Shown: positions 1 through 64,000 of the stretch, piece by piece | Position numbering within the stretch: the first letter of the stretch is position 1 | How the letters are laid out: the number at the start of each line of letters is the position of its first letter | DNA from: Zygnema cylindricum | Lineage: Eukaryota; Streptophyta; Zygnematophyceae; Zygnematales; Zygnemataceae | Assembly (NCBI GenBank): GCA_037447655.1 | Contig: JBBHKE010000838.1 | Coordinates: 56,001 to 120,000 of the forward strand | Reading direction: 5' to 3' | Length of the DNA stretch: 64,000 nt | Translations under genes and position numbers: made by a program | The notes under the pieces: model-generated | Told to the model about the DNA's origin: nothing | Database searches by the model: none | The model's input: only the letters and a program-made list of their open reading frames with translations

Positions 1-567
1 TTTGTTTTCTGCCGTTCCGGAAATTCCGTAATCCCGTACGATGTTGCCACGTGTCATCCAGAGTGGCGGCGTTTACAAACTGCCAATTTTACTTTCCGTG
101 ATGTCGGCGCTAACCACGACCGTCCGATTGACATCGTAATTAAAACGGACCGTCGAAATAAATGTCCGTACTATTTATTTCGTCCGGTACTAAAAGTACA
201 ACTGTTTCTATGCCCTATATACCGTAACCCAGTTAAATGGAAAATCATACCTTTAACTATTTAGATATTTATCAAACCCTATATGTACCAGTACTAGTCC
301 TAGACTAAATGGACAATGCTAACGACTGCGGGATGTTTGACGGCCGGTAGGTACCGGGATCAATTCCTGGATCTGTCAAACATCTTTTTAGTAAACATAT
401 TTATCTACTCCTGTCTCTCTGAAGAGCTTAGGCAACCATGGCTCTAGCTCCCTCTCCAGCCTTCAGTGACTACGACAAGTGTGGGGGCTTGGAGAAGGGA
501 GTCAGAGGCAGACTGCCTCTACCCTTTTCTATCTAATAAAGACCTAGAAAATACCCAAATATCAACA
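1..567 (-). repeat. 3' LTR of minus-strand copia A (cut by window start)
   Basis: Positions 1-567 recur almost unchanged at 3191-3757, an offset of 3190, as the two LTRs of one element. Read on the minus strand the LTR starts TGTTGATATTTGGG directly after a purine tract, as LTRs do. Its other end lies outside the window. A few substitutions separate the copies (for example around 247-262 versus 3437-3452, and 524 versus 3714), so the insertion is fairly recent but not brand new. Confidence 0.85.
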
Positions 568-580
568 CTCCCCTTATTTT
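566..580 (-). other. Polypurine tract of copia A
   Basis: On the minus strand this reads AAAATAAGGGGAGTG and abuts the LTR start. The same purine tract precedes the LTR of plus-strand copia B at 4078-4092, showing that A and B belong to one family. Such tracts prime plus-strand DNA synthesis. Confidence 0.75.
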
Positions 581-595
581 CTAGTCTACTTCCTT

Positions 596-2473
596 TCAAC
601 TATTACAAACAAAATAAACAAAACACTCCCTCCCCTTTTTCCTTTTTCTTTTCTTTTTCCTTTTATATAACTTATGAAATATGCTCTCGTATTTAAAACA
701 ATGCATTAGATGAAATGAAATAATAATTGCATCACACATTTCATTTAGCATCCCACTTATCATAAATCCGAGCGAAGATATTATCCACCTCATCTCTTTT
801 CCATCCACACTAAATCTGATTTCCCTCTTGCAATTCAAACAGCCAGCCCCATCTCCAATCTGCAACACACATCCTGAGGCTAACCCTTTTACAGGCACAC
901 CTTCATAAATATCATCACTCCCTTTAGTGATTTCAAACCCATTACCCCTAAAACATGAACTTTCCTCACTCTCTTCCATGGAGATCTTTCCACTCTCACT
1001 TTCTAAATTTATTCCCAATAAATATTTCACCTCCCCTAAACCTTTCATTAAATATTCCTCTTCTCCCTTATCCTTTAAAACCCCTTCTAGTTTCACTTCT
1101 CCCCTTTCCTCAGAATCCGTTGAAGTCTCCCTTTCCGACCAGTTTTCTAATTCCAAAATACCTATAGAATTATCCTCATTAATTTTATTTTTCCCGTTTT
1201 CACTTATGGATCCTAGTTTTGAGTTTCTCATTTCTAAGTCATACACTTTACACTCCTCAACATCCTCAAGTACCTCCTCTCTCTTTACTTCCCTTATACC
1301 TCCAAAAGCACACTGTTGCCTTCGTGGAATTTCTGTGTACTTTTCTCTCTTCTCCATTCTACCGATGTGAAGAAGCTCCAAGATTTTTTCATCCTCTTTC
1401 TCCTCTTCCCCTTCTTCCTCCTCATTCACACTCCAACTTCTAAGTTCTTCCAAACGAGGACACTCCTCCATATAGTGACCCGGTTTCTTACAAGCGAAGC
1501 AAACCCCTTGTTTCAAAGCTCCCCTTTCTTTTCTTCTCCCTCTCTTTCCACCAAAGTTCCGATAAGGTTTACCTTTGTCTTTCTTCCTCTCATCACGCTT
1601 CCGCTCGTCACCGGCGTTCCTCACATCACGCTTCCGCCAGTCACCACCAGCTGTAAATGCAGTCACCCTCTCACTTCCCCTACGAAGCTCCAAGGTGCTT
1701 TCCCTCACAAGAATTATCCCCATGGTAATGCTCCAAGTCCATGAGGAGACATCCATTCCCTGCATACGGTAAATGATGTCTTCGTACTCATATGGGAGCT
1801 TCATGATTAGTGTATTAATCTTTCTCTCCTCAGATTCTACATATCCCGCACTAGCAAGCTCAACATATAACACAGCAATATCATTGCAAAACTCTGTCAT
1901 GCTACCGCCTTTATAAACATAGGCCTCTATCTCTTGTCTTACTAACTGCTGCCTCTGTATAGTCTCACTCTTATAAATCTGAATTAGTGTGTTCCAAATT
2001 TCCGACGACTTGGTTAGATTTAAAAGAGTGATAGCTATAGACTTAGACACATATCTAAGTATGAGATGTTTTGCTATAGTGTTTTTATATTCCCAAATTT
2101 TTCTATCATTTTCTTCGGTTTTTGGTTCAGTTATAACCCCCACAAGTGGAACCGTAGCCGAGAGCCTAGCTCCCCTCACCATAGGTGTCCCTTTATCCTT
2201 CTCCCCTATTTCCCCTTCCACGGTAATGATTTTCCCTTCACCTTCCGTTGCATCTGAACTCCGGTTGGTTTTCTGGGCAGCCCCAGATGATTCTCCATAG
2301 TGAGCTCGACCAAAGCCGGGTGGCGGACACCTCACTTGTCCCGAAACAATTCCCCACAAGTGCTTCTCGAAAAGCAATCCCTCCATCGTGAACTCCCAAT
2401 AAGTGAAGTCTGTTCCATCAAACATAGGCACCCTAGATGGTGGGCCCATAACCTGAAATTCTATGGGCTCCAT
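596..2473 (-). CDS. Copia gag fused to a pol remnant (deletion derivative)
   Basis: This single open frame of about 625 codons fills the interior of copia A. I take the ATG at 2473, just inside the LTR and leader. The N-terminal half is Ty1/copia Gag: an opening MGPPSRVPMFDG stretch, a UBN2-like segment with SSEIWNTLIQIYKS, then a CCHC zinc knuckle CFACKKPGHYMEEC. The knuckle is followed by a long acidic stretch and then by GLGEVKYLLGINLE, which is normally the C-terminal part of copia reverse transcriptase. Protease, integrase and most of RT/RNase H are missing, yet the frame stays open to the polypurine tract. It is therefore a non-autonomous derivative that could supply Gag but would need enzymes in trans. 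The last ~100 residues I do not recognise with confidence. Confidence 0.75.
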   Translation of the reverse strand: MEPIEFQVMGPPSRVPMFDGTDFTYWEFTMEGLLFEKHLWGIVSGQVRCPPPGFGRAHYGESSGAAQKTNRSSDATEGEGKIITVEGEIGEKDKGTPMVRGARLSATVPLVGVITEPKTEENDRKIWEYKNTIAKHLILRYVSKSIAITLLNLTKSSEIWNTLIQIYKSETIQRQQLVRQEIEAYVYKGGSMTEFCNDIAVLYVELASAGYVESEERKINTLIMKLPYEYEDIIYRMQGMDVSSWTWSITMGIILVRESTLELRRGSERVTAFTAGGDWRKRDVRNAGDERKRDERKKDKGKPYRNFGGKRGRRKERGALKQGVCFACKKPGHYMEECPRLEELRSWSVNEEEEGEEEKEDEKILELLHIGRMEKREKYTEIPRRQQCAFGGIREVKREEVLEDVEECKVYDLEMRNSKLGSISENGKNKINEDNSIGILELENWSERETSTDSEERGEVKLEGVLKDKGEEEYLMKGLGEVKYLLGINLESESGKISMEESEESSCFRGNGFEITKGSDDIYEGVPVKGLASGCVLQIGDGAGCLNCKREIRFSVDGKEMRWIISSLGFMISGMLNEMCDAIIISFHLMHCFKYESIFHKLYKRKKKRKRKKGRECFVYFVCNS

Positions 2474-2554
2474 TGCCACACAGAATTCGCAGGTCCAAAG
2501 GAAGCTAATCTAGATAGTGCCGACTCCAAGTTAATATAAACCCAAATGATTGAC

Positions 2555-3757
2555 CCTTTGACAATCAGAACCCCATTACAGCTTCACCCCTGTGAAGTAA
2601 GACTTTCTTTGTGCTCAGTTTCACTACAGAATGCAAAGTTAGAATATGAGTATAGGATAACATTCCCCACTTTGACTTTCCCTTAGAAATGCAGCCACTC
2701 AGGCAGGCAAAAACTCTGACCGACTAAACCCCTGTGTAGCGTGGACTCCCCTGAGTCCGCAGCAACAAGAATCACTGAATTTGGTCAACTGAATTGATAG
2801 TTATGGCTTGCCAAAGTTTGCCATTTATACAAGGTGCTCTCTGGGAGAGTCAGCTACCTACCCGAAATATTCTAAGTCCTAAACCCCTCTCTAAACCCTC
2901 TAGTACTGAGGTACGGACCAATCACATTACTGTATAGTACATAAAGGTACAAATGCCGGTGTACCTTTTGTACGGACATCGTACGACATGGCTAATAAGT
3001 CAACAAATGTCTTATCCGGATTCGCTCTTGTATTCTCCGGAATTCCTGCCTCCAAATCTTATCTCTCCACGTGGCGCCAGGTCATGCCGCGTCATAAAAA
3101 TGGTACCGTACAAGAAAGTACAAGTGCCGGAGTACTTTCTGTACGTACATTGTACGATGTCGCCAGAGTGCGACATTTGTCACTCTCGGATTTGTTTTCT
3201 GCCGTTCCGGAAATTCCGTAATCCCGTACGATGTTGCCACGTGTCATCCAGAGTGGCGGCGTTTACAAACTGCCAATTTTACTTTCCGTGATGTCGGCGC
3301 TAACCACGACCGTCCGATTGACATCGTAATTAAAACGGACCGTCGAAATAAATGTCCGTACTATTTATTTCGTCCGGTACTAAAAGTACAACTGTTTCTA
3401 TGCCCTATATACCGTAACCCAGTTAAATGGAAAATCCTACCTTAACCTATTTAGATATTTATCAAACCCTATACGTACCAGTACTAGTCCTAGACTAAAT
3501 GGACAATGCTAACGACTGCGGGATGTTTGACGGCCGGTAGGTACCGGGATCAATTCCTGGATCTGTCAAACATCTTTTTAGTAAACATATTTATCTACTC
3601 CTGTCTCTCTGAAGAGCTTAGGCAACCATGGCTCTAGCTCCCTCTCCAGCCTTCAGTGACTACGACAAGTGTGGGGGCTTGGAGAAGGGAGTCAGAGGCA
3701 GACAGCCTCTACCCTTTTCTATCTAATAAAGACCTAGAAAATACCCAAATATCAACA
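2555..3757 (-). repeat. 5' LTR of copia A
   Basis: The right part (3191-3757) is the partner of 1-567. The left part has no partner in the window but is homologous, in opposite orientation, to the LTR of copia B (about 4091-5190), for example the shared ACTCAGGGGAGTC segment near 2740 and 4985. The edge at 3757 is exact. The edge near 2555 is approximate because no convincing primer-binding site was found. GTAC-rich motifs recur through the LTR. Confidence 0.7.
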
Positions 3758-4077
3758 CCTCTTGCTCTGCTGTAAAAGAATTGATGTGGGTCAAGTCTTT
3801 GCTTGGTGAGCTTGGTCACCTTAAGAGTGGTGTGCAGATAATATTTTGTGATAATCAGGCAGCAATCGCTATTTTTGCCAATCCTAAACACCATTTTAAA
3901 GCCAAACACATGGACATCAGACTCAGCTTTGTTAGAGAGAAAGTAGAAAACAAAATAATCAATTTAGAGTACAGACCAGATAGTGAGATGGTAGCAGATA
4001 TGATGACCAAACCTGTGCCTTCCCCTAAGCTAATTTTTTGCAGGGAGAAGTGTGGTCTGAAATTAAAGATTGACTAG
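3758..4077 (+). pseudogene. Copia B RNase H C-terminus, cut by copia A
   Basis: The plus-strand frame reads SCSAVKELMWVKSLLGELG, then DNQAAIAIFANP and SEMVADMMTKPVPSPKL, ending at TAG 4075-4077. This is the usual end of a Ty1/copia RNase H. It starts abruptly at 3758, exactly where the LTR of copia A ends, so copia A landed inside the RNase H codons. The rest of copia B's coding region must lie before the window start. A purine tract and its LTR follow directly. Confidence 0.85.
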
Positions 4078-4090
4078 AAAATAAGGGGAG

Positions 4091-5190
4091 TGTAGAAACT
4101 AATGGTTTTATTAGTATTTTCTAGGTCTGAAAAGAAATATAGAAGTCGAGGCAGTCTATCTCTAAATTCTCTCTCCAACTCTCAAACTTGTCGCAGTCAC
4201 TGAGAAATTGGAGAGGAAGCTAGAGCCATGGCTACCTTGGCTATCCTGAGGTTTACGGGAATTTTATATTAGGGTTTATATATTTAATTAAAATATATAT
4301 GCCGGCGGCAGGATTTGATCCTTGTACCTGCCGGCCGGCAAACACGAAGTAGCCGGTAGCCTTAGCCGTTTAATCTAGCGGTAGTGTTACCTAGCATATA
4401 GTTTGATAATTATTTAAATATGTATACGTGCGATAAACCATTTAACTGAAATGAATTACGGGATACATAGATCCAGTAATATATAATGTACGACTTACGG
4501 TACAGACAAAAATCAGTACCGCGCATTTGTTTCGTAAATGAAACAAATACCGCGCATGTATTTATTACGGCTACGATTAAAGCCGAATTTAATCGGACGG
4601 CCAGGATTAGCGCCGAGATCGCGGAGGAAAATTTCGGCGGTTTGTGGCCATCGCCACATCGGATGACGCGTGGTAAAATTCCGTTGGATTGTGGAAACTC
4701 CGGAGATTATGGCACCGAAATCCGGATTTGACATGTGTCGACATTTTGGCCATGTCGTACAATGTCCGTACATAAAGTACACCGGCAACTGTACTTTTGC
4801 GTACGGAACTCAATTCTGATTGGTTCCGTACATCAGTAGATAGAGTCTGTGAGAGAGATAGGACTTAGAAAAATTAGAAGATAGGACCCCCTCTCCCAGA
4901 GAGCTTCTGTACAAAAGGTCAACTTTGACCCTCCATAACTTACTGCTCAGGGGAGCAAATTCAGAGATTCTTTTTGCTATCGACTCAGGGGAGTCTTATC
5001 TTCACAGGGGTGAAGTTGGTCAGAGTTTTTGTCAGCCAGGGTGGCAGTTATTTTTGCTTAAACACAAAGGGGTCAGGATTATCCTAGAGGCTTCTTGGAA
5101 GCTGTCCACTCTGAGGACTTATGGAGGTCTTAGAGTTTCATACCACGTAGTAAACTATTTCAATTTTGCAAATATACAAATAAACTTTGA
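4091..5190 (+). repeat. 3' LTR of copia B
   Basis: It begins TGTAGAAACTAATGG after the purine tract AAAATAAGGGGAG and ends near AAACTTTGACA at about 5190 (right edge approximate). It is homologous in opposite orientation to the LTR of copia A but clearly diverged, so the two are different insertions of one family. Short GTAC-containing palindromic words are frequent. Confidence 0.7.
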
Positions 5191-5737
5191 CAACAAAGTG
5201 TGAACGCAATATATGTACCAGCGGAGGTAGAAGTGACTCGTACGAAGTATTAAATCAAAATCTATATGGGCGGACAAACTTAAGATTTGTAAAAGCATAC
5301 GAAAATGTCAGAATTGTTAGTGGATGGCAAAAGGAGCATCAAATAATATCCTCCGTCCAAGATTTTCTCGCAGCTTTCGGTGGTCGCGCATCTACCATGG
5401 CGGAAGCCACATGGCCTATGCGACATGTAGCCACATGATTGCGCGTTCATCGTGGATATTTTTTCAGATTTCCACGTGGCACAATGTTATACGTCTAATC
5501 TCTACAAATTGTCCTCCTTGAGGTCATTTGTTGCAAATTGAAAGGTTTGACCGATGGAGTATCTTGTTTTCTAAAGTAAAACATCCGACAGTCAAGTTTT
5601 ACCCTCATAATCTTGGAGAATCAAATCGATTATTTAATAACCTTGTTTTTCTGACGATTTTTTTTTTTTGGTTTGGCACTGTATGAAACACTACATGCGT
5701 ATGTAAATATCATTTTTTCCCCAATGGAACTTCACCC
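5191..5737. mobile_element. PIF/Harbinger-like remnant
   Basis: The right end reads CCAATGGAACTTCACCC followed by TAA, matching in reverse the GGGT...TTCCATT termini of the elements at 22156, 23870 and 43393. The interior at about 5220-5440 is the reverse complement of part of the 23870-24566 element (for example GCATACGAAAATGTCAGAA). The left terminus was not found. No transposase reading frame is visible. Confidence 0.5.
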
Positions 5738-5740
5738 TAA

Positions 5741-7326
5741 ATGTTTGTATTAAGGTGAGGTTACATCCAAGGTCTTTGTAGTCGTACATACATCAATATT
5801 TATGTAATACAAAGGTAAAGGTTATATCGCGTAACGTCTGTAAAAAGTTTTTATATGCGTGTCTCAATTTGAGGGGTTCCACGAAAGCTAGGGATCCAAT
5901 CTCTAAAATTGTCAAAGATTTTGAAACCGACTAATTTCGTTTCAAAATCTCTACTTGCGTATTGTTTACGTGGACTTTCGCAATTCATTTTTATTTAAAA
6001 AAAAAAACGACAAAAAATAGTGCTCCAAACCATAAACTTCGAAGAAATGCAAAAACCGTATTTTTTTTAAGGGAAGGCAAAAATCGTACTTCTTTTGGTA
6101 AGAAGGCAAATATTGTACTTCTTTTTGGCAAATACTGATGTAACATTATTGTCCTCTCGATCGCTTTTACTAGTTGAGGCTCAAGCCGAAGTTCCCGCGT
6201 TCTTTTCCCTCATAACCCAAATCCCCTCAGGCGTGCAACAAAACATCATCGATAAGGTAACCGCCGCCAAATTCAAAGATTTATTTCAGGCGCTCCCTAG
6301 GGATGAAGCACGGAGTCGACTTCGATCGTCGTGGGGGCTTGGGCCGGAGCTTGGCTTATTGCTACACCAATTTTCACTTCACTCCATTTATCTTCTCCTA
6401 AATTTTCTGTTGTGCTTTACGACTTGGCTTGTCCCTCTCTTCCCTTTTAGGCTGTTCCCTTCGCATTTGTGGTCAACATATAGTTAACGAAGGGGTACAT
6501 TTGCTACGTCGCTCAAACGCTGGGGAGGGATCAACAACACACGACATGGTATGAGATGTAGTCGTTGTCGTGGGTTATAAAGTAGGGTACACAGTCTAGC
6601 GCGTATTACCACCACGTTCTCAATCTAGGGTTATAGGGGACCCTCGTTGTTTTTTTACATGGCGCAGCGAGATTATTGGGGGACGTAGTCGTTAAAGACC
6701 CTGCATAAGCCCATGTTTCTTCGCGTGTGACATTTCATAGTGGTGTTGCGGCTCGAGATGCAGCGGTTTCCAAAGAACGTGACTACGCGCACCCAAAACC
6801 ACTTGATAGTTTCATGGACCATATACTCGTCTTTTGACAACTTTTTGATAGACTGCGCTCGACGATCTTTGAAAGTTAGACGGCCCTACAACCCTTCTCT
6901 AGCTCTCATGTCGGCTTTCTACCACCAACCCATCTTTGTGGCCCATTAACGTTCCCAAGCTTTGGACATTATCCAACAGAGCACGGTGGTAATTGATGGC
7001 CGAGGACTACGAGACTTAATCCCGCGGCACTTGGCGCATATAGACGATAGTTCTTATATTTACTTGGGCATAGTCTTAGGTTTTAATGTCTATGGTAGTT
7101 TGTAGTGTTTCAATAGTTTAGTTTTGTTGTACATGCTTTAATTTTTTTTATTTTAGGCTTTTAAACCACTTTTGTTGTGTTTTTAGTCCTTTATAATTTT
7201 GATCATCAATTCTTTCTAGTGACAATCATGTTTTGTACTTTGATGTTATTACCATCGCGTTTTTGGAAATAAAATCTATTTCTCTGATGTAACTACACCT
7301 TAGTATATTAGAATCTCCCGAGGATA
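5741..7326. other. Degenerate unique region without a clear gene
   Basis: Mostly AT-rich. A patch at about 6160-6350 reads in the plus frame as QIPSGVQQNIIDKVTAAKF and LPRDEARSRL, and looks once-coding, but it runs into a hydrophobic and then stop-filled sequence. A second patch lies near 6985 (VVIDGRGLRDLIPRHL). I recognise no family. It may be a decayed transposon or a captured gene fragment. Confidence 0.3.
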
Positions 7327-7334
7327 CAATGTGT

Positions 7335-7756
7335 CAGAGGTCGCAAAAGTCGAAATTTTAGATAACCGAAACCGACCGTTTTTTTTTTTTCAAAATTTGA
7401 GTACCCGACGCCCGACCGGGTTATGTCACGCTCCAAAATTGTTAACCGTTACCCGAAACGCGTTTATGAAAATAAAAGTTAACCGATACCCGAAAAAGTA
7501 CAAAATGATACCGCGAACTTCCACTATACCAATAGTATAAAGTACAATAATGCTAGATAGTATGGACAGTACAAACCTTCAATTTGTTTCGTTTTTTGCT
7601 TACCCGACCATAACCGATTCTTTTTTTTTGTTTTCGTGAATCATTCGCCCGAATCTGCCCGACCCCCCAAATTTGGCAACCGAATCCGTTCCGGATCCGA
7701 CGCGGGCGGTCGGTTAACGGTCGGTTACGGTTTTGGTTAACTGTTTGCGACCTCTG
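7335..7756. mobile_element. hAT-like MITE, 422 bp, TSD CAATGTGT
   Basis: Terminal inverted repeats CAGAGGTCGCAAA / TTTGCGACCTCTG are flanked by a perfect 8-bp duplication CAATGTGT (7327-7334 and 7757-7764). An 8-bp duplication with a CAGNG-type terminus is typical of hAT. There is no coding capacity. Relatives are at 41024-41497 (complete) and 23643-23860 (one end only). Confidence 0.9.
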
Positions 7757-7764
7757 CAATGTGT

Positions 7765-8477
7765 CGCGATAGCGATATGTGTCGAGATAGCGATATATTG
7801 TCTTCAATTTTCCACAATACTGAACATTATTTAAGTTGACAACGATTGATCTACTACATCCTCGTACTTATGCTTTTCCTCGTACTCCGACGCCAGTAGT
7901 GACAAATGCTTCCTACGTCTGTTTGTCCCCGTTGAGCAAATTTGACGTTGCAAATTTCACGTCGACCACGTGTCTGGTCGTAAAATGCGGGACTCTCTAA
8001 ATATTGAGTATTTAAAAGTGAAACCAATATTTTTCCAATTTTAGAATTATCTGCCAGCTGGTGTCTTTGGGGCTGTGTAAAAACAAAATTCATATTTTTT
8101 TCCGTGGTCAGATGCTCGCCAGCTCGATAATGCCCAAATATCCGATGTTGGTCTACAGCGTGTCATGAAGTCGCCGGCCGACGATAGCTTTTTTAAAGCT
8201 ACAAGCGTTTCTTGTTTGGGAGGAAAATTTCCTGGAAGTTATGTGGCGTCGCATGTTAAAGGGGAAAATCGATCGGAACCTCGTGGCTTTCTCTGGATGG
8301 GCTCCATTGGCTCATAAACGCTCTTTTGTTCGATGCCCCCCTGGTGGGTTCTTGCAAGATCCGGGTCAGAATTTTACCCATTGTTAATGCAGCGCGTGGT
8401 CATAACAAACAAAAAAGATTATGATACCGGAAAAACATAATTATGTGCATACTACAGTACAGTTATTTGGGAAGTTA
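7765..8477. other. Intergenic, no feature recognised
   Basis: No reading frame of coding character and no clear terminal repeats. It holds AT-rich sequence and one GC-richer patch at about 8160-8380. Confidence 0.4.
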
Positions 8478-9640
8478 TTAAATAGTGTAGTGTACGACAT
8501 GTTGAAGTCCAAACCAACACTGCGCTTTTTCGGTACAAACGTACAAGAAATGTGTCAGATAACGCCGTCGATACTGGAAAGTGAGTGGCGTTGACACGGG
8601 AAAGAGCACTCAGATTTGCTTCCTAGGAATAAAACGTGGGCAAATTACGCGGAACTGTTCTCACATGTTCAAACGTCGAATGTGTGAACACTACAAATAA
8701 CGGCTATACCATGGGAATGTGTGTCCAACTGAGTATTACATGAATAAATTGCGGTAATGTTTTGTTGGCGTTATGCACTTGAACCATAGTTCAAAAGTAG
8801 GCTTTTTTATGGTAGGCCTTTGGTAGGCGCACAAAACTTTGCACAAAACTCGCGCAACGTAGGCAGTGTATGTGTGTGCGTCGTGCACACTCCTGTAAAA
8901 AAGTCCGAATATGACGTAAGATCAAAGTACAGCGCACGCCGCCGGACGAAATTTGTTAGCGAACTGACACGGCGTAGGATGACATTCCGTGGGAAAAAAA
9001 TCGGGAAAAAAAAAAAAACGCGGACGGGCAACGAAACAAAATTTCGAAATAATTGCGATGAGTGAACGCGGTGGAGAGCGGTGAGAGTGCGACGAGAGAG
9101 AGTACGGACAGTTCATAGCTTTTTCGGAAAGTTGTTTTGCATCCACCAACGGGGTTGGTCCGTAGGTTTTGGTAATTTTTTTGGCAGTGTGGTATTTTTT
9201 TTTCTTATCGTCCCATATTGCCTGGCTGGTCAATTTGAGGCTTTATTTAGTGTGGTCCTCAAAATTGCAGATGCTAATATGACAGATTGTCCTTTCGTAA
9301 GTTGTGTTATGGGCTTTTCATGTGATCGTTTTAAATCGCCTACTTTCATCAGCGACCGTCCGATCGTCCAAATCTGACGGTTTAAATAAAAAGTCCCTCA
9401 AAACTCACAGAAATAATTTTTTTTGTCCGATTTTTTTTCAAAATTTAGACATGTCGTTTAATTCTCTATCGAACGATGTGCAACTCAACCCTGTTCCTAT
9501 TTTATTTCATTTTGCGGCCAATACAATATGGGTCTTAAGGGCATATTGTATGTTTTGCGTACAATAGGCATATTGTATGGGCGTACGGTCACCTACTTTT
9601 GAACTACGACTTGAACCCACAATAGAGTTAGTAGAACCAA
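8478..9640. repeat. Repeat family R1, copy 1 (split by a MITE)
   Basis: 8478-8784 resembles 20700-21000 and 25559-25760: TAGTGTAGTGTACGA, then AAAGTGAGTGGCG and TTGCTTCNTAG words in the same order. It resumes at 9609 after the MITE at 8785-9608. The other copies carry the uninterrupted CTTGAACCC site at about 21008, which is the empty site of that insertion. Its class is unknown. Confidence 0.6.
8785..9608. mobile_element. hAT-like element, CATAGTTC family, TSD ACTTGAAC
   Basis: Termini CATAGTTCAAAAGTAGG and CCTACTTTTGAACTACG are flanked by a perfect 8-bp duplication ACTTGAAC (8777-8784 and 9609-9616). At 824 bp it is longer than its relatives at 23020-23477 and 34311-34616 because of about 480 bp of extra interior sequence (about 8830-9300). 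No transposase is readable in it. Confidence 0.9.
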
Positions 9641-9789
9641 TGTGTTTCTGTACACTTAAAAGCAATTTCACGGTGTGCTGTACCTTTCTTGCGGCGGCTT
9701 TACGCATCACAACTTTTTGAGGGGAACAACTCCCAAACTGGACGAAATATCCATTTGTGACCTTCAAAACCTTTCCATGAATTTTCACG

Positions 9790-10147
9790 TGCAGTTTTAG
9801 TGTATTTTGTTTTTTTTCTCTTCCCTAAAGATCATAAGGCGCATCGAAATACGTCCGCCTCGCTCCCAGCAGCTAAGCTTTTCCCGATGTTTTTCTCATG
9901 GTCATCGCGTTGGCGTTTTTCTAAAAGTGCGATTATGACCCAAAGCGGGCGTTATATGTGAGCCAATGGAGCCCAACTTTCTGGTCTATTTAGGTTTTTT
10001 CATTGAACGTAGAGCTCCCGGTTTCCGTGACGTGTGTAGTAATGGTGACGTACATTGATAACGCGACTTTTCATTGGTATTCCCGAATCAGAAATGACCA
10101 CGCGTATATGCTTAGCTGTACTCACGTGAATGGGAACGATTTTTCGC
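9790..10147. other. Intergenic, no feature recognised
   Basis: Unique-looking AT-rich sequence before the palindrome. Apparent frames through it and into the palindrome arm lack coding character. Confidence 0.35.
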
Positions 10148-10495
10148 GGGAATTGATCATGGCAGTGACTGTTTTGGTTGCGCACAGTCACTTACGTCAT
10201 TTGGTCAAAGATTGTACGTTTGAAGTACACATTGGTACAAGTAAAGTACTATTGAGTCTAAATTTGACAATCAATCGGTTGGACAGCTTTAACTTTCAAA
10301 ATATTGTTTCAACCGCTTAAAATTTTGCCGCGCTTGCGAACGTCGACCGTCATAATAAAATTAGCAATTCACACGGCCGACGAAGGTTTACGGTAACAAA
10401 ACTGCGGTAACCACATGTAAATAAAAGTGTTGCAGACAGTCACTTTTTGTCGTTACGTGAGCTCCACGGTGAGAGCACGTTGGATATTAACTTAA

Positions 10496-10878
10496 CCGAA
10501 AAATTGAAATTTAGTCGTGTAAGCGTTACATTGAACTTAGACGCAAATTGAAACGAAACCTCTTTAAACTGAAGTACTGTAAGTCTTGTACGGAAATATT
10601 AAAACGCACGAAAAAAAATAAACTTTTTACACTATAATAAAACGAACCGGCGTAAAAATATCAATTGAAATTAAATGAAAAAAATGCGCGCCGTCACGCG
10701 CGACGAAATCGAGCCACACTATCTACGAATCAACATTCTTACCTTGACAGCGAAATTTATTTTCGTGCGTTTTAATATTTCCATACAAGACTGACAGTAC
10801 TTCAGTTTAAAGAGGTTTCGTTTCAATTTGCGTCTAAGTTCAATGTAACGCTTATACGACTAAATTTCAATTTTGCAG
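10496..10878. mobile_element. piggyBac-type MITE, 383 bp, TSD TTAA
   Basis: It is flanked by TTAA at 10492-10495 and 10879-10882. The element is itself largely an inverted repeat (about 10496-10620 against 10750-10878, termini CCGAAAAATTGAAATTTAG and CTAAATTTCAATTTTGCAG). TTAA target choice is diagnostic of piggyBac-like transposons. There is no transposase in the element. Confidence 0.7.
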
Positions 10879-10882
10879 TTAA

Positions 10883-11793
10883 GGGTGCGTCTCCGTGCAT
10901 TAAAGTATCTACTTTACTCTGTCGTTTTGACCCAAAACGCAGTTCCGTACGAAAAAAACTTTAGCCATACAAAAATATAAATTCTTTAAAATTACAGCAA
11001 ACGTCAAGTCGATACTTGGAGTGTACTTCATGTTTGTTGTCATGTTAACGAATTTTGGCGTTTTCCTTTTTTCGACCCCCCGGGCAAGAGAATTCAGCCC
11101 GTCAAAAAACTTCATAAAAAATTACCTCGCGACTTGATTTCAGGGAAAGTACCGCGCCAATGGCGAATGAAAAACGGTCCATGCACGCGCTACACGAGTG
11201 TGAAAATTTTAGGTCGATCAATGAAAATTAGAAATTGTCGCTTTGCGACCTATACGATTTTTTTTTTCATGGGTCTTTCGCTTTCAAGTTTCAACGTCAT
11301 TTCACAAAGGTCAAATCCGCGAGAGAGTAGCTTCTCTTCTTCTACCGTACGCTCTCCACCTACCGTACACTCTCTCCCACTTCCACCATCACGCTCCCTC
11401 ACACTCCATGTCTCACGTTGAACACTGATGGTCTGATGTGGTCTGATATCTACAATGTCACGGTCAACATTACGATGTCACGTCATGTCGCGGGAGTTGT
11501 GACACCATTTGTCATTGTAGGCGTGTACAGCCGTCGTTAGTTTTTGAGACGTCACCAATTGCCGCGTGTATTGTAGACGTTTACAACCGTCGTAGTTATT
11601 GCGTACGTCATCATATATAGTAAGTTTCGTAGTCGTTTCCGACCGTTGCAAGTTGTACCCACATCTACACCCGTCACATTCCAGAGTTCCGATTTCATTT
11701 TCGCACATAGGGACGCTTTTCAAAGTAGTACGGAACATTTCACTACAGTCCAAAAATACTTTTTCAAAGTATCGCCTACATGGGGCCGTGCCC
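10883..11793. mobile_element. PIF/Harbinger-like element, 911 bp, TSD TAA
   Basis: Imperfect termini GGGTGCGTCTCCGTG and CATGGGGCCGTGCCC are flanked by TAA on both sides (10880-10882 and 11794-11796). A related terminus with TTAGGGTATGTCTCCATG occurs at 19913. The interior has no intact transposase. The element occupies the dyad centre of the surrounding palindrome. Confidence 0.65.
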
Positions 11794-12184
11794 TAAGTTA
11801 ATATCCAACGTGCTCCCACCGTGGAGCTCACGTAACGACAAAAAGTGACTGTCTGTAACACTTTTATTTACATGTGGTTGCCGCAATTTTGTTACCGTAA
11901 ACCTTCGCCGACCGTGTGAATTGCTAATTTTATTATGACGGTCGACGTTCGCAAGCGCGGCAAAAGTTTAACCGGTTGAAACAATATTTTGAAAATCAAA
12001 GTTGTCTAACCGATTGACCGTCAAATTTAGACTCAACGGTACTTTACTTATACCAATGTGTACTTAGAACGCACATTTTTTGACAAAATGACGTAAGTGA
12101 CTGTGCCCAACCAAAAAAGTCATTGCCATGATCAATTCCCTTTATTTTATAACTAACAAGTTGCGACAACTGTACTGTACTATA

Positions 12185-12800
12185 CACCGCGAATTGTAAT
12201 TAGAGTAAAGAAAAATTAGAGTGAAAAAACATAAAAAAACAATTAGAGTTATGAACGCTAATTTGTGTGATAGAACTTTTTCGCAAAGGAAGTTTACTCT
12301 AATTTATTTAAGTACTCTATATTGGGTTATGTCGGCTATAATTATCCACGCTGTAATTACCAACACTAAACTACGTATTCGTACAAAAACCTATTAGTCC
12401 GTATAGTTTGACGTCATTATGACGTTAATACTATTTGTCGCGCTGAATGTCTATTAATGTTCACACTGACAAAGATGCTGTCGACGGACGAGAGTTATGC
12501 GAACGATTTTTTTTTTATGTGATTGATTTTTTTGTTTAGTCCGATTTCACGTGCGAGCCCGATTTTATTAAATCATTATTTGTACCTTTTTACTTATAAA
12601 AGTACAATTTTGCACGGTCGGATGTCGTCTGTACTCCACACTATTTAAATAGACCCTATATTATCATTTTTTAAGCTAATTAAACCTTACCTTAAATAGT
12701 ATAATGAAAAAATTAGAATCATTTACTCAATTTAAGGTGATAGAGTCGGAATTTAGGGCGACCGAATTAGCGTTATTTACTTTAGTTACGATTCGCGGTG
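12185..12800. mobile_element. TA-type MITE, 616 bp (CACCGCGAAT family)
   Basis: Termini CACCGCGAATTGTAATTAG and CGATTCGCGGTG are flanked by TA on both sides. The interior repeats the word AATTAGAGT. It is about as long as the copy at 43977-44591 (615 bp) and collinear with it in opposite orientation. TA duplication suggests Tc1/mariner-type mobilisation, which I infer because no transposase is present. Confidence 0.85.
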
Positions 12801-13062
12801 TATTGTAGGAATTTAAACTTGGTAGGAACATTCAAACAAAAATTGAATTCAATTGTGTTTTCAATCCGGTTTATAGCATTTCGATATATTCGAGGAAAAA
12901 AGGTGTTATTTATAAAGTATATAATTGTCCTGTATGAAGAAAAATAATTATTAGATTGGTTTACATTTTTGTATTTACATTCTTTTTTAAAACATAATTT
13001 TGTTGTCATGAGAGAATTCTAAGTAAATGAATTATCATAAAGGCTCAATGTTTATTTGACAG

Positions 13063-13411
13063 GGAAGTCACTGTCTGAATGTCATCAGTTAGTGTGCTTC
13101 AAGGTCCAACAGTTGATTTCTTTGAAACCTAGAGTTTTCATAAGATTTTTAGTGAGACAGTATAATTGTCCAAGTTGTGATAACATTTCTCATATTATTA
13201 CATATACATGCATTAGTTGTAAGAGATATGCCATGATGGACGATCAGGATTTGTCGTCAAGTGGATTAGACACAAGTACAGGCCAAACTGAAGCTTTTGG
13301 AAAATTTGGGCCAAGGAAAGGGGCCGCAACATCTGTGCCTGAAAGTGATGTCCCTATTCAATTTGAACGGGGAAAGCTAAGAAGAAGTAAAGAATACATG
13401 TATTTTGCATG
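13063..13411 (+). CDS. Predicted exon of an unrecognised gene (with 13568-13792)
   Basis: An acceptor-like TTTGACAG precedes 13063 and a donor GTAGTA follows 13411. ATG codons lie at 13233 and 13236, giving MMDDQDLSSSGLDTSTGQ, FGKFGPRKGAATSVPESDVP and RGKLRRSKEYMYFA. Joined to an acceptor at 13566-13567 (TTTCAAG), the frame continues without a stop into the next exon. That phase agreement is the main reason to believe in a real spliced gene. The product is hydrophilic and probably disordered, and I recognise no family. It may be a captured gene fragment, because it lies between a MITE and the RUP promoter. Confidence 0.4.
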
Positions 13412-13567
13412 GTAGTATCATCGTCGTGCTGCTTCATATATTTTATTTTTCATGTGTTCGCAAGCCTTTTTTTTCCCTGAACTTTCTTTTTCTATTATTT
13501 TGATTAGAAAGTTTTATTTATTAAAATCTTGAGACATCCTAATGTCTAATAAACATCATCTTTCAAG

Positions 13568-13792
13568 TGTACAGTCGCGGATGGTTAGTTTGGGTCTTGC
13601 AAAACCGAATGCAGCTAGGGCAGCTACTAATGGGAATCCTCCAGTCGTTCCCGTTGATCTTAAGAGAGTTGAAGCAATTTCGGCTGTTGCTATTGTTGAA
13701 GCTATGCCATCAGAGAGAAATGGATCCGCATATGTTGGAACAAGAAGGGCGGAGGTTGGGATGAGCGTTGAAGAGTTTGAGGAGAGTCAACA
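13568..13792 (+). CDS. Second predicted exon of the unrecognised gene
   Basis: In phase with 13411 this exon reads QSRMVSLGLAKPNAARA, then VPVDLKRVEAISAVAIVEAM and SAYVGTRRAEVGMSVEEFEE. It ends at a donor-like CAACA|GTACGT (GT at 13793). Codon choice and amino-acid composition look coding, with no low complexity. Sequence downstream to about 13960 quickly loses coding character and a third exon was not identified. The function is unknown and I do not propose one. Confidence 0.4.
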
Positions 13793-14159
13793 GTACGTCA
13801 GTAATAGTACGCTAACTTCAAAGACATTGCATCAACATCATGTGCATCATCTGGTATTAACAGTAATAGAAGTAATAGTGGTAAACGTCTGCGCCGAACA
13901 GGGTGTGCTGTGCCTCAACTTCCTCCTGACAACTTTTTCCTGAGGGGAAAAGTTGACGACGGTTTGGGCTGTACCGGTACGTTTACTCGAAATGCTTCGG
14001 CAAAATATGAGGCTCAACTAATCAGATGCGGCAAACCTCTTCACGCGCATGCAAGAAAGAGACCTCCACCGCTAAAAAACCGGACACATTTTTCCCGTGA
14101 CCCTCCAAAACAAGCTACCAAATCCCACGTATCACCGACGTCATACCGTTGACTACGCA

Positions 14160-15202
14160 CTTTGCTATTCTCGGGCAGACAAAAACATTTCACAAAAGAA
14201 ACAGATATTTGTTATTATTTGTCCTGTCCGTCTTTCCCTCCCGGTCTTCAACTAAAGATTCTTCCACATCAGCTCTCAACTAAAATCCTGCCACCTCATA
14301 CCACAAAATCCGTACCTCCAATCCCCAAGCCTCGTGGCCCCCAATATTTCCACAACTCGTCCCCTATTCAAAAATCTCCGATATTTCCCACGCCCTCGCG
14401 GCCAATTCCAAGCCGCGAGCCAAAAAGCTCGTCCTGCCGTCCTTCGGCCCTCCCTCTAGATTCGTGTAAATCCTCTCGACCATAGACGTTCCACCCGTCC
14501 GATTCGACGTCACAAAAATCTACTTACCCTTTGTACCCTCCAGTGTGAACGCATTAAATTCTTCGTACCTCCCATTGTAGAATCCCCCTCTAGAATCCGA
14601 TCCGCGCCGCCGGGCGCCTTGTGCGGTTTTTGGTCGGGCCACGTCGCGCGGCCGCGTGGCACTCGCGAAACGCCCGCTGACGCCAAAATTTACGCAACTT
14701 TTCGCGCCACTTTGCCCTAGCGGAAATCTCGAGGGGGGACGGACGACCGAGCCACGCGTCTTTGCGAGAGAGGGACAATCCGCGCTGGAATCGCAACTCT
14801 CCTACCTCGTACACTTCTCCCGTACAGCCGGAAGAGAGTGAGAGAGAGAGAGAGCGAGAGAGAGAGTAAGAGAGAGGAGAGAGAGGAAGAGAGAGAGGAA
14901 GAGAGGAAGAGAGAGGAAGAGAGAGGAAGAGAGGGAGAGAGAGGAAGAGAGAGGAAGAGAGGAGAGAGAGGAAGAGAGAGGAAGAGAGAGGAGAGAGGAA
15001 GAGAGAGAGGAAGAGAGAGGAGAGAGGAAGACGGACATGAAGGAGGGAAGAGAAAGGGGCTGGATCCTGTCGCCATGTGACAAGCGTAGCTCGCTGGGAA
15101 CATACTCTGGTGAGTGCTGGCAGGCGCTGGTAGATCAGAGAGACCGGGGGAGAGAGGGAGAGAGGGAGAGAGAGAGGTTTAACCAAGGCTACGAAAAGAC
15201 AC

Positions 15203-15269
<67 letters not shown>

Positions 15270-15300
15270 GAAGGAAGAAAAGTAGGTGAACAGTAACAAT
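14160..15300 (+). promoter_or_regulatory. Upstream region of RUP, pyrimidine- then GA-rich
   Basis: 14200-14590 is C/T-rich, and 14835-15030 is a long imperfect GA/GGAA purine tract. 15197-15265 is a nearly pure (GA)n run of about 70 bp. GA/CT microsatellites are common in plant promoters and 5' leaders. I could not fix a TATA box or start site. Several long Ser/Leu-rich frames on the minus strand here are by-products of the repeats and are not genes. Confidence 0.5.
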
Positions 15301-15304
15301 CCCA

Positions 15305-15672
15305 CATGCTGACACGTGGCTCCTTTTTGGACGCCTCTGAATGCAGCTTGCCTCGGAATCTCGTCCACCGCAGGTGGTGCCACGTGTCAACACCTCCAAG
15401 ACCCTCATGGCCGCAGAATGGATGCACATGAATGTCGCCACGTGTCCTGAAGACCAATCCGTGCCCTGCCTTCCCTCGGACGAGCCCGAAGCCTCCATGG
15501 ATGCTGACGTCATACTGTCACCTGGAGCCGCATTCGCCATCGGATCGCCTCCTGCCATGCTGGCGTGTGGTACGGAATCGTACGGAATGTGCAGCTGTAC
15601 GGTCTGCATCCGTCCGGGGAAAGGGGAGGGAGGGAGCGGCCGCGGATGCCAGGCCAGTGACGTCACGTGGGG
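15305..15672 (+). promoter_or_regulatory. Cluster of ACGT (HY5-type) elements before RUP
   Basis: There are three palindromic G-boxes CACGTG at 15313-15318, 15381-15386 and 15439-15444, a TGACGTCA at 15505-15512, and a composite TGACGTCACGTGG at 15658-15670. These are the classic sites of plant bZIP factors such as HY5, which in Arabidopsis activates RUP genes after UV-B. Five such sites in about 360 bp suggest this stretch is promoter or leader, although a frame stays open through it from 15341. Confidence 0.65.
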
Positions 15673-15811
15673 AGGCCCGGGCGAGGTCCGGGAACAGTGG
15701 GTGTGGGGGGGATGGGGAAAATGGATGAAAGGGGGAAAAGTGCACCCGGTGGAAAATAGCGTGGATAAGATTTTGACAGGTGTCACAGGTACAGAGGAGG
15801 GACAGGGGAAG

Positions 15812-17500
15812 ATGAGTCAGGGGGGAGAGAGGGCAGAGAGAGACTTGTTCCAAAAGGCCTTGGATTCGGACAGTGACGTGGAGGGGGAGGAGGGAGGGCA
15901 GGCAGGCTCGGAAGCGCGAGAGGTAGAGGATTCGGAAGGGGGAGAAGCAGAGGAATGGGGGTGGAAGACAGATTCTTGGAGAGCCATGGAGGCGGCGGTG
16001 GCGGCTGGAGAAAATGGGTTGAAGGGGTTGGGGATTGGGGCGTCGGAGAGGGAGGAGAGTGGGAGATGGGAGTGGAGATTTGAGGTGGAAGCTTCTTTGG
16101 GATCAGGTGACAGTTACTGTGGATCGTCAGATGTGATCGGGACCGTAGATTTCGATCTAGCGGGAGAGTTTTTCGCCACGGGGGGAATTGCGAGGAAGGT
16201 TCGGATCTATTCCATGGCGGCAGTTTTGGATTGGTCGGCGGAGCTGAGGTTGGAGAGAGAGAGGAGGGAAAGGAGGAAGTGGGGAAGTAGGATGCTGGAC
16301 GGGGAAAGAGAGGTGGGAGACGGAGAGGAAGAGAGAGACCTGGATCGCAGCGATGAGGAGGATTGGTTGGACGAGGAAGATGACGAGCTTATTGAACGGA
16401 GACGGAATGAGAGGAAACAGGCTTCGAGAAAACGGAAAATGGATAATCTCAGTTCCATAGGACGGCCGGGGACACCTTTGATAGAGAGAGAAGCCGCGGC
16501 TCAAGCGACTATTTGTACCCCGGCAAAACTAAGCAGTGTAAAATGGGTTCCCGGAGGATCCTCTCGAATCGCCTGCGGAGACTACGACGGAGTTGTCGCA
16601 GAATGGGATTTGGAGAAAGGATTGACAGTTTGTGAAAGAGATGAGCACTCGGGGCAGAGAGTTTGGAGCATTGACTACGCTCAACGGACAAACATGTGTG
16701 CTTCAGCTTCGGACGACGGAACGGTACGACTTTGGGGAGCGAACATGGAACAGAGTGCGGCAGTTTTGAAAACTCCATCTGCTAGAGCGGTTTGTTGTGC
16801 CGAGTTTAATCCCGCTGCGGATCATTTGTTAGCAATAGCGAGTGCCGAGAGAGGAGGAGTTCATCTTTACGATTTGCGCCAAATGAGCGAACCCATTGAG
16901 AGTTATTTTGGACATTCCAGGACAGCCAGTTATGTTCGATTTATGGGACCTTCTTTGTTGGTTTCCGCATCCATTGATAGTACGATACAGTTGTGGGACG
17001 TGACGTCTTCGATGAGAAGACCGGTGAGCGATGTGAGAAAAGGACCGGCGACTGGAGGGAGACATCCGGTGCCCTCGGCAGTAGTGGGAGGAGGAGGAGG
17101 AGGGAAGGGTGATACAAATGGGAATATGACACCTGAAGGAAGAGGAGGAGGAGGAGGAGAGGACCAAAACAAGCCAGTGGCGATTCTCAAGGAGCATCAT
17201 AATGTGAGAAATTTTGTGGGATTGGCCGTGAAAGGATCGAGTGCGGGAGGATTAGTCGCCTGTGGATCGGAAACGAACGAAGTTGTAGTTTACGAATATT
17301 CGAAACAAGCTGATTCGGGGAAACACATTCTTTCTTTACCTTTTTCCGCCTCGGGCAGCCAAGCACCTGCCCGGGCCAATCAGAGAGGGCCATTTGTAAG
17401 TGCAGTTTGTTGGAGACAAGAGCCGGAGGATTGTACTCTGGTGGCAGCAAATTCGGAAGGGCTGGTGAGAGTTATAGTGGGGAAACAGGAGGTTGTTTAG
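15812..17500 (+). CDS. RUP: RUP-type WD40 repressor of UV-B photomorphogenesis
   Basis: The product is a seven-bladed WD40 protein of the RUP/COP1/SPA group, apparently encoded without introns. Signatures in order: VIGTVDF...FFATGGIARKVRIY, CTPAKLSSVKW, CGDYDGVVAEWDL, ERDEHSGQRVWSIDYA, SASDDGTVRLWG, NVRNFVGLAVKG, ACGSETNEVVVYEY and FVSAVCWR near the end. ATGGIARK and ERDEH separate RUP from COP1 and SPA, and no RING or kinase-like domain is present. In flowering plants RUP proteins push UVR8 back to its inactive dimer and help CUL4-DDB1 degrade HY5. Oddities are an acidic N-terminus, a charged insertion of about 90 residues (about 16230-16505) after the first blade, and a Gly-rich loop (about 17085-17160). 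I prefer the ATG at 15812. The frame is open back to an ATG at 15341, but that would place the G-box cluster inside the gene. Confidence 0.88.
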   Translation: MSQGGERAERDLFQKALDSDSDVEGEEGGQAGSEAREVEDSEGGEAEEWGWKTDSWRAMEAAVAAGENGLKGLGIGASEREESGRWEWRFEVEASLGSGDSYCGSSDVIGTVDFDLAGEFFATGGIARKVRIYSMAAVLDWSAELRLERERRERRKWGSRMLDGEREVGDGEEERDLDRSDEEDWLDEEDDELIERRRNERKQASRKRKMDNLSSIGRPGTPLIEREAAAQATICTPAKLSSVKWVPGGSSRIACGDYDGVVAEWDLEKGLTVCERDEHSGQRVWSIDYAQRTNMCASASDDGTVRLWGANMEQSAAVLKTPSARAVCCAEFNPAADHLLAIASAERGGVHLYDLRQMSEPIESYFGHSRTASYVRFMGPSLLVSASIDSTIQLWDVTSSMRRPVSDVRKGPATGGRHPVPSAVVGGGGGGKGDTNGNMTPEGRGGGGGEDQNKPVAILKEHHNVRNFVGLAVKGSSAGGLVACGSETNEVVVYEYSKQADSGKHILSLPFSASGSQAPARANQRGPFVSAVCWRQEPEDCTLVAANSEGLVRVIVGKQEVV

Positions 17501-18190
17501 AAGAAACCTTTAGGAAAAAAATTGACTTAACCTAAGACCAGATTTACAGAGAAACCAAAGGGAATTGACGTACAAAGGATATTAGGATTGAAATCCAGAT
17601 TCATTTTTTTTGTTTTTTTGTTTGTTTGCTTTTGTTTTCTTTTGTTACTTAGAGTTGGCTTCCTTTGGGATAATGGTGGAGGTAGAGATTGTTGTATATG
17701 GCGCTGTCGCCAATCTTTTTCAGTCTTTTAATTTTCTTTTGTTAGGGAGGAGACTTTATTGTTTGTGTTACTCCTTTTTTTGTCTCCTCCTGAAAGAATT
17801 GTATAGTTACGCTTTGGAACAATATAGAGGCTCTGGGTTACATTTTGTAGATGTTTTTCGGGTAGTCGTTTATAGAAGCTCTCACTAAAACACATACAAG
17901 ATTTCTTGCTTTTGTCATTTTTTTGGGAGTGGAGAAATCAGTGATCCTGAATTTCGCTTCGATTCGGATGTTACAGTTGTACCTTCTGATTTTTCTGGTG
18001 ATCCTAAGCCGATGGGTGGATGGACAAATAATAAAGGTTTTGCTCTTTGTGAAACTCTTTTGTACTTGTTCAAAAAGGCAAATACAAGAAGTTAAACTGT
18101 ACATACATGTGTCATTTTTCTCTGACAATGGAATAAAGTGTGCTATTTGGATTCCAATGCGTCTTTTTGCGAGTTTGAATGTGTTTTAAT
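17501..18190 (+). other. Probable 3' UTR of RUP and following spacer
   Basis: T-rich sequence directly after the stop. AATAAA-type signals occur at about 18026 (AATAATAAAGG) and 18131 (GGAATAAAG). A short hydrophobic frame near 17610 lacks coding composition. A transcript end somewhere in this stretch is likely but cannot be placed exactly. Confidence 0.4.
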
Positions 18191-19466
18191 GGTTGATGTT
18201 TGATAAATTCCTCTGGGATTTGAGACATTTGATTGGTAGAATTAGTTCTTTATCTAGATATAGTTTTCATAGCAAACTTACTTTTTTGTTACTGCTGCAC
18301 GTCACAGCAAATGATTTTTATGGAGAAGATGGAAAGGCAAATGGTTTCGAAAGAAATGGTGTAGGGATAGTGGCTATTGTCCTAGAATTTGCAAATTACA
18401 GTCTGGATTGCGCCATTTCTTGTCTTCTGTTACAGTCTTATGATTGTAGACTTATGTGTTAGATAAGAACACTGAATTGCTTACACTTGGATTGAATGTC
18501 ATGTTGTCAATCTCAGGCTGTTTTGTAAAGATACTTTTAAAGTGCTCATCTGCACTGGAATGTGTTGCTCAAACTTTTGCAAGTCAAGACATTGAAACGA
18601 TGTCGAGGGAAACAGCCTACATAGCCGGTCACTTGAAATTTTGAAGCAAGGAAAGGCTTGGATTATATTTCATAATACTGAAAGAAACCCGTTTTTCCTT
18701 TTCATGATATCATTCATTTTCCTGAATATAACATTGAACCAATGTAATGCCTTTACAACTCTTATTTCTTTGCCTTCACAGCACGAATCAGCAATAATGT
18801 CCCTCGTTCCACAATTCCAAGCGTCTCAATTTTGAATGATACCGAGAAATGTCAAATAGAGTGAAGATCAAATACATTCTGAAGTTAATATTAACAACCA
18901 ATGTCTTTTCGAGCGCATCACTGTCGCAGAATAACTTTGGCAAACCAATGTTATCGGCTCAAAAGTGTTCTTCACTAAATTTATCGGTTGTGTTTCTCTG
19001 GGAATATGTACTTTGTAGTTTTTATATTCAGGAAAATTACGCCCTGTGCAAATAACAACTCCAGTCAGGATTGATTGAGCCACTTTACCTGCAAAAACTC
19101 CGACCAATATACAACAGTGGATTCCTTCCACTCTCAAAGGGAGGTTTGGCTCACTAAAGACCAGAGTTGAAAATGAGTTAAGCTGAGAGTGAAAAACGCT
19201 TGCTTTTACAAAGCTGTTCCACTATCTTACACTGGAAGGAAATTTTACGATAGAAAAGAAAGCAAACAGCCATATGTAGGCTGCAATTGCATCAAATCAG
19301 CGTATCAATGTATCTGCCAGAAAAGCCGAGCATATTGTAAGAGAATCAATCAGCGTCCTCAAAGCGTCAGCCAATCGTTGTGATCCGCATGTCCCCTTCA
19401 TGCTTCATACCTTCATCTGACTAAACCCTGATCAGCTAACGGGCGTGATTATGCACACTGCTATGT
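18191..19466. other. Spacer, nothing recognised
   Basis: About 1.3 kb of AT-rich sequence on both strands with only short frames, no terminal repeats and no convincing splice-site series. It may include untranslated or intronic parts of a neighbouring transcript. Confidence 0.35.
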
Positions 19467-19724
19467 ATGGATAACCTAATTCCGACGGCGGCTGAAATAT
19501 TTGGTGGCGTGGGAGTCACTTTGAACGAGTTTCTCCGTACCTGTGGTGTTCTTTCGAGAGTAGGGGCCGCCCTCCCGCTTCCATCCTTCATTTTATTGTC
19601 AGGGTTTATGCGTGGCTTTATAGCGTGGAAGCTTCTAGGCCTCTTCGATCTGCTATGGCTCGTATGGATCGTCGATGTGTTTCGGAAATCCCTCAGCGTG
19701 TGCGACCGAGCATCAGGTATTTGA
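19467..19724 (+). CDS. Possible small membrane-type ORF (85 aa)
   Basis: The frame starts at an ATG within CTATGTATGGATAAC and encodes a small protein with a long hydrophobic segment (FILLSGFMRGFIAWKLLGLF). The region is GC-richer than its surroundings, which is the only support. I recognise no family and see no signal that fixes the start. It may be a random frame. Confidence 0.2.
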   Translation: MDNLIPTAAEIFGGVGVTLNEFLRTCGVLSRVGAALPLPSFILLSGFMRGFIAWKLLGLFDLLWLVWIVDVFRKSLSVCDRASGI

Positions 19725-19789
19725 GAATTTCATAACACTGCTTTTAAAAAGTTATTTATCCACGTGGAATTTTGTTACACTGAAAAATG

Positions 19790-20699
19790 GTAATAGTGTT
19801 GATAACACTATATCGGCGTCCCGAAATTAATGCCCTTGAACCTAAAATAAAATAAATAACACTATTTTGTTTACGCTAATTTAGGAACGGTTCGATTAGT
19901 GTCAAGTTCTGTTAGGGTATGTCTCCATGTGCATAAGTAAGGGTTTTATTCTGTCGTTTTCCTGTAAAACTTAGCGCCGTACTGCCTAAGTTCCAACCGT
20001 ACGAAGGAAATGCAAATTTGTAGAGTACAATTTGCGTCATCCTCGAACTTAGGATGTACGAAAAATTGTCGTCTTGTGTTTTTCAACCCACTTCGACGAC
20101 AAAAAACGTCATCTTCAACCTTATCTTTAAAACACATTGGCAATGTGTTTTAAAACTAGGGATTTTCTATAAACAAATGAGAACATATATTCGCACGTGC
20201 CGTAATTTTCGAAAATTTTCATACAATTTCCAAGGACAAAGAAAAGTATAGAATTTGCTATATTTTGTCCGTTTGCGTTCAACACGACGAAGAAAAGTAC
20301 ACAGTTTGTTTGGTTTAGTCCGTTTTCGTCCTGTTTTGATTTTTTTTTTGCAGGGGTCTCGAAATTCCAACGCTATCTCACGTCGACCGGACGGGAGACA
20401 CGAAGGCAAAGCGCATCTTCTTCAACCGTGAAACTGCACAGGATGGAAGGCGGTACGTCTACAATGTCGCGGTAAGACATGCGACGTCACAAGCTGTTCC
20501 AAAAAATAACGTGCGATAACACATATTGTAGACGTTGATAGTCGTCACAGGTATTGTCGACGTATGCAATCGTCACAAACGTAAGTTACGATTACATTCT
20601 TACACATAGGGATACTTGAAAACCGGTTCCGACGGATCCGCGTTAAAATACAAAGTAAGTTCGCTAAGTTACAAGTACATGGGGTCATTCCTTTATCCT
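19790..20699. repeat. Transposon-derived mosaic (Harbinger-like terminus at 19913)
   Basis: 19913 onward reads TTAGGGTATGTCTCCATG, like the left end of the 10883 element, and shares the TCTGTCGTTTT word downstream. 20400-20600 also resembles 11440-11640 in layout. The right terminus near 20680 is not clear. No gene is visible. Confidence 0.45.
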
Positions 20700-21376
20700 G
20701 GAGGATTGTAAATAGTGTAGTGTACGAAATATGTCATTTTGTACAGCAAATGCTCGTTTTAAAAGTATAGCAAAAGTGTCAGGTGACGGTGTCGACGCGT
20801 TTGAAAGTGAGTGGCGCCGATATGGAAAAGCGTACTCATATTTGCTTCATAGTAAAGAAGGGGGAAAAAAGCGGGAAACACTTCTAACATGTTCAAAAGT
20901 GAAGTATGTGGACACAAGTTGTAGTTGTTACTCTATTCGAACGTGATTCCAACTAGTGTAGTGTCGTGTGTGTTAATTAGAGTTAAATTTTTTGCTGGCT
21001 TTGGGTCCTTGAACCCAAAATAGAGTTAGCAACACTACTCGTACTTTACACATAAGTTGTCCACAATAATAGATACTCACAATGTAGTTTTCCTTTAGGG
21101 TACGCAATTTTTTACTGTATTTGTACTTGTTGTTCCGTTAAATGTCTTATGTTGGATTGTCCTTGTTTTTGTGTCACTTTCTTTGCACTATTTTCCCTTT
21201 AAGTTTGCTTCTACCGCGTGTTCAGTTTGGCAGTCTCGTTTTTGCCTTTTTTTTTGTTCCGATGTCGCCACAATTCGATATCGCGGAACTCTTTGCAAGG
21301 TCCGATACGCACGATCGAAAGGATCTGCGATATTCAACAATATCGCGTGAAAATCTTGCATGTTGGTACAAAACAG
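20700..21376. repeat. Repeat family R1, copy 2 (most complete)
   Basis: This copy is collinear with 25559-26109 across the whole stretch and with 8478-8784 in its first part. Shared words include TCAGGTGACGGTGTCGACGC, TTGCTTCATAGTAAAGAAGG, AATAGAGTTAGCAACACTAC and TATCGCGGAACTCTTTGCAAG. A further fragment at about 23540-23642 is cut by a hAT-type end. Short frames inside are conserved only as DNA. Confidence 0.65.
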
Positions 21377-21893
21377 TGGTGTTGTGTATCAGCAAAAAAA
21401 TTATCGTGATAACATCGATACCGATAGTTATCGGTTAGAACGGTCAAAGGTTTTGATATATCGGTCCGAGACCAACAAATTCCTTTTCAACGATATCTTC
21501 AAAAAAGAAATAGTACGTATGCAATAGTACTTTATAATATACTGTATTTTATTATTAACTTTATATAGCGTGGCATGCCACGCATAGGAATCTGTTTTGA
21601 GTTCTGTTTAACTGGAATTTATTACGGAAAGTGCAGCAAATATCGCCATTTTTTCCCGAAATCGGGGGAAAAGGGGTCCGCGACGCTTCGGGGAATAACC
21701 CGTACATTTGATTGTATTGTCGTACATTTAGTTGTACTGTCTGTATAGTTATCGCCGATAAATAACTGAATATATCGGGTGTTTATCGGCGATAACACCG
21801 ATGTCGATATATCGTGCCAATATATCAACTATCGGCAACCCGGAAAAGGGTCCATATCTGATATCGGCAAATCCTTGCCGATACACAACACTA
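21377..21893. mobile_element. hAT-like MITE, 517 bp (TGTTGTGTATCGGC family)
   Basis: Termini TGGTGTTGTGTATCAGC and TTGCCGATACACAACACTA are flanked by CAAAACAG and CAAAACAA, an 8-bp duplication with one difference. The interior is full of CGATAT/ATATCG words. A second copy at 26110-32414 has the same flanks, so the MITE was already part of the larger repeat when that repeat was copied. Confidence 0.8.
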
Positions 21894-22152
21894 CAAAACA
21901 ATACATCGTGCATTGCTATTAGTGTTAAAAAAAATCGCCGCTTAAAACATGTTTTTTTCGAATACACTTGTCCAATTTTTAATTTAAGACTGCCAATCAG
22001 AAGCTGAGGATCTTACCTTTCAATCGCAACCGTCAGATAAAGAACCCGACAACGGTGTACCGAAAAAATATATTTTAAGCGACAAAAAATATTAAACTAA
22101 TAGTGATACGTGTACACTCCATCGTGCCAAAATTGAAAATTGGTATGTCGAC
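21894..22152. repeat. Tail of the larger repeat shared with 33559-33760
   Basis: CGCCRCTTAAAACAT, AATCAGAAGCTGAG and TTACCTTTCAATCG occur in the same order here and at 33559-33690. This shows that the repeat holding the hAT-like MITE continued beyond it. No gene is visible. Confidence 0.55.
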
Positions 22153-22155
22153 TTA

Positions 22156-22890
22156 GGGTAGAATTCCATTAGGCGGTCCCAGTAGATGTACGGACAAGTC
22201 TACTAGCAACGTTTACTGGAAGAGTGTTCCATTTTGTCGGGCCATTAACAAACCTTCCTCAATTATGATTTGCGCCACATAGGTTAAAGTCCAGATTTAA
22301 AAAATCTAAAAAAAAATCTACAATCAGAAAGTCAAAACGAAATATTTGTACGACCGGAGGTAGTTAATGATTCCTAGATAAAGTTTGAGGCCAAATTTTG
22401 AATCGAAAATGGAAATCAAAATTTTGAAACGGAATGGCAAAAAGACACGATAACCTTTGAAGGTTGCAGCAAAAAATTGAATGTCGGTGGATGTCAAACG
22501 GAGCGTGCGAGGATATTTCGGCTGACCTGCATCCACCGTGGCAGGTGGCACCTGGCCTGTACGACGTGTAGACCTGTGATCGCTTGTTAAAAGCAGATAT
22601 TTTTTTTGCATTTTCACGTGTACTTATGGTACACGACCAATATCGAGTAACTCTCCTCGCGAGGAGAGTATCTTCACACTAGATGATGGGCGCGATTGCT
22701 TGGCGGATCTGAAAAAGTGGAATATCCAACGGCCAAGAATTACGCCTACATCATTGGAGCCTCCCGACAACTTTCCAGTAACGATATTTTGTCTGACAAA
22801 ATTAAAAAGGGTACGGCTTTGTACGACGCTGTACGAAAATGTACGGCATCTAGTAAAAAACCCCTCTTTTCGTCTAATGGAATTCTAACC
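22156..22890. mobile_element. PIF/Harbinger-like element, 735 bp, TSD TTA
   Basis: Termini GGGTAGAATTCCATTAGGCG and CGTCTAATGGAATTCTAACC are inverted repeats flanked by TTA (22153-22155 and 22891-22893). TTA/TAA duplications and G-rich starts are characteristic of PIF/Harbinger. No intact transposase is present. Confidence 0.85.
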
Positions 22891-23019
22891 TTAAGGTGGC
22901 GTTCCATCTGACAAATAGTGAGTTTGTTCACACTTCGTACTACGCCGTACCTCTTATTTTGTTTTTATCAACGACCAACATTACAAATAATCTTGCCAAT
23001 ATTCTCCAAAGGTATGGGA

Positions 23020-23477
23020 CATAGTTCAAAAGTAGGCGTTTTTATCGTAGGCCTTTTGTAGGCGCCTTTAATGTAAGTTGTGTTATGGGCTTTTCATGTG
23101 ATCTTATTAGATCGCTACTTTGACCAGAGACTGTCCGATCGTCCGAGTCTGACGATAGTCATATCATAAGTTGTGTTATGGGCTTTTCATGTGATCTTCT
23201 TAGATCGCTACTTTGATCAGCGACCGTCCGATCGTCGAAATATGACGGTTTAAATTAAAAATACCTTAAAACTCACAGAAAATTAATTTGTTGTGCGAAT
23301 GTTTTCCAAAAATTAGACATGACGTTTAATTCTCTATCGATCGGTGTGCAACTCAACCATGTTACTATTTTTTTTCATTTTGCGACCAATACAATATGGG
23401 TCTTAAGGTCATATTGTATGTTTTGCGTACAATAGGCATATTGTATGAGCGTACTTTCACCTTTTTTTTTGGCTATG
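23020..23477. mobile_element. hAT-like MITE, CATAGTTC family, TSD GTATGGGA
   Basis: It starts CATAGTTCAAAAGTAGGCG, ends GGCTATG, and is flanked by a perfect GTATGGGA (23012-23019 and 23478-23485). The right terminus is eroded. Inside, a block of about 90 bp beginning GTAAGTTGTGTTATGGGC (about 23075) is repeated in tandem from about 23165, and each relative has that block once. Confidence 0.85.
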
Positions 23478-23642
23478 GTATGGGAGGTAACAATGACCGT
23501 TGATCGGTTTAAAAAATATTTGACGATTTTCAATATAAGATCTTATGCTCGTTTTTTTGTACAGCAAAAGTGTCAGGTGACGGTGTCGACGCGTTTGAAA
23601 GTGAGTGGCGTCGATACGGAAAAGCGTACTCACTACTCAGGG

Positions 23643-23860
23643 CAGAGGTCGCAAAAGTCAAAAAAAATCATACCCGAAACCGACCGTTTTTTTTTTTCAA
23701 AATCTGAGTAACAGACGCCCGACCGAGTTTTGTCACGCTCCAAAATTGTTAACCGTTAACCGACCGTCGTTTACGAAAAAAAAGATTAACCGAATCTTGA
23801 TTTTTCGCGACTAACCGTGCCCGCCCGTAACCGAAAAAGTACAAAATTAATCAATGTACG
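23643..23860. mobile_element. hAT-like MITE fragment (CAGAGGTCGC family)
   Basis: It begins CAGAGGTCGCAAAAGTC like the elements at 7335 and 41024 and follows them for about 215 bp, but the other terminus is missing. It interrupts an R1 fragment that ends at about 23642. A Harbinger-like element starts almost directly after it. Confidence 0.65.
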
Positions 23861-23869
23861 ACGGAATAA

Positions 23870-24566
23870 GGGCAAGGTTCCATTAGGGGAAAAATGACGT
23901 TGTTTACTGAAAGCCGTACTGCTTCGTACAGTGCCGTACCAAAAATAAAAAAATGTCCGAAAAACAAGGCTATTGAATAAGGGATTTGATTCTCCACGTT
24001 TATGGGCGTAAACGTGGACCGTAATCGGATACGACGTCGTCTGACACTTTCAGTTCGCAACAAGTGACCCGGAGTAGGTCAATTCTCAGTGCCTGAACGA
24101 ATACCGTCGTGCCTCGTGGAAAAGTGAACAAATATCCACGACGACCGCTCTACCAGATGGGTACACGTCGCATATGACGTGTGCCTTCCGCCAGGGAGGA
24201 TGCGAGGCCACCGAAAGCCGCAAGAAAATTTTTGACGGAAGATATTGTTTCACGCTTCTGTTGGTATCCACCAACCATTCTGACATTTTCGTACGCTTTT
24301 ACATATCTTACGTTTCGTCCGCTCGTACAGATTTCATTCAATACGTCGTACGAGTCATTTTTTACCTTTCACTGGTACAAATATGTGGTTACAATTTGCT
24401 CTCAAAGATTCTTTGAAGATTAACATAATCTTATTCATATATTACGTGGACCAATCAACATGTGCCATGGAAAACAAATGTCGGTTACTGACCCGACACA
24501 ATGGAACGATCGCTTCAGTAAACGAATTTTTGACGTTTACTGAGAGCGCCTAATGGAACAACGCTC
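23870..24566. mobile_element. PIF/Harbinger-like element, 697 bp, TSD TAA
   Basis: Termini GGGCAAGGTTCCATTAGGGG and GCGCCTAATGGAACAACGCTC are flanked by TAA (23867-23869 and 24567-24569). The interior shares a stretch with 5220-5440 in reverse orientation. No transposase frame is visible. Confidence 0.75.
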
Positions 24567-24625
24567 TAAGCCAATAATTACGATTTGTCGCGTTCCCTAA
24601 GATTTGCGAAATGAATAGTAAACTA

Positions 24626-24841
24626 CACCGCCAATCGCTATTAGCGTTGTGTACGCTAATCCCGTCCCGCTTTTTTTTTTGTTATTCTCAAATAGAATTA
24701 TCCACACTATTTTAAAAAAGCCCTAATTCCTAATTAGAGTAATCGATTTCTTCCAAAATTTCCAAATTCACAATTAGCGTACACCACGCTAAATAATAGT
24801 ATACGCTAATCAAACGTACACGCTAATAGCGATTGGCGGTG
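24626..24841. mobile_element. TA-type MITE, 216 bp (CACCGCCAAT subfamily)
   Basis: Termini CACCGCCAATCGCTATTAGCG and CGCTAATAGCGATTGGCGGTG are perfect inverted repeats flanked by TA. It is the shortest member of the family in the window. Confidence 0.85.
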
Positions 24842-24910
24842 TACTGTACTGTGTCAGATTTGCGACGCTTTGTCGCGTTGCCTAAGATTTGCGAAATGAA
24901 TAGTGTGCTA

Positions 24911-25302
24911 CACCGCCAATCGTTATTAGCGTGGGAGTTTGATTAGCGTATAATAATAATTACAGTGGTGTACGCTATTTAAGAATTTGAAAATTTTGGA
25001 AAAAATCATACATTCTAATTGTTTGATTATGGTAATTTGGATCTTTGAAAAAAAAAATGTCGGTCGCAAACATGCGTCTGCGGTTACTAAAACTAGTTTA
25101 TTGTAATTTTTAACTTAAAAAGGTACGTTTATGTACGGTCTGACACTGACCGTTCACAACTATATTTAAGAGACAACGTACTGAAAATAACCCTAAATAG
25201 AATAAAGAAAAAAATAGAATGAACTACACTAGTGGAGAATAATAAAAAAAAAAGTGGGATGGAATTAGTGTACACAACGCTAATAACGATTGGCGGTAGG
25301 CT
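24911..25302. mobile_element. TA-type MITE, about 390 bp, damaged right end
   Basis: It starts CACCGCCAATCGTTATTAGCG after TA. The right end reads CGATTGGCGGTAGGCTGTA, where the canonical GGCGGTGTA has gained bases. The interior is collinear with the copy at 42475-43020 but lacks about 150 bp of it. Confidence 0.75.
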
Positions 25303-25558
25303 GTACTTGAACTAAAATCACCCCCTCGAGGTGATTTTGGATGATTTTTTTTTTGTGCTGGATTCTTTTGCTCGGGGGTCGAAAAGGGAAAAACGCCAAA
25401 ATGCGTTCACATGACAACAAACACGTCGTACATCCAAAGTATGAATTGACGTTCACTCTACTTTGGTAAAAAAAAAATTCTCATACGGCTAAAGTTTTTG
25501 TCAAAGTTCCATGAGTTTTAGGACAAAAGACAGAGAAAAGTATATACTTTAATACACG
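25303..25558. other. Spacer with Harbinger-type fragment
   Basis: 25370-25530 resembles 10900-11090 in reverse orientation (CGAAAAGGGAAAAACGCC, AAAGTTTTTGTC), so it is probably a fragment of that element's interior. No gene is visible. Confidence 0.4.
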
Positions 25559-26109
25559 AGGGCGTACCCTCGTATTTGCTTCATAGTAAAGAAGGGGGGA
25601 AATAGAGGGAAACATTTCTCACATGTTCAAAAGTCAAGTATGCGTACAGAAGTTGTAGCGGTTACTCTGTTGGAACGTGTTTCGAAGTAGTGTAGTGTCA
25701 TGTGTGTTAATTAGAGTTAAATGTTTTGTTGGCTTTGGGTCCTTAAACCAAAAATAGAGTTAGCAACACTACGCGTACTTTACACATAATTTCTTCACAC
25801 TAATAAATACTCACCGTGTAGTTTTCCTTTAGGGTGCGCAGTTTTTTATTGTTTTTGTGCTTGTTGTTCCGTTGAATGTCTTATGTTTGATTGTCCTTTT
25901 TTTTGTGTCATTTTCTTTGCACTGTTTCCCTTTTAGTTCGCTTATACCGCGTGTTCACTTTCGCAGCCTCGTTTTTGCCTTTTTTTTTGTTCCCATCTCG
26001 CCACAGTTCGGTATCGCGGAACTCTTTGCAAGGTTCCATACGCGCGATTGAAAGGATCTGCAATATTCAGTAATATCGCGTGAAACTCTTGCCTCTTGGT
26101 ACAAAACAA
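25559..26109. repeat. Repeat family R1, copy 3
   Basis: It is collinear with 20840-21376 and leads into the same hAT-like MITE with the same flank CAAAACAA. It appears to be a duplicated or transposed composite, with differences scattered over the whole length. Confidence 0.6.
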
Positions 26110-26406
26110 TAGTGTTGTGTATCGGCAAAAGAATTATCGCGATAACACTGATACCAATAGTTATCGGTTAGAACGGTTAAAGGTTCCGATATATCGGTAC
26201 GAGACCAACAAATTCCTTATCGGTGAGAACTTAAAAAAAAGATAGTAGGTATACAATAATACTTTATTATATACTGTATTTTATTATTGACTTTATATTG
26301 CGTGGCATGCCATGTATAGAAATCTATTCGAATTCTGTTTAACCGAAATTTATTACGGACAGCGCAGCAAACGTCGCGATTTTTCCCCAAAATCGGGGTT
26401 AAGGGG

Positions 26407-26912
26407 TGTTACGATTCAATTTGTGAATCGTCTAATAGTGGACGCGCGCGATATTTCGGTTCGCGTCGACGTCACTTTATTTGAACCGTACACTTAATGT
26501 TTCGTGCGCGTATGGCGTACGAAAACATACATACGAAGGTTCGTGGTACAGTGCGCACGAAATCTTCTCTTACCTTCTCTTCGCTTCCCGAAGGAGAAAA
26601 GCACGCTGCTCTCTTCTGCGCGCTTTCTTCTTCCTTCAAGTCTCACTATGAGTGACGCGGCCCTTACCTTGCTTGTCGTGCACTGCACGTTAGTTAGGAG
26701 GCTATTTAAGTTGTTTGTTTTGCTGCAGCTTAGTATCTCAGTTTACATTATCTTGGGATAAATAGAGTAAAGAAGGAAGAGTGAGAGGAAAGGGAAAAAG
26801 CCTTGTAAAAAAGGCTTCGGCCATCTTTTTATATAAAGTATTTTTTGTGGCCATTTTGTGTGTGTATTTATTTTTTCTTCCGCTGCATACCATCTCAGTG
26901 GTATATTTTACA
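26407..26912 (+). repeat. 5' LTR of copia C (506 bp)
   Basis: It runs from TGTTACGATTC to TATTTTACA and is preceded by the target duplication AGGGG (26402-26406). The only difference I see from the 3' LTR is A at 26897 versus G at 32147. GATAAATAGAGTAAAG and the T-rich end probably belong to the R/U5 part. Two small frames in it are identical in both LTRs only because the LTRs are. Confidence 0.95.
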
Positions 26913-26913
26913 A

Positions 26914-26926
26914 TTGGTATCGGAGC
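26914..26926 (+). other. Primer-binding site of copia C (initiator Met tRNA type)
   Basis: TTGGTATCGGAGC starts two bases after the LTR and differs by one base from the usual TGGTATCAGAGC complementary to plant initiator methionine tRNA. This position and sequence are what a Ty1/copia element needs for minus-strand priming. Confidence 0.85.
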
Positions 26927-26974
26927 AGGCAGTGCTTCACTTTTAAAGTTTAAAAAGTGGGAAGTGTAGACGCC

Positions 26975-28447
26975 ATGGGGAGAAACAAGAATAAGTCTTC
27001 CCCATTCACTCCTTCCTCATCTTCCTTCACTCCATTGGAAACCGAGGATCCACCGGATCCCCCTCAGGCTGTTGCCGAGGCCAGTTTCAGTTTTAATGTT
27101 CCTCCTCCACTTGTGCCTCTCAAGCAAGAGACTAGTGGTGGAAGCAGTGTCGCCAAGGAACGATTAAACTCACAATTTGATAAGCTCCTCATCCTTATGG
27201 AGCAACGGTTCACAGACATTGACCGGAAAATATCGAACACGGTTCGAGGAAATCCGAATCCTGATCCGAACGGTGATGATTCCGGTGGAGAGGATGACGA
27301 CGATCCCCCGAAGAAAGATATTGGAAAGGGGAAAGTTATCATTGACAATGATTCAGACTTGGACGAAGAGTATGAACAAGATAACATGTATTCCATGCCG
27401 GGGAAAACTGTCGTTTTCAATGGAAATAATTATGCTTCATGGAAGAAGTACATCAAAACCCAATTAATGTTACGCCATCTATGGAAGGTGGTAATTGGTG
27501 AGGAAATGTTTCCGGACATCGATCGGAAAGCTCGGAGGACGTGGAAGAGAAAAAATCTTGCGGCTATTGCCAGATTAATGCAATCATGTGCTCCATCCAT
27601 CCACGACCACTTCCTCGCCCACGGATGTGCCCTTGAATGTTGGAGATCGCTTGAGAATCAATATGAGAAAGGTGCTCAAAATAAAGGGCAACACATTTTT
27701 GGAGAGTTCATGCAATTTAAAATTAAAACAAATAAGTCCATAGATGAAGCTCTAAAACGCTACAATATTATCATAGAATATCTTCTAAATAACGGTAGAG
27801 TCGTCATGGATGAGGATATACTTATCGGTCTATTACTAACACTTCCGGATAAAATGCTTCACTTAAGACAAATTTTACAAATTCGTGATAATTGCACCTA
27901 TGATTTTGCCGTAAATCATCTTAAAACTGCAGAGAAAGAGGCTAAAGAGTCTAGAGGACCAAAAGATTCAGGAACCTTAAATGCAACCTCACCCGATGCC
28001 ATGGAACTTAATTTTCTCCGTGGCAAAGGAGGCGGTAGAGGTGGAGGTCCTAGAGGAAATGGAGGTCCTAGAAACCAAGGAAATAGAAACAAAAAACCAC
28101 AAAATGAAAATACGACATGCTTTCGTTGTAAGCAAACCAGCCATGGATCCTCCACATGTTCGGATAAAAACAAAGATTGTTACTTTTGTGGAAAATTGGG
28201 ATACATCTCCACTCATTGCCTTTCGAGACTTAATGGTGGCGGTGTTGGTCGAGGCGATCGCCAAGGAGGACAAAGAAGCGCTCAAATATTTTCAATTTTG
28301 AACCTTCTTTCAACGCCTGATGACGTCGACAACGTCGACAGCAAAGAAAATGAGTGGGTGATCGATTCCGGTGCGTCGCACCACGTGTGCACTGACGCTA
28401 CCTTATTTTCGGATATGCGCCAACTCACAAATCCGAAACGCATATAA
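26975..28447 (+). CDS. Copia C Gag and start of protease
   Basis: I choose the ATG at 26975 in a good context (GCCATGG). In order: a Pro/Ser-rich N-terminus, an acidic stretch with DDDDPPKK, the copia Gag core (VVFNGNNYASWKKYIKTQL; SIDEALKRYNIIIEYLL), a Gly/Arg-rich linker and two zinc knuckles (CFRCKQTSHGSSTC, and CYFCGKLGYISTHC with Tyr where His is usual). The protease then begins with EWVIDSGASHHVCTD, whose DSGA is the catalytic motif. The frame stops at 28447, just inside the protease, and coding sequence continues in another frame. It is the structural part of a virus-like particle in the plant cell. Confidence 0.9.
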   Translation: MGRNKNKSSPFTPSSSSFTPLETEDPPDPPQAVAEASFSFNVPPPLVPLKQETSGGSSVAKERLNSQFDKLLILMEQRFTDIDRKISNTVRGNPNPDPNGDDSGGEDDDDPPKKDIGKGKVIIDNDSDLDEEYEQDNMYSMPGKTVVFNGNNYASWKKYIKTQLMLRHLWKVVIGEEMFPDIDRKARRTWKRKNLAAIARLMQSCAPSIHDHFLAHGCALECWRSLENQYEKGAQNKGQHIFGEFMQFKIKTNKSIDEALKRYNIIIEYLLNNGRVVMDEDILIGLLLTLPDKMLHLRQILQIRDNCTYDFAVNHLKTAEKEAKESRGPKDSGTLNATSPDAMELNFLRGKGGGRGGGPRGNGGPRNQGNRNKKPQNENTTCFRCKQTSHGSSTCSDKNKDCYFCGKLGYISTHCLSRLNGGGVGRGDRQGGQRSAQIFSILNLLSTPDDVDNVDSKENEWVIDSGASHHVCTDATLFSDMRQLTNPKRI

Positions 28448-28992
28448 TGTGGCAAGTGGTCACGTGGTTCACGTTGGTACACTGGGTACTGTACCTTTCC
28501 ATTTCATTACGTACGAACCTGATAGCGTGAAAAAATTCAACGAAAAAAAACTAACGAACGTCCTATTTATCTTAGACGGTTCAACAAACTTACTTTTTGT
28601 GCCGCAGAATCAACGTACCAGCTACATCGTCATTTCACACGGCAACGGTACCATACAAATTATGAAGGAAAATGGAGTTGTCGTTGGCGAAGGCGTTTTG
28701 ACCAACACCCTTCACAACACCTCATTTTGGCGGCGGCCACCAACAGACTCACTCATTGGCGGCGTATCTAGTCAAACGGCGATTCACAAGGAGGACTTAA
28801 GCTTATGGCATCATCGGATGTGCCATACCTCGGAGGGAAATTTGAAGAGAATGATCAAGACGTGTTCGCGGTCTTGATCTCACATCCGGAGAAAAGGTAA
28901 ATGGATGCAAAGGGTGCAGCCAAGGACGCCAAATCCACAAACCAAATCTAGCCAAGGACATAAATTATCGATCGAAGAATCCATTAGAGCTC
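28448..28992 (+). pseudogene. Copia C protease end and pre-integrase region
   Basis: After a frameshift near 28440 the sequence continues as NAYNVASGHVVHVGTLGTV, then LWHHRMCHTSEGNLKRM, the GAG-pre-integrase zinc-binding motif. A second shift near 28866 moves it to the frame reading CKGCSQGRQIHKPN, which completes the HHCC finger. The segment is therefore recognisable but split over two frames. Confidence 0.8.
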
Positions 28993-30072
28993 GTGCATAT
29001 CGATTTATGCGGACATATTACACCGGCAAGCATTGGGGGAAATCGATATGTCATGGTAATTATTGATGATTTTTCCCGATTCTCTTGGGTTTATCTTCTC
29101 AAGAAGAAATCCGATGCATCTGGAAAATTCAAAGAATGGCATATTATTGTTGAAAGACAATCCGATCGAAAATTAAAATCGGTTCGATCGGACAATGGTG
29201 GAGAATTTGTGATTTTTGAGAATTATTGTAAGGAGTGGGGAATCAGGAAACAATTCACCGCTTCATACACTCCCGAATCAAATAGTGTGGCCGAAAGGAA
29301 AAATCGAAGATTACAAGAAATGGTTCGTGCTATGGTATACTCTTCGGGCAACAAAATCTTCTTATAGGGAGATGCGATTTTAACCGCCAACTATATTTGC
29401 AAACGTCGTCTTACTTCAATATTCAGAGAGAAGACACCTTGTGAGCTTTGGAATGGACAAAAGCCAACTATTCATCATCTCCGCATTTGGGGATGCCGTG
29501 TTACGGTCTACATTGAGCGGCCTAAGCGAAGAGGCAAATTCCCACCAAGGAGTTGGCTCGGAATTTTTATCGGATATAGCTCGAAGGGAAATATATATCG
29601 AGTATATTATCCAATTCGTCACATCGTAGAGGAATCCCGAAATGTGGATTTCCATGAAGATTTGCAATCCGCAATTCGTTCATCGGAGAAGTTAAATCGG
29701 AATTTGGACTTCCATGAAATGCATGAAATTGAAGCATTTCCGGACATTGATGAATCGGATTCCAATTTGGAAAATGACTCAAAAGACAATCCTAAGAAAT
29801 CTCAATCTGAAGTAAAGGAAACTCCTTTCATTGAATTTGACAATCGAAGTGACACCACTCATGACTCTCGAATATCTACAAATACTCAAAAATCGGAAAG
29901 CTCAAATTCAAGCAAATCAAGTGGAAAGGTGATTGAAATTGAAGAGGAAAAGAAACCCGAAATTATACTTCGTCGAAGCAATAGAGAAAACAAAGGAAAG
30001 AAACCTGTTCGCTTTTTTGAGAATTCCCATTACTTTATCTCCGATTCAAATGAATCGGATTTAATTTTATAG
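28993..30072 (+). pseudogene. Copia C integrase, one internal stop
   Basis: All three catalytic residues are in place: HIDLCGH (first Asp), SVRSDNGGEF (second Asp) and NSVAERKNR (Glu). A TAG at 29365-29367 interrupts the frame where a Trp codon is expected (NKIF*GDA, probably TGG to TAG). The same frame then continues with CELWNGQKPTIHHLRIWGC and the acidic, Ser-rich integrase tail up to a TAG at 30070-30072. It is an otherwise well-preserved DDE integrase. Confidence 0.85.
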
Positions 30073-30739
30073 CAATCATTATGTACCAATTTAGCCGAAG
30101 ATCCTCAATCATACTCGGAGGCGAGAAATTCATGTGATTGGGAGTCTAAGTGGAAACACTTGGGAGAGGGAATTTAATTCAATTGTGGAAAATCAAACTT
30201 TTGAGGAAGTAATTTTACCGAAAGATAAAAAGGCAATCGATGCCAAGTGGGTCTTTAAAACAAAAACAGGTGCTTCGGGAGAGATAATTAAATACAAGGC
30301 ACGGCTTGTATGTAAAGGATTTCAGCAACGAGAGGGGGTCGACTATACGGAGACATATGCACCCGTTGTTAAATTCGACTCATTACGCATGATTATTGCA
30401 ATTGCTGCCGCAGGACAGAAACACGTCCACCAAATGGACGTCGAAACGGCCTTCTTGAACGGCGAGCTTGAAGAGGAGGTTTTTATGAAAGTTCCGGAGG
30501 GCGTGACGTCACAGAAAGGAAAAGTATGGCGCCTCCGTAAATCTCTCTATGGGTTGAAGCAGGCACCCAGGACTTGGTACCTGCGCCTACATAAAGTCTT
30601 ACTCGAATTTGGTTTCATCCGTACGGTCTCAGATTCTGGCGTGTACGTAAAAGGCGAGGGCGCAGATGAAACGATATTTTCGGTCTACGTGGACGACTTT
30701 ATAATGACGTCTGACAGTTTGGATTTATACGCGAGTTAA
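30073..30739 (+). pseudogene. Copia C reverse transcriptase, N-terminal two-thirds
   Basis: In the frame readable from 30134: NSIVENQTFEEV, KAIDAKWVFKTK, KARLVCKGFQQREGVDY, MDVETAFLNGELEEEVFM, SLYGLKQAPRTWY, and the active-site VYVDDFIM. A shift lies near 30175 relative to the preceding frame, and another near 30735 (TSDSLDLYAS*) relative to the next. All polymerase motifs are present, so only small indels separate this from a working domain. Confidence 0.88.
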
Positions 30740-31623
30740 AAGCATACTTGCGCCTACATTTCAAAGTAACCGACCTTGGGGAGGTACGGTACATTTTGGG
30801 AATCGAAATAATTCGATTCGCCAACGGCAATATAAAATTAAGTCAAGCTCAATATTGCCGCGAAGTGTTGACTAGGTTTTCTATGCTTGACGCGAAACCT
30901 ACTCTAACACCGTTGGATTCAAAGGTACAGTTACAGAAGTGTGACTATGAACCTACGGTTGACGTCCCATATCGCGAGGCGATTGGGAGTCTTATGTACC
31001 TAAGCGTAGGTACCCGACCGGATATCTCGGCGGCAGTATCAGTGGTCAGTCGATTTTGTCAAGCGCCAAAAAGGGCGCACTGGGAGGCGGTCAAGCGAAT
31101 CTTTCGTTATCTTGCAGGTACAATGGAAATCGGCTTGACGTACAAATCTGGCGATTCGCTAGAGTGCATCGGCTATTGCGATACCGATTGGGGAGGAGAT
31201 TTTGATACAGGAAAATCTACTTCGAGATACGCTTTTGTTTTCGGTGGGGCGGCAATCTCATGGAGTTCACGCCTCCAACCAACTGTCGCTTTAAGTTCCA
31301 CGGAGGCGGAATACATGGCTGCGTGTCACGCGTCCAAGGCTTCAGTTTGGATTAAAGAAATGTTAAAAGAATTAAAATTTCCTATTGGTTGTTTGACTAT
31401 TTTTACGGATAGCATGAGTTCTATGGCTTTGGTTAAAAATCCAGTTTTTCATAAACCTACAAAACACATACGCATACAATGGCATTTCGTACGAGATCTT
31501 GTGATGGCGAAAGAAGTGGAGTTTAAGTTTGTGACGACTTTGGAAGAAGCTGCTGATATGCTGACGAAGGCAGCCGTACATGATGTACTTATGAGGGGGC
31601 GGCCCAAATTAGGGTTGGTGTAA
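30740..31623 (+). pseudogene. Copia C RT C-terminus and RNase H
   Basis: It continues as KVTDLGEVRYILGIEI, PYREAIGSLMYLSVGTRPDI and HWEAVKRIFRYLAGT, then RNase H with GYCDTDWGGD (Asp), LSSTEAEYMA (Glu), IFTDSMSSMALV (Asp) and EAADMLTKAAVHDV, ending at TAA 31621-31623. The catalytic residues are intact. It is out of frame with the upstream RT part by one base. Confidence 0.88.
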
Positions 31624-31645
31624 CGACGTCGACAATTCTCCAATT

Positions 31646-31656
31646 GAGAGGGGGAT
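31646..31656 (+). other. Polypurine tract of copia C
   Basis: GAGAGGGGGAT lies immediately before the 3' LTR, the expected place for the plus-strand primer. Confidence 0.8.
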
Positions 31657-32162
31657 TGTTACGATTCAATTTGTGAATCGTCTAATAGTGGACGCGCGCG
31701 ATATTTCGGTTCGCGTCGACGTCACTTTATTTGAACCGTACACTTAATGTTTCGTGCGCGTATGGCGTACGAAAACATACATACGAAGGTTCGTGGTACA
31801 GTGCGCACGAAATCTTCTCTTACCTTCTCTTCGCTTCCCGAAGGAGAAAAGCACGCTGCTCTCTTCTGCGCGCTTTCTTCTTCCTTCAAGTCTCACTATG
31901 AGTGACGCGGCCCTTACCTTGCTTGTCGTGCACTGCACGTTAGTTAGGAGGCTATTTAAGTTGTTTGTTTTGCTGCAGCTTAGTATCTCAGTTTACATTA
32001 TCTTGGGATAAATAGAGTAAAGAAGGAAGAGTGAGAGGAAAGGGAAAAAGCCTTGTAAAAAAGGCTTCGGCCATCTTTTTATATAAAGTATTTTTTGTGG
32101 CCATTTTGTGTGTGTATTTATTTTTTCTTCCGCTGCATACCATCTCGGTGGTATATTTTACA
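31657..32162 (+). repeat. 3' LTR of copia C (506 bp)
   Basis: Same length and limits as the 5' LTR, with one observed difference. It is followed by AGGGG (32163-32167), matching the 5 bp before the 5' LTR. This pair of duplications defines the element as 26407-32162, 5756 bp. Confidence 0.95.
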
Positions 32163-32452
32163 AGGGGGTCCGCGGCGCTTCCGCGGAATAGCCCGTAGAG
32201 TTGATTATACTGCCGTACATTTAACTGTATGGTCTGTACAGTTATCGCCAATAGTTATCAATATCGGTGTTATCGCCGATAAATAACTGAATATATCAGG
32301 TGTTTATTGGCGATAACTTCGATGTCGATATATCGTGCCAATATATCGATTATCGGCAACCCGGAAAAGGGTCCATATCTGATATCGGCAAATCCTTGCC
32401 GATTCACAACACCACAAAACAGTACATCGTGTATCGCTACTACACCGTGAAT

Positions 32453-32961
32453 CGCTATTAGCGTAATGAAATAGATAGCGTAATGAAACAATTAGCGTTA
32501 TTTACGCTACTTGGGAATGTCGTTTTTTTTGGAAATAATTTTTATTCTAATTTTTCGTACACTCTAATTTGCAAACTGCTATATAAAAAATTTCGGTGAA
32601 GAATATCTCCACACTACAATATGTGCATGTACGAAATTGTTCAAATCGTACGCCGTCGCATTTTTTTTTCATCCGCGAATGCCGGAAAAAATTTACGCAA
32701 TTACATGTTGGCGCGACTACGGGACAGCGTGAATATCTTTTCTGTACTTTTCTACTAAAAAAAGTACTAAATTGTACGGCTCTGACAGACCATACACCAC
32801 ACTATTTACGATGGCACTATATTAGAGTCATGAATCCTATTTTATGGAACACCTCAAATAACGTGTAGGAACATTTAGAATGTCTAATTCTATTTGAGAA
32901 TTTGCCTAAAAAAACAGGGTACCTCAATTAGCGACCAACACGCTAATAGCGATTCACGGTG
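32453..32961. mobile_element. TA-type MITE, 509 bp (CACCGTGAAT subfamily)
   Basis: Termini CACCGTGAATCGCTATTAGCG and CGCTAATAGCGATTCACGGTG are perfect inverted repeats flanked by TA. Another copy starts only 8 bp later. Confidence 0.85.
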
Positions 32962-32968
32962 TACTGTA

Positions 32969-33756
32969 CACCGTGAATCGCTATTACACCGCGAATCGTT
33001 ATTAGACTTATGTACTCTATATCGGCGCCCCAAAATTTTGACATTGATACCCGAAATACAGTGACTGATTTTTTATCCGTGACGTTAATTATGGTTCTTG
33101 TGAATTAGCGTCAATGGTGTCACCGTACAATTTAATGAATAGTGTGGTGTACGGAGGGTGTTGTTAGTACATCATTGTACTTCGTTACCGAAATTCGTAC
33201 GGAAATTGTTGTTTACTTATGTCGGTCACATACAGAACTGCGCTTACAATGAAATCGTACCTATTTTAGTGTATAAGTATGAACAGCGTAATGATTGTTC
33301 ATCCGCAAACCTAAATTAGAATTTTGGATTCATTACAATGGAAGGACGAGACGTGATACGGATTGTCAGATTTTGTACTTCTACCTATTTTAACGTATAT
33401 GTAATGACGGCGGATTATGTATACCTAAATCAACGTTATGGAGAAATTACAATTAAACATTTTTTTCACAATGGGATTGATACACAAATTAACATCAATG
33501 ACACCAATTCATTATTAACACTAATAATTTCTACTATCTAATAACGATTCACGGTGTAGTGTTCACGATTTTTTCGCCACTTAAAACATCTTTTCATCGT
33601 ACACTTTTGTCCGATTTTCAGTTTGAGACCGCTAATCAGAAGCTGAGAATTTTACCTTTCAATCGCGACCGTCAGATCCACAATCCGACAAGTGTGTACA
33701 GAGAAAAGATGTTTTAAGAGACGGAAAACCATTAACACTAATAGCGATTCGCGGTC
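32969..33756. mobile_element. TA-type MITE carrying a second copy at 32987-33556
   Basis: The outer copy starts CACCGTGAATCGCTAT and ends GCGATTCGCGGTC (last base altered). At its TA 16 bp inside begins an inner copy, CACCGCGAATCGTTATTAG, which ends CGATTCACGGTG at 33556 next to TA. The family has thus inserted into its own terminal repeat. The part after 33559 matches 21920-22050. Confidence 0.7.
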
Positions 33757-33759
33757 TAC

Positions 33760-34310
33760 TGTACCGTACCTGAACAGTTTGTCTATTTAATAAATTATTA
33801 TTTATATCGTTCACCTCTGTATCGAATTATAAATTGATTAAATTCTATTGCGCATGTTGTATTCCATGCATAGTTGTTCAAACCGTTTAGTGCGAACGAT
33901 TCAATCGCGACGAATTATACGTAATGAGCGCATTTAACGATTTGAAAAAATCGTAAAAATCGTTAATGAATTTATGTTCGTACAATTTCGTACATGTTAG
34001 TACGTTCGTACACATTTCAAACTTACCGCGCGCAAATAGTGTGACTTCCCAACGTCTCTTTTTGAATTTGTCCGTACATGAACGATAAAATTCCGTACAT
34101 TATCCGTGAAATTTCTGTTTAGTTTACCGGACAGAAAGTACTAATACGTGCAGCGTATATTTTCGTCAAATAGATTACCGTAAAAAATAGTACAGTTACC
34201 GTAAATTACCGTACAGTTGTCGTAAATTGGCCGTTCAGTTTACCGAAATTATACGTTTCAATCGTAAAAAAGTAAAAAATCCTACGATTTGAACAACAAT
34301 GATTCCATAT
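33760..34310. other. AT-rich spacer with GTAC/GTACGT words
   Basis: No coding frame and no clear terminal repeats. Short words such as TACCGTA and TTCGTAC recur irregularly. Confidence 0.35.
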
Positions 34311-34616
34311 CATAATTCAAAAGTAGGCGTTTTTATGGTAGGCCTTTGGTCGGTGCCTTTATCAAAAGTTGTGTTATGGGCTTTTCATGTGATCTTCTTA
34401 AATCGCTACTTTGATCAGCGACCGTCCGATCGTCCGAATCTGACGGTGTAAATAAAAATTCTAGGTCCGAATGTTTTAATTGTTCCAATTTTTGGTCCGA
34501 ATGTTTTAATTGGTCAGAATATGTCCGAATAAAATATGGGTCTTAAGGTCATATTGTATGTTTTGCATACAATAGGCATATTGTATGGGCCTACTTTCAC
34601 CTACTTTTGAACTATG
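34311..34616. mobile_element. hAT-like MITE, 306 bp, TSD TTCCATAT
   Basis: Termini CATAATTCAAAAGTAGG and CCTACTTTTGAACTATG are flanked by a perfect TTCCATAT (34303-34310 and 34617-34624). It is the shortest complete member of the family also seen at 8785 and 23020. Confidence 0.9.
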
Positions 34617-34689
34617 TTCCATATACAACATTTTGCCAACTATGAAACGATACGAAATGCATATCGTATCGCCGTGGTAAGGTAACAAA

Positions 34690-35397
34690 TCGTTCCGATA
34701 TGTAGTACACACAAAGCGACAAAAAAAGCGAGGGTCACGCGGTCACGAGATCGTCATGTCAGACTCCGTACAAATCGGCATCAGCTACGGACAACCAGCT
34801 CTATGTCCCACGTGTGCCAAAATTCCTCCTACACTCCCTCGACGTGACATGTGTTCACCCACTTTTACCTTTTCGTGCCGTCCGCAACTTGCGGTCAACC
34901 GACGCTCGAGTCAAAAATGTCACCTTTTCCAAATTTGTCACGTCACCTGTACGGCGTACGATCATTTCGTTTGTTTTTTGCTCGCAATCCCCGCCAATAT
35001 TCAATTTACAGTTACCGCAAAATTCCAAACCGCCAGACACACGCCACCGACAAAAAAGAAACCAACGAGAAACCAAAACAGCGCAAAACGACAAAACAAA
35101 TCCAAAACTTGTCCGTCTGCGCGCCGCCCGCCCAATCCTGTGACGGGCGTGTCACTACCCTAATCGCCGATCTCCCCTTAACCGCTCCAAAACGCCAACA
35201 TCTTTCCCCGTCCGTACACTATCCGTACACTCTCCGTACAAACCCCGTACAATCCCAATCATCTAGACACACTTCCGACTTCTACTTCGCAATCGTACCG
35301 TACAGTCTTCCGTACGCATGACCGTACAAACTGGCCGCGACCGCTGGTTCTCCGGAGACTCTCCTTCACCAGCCGCCCTCCGCGAATCGCGGAGCCA
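34690..35397 (+). promoter_or_regulatory. Promoter-like, pyrimidine-rich region
   Basis: Composition changes to C/T-rich, with CCGTACA repeated four times within 35209-35251 and a GC-rich end around 35330-35400. It resembles the DNA upstream of RUP. It leads to an ATG at 35398 in a good context (GAGCCAATGGAG). The frames in this stretch lack coding character. Confidence 0.35.
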
Positions 35398-35631
35398 ATG
35401 GAGCCGGCGAAATTGAAGGGACCGGATCCTGGTGAAAAGAGAATCTTAATCAGCAAGTGTCAGCAATCCAATGATTGGAAGGCGGGGAGGCTGAGGGCCG
35501 TGGAATGCAATGGAAATGGACAATGTAGGAAGGGAGGGAAAGAGGGGAAGGGGGGAGGGGAGGGGGCGAGGGGGGGAGGGAAGGAAGGGGGGAGGGAGGG
35601 GGAGAGAGGGGATGATGTGATGATGATGTAG
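35398..35631 (+). CDS. Possible first exon of an unrecognised gene
   Basis: The ATG at 35398 opens MEPAKLKGPDPGEKRILISK, which looks coding for about 40 residues and then becomes a Gly/Glu/Lys low-complexity run encoded by purine repeats. A donor-like AAT|GTAGGA at about 35524 would end an exon before the repeat. If so, the next recognisable exon on this strand is 38505-39917. The link is inferred, and no family is recognised. Confidence 0.3.
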   Translation: MEPAKLKGPDPGEKRILISKCQQSNDWKAGRLRAVECNGNGQCRKGGKEGKGGGEGARGGGKEGGREGERGDDVMMM

Positions 35632-35815
35632 AGGGGGAGGATGGGGAGGGAGGAAGGATGGAGGGAGGAAGGATGGAGGAAGGAAGGAAGGAAGGGATGG
35701 AGGGAGGGAAGGAGGGAATGGAGGAGGAAATGGAAAAAATGGAAGGATGGAAAGAAGGTGGGGGAAGGAAATGGAGGAAAGGGGAATGGTGGTCTGGTGG
35801 ACCGGCAGATCTGGA
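35520..35815 (+). repeat. G/A-rich low-complexity tract (GGGA/GGAA)
   Basis: An almost uninterrupted purine strand with many GGG and GGGG runs, so it has G-quadruplex potential. It generates long Pro/Ser frames on the minus strand that I do not regard as genes. A similar tract follows at 35970-36175. Confidence 0.7.
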
Positions 35816-36029
35816 TCTGGAATGAAATAAATGGAAATGGCCAGAACCCGGGCGCATAATTTCCAAGAAGCTCCGAAGGACGGATACCACCGGCGCTGAC
35901 TTGTGTTGACTTTGTGTTGACTTTGCGGTGACCGGTTCGCAGGGAAAGGATTCAGTTATGATATGATCTTAAAAAGGAGGAGGGGAGGGGGGGGGAGAGG
36001 TAAAAGAGGGGAAAGGGGAAAGGGGGGGA

Positions 36030-37045
36030 GATGGAACGGATTCCGTTAAGGTGAAAGATTCATCGACTCGATGGAAGAGGGGAGAGCAGAGAAGAGGAGA
36101 GAGGGGGGAGAGGAGAGGGCAGAGAGGGGAGAGGGGAGAGGGAAGAGAGCAGAGGAGGGAGATGGAACGGATTCCATGAAGGATAAGGAATCATTGCTGT
36201 GACATATCTACCATTATGCGAAACTGAACCCGTTAAAGTGAAGGAATTCTGTTAAAATTAACGGATATTGTTAAACTGAATCAATTCCGTTAGATTAATA
36301 GTTGCCGTTAACAGGGAATGGATTCCGTGAAAGTGAACGGATTCTGTTAAAATTAATGAATTCCGCTAAGTTAATGAATTCCATTAAGCCAATGGTTTCT
36401 GTTAATGATAACGGATTCTGTTAGCATGGAATCAAATTCTTTACGGAGGAACAGATTCTCAGGAATGGATCCTTTTTAAAGTGGAATTGGTTCAATTTAA
36501 ATTAAAATTTAAACTAAAACTTAAAACAAAAAAAAAACAATATCAATAAAAAAATATTTATTTATTAATTGAATAAGACGAATTTTTCAAATGGACGATT
36601 TCTTGAAACGGAATCCGTTAATTTAAAATAGCAGCTATTGTGATCCAAACGGTTTCCGTTAAAGTCGAATAGTTTCCGTAAGGTGAAAAGACTCCGTTGA
36701 TGTGGAATACTCTCCTCTAAGGTGGATAGCTTCCGTGAAGGGCGACGGATTCCGTCGAATTGAATGCATTTAGTAAAAAAAGAAGGGATTTTATTTCTTT
36801 GAAGAGGATTCCGTAAAGGAGGACCGGATTGCGTTAAAATAAAACTATTTCAGTTAAGTAAAACGGATTCCGTTAAGATAGAATGGAGATGGAATCAATT
36901 TTGGGGGGATAAGTTTTAGGAAGAGAAAAGAATTTTTTTAAATTAAGTAAAAGTTTTTTAGTTATGTCTTTTTTTTTTTTTTTTCTGTTAGCATATTTTT
37001 TATTTTTTAAACTGATTCCGTCAAAAGTAAACGGAATTCCGTAAA
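36030..37045 (+). repeat. Dispersed GGATTCCGTTAA word array
   Basis: Variants of CGGATTCCGTTAA (GATTCTGTTAA, AATTCCGTTAG, GTTTCCGTTAA, GATTCCGTCAA) occur more than twenty times at irregular 15-60 bp spacing, nearly always in the same orientation. It is not a clean tandem repeat. Sequence between the words is AT-rich and has no coding frame. Confidence 0.65.
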
Positions 37046-38504
37046 ACATGGTCATTGGGAAAAAGCTCAAAAGAAGATTAGACCTTGACCCTAGTTAAAA
37101 CTTTTGTGAGGCAATATGAAAATTTATATTAAGTTAAGAAGAAAAATAATTGCTGTTTTTCTATTTTTTTCTTTTTATTATTATATATATTTTTATTTAT
37201 AAGTTTTTTTGGTCCTTGGTTTTCTTTCAAGGTGAGATTGGTTCCATTTTTTTTTTTGATCTAAAAGTAGAAATGTCAATTTTTTCCCGAAAATTAAAAT
37301 GGATTTGGACATGAAAATTATTTTTAATTATTATTACTACTTTATATTACTAAAAATAAATCCTGTTAATTATGGCGGAGAACAATTTCTGAATCGAATT
37401 TTTGGATTATATTTTTTGATTGAATTTCTGAATTGAATTTTTGAATAAAAATTTCCAAATCAAAAGCTACAAAAAAAAAAAAAATGAAACCACCAAAACA
37501 AGCATTATTTTGTATGATTTTGCAAACAGTCAATAATGGCTCGAAAATGGTCAAAAAAGGGGTAAACTTTTTGTTATTTGTCTTCGGTTTTTTAAATTCC
37601 TTTTTTGGGATTTTTTTAGGAATGTTTTTAAAAACTGAACTAGAGGGACGAAAAAAATTAAAGAAAGGAAATAAGAAACGAATTAGTACAGAATTCAGTA
37701 AGTGGTACAAAAAATCAATTAATCGTTAACAGTTTTTTATTTATCTGTTTAGTTATTTATTCACTTATTTTGCCGACAACAATTTGAAAAAAAGGAGGAA
37801 AAATTGAAAATTTACTCAAAAAAAAAAATGGATTGCAGAATCGATTCAATTATTTTATCCAAAAACGACTTCCGGAACTTCTCCAAAAGTACATTCCTTC
37901 TTTGGAAAAGGTACAAATCTTTTCTCTTCTTTTCTTTTCTCTTCTTGTTTTCTTCTTTTCTTTCCTTTTCTCTTCTCTTCTTTCCTTTTCTTTTATTTTC
38001 TTTTCATTTCATTTTCTTTCATTTTTGTTTTTGTTTTTTTAAATAGGGTCCAATTGTTTCACATTTTTTCACACAGTTTATTTTTGTCGTTTTTTCCTTT
38101 TTGTATTCATGTATCATATTATGTTTTTCATTACCTCTTTTTTATAAAGGTTTTGGTCTTCTTGCAGTTTTAATTTTCAACTTAAGCTGTGTTCACAGTT
38201 TGGAATTCATTATTTATATGATCTGATAAATATAAACATTACTTTTATTATATAATTAATTAATTCGAAACTGTGAATACTGCTTAACTTGAATTGAAAA
38301 CTAAACAAAAATCCTTTCAGAAAAGTTCAGTTCTTATCCCTTTGTAACCCATTGTACAACCCTGATTCGATAAAATCAACCCTCTTTAATACATGCAAAT
38401 TCAATTTCAGTTACTATTTTTCCCAGTATAGTCCATGGCTACATCTCCTCCTCTCTCCTCCTCTCTCCTCCCTCCTCCCTCCTCTCCTCTCCTCTCTCTC
38501 TCAG
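37045..38504. other. AT-rich stretch, possibly an intron
   Basis: Poly-T and poly-A runs, a CTTTT-rich pyrimidine stretch (37915-38040), and a strong polypyrimidine tract of CTCC/CTCT ending TCTCTCAG at 38504. This looks like the 3' end of an intron. A possible short exon ends at GGAAAAG|GTACAA near 37908. Support is weak. Confidence 0.35.
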
Positions 38505-39917
38505 AATATTCAGGCTCAAGAAAATGTCCCAACCTTCGACTGTTCCCCCAAAACAGTCAACCATGGAACCTCCGTTGCAAACCCCTTCTCCGATTCACCA
38601 GCACTATGTGACATCAAAACTGAGGAACGTCCATTTCTGTTGAAGATAACGGAAACCGAGATTGTGGACGCGTCCTCAGACGGTACGACAGAAGAAGAGG
38701 GCACAAAAGACAAAGGAAAGGTTCTGCCACTGAAGAAAAAACAAAAGAGAGAAAACTGGCAGTCCAATCAGAGGACAGAGATTTTTTCGGAGACGAAATC
38801 GACTCCATCGGAAGCCATGGCTGCCACGGAGATGCTTCTTAAATCTCTAAAAACGGAGAACCAATTGCCCGAAATGAAATTTTTGGACGAAATGGGCGAA
38901 AAAACGATTTTCCAGGAACTGACTAAGGAAGAAATCTCATCTTCCTATCCAGAAATTCTGACCGAAGCCATTCTCATGCGTCTGATTTCCGGAACAAACC
39001 CTGACCATAGCTCCGACTCTAACCCTAACCCAAATGCAAACCCTCACCCTAACCCTAACCCTAGCCCCAACCCAAACTCTAACCATAACCCTAACGCAGA
39101 AGCTTCAGTGCCACCTGGCAGTGCCTCTCCAGCTCCTGCCACGTGGCAGAACGTGAAACCTCTCCCTCCACCCCTTTTCATCAACCCTGACTGTGACATG
39201 ACAAGCGAACTCAGCGATGACTTGGCGACTGTCTATTTGCTGACGCAAGATCTCGCAGGATCCAATGACAGGCTGGAATCCGAGCTGTTTCCTAGCCTTT
39301 GGCCAATTCTCAACGGTGACGTCACAACTATGCTGAGTCAGCATCCTCCAACTGAATCTCCTTTGCCCAGCTGCCAGCTCAGCAACTGCCAACTCAGCAG
39401 TCCCAAACCCGAAACCCGACAAGCAGACGAAAACAAAAAACTGTCTTTTTCTCCAGATCTCTATCCTGTTCCAATATTTAATTCCTGTCAAGATCCTCCT
39501 CCTCCTTCACCTTCTCGCTACCTCTCCTCTTTACCTCTTCTCTCCTCTTCCTCCCTGGATTCCGGTCAAGGCGACTCTCCGAAGCCTCGGAAAGCGACTT
39601 CCAAGCTCTCTCCTATCTCCTCCTCTCTTTTGTCTTTTGTGGCAAAAACGCAACCGAAATTGACGCCCATCTCCTGCAATACCTCCTGCATGCAATGCGA
39701 ACTGGAGCGGAACCGTACAGAAACGGAATCGCAGAACTGTAACTGCAACAGGGAGCAGAGGATTCCGTTGAGATCAGCGGCGTCACGTCACTGCTGTTTC
39801 TGGAAAGCGTGCGAGGAGCTGGAATGCTTGGAGGAGGGAGTTCCTAATTTGGAAATTTCGGAGAAACTTCCCTTCAATGAACAGGAACACTGTCCCGGGT
39901 GCGGGAAAACTTCTTGA
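38505..39917 (+). CDS. Terminal exon of an unrecognised Cys-containing protein
   Basis: From the acceptor at 38504 the frame is open for 470 codons to TGA 39915-39917, in GC-richer DNA than its surroundings. It reads NIQAQENVPTFDCSP, an acidic/basic stretch with KKKQKRENW (a possible nuclear signal), a helical segment around MAATEMLLKSLKTEN and LTEAILMRLISG, an (Asn-Pro)n tract, and Pro/Ser-rich parts. The C-terminus has several Cys pairs (CNTSCMQC, CNCN, CCFWKAC, CPGCG). An ATG in perfect context lies at 38818 and could be an alternative start. I recognise no family. Low complexity and Cys spacing would fit a nuclear regulatory protein, but that is speculation. Whether 35398 is its first exon is open. 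Confidence 0.5.
   Translation, partial: NIQAQENVPTFDCSPKTVNHGTSVANPFSDSPALCDIKTEERPFLLKITETEIVDASSDGTTEEEGTKDKGKVLPLKKKQKRENWQSNQRTEIFSETKSTPSEAMAATEMLLKSLKTENQLPEMKFLDEMGEKTIFQELTKEEISSSYPEILTEAILMRLISGTNPDHSSDSNPNPNANPHPNPNPSPNPNSNHNPNAEASVPPGSASPAPATWQNVKPLPPPLFINPDCDMTSELSDDLATVYLLTQDLAGSNDRLESELFPSLWPILNGDVTTMLSQHPPTESPLPSCQLSNCQLSSPKPETRQADENKKLSFSPDLYPVPIFNSCQDPPPPSPSRYLSSLPLLSSSSLDSGQGDSPKPRKATSKLSPISSSLLSFVAKTQPKLTPISCNTSCMQCELERNRTETESQNCNCNREQRIPLRSAASRHCCFWKACEELECLEEGVPNLEISEKLPFNEQEHCPGCGKTS
39020..39105 (+). repeat. CCCTAA-like hexamers inside the coding exon
   Basis: About a dozen imperfect ACCCTA hexamers in frame give Asn-Pro dipeptides. The typical plant telomere unit is the heptamer CCCTAAA, so this hexamer run is either chance expansion kept in frame or an interstitial repeat. 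The frame is preserved because the unit is six bases. Confidence 0.75.
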
Positions 39918-41015
39918 TTCGGAAACACTAATTGCAGTGTGGAAAAAGGAGAAAATGAACAGGCTGGGACTTGGAAAATCATAAGCTTTTGAGAATAACT
40001 GCCGATGGATGCTTTTAGGGTTCTGTGAGGATTTTAGGGCCTAGAGATGAACTGTAAATGCACACTTCTCTAGGGTTTTACGAACTCTAGACAAAAACTT
40101 ACTTCCTATGACCTAGTGTAGAGAGAGAGGGGGAGGGATGAAGGGAAGGATAGAAAGGGAGGGATAGAAAGAGAGGGGCGGAGAGAGGCAAAGAGGGGAG
40201 GGGGAGAGAAAGAAAAAGGGGGAGAGAGAGGGAGGGAGGGGGGGAGAGTGAAATGGAGTAGGGAAAGTTAAGTTTGAATAAGAGGCAGGATAGTAGCACC
40301 AAAAACAGGTGCAATCCAAGGTTCCTTGTTGCAATTTAATTTGCAAACAGCAATGTTTACATAGAAAATGACACTGAGTAACAGTAGTATTTGTGAATTC
40401 TCCGAAGGATTTTGCTTTTAAACCTTTTTATTTTGTTGGAGGAATAGTACAGAGAATGTAGAAGTTGCAGTTTCTATCCTAGCTTCTTTTGGAAAAACTA
40501 TGGAGTAGGAATGCATATTTCTTTGTGACATTATTTGTTTGCACTCTATTTCTGGTTTCAATTTCACTTAACAAACCAGAATTAATTTCATTACTGTTTT
40601 GTTTATGGTTCGGATGTTTTTTTGCAGTTTAGTTTTAATTATGGTTCAGATTTTTTATTGCAGTTTAAATCTGGCACGGAAGTCTTTGTTTTTCTTGTCA
40701 CCCAGGAATTTGAAACATTATTGCAGTCTATTTTTTGTTCATATTTTTTATAATTGCTTTCGTTGTGGAAAGTGTTTAGTAAAATCGACAAAAGCATCAT
40801 CATGATAGATTCGCATCAACTCTTAGCTTTTATGTTGGGTCAGAAACATTAAACTTTCTAACTTTGACCTAACATTAACCTTTAAAATCTTTTTCTTTAG
40901 ACTTCAGTGGTCGTCATATTCTTTTCATTTCAAATTTTCAATCATGCCTCGTATTTAAAACAGTTTTAACAGAAATCGCATCCCATCGGTACCCGATTGA
41001 TCGGATACGCGATGT
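39918..41015 (+). other. Downstream region with GA tract at 40118-40255
   Basis: The stretch after the stop probably includes the 3' UTR. A purine tract (GAGAGGGGGAGGG type) occupies 40118-40255. The rest is T-rich without convincing frames or terminal repeats. Confidence 0.4.
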
Positions 41016-41023
41016 ACTGTAGC

Positions 41024-41497
41024 CAGAGGTCGCAAAAGTCAAAATTTTAGATAACCGAAACCGACCATTTTTTTTTTTCAAAATCTGAGTACCCGACGCC
41101 CGACCGGGTTATGTCACGCTCCTAAATTGTTAACCGTTAACCGAAACGCGTTTACGAAAATAAAAGTTAACCGAAACTCGATTTCTCGCGACTACCGGTA
41201 CCCGCCCGTACCAGAAAAAGTACAAAATTATAAAGAAAAAAAATAATCATGATGTCACGTACTTCCACAATACCAAGAGTACAAAGTACAATAATGTTGG
41301 ATTGTATGGACAATACAAAATTTTCATTTTTTTTTTTGTTTTTTGCTTACCCGACCGCAACCTATTTTTTTTTTATGTGATTCAACCGCCCGAATCCGTC
41401 CGGCCACCCAAATTTGGCAACCAAATCCGTTCCGAATCCGACGCGGGCGGTCCGGTAACGGTCGTTCACGGTTTCAGTTGACCGTTTGCGACCTTTG
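41024..41497. mobile_element. hAT-like MITE, 474 bp, TSD ACTGTAGC
   Basis: It begins CAGAGGTCGCAAAAGTC, ends GTTTGCGACCTTTG, and is flanked by a perfect ACTGTAGC (41016-41023 and 41498-41505). It belongs to the same family as 7335-7756 and is collinear with it, with about 50 bp more. Non-coding. Confidence 0.9.
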
Positions 41498-41639
41498 ACT
41501 GTAGCCAAGACATGCCAATCAAGACATGTCGATTGGCAGTCGATCCGATATTATTGACATTTACAACGCGCTATTTGTGGATGTTACGATGCGATATTTT
41601 TGAATTAAACGATCCGACATTATAGAACTTAACAATGCG

Positions 41640-41725
41640 ACAGAATTTAACGATGCCAAATTATTGAATTTTGAGATGCCAAATTACTGAATTTTGCGGT
41701 GCCAAATTATTGAATTTTGCGATTG
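41640..41725 (+). repeat. Short tandem array, about 30-bp unit
   Basis: Three imperfect units of GATGCCAAATTATTGAATTTT with related flanking units (CGATCCGACATTATAGAACTT). It starts shortly after the hAT-like MITE. There is no coding meaning. Confidence 0.6.
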
Positions 41726-41804
41726 CGATATTCCGATAGAATCTCAACGTGCCAATCCGAATCAGAAGTACATGCGTAAATCATCCCAATGTGTACGGAC
41801 GCAA

Positions 41805-42112
41805 CTGTAACCCTTAAATTACAAACCCTAAAAACCTTCAAACCCAAAACTTTAAATCCAAAACCTTAAACTCAAAACTTGAGAGGGAGGGGACGAGGAG
41901 GGGGGCAAGAGGGGAGAGGGAGAAGAGAGGAAGAGGGGAGAGGGGAGAGGAGAGAGGAGGGGCAAGAAGGGGAGAGGAGGGAAAATGAGAGAGGAAGGAG
42001 AAGAGGGGAGAAGAGGAAGAAGAGAGGAGAAGAGGAGAGAGGTGAGAAGGGAGAATGGCGGGGGAAGAGCGGGAGAAAAGAGTGGGCAGAGAAGGGGTTC
42101 TTGGATTAGCAC
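41805..42112 (+). repeat. Degenerate telomere-like words then GA-rich tract
   Basis: 41809-41880 is a run of AACCCTTAAA, AACCCTAAAA and AACCTTAAAC words resembling a decayed plant telomere repeat (CCCTAAA). It is followed by a purine tract of GAGGGGAGAGGGA type to 42112. Frames here on either strand are low-complexity artefacts. Confidence 0.5.
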
Positions 42113-42474
42113 GTGGTTGCCAGTTTAATACAGAGTAGAATATGGTAATACCATACTCGAAGCCGCCCGAAATAAACAAAATAAATGGGTACAGTCAGGC
42201 TTTACATCGAGCTAGTGGCACAGTGGTTAGTGTTGGTTTATAAAAGCTTTATTCCTCTCTATATTATGTGAGAGGAAAATGCAGGACAAAGAAAAATTTT
42301 CAGAGCTGTTTCAAACTGTTGTGAGAGGAAAATACAAGACTTATAAACATATCAGAGCTCTTTCAAACTCCGTGTCATAATTAGTGTAAATTGACAATCT
42401 AGACTCTACGAAACTAATGCGATCACATCGGTCGGTTCATAAGTAAAAGAAAGATTACGAAGTAGCAAGCACTA

Positions 42475-43020
42475 CACCGCCAATCGTTATTAGCGTGTAA
42501 GTTTTTTTAGCGTATAAAAATAATTACCGTGGTGTACGCTATTTAAGAATTTGAAAATTTTAGAAAAAATCATACATTCTAATTGTTTGGTTATGGTAAT
42601 TTGGAACTTTGAAAAAACAAATGTCGGTCGCAAACATGCTTACACTAATATAGGTCTCCGTACAAAATCTGACAAATTGTACACAAATCGTACATTCACA
42701 CAGTCGAAACGCGGCAGTCGGACGAATATGTGCGAGCGGGATTTTTTACGACCTGGTTTTTTTTACTTTTTAGAACGCACATTCTCATGCGTCCGCGGTT
42801 ACTAAAACTAATTTATTGTACTTTTTAACTTAAAAAGGTACATTTATGTACGGTCTGACACTGACCGTACACCACTCTATTTAGGAGACAACGTACTGAA
42901 TATAACCCTAAATAGAATAAAGAAAAAAATAGAATGAACAACACTATTGGAGAATAAAAATAAAAAAAAGCGGGACGGAATTAGCGTACACAACGCTAAT
43001 AACGATTGGCGGTGTACTTA
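42475..43020. mobile_element. TA-type MITE, 546 bp (CACCGCCAAT subfamily)
   Basis: Termini CACCGCCAATCGTTATTAGCG and CGCTAATAACGATTGGCGGTG are perfect inverted repeats with TA on both sides. It is close to the copy at 24911 over most of its length. Confidence 0.88.
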
Positions 43021-43392
43021 ATAATGACATACCGTCCGATAGATAAGATAGTCTGACAAAGACCTACCAGAATCTGAAAGTGGACCACAGTGACGCGGCG
43101 GATGTCGTCACGTATAAGGTTTCAATGTCGGTGATAACTTTGTGGAAACATGAGTTTGTCGTCACATATATTTGTTTATTAGTGTGTATAGTTAGTAAAA
43201 GACTTCTGTAGACAATTAGGGTTTGTATGCTTGTACGAAACAACAGACTTACGGTTCAGGAATTTAACATACATCAGGTATCTAGTTAGATTACATTAGA
43301 GTACGGTTAAATAGTACCGTAACATTGTCTACAAGGTTATGATTGGTTAGTTAGGTAGTAGTAGAATTTATTTGTATAAATTCTAGGACTTA

Positions 43393-44813
43393 GGGTAACC
43401 TTCCGTCAGGCGAAAAGTGGGGTTGTTTACTGGAGAAAGTACCCTTCCGTACTAGGCCGTACTGTTTTTTTTTTTTTTGTTACAAAAGATGTTTACTAAA
43501 TATTCGTTGAGATTCTCCAGACTTCTTGGAGAAAAACACCACCGTCCGATTTTCAATTTTCGACGCAAACGCTTCTTGTTTCCAGTACGTAGCTAGTCTC
43601 CTCCGACTGTCCTCGGGAGGAGAGTTTGTGATTACTGGACGCGTGTTTTGGTCCACTTATAAAGTCAGAGTCGATCCATGACAGATGTGAAGCAATAAAC
43701 TTACATGTGGCAAATGGAGTGTACCGTGTGACATCAAAGGCAGCCTGTTCGATGACAAAAAAATCTTGGTTGTATAGCCAGCCTGTTCGACGACAAAAAA
43801 AACTTGGTTGTAAGACACCTTGTGACGTCTCCTTCATAAATGTGCGATACATCGATTCACGTTCAAATGGTACATTCTTGGACATTTGTACAAACTTAAA
43901 TTTTGCAACGGTTTTCGTGGCCGTTGATACCACAACAACCCTAAGAAAGTTCAGATTGTACATTAGCGTGACGCTACACCGCGAATCGTAATTAGAGTAA
44001 ATTACTCTAATTCAGTCGCTCGAAATTTCGATTCTATTACATCAAATAGAGTAAATGATTCTAATTTTTTAATTATTCTAATTAAGGTAAGTTTAATTAG
44101 CGTAACAAAATTGTAATATAGGTTCGTATTAAATAGTGTGGAGAATGGACGACGTTCGACCGTGTAAAATTGTACTTTTTTAAGTAAAAAAGTACAAATA
44201 ATGATTTTATACGATCGCGCTCGCACGTGAAATCGCACTAAACGAAAAATTAATCACATCGAAAAAAAGCCGTACGCATAACTCTCGTCCGTCGACAACA
44301 TCGTCGTCAGTGTGAACATCAGCTGACATTCACCGCGACAAATAATACTAACGTCATAATGACGTCAAAACTATACGGACTGACAGATTCTGTACATCTA
44401 CGTAATTTAGTGTTCATAATTTCAGCGCGGATATTTATTGCCGACATAACCCAATATAGAGTACTTAAATAAATTAGAGTAAACTTCCTGTGTGAAAAAG
44501 TTCTATCACATAAATTAGAGTTCATTACTCTAATTGTTTTTTTGGTTTTTTTACTCTAATTTTTTCATTACTCTAATTACGATTCGCGGTGTACTAGATA
44601 TTTTAATCGGCATCTGCCCGTACACATACGCAGCTGCGATTTTGTCCTTTTGGAAATGATGATTATTCCCGGGCGGCTCAACAGGTCCTCCGTGGTACCA
44701 ATCGCAATCTAACACCTCATTCACTGGCACGACCTGATCCAAGTGTGTTACAAATATTACTACCAGTAAACGTGTTCGTACGATTACTGGGAACGCCTGA
44801 TGGAAGGTTACCC
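43393..44813. mobile_element. PIF/Harbinger-like element, TSD TTA, with nested MITE
   Basis: Termini GGGTAACCTTCCGTCAGGCG and CGCCTGATGGAAGGTTACCC are flanked by TTA (43390-43392 and 44814-44816). Without the nested MITE it is about 800 bp. A 37-40 bp motif, AGCCTGTTCGACGACAAAAA, is repeated in tandem near 43742-43808. No transposase is readable. Confidence 0.88.
43977..44591. mobile_element. TA-type MITE, 615 bp, nested in the Harbinger element
   Basis: It starts CACCGCGAATCGTAATTAGAG and ends CTAATTACGATTCGCGGTG, with TA on both sides. It is collinear with 12185-12800 in the opposite orientation, almost equal in length and clearly similar throughout. Confidence 0.88.
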
Positions 44814-44829
44814 TTAGTGTTTTTATGTA

Positions 44830-45400
44830 TTCTTTTCATGAGGTTTGAACGAGCACATATGTGCATTTTAATGGATATTTTTTGGGTTATATCTCTAAGT
44901 TTGTTTGAGCGTCTTGCTTGAAACTTTGTGAGTTGTCAGCACACGCGGTAAACTGTACTCTCATACAGTTTGGGGCATTTAGTATTTGGCCATATTGACT
45001 GCTTTGTGCAGTGGGTCAAAGTTAGTATCTTGAGTGCTTATTATCTGTGGTTCTGTGATGGCTACTACTTCAGCAATAGTTGGTGCAACATCGGCTATTA
45101 TAGAACAACTCGTTATGGGCCCTCCCTCAAGAATCCCTATCTTTGACGGCAAGGATTATATCTATTGGGTGGATATGGTTCAACTTTATTTTCTCAATTT
45201 GAATCTCATGGTTGTGGTGGACGGATCTTTGGACAAATCAGATGCCAACTCGAAGAAGAAGAATCTATGATGTCTTCACACTATCAAAATTATTATTTCG
45301 AAGGAGCTTGCTATGGCACATATTCATATGAAAAAGGCGTCGGAAATATGGAATTTTTTGAAAAAGATGCACACCAAAATTAATGTTGTCGAGCGTGCCC
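44830..45400 (+). pseudogene. Copia D fragment: leader and start of Gag
   Basis: The plus-strand ATG at 45058 opens MATTSAIVGATSAIIEQL, then VMGPPSRIPIFDGKDYIYW, the same Gag opening as copia A. After frameshifts it continues as KKASEIWNFLKKMH (about 45330). It stops at about 45400, where GC-rich sequence takes over. The ~230 bp before the ATG may be LTR or leader. It is a truncated relative of copia A in direct orientation. Confidence 0.6.
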
Positions 45401-45700
45401 GAGAATCCCCAAGGAAGGGCCTACAACCCGGGGTAGTTGGCCTCGGATTCCTGCAAAGAACCTCCCCCCCCCCCCCCCCAAATGCGAAAGGCTTCCCAGA
45501 ATAATAATCATGCCCACTGCTGACCCCCCCCCCCCCCATCCTTCCCATAGATATGCATGCAAAGATAGGAGAGACACCGGAACCGGGAGTAAGAGAAAAT
45601 GCATGGGGGGGGGGGGGGGCAAAAAGATCTCATTCCCCTTTCCTTTCCCATTAGGCCAGGGAAAGGGATTTGGGTACTCGGTAATCAGGTCGGTCCTCCA
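45400..45700. repeat. GC-rich patch with three C/G homopolymers
   Basis: Homopolymer runs of C at about 45463-45478 and 45524-45537, and of G at about 45606-45619, lie within 160 bp. They separate the copia D fragment from the end of the gypsy element. Such runs are hard to sequence, so their lengths are uncertain. Confidence 0.6.
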
Positions 45701-45713
45701 ATTTCCCCCCCTC
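45700..45713 (-). other. Possible polypurine tract of the gypsy element
   Basis: The minus strand reads AAGAGGGGGGGAAAT, then TGGAGGACCGACC, about 30 bp after the end of the integrase frame, where a purine tract and LTR start are expected. No matching second LTR was found beyond the 5' end, so this remains tentative. Confidence 0.4.
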
Positions 45714-45743
45714 TTAGTCAGCCTTGACTAAGAAAAGAAATAG

Positions 45744-46133
45744 TTACCCGCCTAATTCACAGTTCCCGCAGCACCATGGACTAGGAGATGGAGAGCGTGA
45801 TTCCCACGAGGAGGGGAGACAAGCTGGATGCCAACACTGACCGCACTGATTGTAGACCAAAATGTCGTGCTGCGTGTAGGACAGGTTGCATGATGAAGAA
45901 CAGGAAAGAGGGTCGGCAAAGTAAGTCAAGTGGAAAGTGGGTTCGTCTTCCAATCCTCGGAGATGGCAAGGGGCCACATTGATCTGATTCTGTTTAATTC
46001 TTCGACCATCTTTCCCCTCCAAAGTCAAAAATCCCTTGTTTGAGACTTCCACCACTTTCAAGATCACCTGCCCGGTAGAAATATCAAGCGTGTCTTTTTT
46101 CTGTTGCATTCGATATACAAAGTCTCCTGGCAT
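45744..46133 (-). pseudogene. Gypsy integrase C-terminus with PHD-finger-like tail
   Basis: The first part reads PGDFVYRMQQKKD, then GQVILKVVEVSNKGFLTLEG, a typical small beta-rich gypsy integrase end. Instead of a recognisable chromodomain, the last 55 residues contain CSSSC, then ILVYNQCGQCWHPACL and PWCCGNCE before the TAA. This fits the C4HC3 layout of a PHD finger (Cys pair, Cys pair, His-x2-Cys, Cys pair), except that one Cys is Tyr (TAC, one G-to-A change from TGC). PHD fingers usually read histone H3 tails. In an integrase it could steer insertion to particular chromatin. The domain call rests on Cys/His spacing alone. Confidence 0.65.
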
Positions 46134-46933
46134 AAATCATCGCTGTCTGGGCACATAATCCCCGTTCCGGCGCTGGGAATACCACAATTGATCCCGGTGT
46201 TGTGCCGCATGTAAATTCCCCATGGCGAGAGGCATCTCTCGGTGGAAGATTTTGGCAAGATCAGCGATCAGTTTTTCGACAGTCCCCTTGTTATCCATTT
46301 TCGAAGAACCACCGCTTGGGCCGAGGCAGCCCCGGGCAAAATGGGATGCCGTCCGAATAAAATGATGTAAGGGCTATAGGAGTGGAGGGAAGCCTGTCTG
46401 TTGAATCTGTATCCCATGGCAATCCAAGGCACCCTTTTGTCCCATTCTCCCAAGTCCTCTTCAACGACATATTTTCGTAGTGACCGCTTAACTGTTTGTA
46501 CGCACCTTTCGGCAAAACCGTCGGCTTGAGGGTGGTCGCAATTGGTAAGTGGATGGTCGATGAGGCATTTCTCCAAAAGATTTGAAATTTTTCCGCCGAA
46601 TTCCGATCCTTGGTTTGTCAGAACCTCTGCTGCTGCTCCAAATTGAGATAGGTACCTCTACAAGAAAGCGTCGGCGATGGACTTGGACTCCTTTCGGGGC
46701 AGAACCACAAGCTCTATCCATTTTGAGAAATGTTCAATCATGACCAGGACGAAACGATTCCCACGTCTGCTGGTCGGAAGAGGTCCCAAAAGATCTAAAG
46801 ACCACCGATAAAACATCCCCCGGATAGGGAGAGAATGCAGCTTAGTCTCGCCTTTTTTTGTCAAAGGAGGCCTTAACTTGATCACAGGAAGAGCAAGTCT
46901 GTACGATTCGGTTGACTTGGGCCCGCAACCCAT
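46134..46933 (-). pseudogene. Gypsy integrase catalytic core (broken)
   Basis: The sequence is readable in pieces: YRWSLDLLGPLPTSRRGNRF with the first catalytic Asp, then LTNQGSEFGGKI where the second catalytic Asp is replaced by Asn (AAC for GAC), then DHPQADGFAERCVQTVKRSL with the Glu. LHSYSPYIILFGRHPILPG follows. A TAG near 46660 and at least two frame changes separate the pieces. With the Asp lost, this integrase could not work even if the frames were intact. Confidence 0.8.
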
Positions 46934-49574
46934 GCCACCAATACGAGCCTGTAACTAGGGAAGTGGTCCGCTTTTGCCCCAAGTGTCCACATTGCTTGTG
47001 GAGATTAGTAATCAGAGTTTCTCGATCTGATGGGGGAGGAACCACTTTCCTCATACCGTCTGACCATTTTCGGAGGAGAACACCTCGGTCCCATTCATAT
47101 GTCGCCATCCGGGTCTGCACTCGGGACAATTGACCTCCAGCCAAATGGGGAAGAGGCGACCCTTGCTGGATGGATTGGAGAGCCTCAGAGTCGTTCCAGA
47201 TGTCTTTCCGTCCGACTCTAATGGATGCCTGCCCCTCAACATCTGCTGCAAAGGTGGTCAGTCCCCCCCCGGATGGAGGAAGCCAAATTAAAGCGGAGGA
47301 TGCTCGAATGAGTCCCAAACTGATTTCAGGGTCTTCGTCATGCCGAGCGCCGGTGGAATCCAGCGTAGAAGGATCAGGGTTTCGGCTAAGTCCGTCGGCA
47401 TTCCCATGGATTTCCCGTGCCCGGTGAACGATGCTGAAATCATATTCCTGCAGGATAACCACCCATCTGGCGAGTTTGCCGGTCAACTTACTATTTTCTA
47501 TGATCCATTTCACGGGTTGGTGGTCGGTTATCAGTGTGAAAGGGACCGCGTACAAATAAGGCCTGAAATACTGGATGGCCCACACAGCTGCCAAAAGCTC
47601 CCCATGGTAATTGCTATAATTCCCCTCAGCTCGGTTGTTGCTCCAGCTGGCATAAGCCACCACATACTCGGCTCCGGCGTCGTCAACTTGGGCCAAAACC
47701 GCTCCCAATCCAAACCTGCTCCAATCAGTGTAAAGAACGAAAGGTCGCAGGTGATCAGGCATCCGGAGCACTAGGTGTTGCTTCAAGGCATCTTTCAAGA
47801 ACTGGAAAGCGATTTGCTGTTCCTCGGCCCACAACCATTCTTGATCTTTCCGCAATAGCTTATTTAGGGGCTGGGCGTGACTACTGAACTCACGAATAAA
47901 CCAACGATAGTAGTTGGCTAGGCCGAGAAAGGTGCGCAAGGCAAAAATTTCCTGCGGGGGAGGAAGAGCGTCAAGGGTTGCAACCTTAACCATATGGGGA
48001 CCCACGGTCCCTAGAGTCACCTCATGTCCGAGGTAAATAATTTTCTGCACCCCAAAAATACCCTTGCCCGGATGACATTTCAAGCCCGCTGCTTGAAGGG
48101 CCCGGAGAACGATATGGATATGCTCTAGGTGTTCCTCAAAGGTCTTTGAGAATATTATCACATCGTCGATGTAGCACCGGGCACAATCGATTCCTCGGAG
48201 CGCTTTGTCCAAGGCCCGTTGGAACTTGGCTGGTGCATTCTTCAGTTCGAAGGGCATATAAAGCCACTTATAAAGTCTGGATCCGGCCCAGAATGCCGTT
48301 CTCTCCCGGTGTTTTGGTTCCATGGCAATCTGGTGAAATCCATTCTTCATATCCAGTGTGGAGAAGATGGTGGCCCCGGCGAGAGAGTCGAAAATCTCTT
48401 CCGCGGTTGGCATTGGATAATGGTCAGGAATGGTGGCCGTGTTCAGCATGCGGTAATCCCCACACATCCGGAAATCTACGGTTTTCCCAGATGAATCCTT
48501 CTTAGGAGGGAGAACTGTGGGGGAGGCAAACCCATGGAGTCCTGTGCTTTCCTGAACCAACCCGGCGTCTACCAAAGTTTGGACCTTTGCGGTGATAAAC
48601 TCCTTCTCCTTGAAGCTGAGAGGGTACTTTTTTTGCCAAACAGTTGCGGTTTCGTCGATCAGGTTAATACGAAAGGGGGTTCCTTTGTATATTCCGACAT
48701 CTGTTTCCGACCTGGAGAAAACTTGATTGTTTTTCGCCAAGAGTTCCGTTAGCTGTTCTTTCTGCTGAGGGTCCAGCTGCTCCCCTAGAGTCCAGTCCAT
48801 CTTTCCCGACTCAACTGCGGCCCATGCTTTCGGTGGTCCCTCCCAGAGATTGATGTCGAAATCTAGCCCAACCGGGGGATCCGCCTCTACTCCTTCGGAT
48901 AATACTTTACTGCCGACAACTTCCGCTAAGCCGTCCCTTTCTGAACTACCGTTCCCCCCCACTGAAGGAACTCTGGGGTGTAGAATTTTTCTCTTGTGTC
49001 TCCTCCCCTCAAGCTGCAAAGTGGCTTGCATTGACAACAATTTTGGAGCTTGAAGGTATCTTCTGCGGGAATCTGGAGAAAGGAGACTGGAATATGCTAG
49101 AGCGTGTTGTGTAACCCATGTAATGGCATTCAACTCCATGCTCTGCCTGATTAAGTTGCATCTTTGCACTTCTGAAATACCTGGTGCGGCCGTGGATCCC
49201 GGATTGAATCCCATGGCTTGTTCTCGTTCCGAAATTGTTGGTGTTGTCCATATTCCGGCCTTGGTGTCAAAAATCATCCCAGTTGCTCCTTTTCTGTAGG
49301 CATGACTGTGAGGAAAAGAGACTAACGTGGGGAGGGCTTGGCGAGGAGTTCCGGGTGTGTTGCATTGGAAGAAAGGAGGATTATCCGGTTTGATTACAGG
49401 GGTGGGGAGTCTCCCTTTTCCAAGTATTTGATGTACTGAAGTTTGAGGTTTGGGGGTCTGTTTCTCCAACAGTTGCCGGAGGACCGGAAGCGGGATCATA
49501 TTGGTCCAATATGCCCGAAGTGTGTGCGCTCGAGATCCCATCTGAGTAGCATCAAAAACGAAAGGAGCTCCCAA
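46842..49574 (-). pseudogene. Gypsy pol: end of methyltransferase, RT, RNase H, IN finger
   Basis: This is the longest surviving frame, 910 codons. Residues 1-165 finish the second methyltransferase copy: QMGSRAHTLRAYWTN (motif VIII), GIWTTPTISEREQAMGF (IX) and CNLIRQSMELNAITWV (X-like). After a linker, reverse transcriptase runs from about 265 to 520, with DFRMCGDYRMLN, FSTLDMKNGFHQI and CYIDDVIIFS. RNase H follows (VLYTDWSRFGLGAVLAQ; YHGELLAAVWAI; LITDHQPVKWI; HGNADGLSR). The integrase HHCC finger begins at about 858 (HKQCGHLG ... CSSCDQVKA). The domain order is Ty3/gypsy. All RT and RNase H catalytic acids are present. The unusual point is that methyltransferase sequence is continuous with RT in one frame. 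Confidence 0.9.
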
Positions 49575-49969
49575 AGTCCGGGTTACTTGTTTTCGCTGTC
49601 TACAACCTGTTTTGGTTTATCATCCCCCGGGTGGACGTTCTCCAGGATGTACCCCACTGGTGTGTTCTGGAGCTGCTGAATCCACGATATTAATGTAATC
49701 ATTTGGTAGAAGGTGCCACTCCTGCGGTCTTGATGCCCTTTTCCTTGTCCTGCGAGGGAGTATCCCTGACAAGGCCATCCCGCCACAACCAGATCTATTC
49801 TTCCCAGAATTGCTAAATGGGGTGCCATAATGTTATCCACGTTCTGGGGAAGACTCCGGTGAGCTTTGGAAATAGAAGACACTGGAAGCTGCTGAGGATA
49901 TAGGCGGTGCATTTGATGACGGCGATGTTCGCTGACAGCTCGTGCTTCCAGTGAAATCTCCACTTTCAA
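49575..49969 (-). pseudogene. Cytosine methyltransferase copy B, central part
   Basis: The frame begins at motif II (VEISLEARAVSEH), then LYPQQLPVSS, NVDNI, LGRIDLVVAGWPCQGYSLAG (motif IV; catalytic Cys codon 49769-49771), DRRSGTFYQM (V), and TPVGYILENVHP (VI, ENV). It ends at a TAA at 49583. A one-base loss there separates it from motif VIII in the frame starting at 49574. Motif I is absent: the copy is joined at its start to the motif VIII end of copy A. The family transfers a methyl group from S-adenosylmethionine to cytosine C5. Confidence 0.85.
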
Positions 49970-50219
49970 GAGGAACCAAGTTGGTCCAATATGCCCGAAC
50001 TCTGTGGGCTCTCGATCCGATCTGAGCTACATCAAAAACTATGGGAGTCCCTAGAACCTTGGTCACTTGGTTCCAACTGCTGACCACATGTTTTCTCTTA
50101 TCATTTGTGGGGTGAACGTTTTCCAAGACGTACCCCACTGGTGTGTCCTGGCGTTCCTGTAACCCTGTTATTAGTCTGGTCATTTGAATGAAAGTTCTGC
50201 TACGGATGTCCTGGTGTCC
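49833..50219 (-). pseudogene. Cytosine methyltransferase copy A, C-terminal half
   Basis: In the same frame as the N-terminal half, after one stop: ITGLQERQDTPVGYVLENVHP (motif VI) and IVFDVAQIGSRAHRVRAYW (motif VIII, with the conserved Arg pair). At about 49965 copy A passes into copy B out of phase, and the residues after WTNLVPLESG are a meaningless reading of copy B. Motifs IX and X are therefore supplied only by copy B downstream. Confidence 0.85.
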
Positions 50220-50690
50220 TCAGCCCTGTCCTGCTAACGAATACCCTTGGCATGGCCATCCAGCGACCAGAAGGTCTACCCTTCCGAGCTTTTCCAGATG
50301 GGACTCCGTGATATTATCCACATTATGGGGAAGCGTGCGATGAGAGTTAGACATGGCGGACACCGGAAGTTGCTGTGGGTAAAGTTGGTGCAGCTGTTGC
50401 AAGCGGTACTCACTGACTACACGGGCGTCCGGGTCTATCTCCACTGCCGAGTAAGTTTCTTTTTTGTATCTAGCTTTTAGGACGGCTTCCAGATCGGAAC
50501 TAATGCCAGAAAATAGGGATAGAATCCTAAGTCCTGAAAGCGGGATTTGTAGTGACACCAATTGTCGATTAAAGTCTTTCCCTTTGTTAGGAACCGTGGG
50601 AAGTTCCGATCGAGGGACTTTTGCTGCTCCGGGTGATATTGCAGCCAAGCTCCTGTCCACTTCCCGCCGAAGTGTGGCCATCTGTACCAA
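50220..50690 (-). pseudogene. Cytosine methyltransferase copy A, N-terminal half
   Basis: In the same frame as the protease: a linker, then LSGLRILSLFSGISSDLEAV (motif I, the SAM-binding loop), YSAVEIDPDARVVSEY (II), VDLLVAGWPCQGYSLAG (IV; catalytic Cys codon TGC at 50250-50252). It is broken by TGA at 50220-50222, which looks like CGA with C changed to T (copy B has Lys at this position). The LSLFSGI form of motif I recalls DRM/DNMT3, whereas PCQG recalls DNMT1 and bacterial enzymes. A tree is needed to place it. No target-recognition or chromatin domain is visible next to it. Confidence 0.88.
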
Positions 50691-51389
50691 TCGGTTCTGA
50701 TACTCCTTTTCCCACCGCTTGGAAATAGGGAATTGCTAGATGTCTCCTGCGATATCTATTGAACTAGCGAACAACTCCGCCGGAGAGGAAGTGGAATACA
50801 CTGGGTAACAACCAGACACCGGAACATTGGTCTTCCCCCAGTTCCATAAATTTAAAGGAATCACAACTTTGGTGCCTTCGGGATTTCCTGGGTCCCGAAT
50901 TGTACATTGCTCTTTCTAAACACTTAAACTCATATTCATCCGGGTCGAAGTAGCCATTCCCAACAGGATTTCAAACTGATTCCCCTCTACCACTAAGAAA
51001 GGAAGTTCAATTTTCACCTTCTGTCAAGCATCATCGAAGAATTCAATGTTCATGGCTTTGATGATTCCATGGACGGGTTGACTGCCGCTGCTGACCGTGG
51101 TTAAGCAGATGTTACTTGGGCAGATTTGGGGTCTGAGTTCACCCGACATTTTCTGCAGTGCCGAAGTGGTGATAATGTTTGGAAGTGCTCCGGTGTCGAC
51201 CACAGCATCTTGGTACCCGTCGTACCCATTAAGCTTGAAGTTGCCCGTCAGGTTTAGAATGAGCGCTACATACAAGGTTTTATAGTCCCTATCCACCATA
51301 GGGGTTTTAGGCTCTCGTGACAAATATACCGTCTTGGTTGGTGTTGCCCGGTTGACTTTGTTCTTGCCAGAATGAATTTCTTCTCCCAA
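50691..51389 (-). pseudogene. Gypsy aspartic protease
   Basis: In the frame shared with the gag C-terminus and methyltransferase: YQDAVVDTGALPNIITTSAL with the catalytic DTGA, then VHGIIKAMNIEFFDD, a TGA at 51024-51026, then IELPFLVVEGNQFEILLGMA, the usual end of a retropepsin. Further TAG codons lie near 50917 and 50738. The protease would cut the polyprotein. Its frame continuity with the methyltransferase shows that the latter was part of Pol, not a separate insertion. Confidence 0.8.
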
Positions 51390-52610
51390 GGCCTAAATGA
51401 GGATATCTTCGGGCAGATTATGGGAGGAAGCGAGGGTCTTAACATGCGTCAAGGCATATGGCATAAGGTGCCGTACTAGCATGACAGCAGGCTTTGAAGA
51501 AGGGAGTGGGGCTCTCGGAGAGGAAGCCACCGAATCTGGCTCCAGTTCCTTTTCGTTCCCCTCCTTGTAATCACTTTCCGAACCGGAATCGAGCATTGGT
51601 GGGGTTTTGGGTGCCTCCTCGTCAGGACGTTCGGCCAGGAACCGCTCAAACCAATCCTGAGTGCTCTGTTTGTCCTCTTCCAGTGATTTCTTCTCCTGCT
51701 GTAGTTTCTCGCTCTTGTAATTCTCGAAACCGGGAGGCATTTTAGGCTTAAGAGGAGGAGGAGGAGGTTGGGTGGGCTTCATTCCAAGACTTGTGTCACT
51801 GTTCAGCACTACTGCCCGGGGCGTGAAAGATAAAGGCCCGGTGGCCTTCCGGTTGTGGTCTTTCTTGCTCATTTTCTGCCCGTCTCTCCTCTGATCACAG
51901 GTTGAAGAGCAGAGTTGTCTACGACCATCTCCCACTCCCACATTCCACGCTCCGTGAAGTAAACTGCTTGCATGGTTGGCATTTGGGGGTTCCACATCCC
52001 AGCCCATCATATCATCTTCGTTAGCACCCGATGTGCTTTGAAGCTCAAGCTCCGCTAGCTTTTTTAGTAACTCTTGCTTCTGTCTTTGGAGTCGTTGCGC
52101 TGGCGTAAGAGGAGCAGGCCGGTAAGTCGATCCCAAACGAAGAGCAGCCAATTCTGCAGCCATGGCAGCCATCTGCTGACTCTGCTGTTGGATTATTATC
52201 TCCGGTGTAAGTCTTGCTGGAGCAGTCGTTAATTGTTCTGGTGTCACTGGTGTAGGCAGCACTGGGCGCTCCCAAGGGTAAAGGAGTTGTAGGGGAAGAG
52301 GGTTAACGGAAGTCTCTCCTCTTCCCGTGAACAGAGCAAATTGCATCATTTCCTTCGGGATCCCGTTCTTACGGAAACATTGCCCCTCATTGTGCCCCAT
52401 AAAACCACAGGCCTCGCATTTGTGGCCCTCGGTGGTATACTTGCTCCGAATCTCGTTGTGGATCTGAGCATCGTCAAACTTGGGCAGTTTGATTTGCCGC
52501 AGTTGGGACTCGGACATTTTCGAAGTTTCGCTCCATGGAGTGGGTCGGTAATTGTTCTTAGTGACCGGTGTTCTCTCCCCCCCCCCCAACTCCTTTGAGT
52601 CGTTCTTCAT
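51390..52610 (-). pseudogene. Gypsy Gag C-terminal region with CCHC knuckle
   Basis: It contains the intact zinc knuckle CEACGFMGHNEGQC near the start (about 52390-52430), a Gln/Ala coiled-coil-like stretch (IIQQQSQQMAAMAAELAALR; QRLQRQKQELLKKLAELELQ), then Pro-rich and charged spacer. It lies one frame away from the upstream Gag block and in the same frame as the protease. It has no known enzymatic domain. Length and disorder are unusual for a gypsy Gag. Confidence 0.7.
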
Positions 52611-52629
52611 GCTGCTTCTGGCTCCTTTC

Positions 52630-53307
52630 TCAACGCTCTACATCCCATTCTTTCAGCTTGAGGGCTAGCTCCGGTTTGAGTTTCCTGTTGCAGCGTTTCC
52701 ATCTATGTCCTGGTTGTTGGTAATTTAGGCAATTGTACAGAATTACCTGATTGTCTGCCCCCATTGCAGGTTCGAGCCCGCTGTCCACAGCTTGCTTCCC
52801 TTTAAGCTTCCACAAAGCTTGGAGTTCCGCTTGTTCTTCCCCACTTAAGGAAGTCTCCCCGGCGAATCCTGCAAAATTTGCTCTTGCCTTGTCGGTCACA
52901 GCTTTTTCCCTAGCCTCACTGTGAACGAAGTGGTCGTATAACTTCATGGCCACCAGGGATATGTCCTTGGCCGAGGGAATTATGTCCTGGATTGCCTGTC
53001 CTGCAATCCAATTATCCAAGGCAGTCTGCCCTGTCGGTCCGAAAAAATTACGGACAGCAATGAAATACTTCGTGGCCATTGCAGGAAGATCTATGGTCGA
53101 CAGCTTAGTTTTCTGGCACATGCTTGATAGACGGTTGAAAAGAGTTTGGGGTGTCTCGCTCTTCAGGCATCGGAATTCCGTGAATTCCTTGATGGCCGAT
53201 TCGTTCCTCTCGGTGTAGAGGAGTCGCTAGATATTCAGAAGAGTGGTATAAGGGGTGGGATTGGCAACCATGCGTGTTGCCGCCCGAGCTGCCTGAATAG
53301 CTTGCAG
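52630..53307 (-). pseudogene. Gypsy Gag middle with altered zinc knuckle
   Basis: It reads MATKYFIAVRNFFGPTGQTA, SLVAMKLYDHFVHSEAREK, and NCLNYQQPGHRWKRCN, a CCHC knuckle whose second Cys is now Tyr (TAC, a G-to-A change). Upstream, beyond 53121, the frame is interrupted by stops and recovered in the same phase in the next block. It probably forms the second half of capsid and a first nucleocapsid knuckle. Confidence 0.65.
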
Positions 53308-54063
53308 CTAGTTTACATAGGCCCTTCCTTGGGCCTGCATTTTCATATCATCGGTGAATGTGGCTGTCACAAGGGTGGCCGCCGCTGAAGCCAAGTCAGC
53401 CTCCGCTTGAAAAACGGCCGCATCAAGAGTGGGATCAGATATCTTGATGCTAGGAGCCATCAAAAGAGGTTGACGCTCCTTATAGTTTGCCAACGCCCCT
53501 CCAGAGAGGTAGTTGACCATCATGGGAAAAAGGGTCGTCTCGAAGTCATCCGGCACTGCTCCTCCCCTGTACTTATTGATTTCTGATTGGGTGAACGATT
53601 TCCAAAACAACTCGAAATCTGAGAAAGCGATCCCCGAGCTGTCCCCTGTAAATATTCGAATATCCCCCATTACTTTTTCTTCTTCCGCTGATTGGGTGAA
53701 CTGAAAAAAAGAAAGGCCGGTGGGAATGACGAACTGTGCCGGCAAAGTGACCCCTTTGTCCTCTTCTTCGGGATCGGGACCGCCTTCTCCTCCAGTAGGA
53801 GGTGCTGCTCTGCAAGGTGTGGATACTCCTCCCGCCGAGGAAGTACCAACCCCTGAGAGGCTGGCTAGAGGAAGGGTATTCCTCTCGGGAAGAACTCCTG
53901 GCCTCCTGGGTGCAGATGGTTGCTGCGTCGGAAGACTTGTTTGGCCTGGTGTGGCAGAAAGATGGGCCCACTCCCCTTCGTCCACTCCTCGATATCCACG
54001 GGAATACCTTTCGTCCTTAAGAACTTCCTCCTCTGAAAGGATGTGAATTCGAGGTTTGTTCAA
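53308..54063 (-). pseudogene. Gypsy Gag capsid-like region
   Basis: It reads EWAHLSATPGQTSLPTQ, then FQFTQSAEEEKVMGDIRIF, SGIAFSDFELFWKSFTQSEI and MVNYLSGGALANYKERQPLL, which resembles the retrotransposon Gag pattern in which a helical segment follows a F..F..F..WKS/F motif. It is in frame with the block at 52630-53121. The upstream block is in another frame. Confidence 0.6.
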
Positions 54064-54224
54064 AGGTTGATCTCTGGGCAGGGATGGAGAAGAAGACGAG
54101 GAAGGCCAGTTCTGAGGAGAAGGAGTTCTTCTCCGGAGAGGGGTTTGTTTCCGGAGCCGTCTTCAAGGGTTTCAGGAGGCGGAGTTCCGGAACTGGAGGA
54201 TGGGGAACGCCGGTGAGGAGGAGA

Positions 54225-55394
54225 TTAGACGTCTGACTTGTAGGGTAAATTCAGAGGACCTGGTGACCCACGGTCTGCTCCAGTAAGGGAAACGGAAGGT
54301 GAGGGAGAGGAGATGGGATTGTCCCGGGGTTCTGCTGCCGGATCCTGGGAGTGAAAGGTAGGAGGATGAGGAGGATCAGGGGACAGTCTGGGTGGAGGCG
54401 AAGGAGGTGTAGACGGTCTCAAGGGTATTTGAATTCTTTCGTCCGGTCGCAACTCCACTAAGGCCTCAACAGCTTCAGAAACCTCCACCGAAACAAAAGT
54501 AGGCTCTCCCCGTGGAGCTGCTGCGAATTCAGACGGTGAATCTGCACCAAAACCCCCAATATTAGGTCTTGTGTCTGCCCCCTCTTTCCGTTGAAGAGAA
54601 GGTTCCTGACCAGTCTCCGAGGAAGGAGCCTGGGGTTGAGCTCCAAACGGGGGTTCTACTACTGGTGTTGGAGGAATCCGCCCACTGAGGATCCCACTTG
54701 TCCTCCGCCGAGCTTCCCGAAAGAGGTTTAATTCCTGCTCCCACAACTTTCTCCGTTCTTCCTCCAAAGCCTCCCAATCTACGGTGACGGGTCCAGCCCC
54801 CGCCGTAGCCTGGCCCTGAGATTTCAAAATTTCCACTAGTTCCTTAGCCCTTTCCACTACTCCGGTCAGATCAGCTATCCCTGCTCCTAGAATTTCTGGA
54901 TCTGTAGGCCTGGCTCTCCACAATCCCTCGGACAACTCTTCCGGTTCTGTTTCCGGAACCTCTGGGTCAGTGTGTTCGGGTCGCCAGAACCCTCCGTCAG
55001 GGCGAACACGGTGTGCCATAGGGGAAGATCTCTCGGTGGAGACTGGCGCCGGCGTTGGGGAAGGTTCTTCCTTGGGAAGAGGTGCAAATCTACCCTTACT
55101 ATCCCTGTGGTCAAACTTCTTCCCCCTCACCGGCTTTGGAGCCCCCCTCTCGCTGCCACCTGCTCCCCTATGAGACCTCGAAGCAAGGCGCACCCGGGAC
55201 GGTCGGCTAGTTGCAGTGTCTTGGGAAGAAGATGGAGGAGGGCGAGAAGGAGGAGCCCTCCTAGGCCTTTCCTGCAAGGACTGTGAGGAACCACTCTCTG
55301 AAGAGCTGCTTAGAATCTCCACCACCCCTCCCACTGGTTTAACCACCCGGGGTCGATCAGACCGAGCTACTCTCTGCACCAACTCCTGCTTCAC
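54225..55394 (-). pseudogene. Gypsy N-terminal Pro/Ser/Arg-rich region
   Basis: A long disordered segment: SSSSESGSSQSLQERPRRAP, a basic part with RGKKFDHRDSKGRFA, a twice-occurring motif (GGFWRPEHTDPEVPE and EGLWRARPTDPEILG), a helical stretch EEERRKLWEQELNLFREARR, and a Pro-rich end. No known domain is seen. Together with the next block it makes an N-terminal extension of over 500 residues before the capsid-like part, longer than usual in gypsy elements. Confidence 0.55.
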
Positions 55395-55410
55395 CTTCAG
55401 TTCATGAAGA

Positions 55411-55917
55411 TCATGAAGAGCAAGGAGTTCCTTTTCGACCAGGGCGGCTGGGATCCGTCAAAACCGCAGGGTCAATCTGAATTTCGGCCCTGGGAATCTT
55501 TGATCTGGTGTGAAGCCCGACTTCCGGAAGAGGACCCAAAAGGGGCTCCCGCTGAGCTTGCCTCTTTGGCCTGGCCCGGGGTGACACTCGGTTTCTTTCT
55601 TGAGCCGGTGCTCTGGACTCCTTTCTTTCCTCGGCAAAGGTTCTGGAGGCCTTCGCCAAGGAGGGAAAATGTTCAGGAGTGAGGCTAGGAGGAAAAGGGG
55701 GCGAAGTTTGCGGGTCGGGCGGTTTTGGAGAAGTCTCAACTCTAACAGACTCAGGCATCATCCCCTGGAGAAACGGCTCTATGTTTGCCGACGAGGTGAA
55801 AGGGACAGATTCTTCGGGAACCTGTGACTCTTCTTCTGGTGCCACCGCTTATTGATTCGCCCGTTGTTCCGGCCGGGCACCGGAGAGATTCTTATCTTGG
55901 GCTTCGCCTCCCCCCAT
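55411..55917 (-). pseudogene. Start of the gypsy polyprotein
   Basis: The ATG at 55917 (ATCATGGG) opens MGGGEAQDKNLSGARPEQ, broken by one TAA near 55850, then continues in frame as APEEESQVPEESVPFTSSAN and a Pro-rich sequence with LTPEHFPSLAKASRTFAEER. It ends where the frame changes to the block at 55394. I prefer this start because the same frame continues past the stop and a TATA-like element lies about 70 bp upstream. No host-gene similarity is recognised. Confidence 0.55.
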
Positions 55918-55977
55918 GATGACAAAGGTCTCGAAAGAAGAAGAAACGAAAGCAAACAAAACTCGCTTACGCCGGGC

Positions 55978-55996
55978 GGGCTTATAAAGTCAAATA
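55978..55996 (-). promoter_or_regulatory. TATA-like element upstream of the gypsy start
   Basis: The minus strand reads GACTTTATAAGCCCGCC about 70 bp before the ATG at 55917. A transcript starting about 30 bp downstream would have a very short leader with no obvious primer-binding site, which is odd for an LTR element. Confidence 0.4.
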
Positions 55997-55999
55997 CTC

Positions 56000-57630
56000 C
56001 TATCCCCTCTAATCCGGAGGAGACAGTGGCTTTTCAGTACTGTACTTATTCACGGGAAGTCTACAGCATTTGTTCCCTCAAAACCCACTGTTTCGATATA
56101 AGGAAGAGGTAGTTTTACTCCGGGGAGTTCACGCCAAAGCAAAAGAAACTACAAGTGAATACACAAATGCACTACCACGTGGACACATAGAAAATAAATA
56201 GGAATGGCTATTTCAGATTTAGCAATATCACCTTGACCACAGAAATAAAATATAAGATGGAAGATATAAAAGATGGCGAAGCAAGCTTAACATACCCCGG
56301 CAATTTACGAGGACAAAGAGACAAGGGCGAACTCTCTCCCGATGGTAGTGTAAATAGGTATGGTACTCCTTTAACCCTCGGTGTCCGCAGTTTGGAACCG
56401 GCCGGAATCTTCTCAGTTTCAAGCAGCGAAAGATCCAAAAATCACCCAAAGGTACGATAGTGCCAACTACCAGCCCGAACTATGATTCCCACAATGGACA
56501 CATCCAAAAAAAAGATGGCAATAGAGTCAAACAAAACAAAGATTCTTCCAAAAGAAAGTTTGTTGGATTTTCTGAGGGTTTTCACAGGAGACAGTACTAA
56601 AAAGCAACCTGTCTCCTTCGGCACCAAGTGCCTTATACAGCAAAAGCTTGTCCAGTTTCAGGTCCAAAAGTCAAACCTACGCTATTAGCCAATGAGCGGC
56701 CAGCAACGGCAACCGAACTGACATAAGACAAAATAATGTGTACTACACTTGGGGCAAAAAGTTAGACCTCTGACTACGGCTAGATCCGCGGCCGATGTTC
56801 TTATTTGTTCCATAGCTTTTAAGACAAAGTACTAAAAGGACACGGAAGTGCCAAGCTTTGACTTAATGTAATAAATGACTCACTGGTCAGCTGAACATGA
56901 ACTGAATTGCTATAGACAGCTAACAGCATAATCTAGATTACAGTCCGGAAGTCTACGTGGCAATCCACAATGTACCCCCCACTAGGGCTGGTGGAAGCTA
57001 GTGCTATGTAACGGAACTGCGATCTCTCAGACGGTAGAACTTTGTCGTCCAGCCTCCGTTAGGCACGAAATAAAGTGCGTCTTGTTCCGTAGAGGAAATC
57101 CTATAATCCTTCCGGCTGGTTGTGCTTGCTTCTCCGAAGTCTGAGAACAGTACGGGTAGGAAAGGTACAGAAATCCTCGGTAAATAAAAGGGGTGCCTGA
57201 AAAGCACTCGAGCTTGACACTACTCACTTAACTTCTCGTGTCGACACCTTCATCTGTACTTATTCTGTCTGTCTGTACAAAATAATGAGCAGTTTTGTAC
57301 AAACTGATTCATTTTTCTCATTACACTATTATAAAAAGGTGGAAAAAAGAGCATTAATCTTTGTTCAAATATTCAACGCTTGAACATGTGAGAACAAGAT
57401 CTCACAATTTTTCGTTTCTTTATGATTGGAAATCAAATCTGAGGTTGTTTTTCCTCAGCAACGCAATTTCACCTATTGAACGCCATTACCTAACACTTAT
57501 TTTGTACGTCTGTACGAAAAAATGAGCATTTTTAGTACAGGTTGACACAATTTGTACATTGCACTTTTTAAAAGCATTCCAAATAACGGTAACTAACGGT
57601 AATTAAACTGTACCTATATTCACGTTGAAA
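56000..57630. other. Probable gypsy LTR/leader or spacer, limits unclear
   Basis: No coding frame. I searched for a partner of the putative 3' LTR start (TGGAGGACCGACC) and did not find one. 57240-57600 holds GTAC-rich AT sequence (TCTGTACAAAATAATGAGCA and CTGTACGAAAAAATGAGCA, a near-duplicate pair about 250 bp apart). Confidence 0.35.
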
Positions 57631-57633
57631 TTA

Positions 57634-58522
57634 TGTGGTCTCTACTAGCCCTTTGAATATGCAGCTTATATAAAACCTCTAGGATAATGCTTGCTCCTTC
57701 ATCTTTCCCGCTGAATAAGTGCCACCCTGACACACAAATATTCTGACCACCCTCATCCGTGTAAAGGCGTGACTACCTTGAGCGGAACGCCTAACCTGAG
57801 CGGAACGCAAAAAGAATCACACAATTCGCTCCCGTGAGTAGTATGTTATTCATGGTCAAAATTGACTTTTATGTGTACAAGCTCTCTATGAGAGAGGCGC
57901 CTAAATTTCACTAATTCCTAGTCTGTCTACTCACAACTGCCTACTACTAAACCCTAGACCAATAAGAAGACTATAAGGTACAAGAAGGTACAGTGGCCGA
58001 TGTATTTATTGTACGGCCATTTTACGGCATCGCCTTTTAAGTGATGCGTGTCACGTTGGGAGCCATGGTTGCTCCTCCCATCTTCTGCGGTGTCCAACTA
58101 CATGATACCATGTTGCATCGCGTGCCGCTATCTCCGAAAGCCGCCAAAAAACTGACTCCGCGTTTGCGGCTGCAACGACGACCGTCCAATCAAATGTATT
58201 TACATGGTTGTGATTCTCGTCTGTGCGTCGTCGGTTTATTTGCGTCTCTTCGTAAGTTTGTTCCATTAGATGAATTAGACACCGCGTCATTATTTATTCC
58301 ATTATCACACCCTGTTCGTATAACGATTCTACAACGACTTAGCGTATAAGGCGGCAGGCTACTCTGGACTGTATAGGACCCAGGATCAAATCTTGGCCGG
58401 CCCAACATTTTTGGTATATTGACCTTCTGTCCTCTCCTTCAGTTTGCTACCTTGCCAACCAAGAAGGCAGCCATGGTTTCTTTATTTTTGAATCTCTCAA
58501 GATTTCTAATCAAAAGTAAACA
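57634..58522 (-). repeat. 3' LTR of copia E (889 bp)
   Basis: The part 57634-58020 matches 62682-63075 in order (TCTCTACTAGCCC, AGGATAATGCTTGC, GAACGCAAAAAGAA, AAACCCTAGACCAATA). On the minus strand it starts TGTTTACTTTTG after AAAAGGGTAATTCAT at the end of the RNase H remnant. A GCCATGGTT segment near its start matches the LTRs of copia A and B. Confidence 0.7.
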
Positions 58523-58700
58523 ATGAATTACCCTTTTCAACAATCTCATTAATTCTTAGTTACTTTTAAATTTTAACCCACTATTTTCTCTGGAAAAATA
58601 TAATTTAGGAGAAGGTACCTGTTTGGTCATCAAGTCTGCAATCATTTCGTTATCTAATTTGTGAACCAACTTAATTATTTTATTTTTAACCTTTTCCCGA
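58523..58700 (-). pseudogene. Copia E RNase H C-terminus
   Basis: The minus strand reads VHKLDNEMIADLMTKQVPSP, then KLYFSRENSGLKF, matching the end of copia B's RNase H (SEMVADMMTKPVPSPKL). It lies directly before the 3' LTR, as expected. Confidence 0.75.
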
Positions 58701-59850
58701 CAAATCTTAGTCTAACATCCATATGATTTCCTTTGAAGTGATGTTTTGCATTGGCTGCAATTGAGATAACAACTTGATTGTCACAAAACAAAATTTGAGT
58801 TTTGAGCTCCATAAATCCAAGTTGTTCAAGGAGAGATTTCACCCACATCAACTCTTTAGTGGCTGGACAAGAGCCTCATAATCCAAGTTGTTCAAGGAGA
58901 GATTTCACCCACATCAACTCTTTAATGGCAAGATAAGAGCCTCAGAAATTTCTCTAACGTATTTCTAATAGTTTCTTTCAAAATAAGTCGGGTTTTTCTT
59001 TTCTCTCTGTCTTTTTCCACCTGAATTCCGAAAATATATTTCGCCTCACCGATGTCTTTCATATCAAACATACTTATAAGATCCTATTTTAATTTGTTAA
59101 TCTTATCTAAGGATTCACTTAAGACTAACAAATCGTCCACATAAATAGCAATAAATATCACTCTATTCTCATCCTCAAATAGATATATATAATGATTTGA
59201 ACTCATTCTAATACACCCAAAACGGGTCATAAATTTGTCTTGTTTAATATTCTATTGTCGCATGGCTTGCTTGAGCCTATAGAGCGATTTTATCAGCTTG
59301 CACACCTTACTTTCTTCCCCATTTTCCACGAATCCTTGCGGTTGCTTCATGTAAATTTCCTCTTCTAACTATCCGTGTAAGAAGGCCGTTTTAGTATCCA
59401 TTTGATGGATTTCCATATCCTCGGATGCGGACAGACTTAAGAAGATTCTGACTGAAAGAAATCTAACTACCGGTGCAAAATTTTCCTCATAGTCTATGCC
59501 CTCTTTTTTAGTGTAACATTTAGCAACCAATCTAGCCTTGTATTTCTCAATGGTGTTATTTGGGTTTAGCTTAAGTTTAAAAATCCATTTGCATCCAACT
59601 CGAAATCTACCAACTCCTATCTATTGGCTTCCATAATGGAAGCCATTTCTTCATTTATGGCAATTATCCATCGGCTTATTTTTGGAGTATTTATGATCTC
59701 TAAGTACGTCCGAGGCTCATCCGGATGAGACATCTTCTTGAGTTGGTTATTCACCTGTCTTTTTTGGAGACGTTTGTTATTTCTTTTTCCCCTTTTTTGG
59801 AGACGTTTGTTATTTCTTTTTCCCCCCTTCAAAATCTGATGTCGGTATTG
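58701..59850 (-). pseudogene. Copia E reverse transcriptase remnant
   Basis: RT motifs are scattered over frames. EPRTYLEIINTPKISRWIIA and NEEMASIMEANR (near 59620-59740) are the RT N-terminus, where copia has a W..AM.EE.....N pattern. Further on come a TAFL-type segment (near 59380) and a VDD region (near 59130). Stops and shifts are frequent. A block of about 64 bp is tandemly duplicated at 58816-58936, and a block of about 38 bp at 59756-59826. Confidence 0.75.
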
Positions 59851-61240
59851 AAGTCATCATCGGGTTTCGTTTAGGAGGATTTTCAGCTCCCCATTCTTTC
59901 TATTATGTTATCTCATCAAATGCTTCACTGATTTCCACTTCATCTTGAGGAGTTATGTCGGATGTTGTTTTTTCCTACTCCATTGGTAAAACTGCAGATT
60001 TTTCCCTTTCTCAATCTTTCTCCTCATTTATTCCAAAGTTAAAGTCCAAAAACTGATCTGGTACAAATCTATTTTGACTTCCGTGTTATATTTAAATGGA
60101 TCAATGGACTTTCTTTCATTCATCACCACTATGTGTTTTACAAAATTTATATCTTTCTTTTTCAGATCATACACTCGGTATCTTTTAGTCCTCTCATCAT
60201 ATCCTACAAGATATCCCGGTTTCCCTTTTCCCTATAACTTCCATTTAGTTTTATTTGAATCCAAACTGTAGACTTGACTTCCGAACACTCTCAAACTAGA
60301 TAAATTTGGTTATCATCCTGTCCAACTCTTAAAGGGAATTTCCTCGTTATTTGTTGAAGTTAAGACTCTGTTTTTGATGAAGTTATAATAGTTCATAGCC
60401 ACAACCGAAAACTACATTTCTATCCTCTTATCAGTTAGCATAGTTCTAGACATATTTCCTAAAGTTTTGTTTACTCTTTCTTCTACTCCATTCTTTTCAG
60501 GATTTTAAGGGACAGTTTTTTCATTCCTTTTAAAAAATTCTTCAAACTCCCTTAAGGTGTTTTCTTTCCCATTATCACTTTCTTATTTCTTTTATTGAGT
60601 TCGATTGTAATTTTTCACTCCATACTTTATATTCTTTGAAGTATCCTAATACTTCTAACTTATGTCTGAGAAAGTATACCTTAGTGTATCTCGACCACTC
60701 ATCTATTGTGGTAAGCATATATATTTTCCCTCATATGAAGTATACCTAACAGGTTTCTAGACATCAGTGTGCATTAGATCTAATATTTTCTCTCTTTTGA
60801 ATGTGGATGCCTTTGGGAATGGAAGTCTATGAATCTTTCCTTGAGCACATCCACTCAATCATCTGAAGTTTCATCATCTCCAAACTTAATCTCATCAACT
60901 ATTCCATTTTTTATTTTATTTTTAAGTCTATCTAGATGCACATGCCACAACCTTTTGTGCCATAACATCATATCACTTTGACACGAGTAGAGAACACTTT
61001 TTTCATCACAAAGTACAATTTTAAACATTCCTTGACTTTTTTTCTTAGCTATGAAATAAACCTCATCATCGAAGGTAGTTTTGAAGATTTTTTTCCTAGT
61101 TCTTGTTTCAAACTCTTTGTCATTTAATACAAGTGTAGAGACAAGATTCTTACTGAGGTGTGGAATGTAAAGGACATACGAGAGTGTTACAATTGAAGCC
61201 TTCCATCAACTAAAACCTTTAAATTAACAAATCCAATAAG
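59851..61240 (-). pseudogene. Copia E integrase and pre-integrase remnant
   Basis: Readable pieces include LWHKRLWHVHLDRLKNKIKN (about 60900-60970, the pre-integrase finger) and an integrase stretch with YFKEYKVW and ENGKENTLREFEEF near 60540-60640. It is heavily broken, with no intact frame longer than about 60 codons. Confidence 0.65.
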
Positions 61241-61620
61241 ACTTGTGGTTTCTACTTTACCATCTCCGTACTCTATCTCAACTGTTAGAATTTTCCTCAA
61301 TTTAGTAAACCACCTCTTATCATTCCACAGAAGAATGGCGGCCCTCGAGTCAATGATCGGTTTCTACTTTACCATCTCCATACTCTATCTCAACAGTTGG
61401 AATTTTCCTCAATTTAGTAAGCCACCTCTTATCATTCCACAATTGAATGGCCGCCCCCGAGTCAATGATCCATCCATCCTCGGGTGGATCCCTCTTACCT
61501 CTTTGTCTCCTTCGAATGTCGGCATGATTCTCAGTGGTTTTTGGATTGAGGAGGAGTTCCTCAAACTCTTCTTCCAGTTCCGTTGCTTCCTCTTCTTCGT
61601 CTTCATGAACGTGAGTTAGA
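61241..61620 (-). pseudogene. Copia E protease with duplicated active-site segment
   Basis: WIIDSGAAIQLWNDKRWLTK, the copia protease start with DSGA, is at about 61400-61475. A neighbouring block at about 61249-61355 repeats the same sequence with differences (IIDSRAAILLWNDKRW). The tandem unit is about 108 bp. Upstream on the minus strand are HVHEDEEEEATELEEEFEEL and a basic stretch. Confidence 0.7.
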
Positions 61621-61639
61621 AAAACCTTTTGTTTTCCTC

Positions 61640-62669
61640 CATCCCTTGAGGTTCATTGTCTATCTTTGAGCTGGAGATCTACAGGTCTGACACAATCTGC
61701 CATATATTGTCCTGGTTTATTTGCCATATTGTGTTTGGTTTTTTGCAAAAGGGACATAATCCACCTTGTGGAGCTCCTCTCCCATGTTTGTAAAATCTGC
61801 CACCTCCTTGTCCTCTTCCCCCAAAGTTTCGATAAGGATCCTTTTTCTTTTGCTCATCGCGCTTTCGCCAATCAGATCTTGCAGTTTGTGCTTGCACACT
61901 CAAACTTCCTCTCCTTAGTTCCATGGTATTTTCTTTCAATAGTATCATCCCCACAGTATCATCCCAATTCCAATTGCTATCACCGATATCCTACAATCTG
62001 TTAATTATATTCTCATGCTCTTCAAGTAGTTTCATCATCAATGTATTCACTCATTCTCTCAGACCATGAGTTACATGCACTCTCTATTCTCCAAACAAAG
62101 CTCCCAAGTCATTGCAATGATCATTCATACTTCCTCCTTTGTAAGTATAAGTTGAAATCTAATTTTTTGTCAGGCTGCAATGACCCAATCTTATATTTGT
62201 TTACTGTTGACTCCCAAATTTGAGAAGAAGATCTGATTTTCATAAGGGGAATGGCAATGCCTTTGACTACACTTTTAAGAATGAAGTGTTTAGCAACGGT
62301 ATCTTTATAGTGCCATTTTTCGTAATCTGACCCTTCTGTCTGACTCCCAACCACCATTGCTGGTGGTGTTGCTACCGATATCGTGCTTGACAATGGAGCT
62401 CCTCGGGTTGTGTCTCCTCCCATATCTCACTCCATGACAATTTCCTCCCCCTCCTCACTATCTTAAGTGATAGTGGTAAATGTTATGTGTTGCTGAAATT
62501 GTGGAGGCGTCAGAAAAACATATTCCTCCAAACCCCGGTGGTGGTGGGAGTCGAATATGCCCAGAAATTATACCCCGTAGGTGCTTCTCAAAGAAAGGCC
62601 CTTCCATCATCATTTCACAACAAAAAAGTTTGATCCATCAAATATCGACATCCTAAAGGATGGGCCCAT
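61640..62669 (-). pseudogene. Copia E Gag remnant
   Basis: The likely ATG is at 62669 (MGPSFRMSIFDG, cf. MGPPSRVPMFDG of copia A). It continues as YEKWHYKDTVAKHFILKSVV and SSSQIWESTVNKYKIG, then LLKENTMELRRGSLSVQAQT, RKKKDPYRNFGGRGQGGG, and a damaged zinc knuckle CPFCKKPNTIWQINQ. It is collinear with copia A Gag, with several stops and shifts, and marks copia E as an older member of that family. Confidence 0.8.
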
Positions 62670-62681
62670 AATCTGGAATTC

Positions 62682-63095
62682 TGTGGCCTCTACTAGCCCA
62701 CGTAATATGCAACTTATATAAGATCTTTAGGATAATGCTTGCCCCTTCCTCTTTCCCATTAAATAAGTCCCACCCTGCCACACTAATATTCAAACCACCC
62801 TCAACACTGTGAGGGCCCGACTCCCTTGGGCCGAACGCAAAAAGAAACATTGAATTTGATCAGGCGCTCGACTTTCTTGAGCCGAACGCAAAAAGAATCA
62901 TGGAATTTGCTCACTTGGGCAGTAAGTTATTGATGGTCAAAGATGACCTGCATATATACAAGCTATCTGAGATAGAGACGCCTAAATTTCACTAAGTCCT
63001 AGTCTGTCTACTCAAAACTGCCTACTACTAAACCTTAGACCAATAGGAATACTGTGAAGTAAAAGAAGTGGCTGATGTCCCCATCCTTGTCCTTG
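62682..63095 (-). repeat. 5' LTR of copia E, truncated
   Basis: It is homologous to 57634-58020 but loses similarity at about 63080, where a C-rich low-complexity tract starts. About 450 bp of the LTR are missing. With the outer end gone, no target duplication can be checked. Confidence 0.7.
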
Positions 63096-63111
63096 CCCCT
63101 GCTTGTCCCCC

Positions 63112-63112
63112 T

Positions 63113-63144
<32 letters not shown>

Positions 63145-63232
63145 CCCCAACGTACCCTCCTTTCCCCTCCGCTCCCCGCCTCTCCCCTCCCTTCCCCTCC
63201 CTCCCTCCCTCCCTCCCCTCCCCTCCCAATTA
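63112..63232. repeat. Poly-C and CCT/CCCT low-complexity tract
   Basis: A run of about 30 C (63112-63141) is followed by CCCCTCC/CCCTCC repeats. It replaces the end of the copia E LTR. Length is uncertain for technical reasons. Frames here code only for Pro or Gly runs. Confidence 0.75.
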
Positions 63233-64000
63233 AGTATTTGACTTATACTATTAAAATTGCTAAAATAATTTTATTTTATTTATTTATATGAAAAAAGGTT
63301 CCGAATATAGGGTACAAAAAACATTCACAAAATCTAAAGTAGATATCGATAAAAAAAAACCATTTCGTAAAACATATTTTAATATTTTATTCGGGTTTCG
63401 AGATTTTCAGAAGTTGAAATCACAATATAACCTTCAGAATGAAAAAATCAAATTTAATAAAACAAAAAAAAAAAAAAAAAAAAAAAACAAACAAAAAAAT
63501 TGAACACCATTTTTTTTTATCCATTTGTTTTGTTTCTCTCATCGACAACTAAAAAAAAAAACTCAAGAGGAACTTATTAGGAAACAAAAATAAAAAGGAT
63601 TTAATGAAAAGAAAAAACACCAATTTTTCAACCAAAAAAAAAAATTGTTCAACGGAAAATGGACGTGTTAAACGAAACGGAGAAATCTCAACGGAAAAAA
63701 TTACATGAAACACCCCAATATTCCACTATCTTTAAAATTCATAAAAGGAGAAAGAAAAAAAAAAGTAAAAATAGAAAAATGCAAGGAGAAAAAGAAGAAA
63801 CTCTTCTCCTCCGAAAATCGGACGACGTTCTCATCAAAATATTGTTTTATTTTTTCCATTTTCTTTTTCCATTTTCTTTTTTTCTTTTGTTTTTCTTTTT
63901 TATTTAACCCTTTTTTTCTGTTGCCCTTTCGTTTTTAGTAACTTTATTTCTTGTCTTTTTTGTCTTTAGTTGTCTTTTTCGTGTTTTTTGCCCTTTTCCC
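63233..64000. other. Very AT-rich end, nothing recognised
   Basis: Long A and T homopolymers and mixed AT sequence with short Lys/Phe-rich frames that lack coding character. Confidence 0.5.

What the first reader, a model, noticed from the sequence alone, without database searches (positions are those of the whole stretch)
49575..50690. Cytosine DNA methyltransferase inside a Ty3/gypsy polyprotein
Seen: between a retropepsin (DTGA, about 51260) and a gypsy reverse transcriptase (YIDD, about 48160) on the minus strand lie motif I (LRILSLFSGI), II (VEIDPDAR), IV (PCQG), VI (ENV), VIII (RAHRVRAYW), IX and X of C5-cytosine methyltransferases. The domain shares the protease frame, and its second copy runs unbroken into RT. 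Known: methyltransferases carried by retroelements are reported from dinoflagellates and charophyte algae. Inference: this is a land-plant or close-relative example, which could let the element methylate its own DNA or tune host silencing.
Basis: partly seen in the sequence, partly recalled or inferred. Interest (0 to 1): 0.93.

Follow-up and report, generated by a model that had tools for sequence, protein, structure and literature searches.

The report
Jumping gene carrying DNA-methylating enzyme
A retrotransposon family in a plant or green-alga genome carries its own DNA-methylating enzyme of the DNMT3 class; this kind was known from one alga, and the copy read here is a damaged mosaic of two subfamilies.

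Summary
On the minus strand, between a retropepsin (51392-51027) and a Ty3-type reverse transcriptase, lies a C5-cytosine methyltransferase (MTase) of the DNMT3 class (family profile vs DNMT3A E 4.5e-23). It belongs to the element: of 27 other genomic copies, found by their MTase, 25 have the protease upstream and 26 the RT downstream; Closterium and Marchantia proteins fuse MTase and RT. The 353-Mb host has at least 239 MTase places. Median dN/dS is 0.155 for MTase (26 copies) and 0.165 for RT (6 copies). The 'second copy' is no family trait: the 27 others have one MTase. Window 50730-49967 comes from another subfamily (94-96% to L075); the return, 480 bp out of register and out of frame, doubled motifs II-VIII. 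Ends are DIRS/PAT-like split repeats, with 4-bp target duplications in 4 of 7 copies. This matches KnitGypsy-Dnmt3 of Klebsormidium (PMC5890265): a new member of a known kind. The host is a streptophyte; land plant or alga is unresolved. What the methylation does for the element is inferred.

The parts
56042..57219 (-). 5' terminal repeat A, begins TGTCAAGC
   Evidence: 88% to A of copy C746 over 1188 columns; ends seen
54228..55457 (-). upstream ORF, 410 aa, no Pfam match; gag-like by position only
53311..54162 (-). upstream ORF, gag-like by position, kept in copy C746 (82% aa)
52633..53226 (-). upstream ORF, gag-like by position (90% aa to copy C746)
51396..52637 (-). upstream ORF with a CCHC knuckle pattern CEACGFMGHNEGQC (read by eye)
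51027..51392 (-). retropepsin-like protease, VVDTGA
   Evidence: no Pfam match; found upstream of the MTase in 25 of 27 copies
49967..50735 (-). MTase copy 1: N-terminal stretch and motifs I-VIII; block from subfamily Y (L075)
50220..50222 (-). in-frame TGA inside MTase copy 1
49964..49967 (-). junction where the sequence returns to subfamily X, about 480 bp out of register and out of frame
49490..49963 (-). MTase copy 2, motifs II-VIII, subfamily X (92-93% DNA to L024, L029, L065); frame break near 49590
49038..49574 (-). rest of the MTase of copy 2 (motif VIII to X), open into RT
46845..49616 (-). 924-aa open frame: end of MTase, RT, RNase H, integrase zinc finger
48003..48632 (-). reverse transcriptase, YIDD; 75% aa to P0003
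47436..47837 (-). RNase H
46304..47039 (-). DDE integrase, frame-broken
   Evidence: 69-71% aa to P0003
45759..46136 (-). C-terminal PHD-finger-like stretch after the integrase
   Evidence: 41% aa to P0003; weak in the window itself (E 0.075); PF00628 above cut-off in relatives P0005 and P0082
45387..45694 (-). 3' terminal repeat B, ends GCTCGACA; purine-rich run before it
   Evidence: 70% to B of copy C746
15341..17497 (+). host gene: RUP-like WD40 protein, used to place the host
   Evidence: RUP2 8gqe E 6.3e-64, COP1 3e-51

Best explanation
It is a decayed, mosaic copy of an abundant streptophyte family of Ty3-type retrotransposons whose Pol carries one DNMT3-class cytosine-C5 methyltransferase between protease and RT, and a PHD-like finger after a DDE integrase. 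Its ends are split direct repeats (A-ORFs-B-GC-A-B). Shown: the fused domain, its class, its place in the copies read, purifying selection, the repeats and the mosaic origin of the tandem. Inferred: the MTase travels with Pol into the particle and methylates the element's own new DNA, probably at CG, so that insertions arrive marked and quiet and cost the host less (about 0.4; effects on host chromatin, on cDNA protection or on rival elements share the rest). Inferred: replication passes through circles opened at the palindrome GACA-GC-TGTC, which forms where B meets A, and the integrase inserts the opened form with a 4-bp target duplication (about 0.4).
For: MTase and RT in one ORF in P0003 (57% over 98% of the 924-aa query), P0004, P0027, P0008 (Closterium), P0050 (Marchantia). 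PR upstream in 25 and RT downstream in 26 of 27 genome copies found by their MTase. At least 239 MTase places. DNMT3 class: PDB profile search, single-sequence search, AF2 model of the P0003 domain, pLDDT 88.8, Foldseek. CQ, EN and AHR.R invariant in the 13 aligned domains. Median dN/dS 0.155 over 322 of 325 pairs of 26 copies. Repeats and TSDs. Mosaic.
Against: No enzyme activity was tested; the KnitGypsy-Dnmt3 domain gave no methylation in yeast, called inconclusive by its authors (PMC5890265, passage read). The low dN/dS comes from distant pairs; pairs with dS under 0.15 have a median of 0.39 for MTase (94 pairs) and 0.28 for RT (8 pairs), as expected if many copies decay after insertion. 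Closterium P0046 and P0095 have EH instead of EN in motif VI (not among the 13). The window copy has no TSD (GTAG/ACAT), nor have C1485 and C1390. CpG is low in the element (0.66 vs 1.07 in the rest; GpC 0.80 vs 0.87), but at codon boundaries of its ORFs it is 0.54-0.90 with GpC 0.54-0.93, and other ORFs of the window give 0.60-1.23, so this does not show methylation. The circle route rests on the arrangement of repeats alone. No RT-led search was made, so the share of family copies without an MTase is unknown.
Confidence: 0.8

Rival explanations
1. The MTase and the retroelement are separate insertions lying side by side.
For: The window copy has frame breaks between PR, MTase and RT.
Against: Same neighbours in 25 and 26 of 27 other copies and single ORFs with MTase and RT in proteins of several sources.
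Confidence: 0.01
2. The tandem of two MTase halves is a functional two-domain enzyme of this subfamily, by analogy with DNMT3 dimers (recalled).
For: Copies 1 and 2 differ mostly at third codon positions (26/17/68 changes in 119 codons; NG86 dN 0.20 with dS saturated there, 1.89 on 153 codons), so both evolved as coding sequence.
Against: 27 of 27 other copies have one domain; the two halves belong to different subfamilies and the junction is out of frame.
Confidence: 0.03
3. The MTase serves to act on host chromatin, guided by the integrase's PHD finger, for example to quiet or protect insertion sites.
For: PHD-like stretch C-terminal to the integrase in the window and in many relatives.
Against: No targeting data; the finger lies at the far end of Pol and may only guide integration.
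Confidence: 0.25
4. The MTase domain is a passenger kept for structural reasons, without methylation.
For: 14 of 19 relatives with this column have Glu instead of Pro before the catalytic Cys, and two Closterium rows have EH in motif VI; the KnitGypsy domain showed no activity in yeast (PMC5890265).
Against: Catalytic Cys, EN of motif VI and AHR.R of motif VIII are invariant in the 13 aligned domains; dN/dS as low as RT's.
Confidence: 0.15
5. A DNMT1, CMT or DRM, or a recent bacterial or viral DNA methylase, was captured instead of DNMT3.
For: Motif IV is (P/E)CQ as in bacterial enzymes, not PCN; fragments alone hit HhaI, DRM2 or Dcm first; the only protein found with copy 1 as query was a weak match, 26%.
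Against: Whole-domain and profile searches rank DNMT3A/B far ahead of DRM2 (5e-12), HaeIII (5e-9), HhaI (6e-9) and DNMT2 (5e-6); nothing named DNMT1, CMT or DNMT5 is among 57 matches to E 1. Motif order is not rearranged as in DRM.
Confidence: 0.1

Closest known systems
KnitGypsy-Dnmt3 of Klebsormidium nitens (de Mendoza et al. 2018, PMC5890265)
   Same: Dnmt3-class domain in the Pol ORF of a Gypsy element, DIRS-like repeat structure, several copies, Ka/Ks under 0.2, streptophyte host (passages read).
   Different: Other host, with at least 239 MTase places. The passages read do not say where in Pol the domain sits, and the text does not hold the term PHD; figures were not seen. K. nitens proteins P0022, P0048 and P0088 fall in another branch of the RT tree.
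SymbioDIRS-Dnmt3 and SymbioLINE-Dnmt of dinoflagellates (same paper)
   Same: Retroelement-borne DNMT, Dnmt3 class in the DIRS case, sharing an ORF with RT.
   Different: Tyrosine-recombinase or LINE elements; here a DDE integrase, and no recombinase domain found.
Marchantia polymorpha MARPO_0091s0058 and Closterium sp. NIES-54 proteins (database records P0050, P0008, P0074)
   Same: MTase before RT; P0050 has LLDSGA at 151, MTase 357-711, YIDD 868.
   Different: About 36-45% identity; named only as hypothetical or unnamed proteins.
PAT/DIRS split-direct-repeat elements (recalled)
   Same: A-ORFs-B-A-B arrangement of the ends.
   Different: Ty3 pol with DDE integrase and 4-bp TSDs instead of a tyrosine recombinase.

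Membership tests
KnitGypsy-Dnmt3 kind (Gypsy with Dnmt3 in Pol and DIRS-like repeats) | Dnmt3-class MTase inside Pol of a Ty3/gypsy element | tested here: met
KnitGypsy-Dnmt3 kind (Gypsy with Dnmt3 in Pol and DIRS-like repeats) | Repeats arranged as in DIRS elements | tested here: met
   A-ORFs-B-GC-A-B in C746, C1214, C1485, C1390 and the 3' half of C152; A-ORFs-B in C161, C928 and the window; C665 and C1374 not settled (ends cut by the stretches)
[quoted passage not shown]
   median dN/dS 0.155, 26 copies
KnitGypsy-Dnmt3 kind (Gypsy with Dnmt3 in Pol and DIRS-like repeats) | Direct sequence kinship to the K. nitens MTase | not tested
   no K. nitens protein with an MTase was among the 120 listed of 433 hits
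DNMT3 class of C5-MTases | Best match to DNMT3 over the domain, motif order I to X not rearranged | tested here: met
   (profile and model are of relatives)
DNMT3 class of C5-MTases | PCN in motif IV | tested here: not met
   (P/E)CQ in 19 of 19 relatives with this column and in both window copies; PCN of DNMT3A seen in the alignment
DNMT3 class of C5-MTases | De novo methyl transfer to DNA | not testable with these tools
   needs an assay
DRM | Rearranged motif order | tested here: not met
   order I, II, IV, VI, VIII, IX, X
DIRS/PAT (tyrosine-recombinase elements) | Tyrosine recombinase | tested here: not met
   no such Pfam match in the element's ORFs; rve integrase in relatives
Ty3/gypsy (Metaviridae) | PR-RT-RNaseH-DDE integrase order | tested here: met
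Ty3/gypsy (Metaviridae) | Conventional terminal LTRs | tested here: not met
   split direct repeats instead

The most novel reading that the evidence does not exclude
A Ty3 lineage that joins DIRS/PAT-type replication geometry to retroviral-type integration: circular DNA is opened at the palindrome GACA-GC-TGTC formed where B meets A, a DDE integrase with a PHD reader inserts it with 4-bp duplications, and an onboard DNMT3 writes the methylation state of the newcomer. One-repeat circles would give A-ORFs-B, two-repeat circles A-ORFs-B-GC-A-B, and both forms are seen. The MTase sits at two different places in two groups of this lineage (before RT, or after RNase H), so its position was changed or the domain was taken twice.
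Probability: 0.4. Interest if true: 0.78.

Novelty: new member of a known kind. Interest (0 to 1): 0.6.

Why it matters
Methylation is a main way for hosts to silence such elements, so an element that keeps its own de novo methylase under selection is a paradox. [quoted passage not shown] the Marchantia record speaks against the wider form of that claim. At least 239 MTase places in one 353-Mb genome, in subfamilies that can be told apart, make it possible to ask whether these elements shape the host methylome.

Tried and rejected
Tandem as a working two-domain enzyme: rejected. Separate insertions: rejected. Bacterial-type capture suggested by fragment searches: outweighed. CpG depletion as proof of methylation: not conclusive. 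Ordinary LTRs in the window: none found by self-comparison, explained later by the A/B structure. MTase tail alone against proteins: no hit, although later found relatives that hold it, so one search was a miss of sensitivity. The tail alone against the PDB: one meaningless match. Viral contigs: the RT ORF gave none; the MTase alignment gave 21 loci with 28-48% matches to parts of the domain, taken as phage methylases and not followed. tRNA and Rfam scans of the window: nothing. Host placement: one dynein heavy-chain gene (three hits on one contig, two over the cut-off) hints at motile cells (recalled link), but the dirigent-family search meant as a land-plant marker did not complete, nor was the count of B-GC-A junctions.

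The label 'noMT' in the RT tree mostly means that the protein begins downstream of the MTase place; it is not evidence of absence. P0062, P0066, P0110 and P0027 were left out of that tree for their span, and 90 of 117 rows were used, by the quick method. Of the 23 MTase-bearing proteins 20 were aligned (P0006, P0063 and P0081 were not), 17 went into the MTase tree (P0046, P0072 and P0111 left out for shortness) and 13 into alignment A1.

Full report
What is there. The minus strand of window 57219-45387 carries one Ty3-type element: terminal repeat A (57219-56042), gag-like ORFs, protease (51392-51027), a methyltransferase region (50735-49038), RT, RNase H, a frame-broken integrase, a PHD-like stretch (46136-45759) and terminal repeat B (45694-45387). 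Pfam finds RVT_1, RNase H and the integrase zinc finger in one 924-aa frame, and PF00145 in both MTase halves. PHD is only a weak Pfam match in the window itself (E 0.075), but the stretch aligns to the same part of P0003 (41% aa), and PF00628 is above its cut-off in relatives P0005 and P0082.

Class of the enzyme. Copy 1, with X at its one stop, has DNMT3A as best solved relative (E 4e-9), then DNMT3B, HhaI and DRM2. A profile of 13 related domains gives DNMT3A 4.5e-23, DNMT3B 1e-20, DRM2 5e-12 (a chain named only 'DNA methyltransferase', 4onj, which I recall as tobacco DRM, 1.3e-13), HaeIII 5e-9, HhaI 6e-9 and DNMT2 5e-6, and nothing named DNMT1, CMT or DNMT5 among 57 matches to E 1. The AF2 model of the P0003 domain (pLDDT 88.8) has chains of DNMT3 entries as the 50 listed best Foldseek matches. 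Unlike DNMT3A the family has (P/E)CQ in motif IV: Pro in 5 and Glu in 14 of 19 relatives.

Part of the element. Of the 120 proteins listed among 433 hits to the 924-aa ORF, 23 carry the MTase: 11 before RT, as here, and 12 after RT or, in P0082, whose frame lacks RT, after RNase H. Pfam places it between RNase H and the integrase in P0018, P0037 and P0082. The second group falls in one RT clade (15 rows, 12 with and 3 without a seen MTase; SH-aLRT 100), and the MTase tree splits the same way (100/99). Named hosts with the MTase before RT are Closterium and Marchantia polymorpha. The Marchantia protein has a protease motif at 151, MTase 357-711 and YIDD at 868. The window's RT is nearest to P0003, a JGI metagenome protein (73%), and this group is next to Closterium rows (94).

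The host genome. It has 352.8 Mb in 2689 contigs. Two searches, each scoring 150 of 1213 and 1256 candidates, gave 151 and 150 matches; the 150 and 150 places I entered make 239 distinct places on 204 contigs, a lower bound. Of 27 other copies read across the MTase, all found by their MTase, 27 have one such domain, 25 a protease upstream (not L053, L067) and 26 an RT downstream (not L054). Eight more, read in part, also show one. How many RT copies lack an MTase was not measured. Two places have open frames of 1520 and 1525 aa around the MTase, so uninterrupted copies of this region exist. MTase dN/dS has a median of 0.155 (26 copies, 322 of 325 pairs); RT gives 0.165 (6 copies, 15 pairs). 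For near pairs (dS under 0.15) the medians are 0.39 and 0.28; for MTase pairs with dS above 0.6 it is 0.10. This is what selection on active lineages followed by decay of dead copies would give.

The tandem. Copies 1 and 2 are 69% alike over 478 bp, with changes of 26/17/68 at the three codon positions of 119 codons. Upstream of about 50730 the window is closest to L029 and L065 (89% and 88% over 632 bp, L075 73%). From 50730 to 49967 it is 94-96% to L075 and 64-71% to L023, L024, L025, L029 and L065. From 49963 on it is 92-93% to L024, L029 and L065 and 73% to L075 over 475 bp. So a block of one subfamily sits in an element of another, and the return point doubled motifs II-VIII, out of frame. 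The copy 1 subfamily itself has some thirty places at 88% aa or more. Template switching during reverse transcription is the likely cause (inference); exchange between DNA copies is possible.

The ends. Nine copies were looked at. In C746, C1214, C1485 and C1390 the order is A (about 1180 bp), ORFs, B (about 280 bp), GC, A, B; C152 shows the 3' half. C161, C928 and the window have A, ORFs, B. In C665 and C1374 the stretches do not show both ends. A begins TGTC and B ends GACA; where they meet the sequence is the palindrome GACAGCTGTC. Direct 4-bp duplications flank C746 (TCCT), C1214 (GAAT), C161 (CAGG) and C928 (GGTA), and not C1485, C1390 or the window: 4 of 7 with both ends in view. The two A repeats of one copy are 97-98.5% alike in C746, C1485 and C1390 and 93-96% in C1214. 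No tyrosine recombinase was found. If RT uses sites next to A's end and before B (A is followed by a constant stretch, B preceded by a purine run), its long repeat is B-GC-A; circles with one or two such repeats, opened at GC, give exactly the two forms seen. Alternatively A-ORFs-B arises later by recombination between the two B copies. This is inference.

Against print. De Mendoza et al. 2018 (PMC5890265; abstract and passages read) report Dnmt3 domains in the Pol ORF of a Gypsy element of K. nitens with DIRS-like repeats and Ka/Ks under 0.2. That is the same kind. Searches of the open-access library (listings seen, only 12 of 290) listed no paper whose title or abstract reports such elements in other streptophytes; one search found the 2018 paper alone. 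A 2025 paper (PMC12344493, passages) cites the earlier cases as LTR Copia and DIRS. A 2019 paper says that land plants, such as tracheophytes, lack them (PMC6338049, passages). Host DNMT3 genes, a possible source, are kept in non-flowering streptophytes (PMC6453930, passages). Subscription papers and preprints were not searched.

Host. A RUP-like gene and the named relatives point to a streptophyte; one dynein heavy-chain gene hints at motile cells. Land plant or alga stays open, since the genome server did not answer further.

Noticed in passing
P0018, P0026, P0036, P0037, P0041, P0044, P0060, P0064, P0072, P0081, P0082, P0111: A related group of elements carries the MTase after RT (between RNase H and integrase in P0018, P0037 and P0082) instead of before RT.
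   Followed up: partly
MTase motif IV, relatives: 14 of 19 relatives have Glu in place of Pro before the catalytic Cys.
   Followed up: no
46136-45759 and relatives: PHD-like finger at the C-terminus of a Ty3 integrase, in many relatives, where other groups have a chromodomain (recalled).
   Followed up: partly
26407-31956: Copia element with 300-bp end stretches 100% identical, so a recent insertion.
   Followed up: no
57219-45387: CpG observed/expected 0.66 in the element against 1.07 in the rest of the window.
   Followed up: partly
12183-12802 and 43975-44593: Inverted pair of a 620-bp repeat, 87% alike, 31 kb apart.
   Followed up: no
14720-15280: Long (GA)n-like low-complexity stretch upstream of the RUP-like gene.
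   Followed up: no
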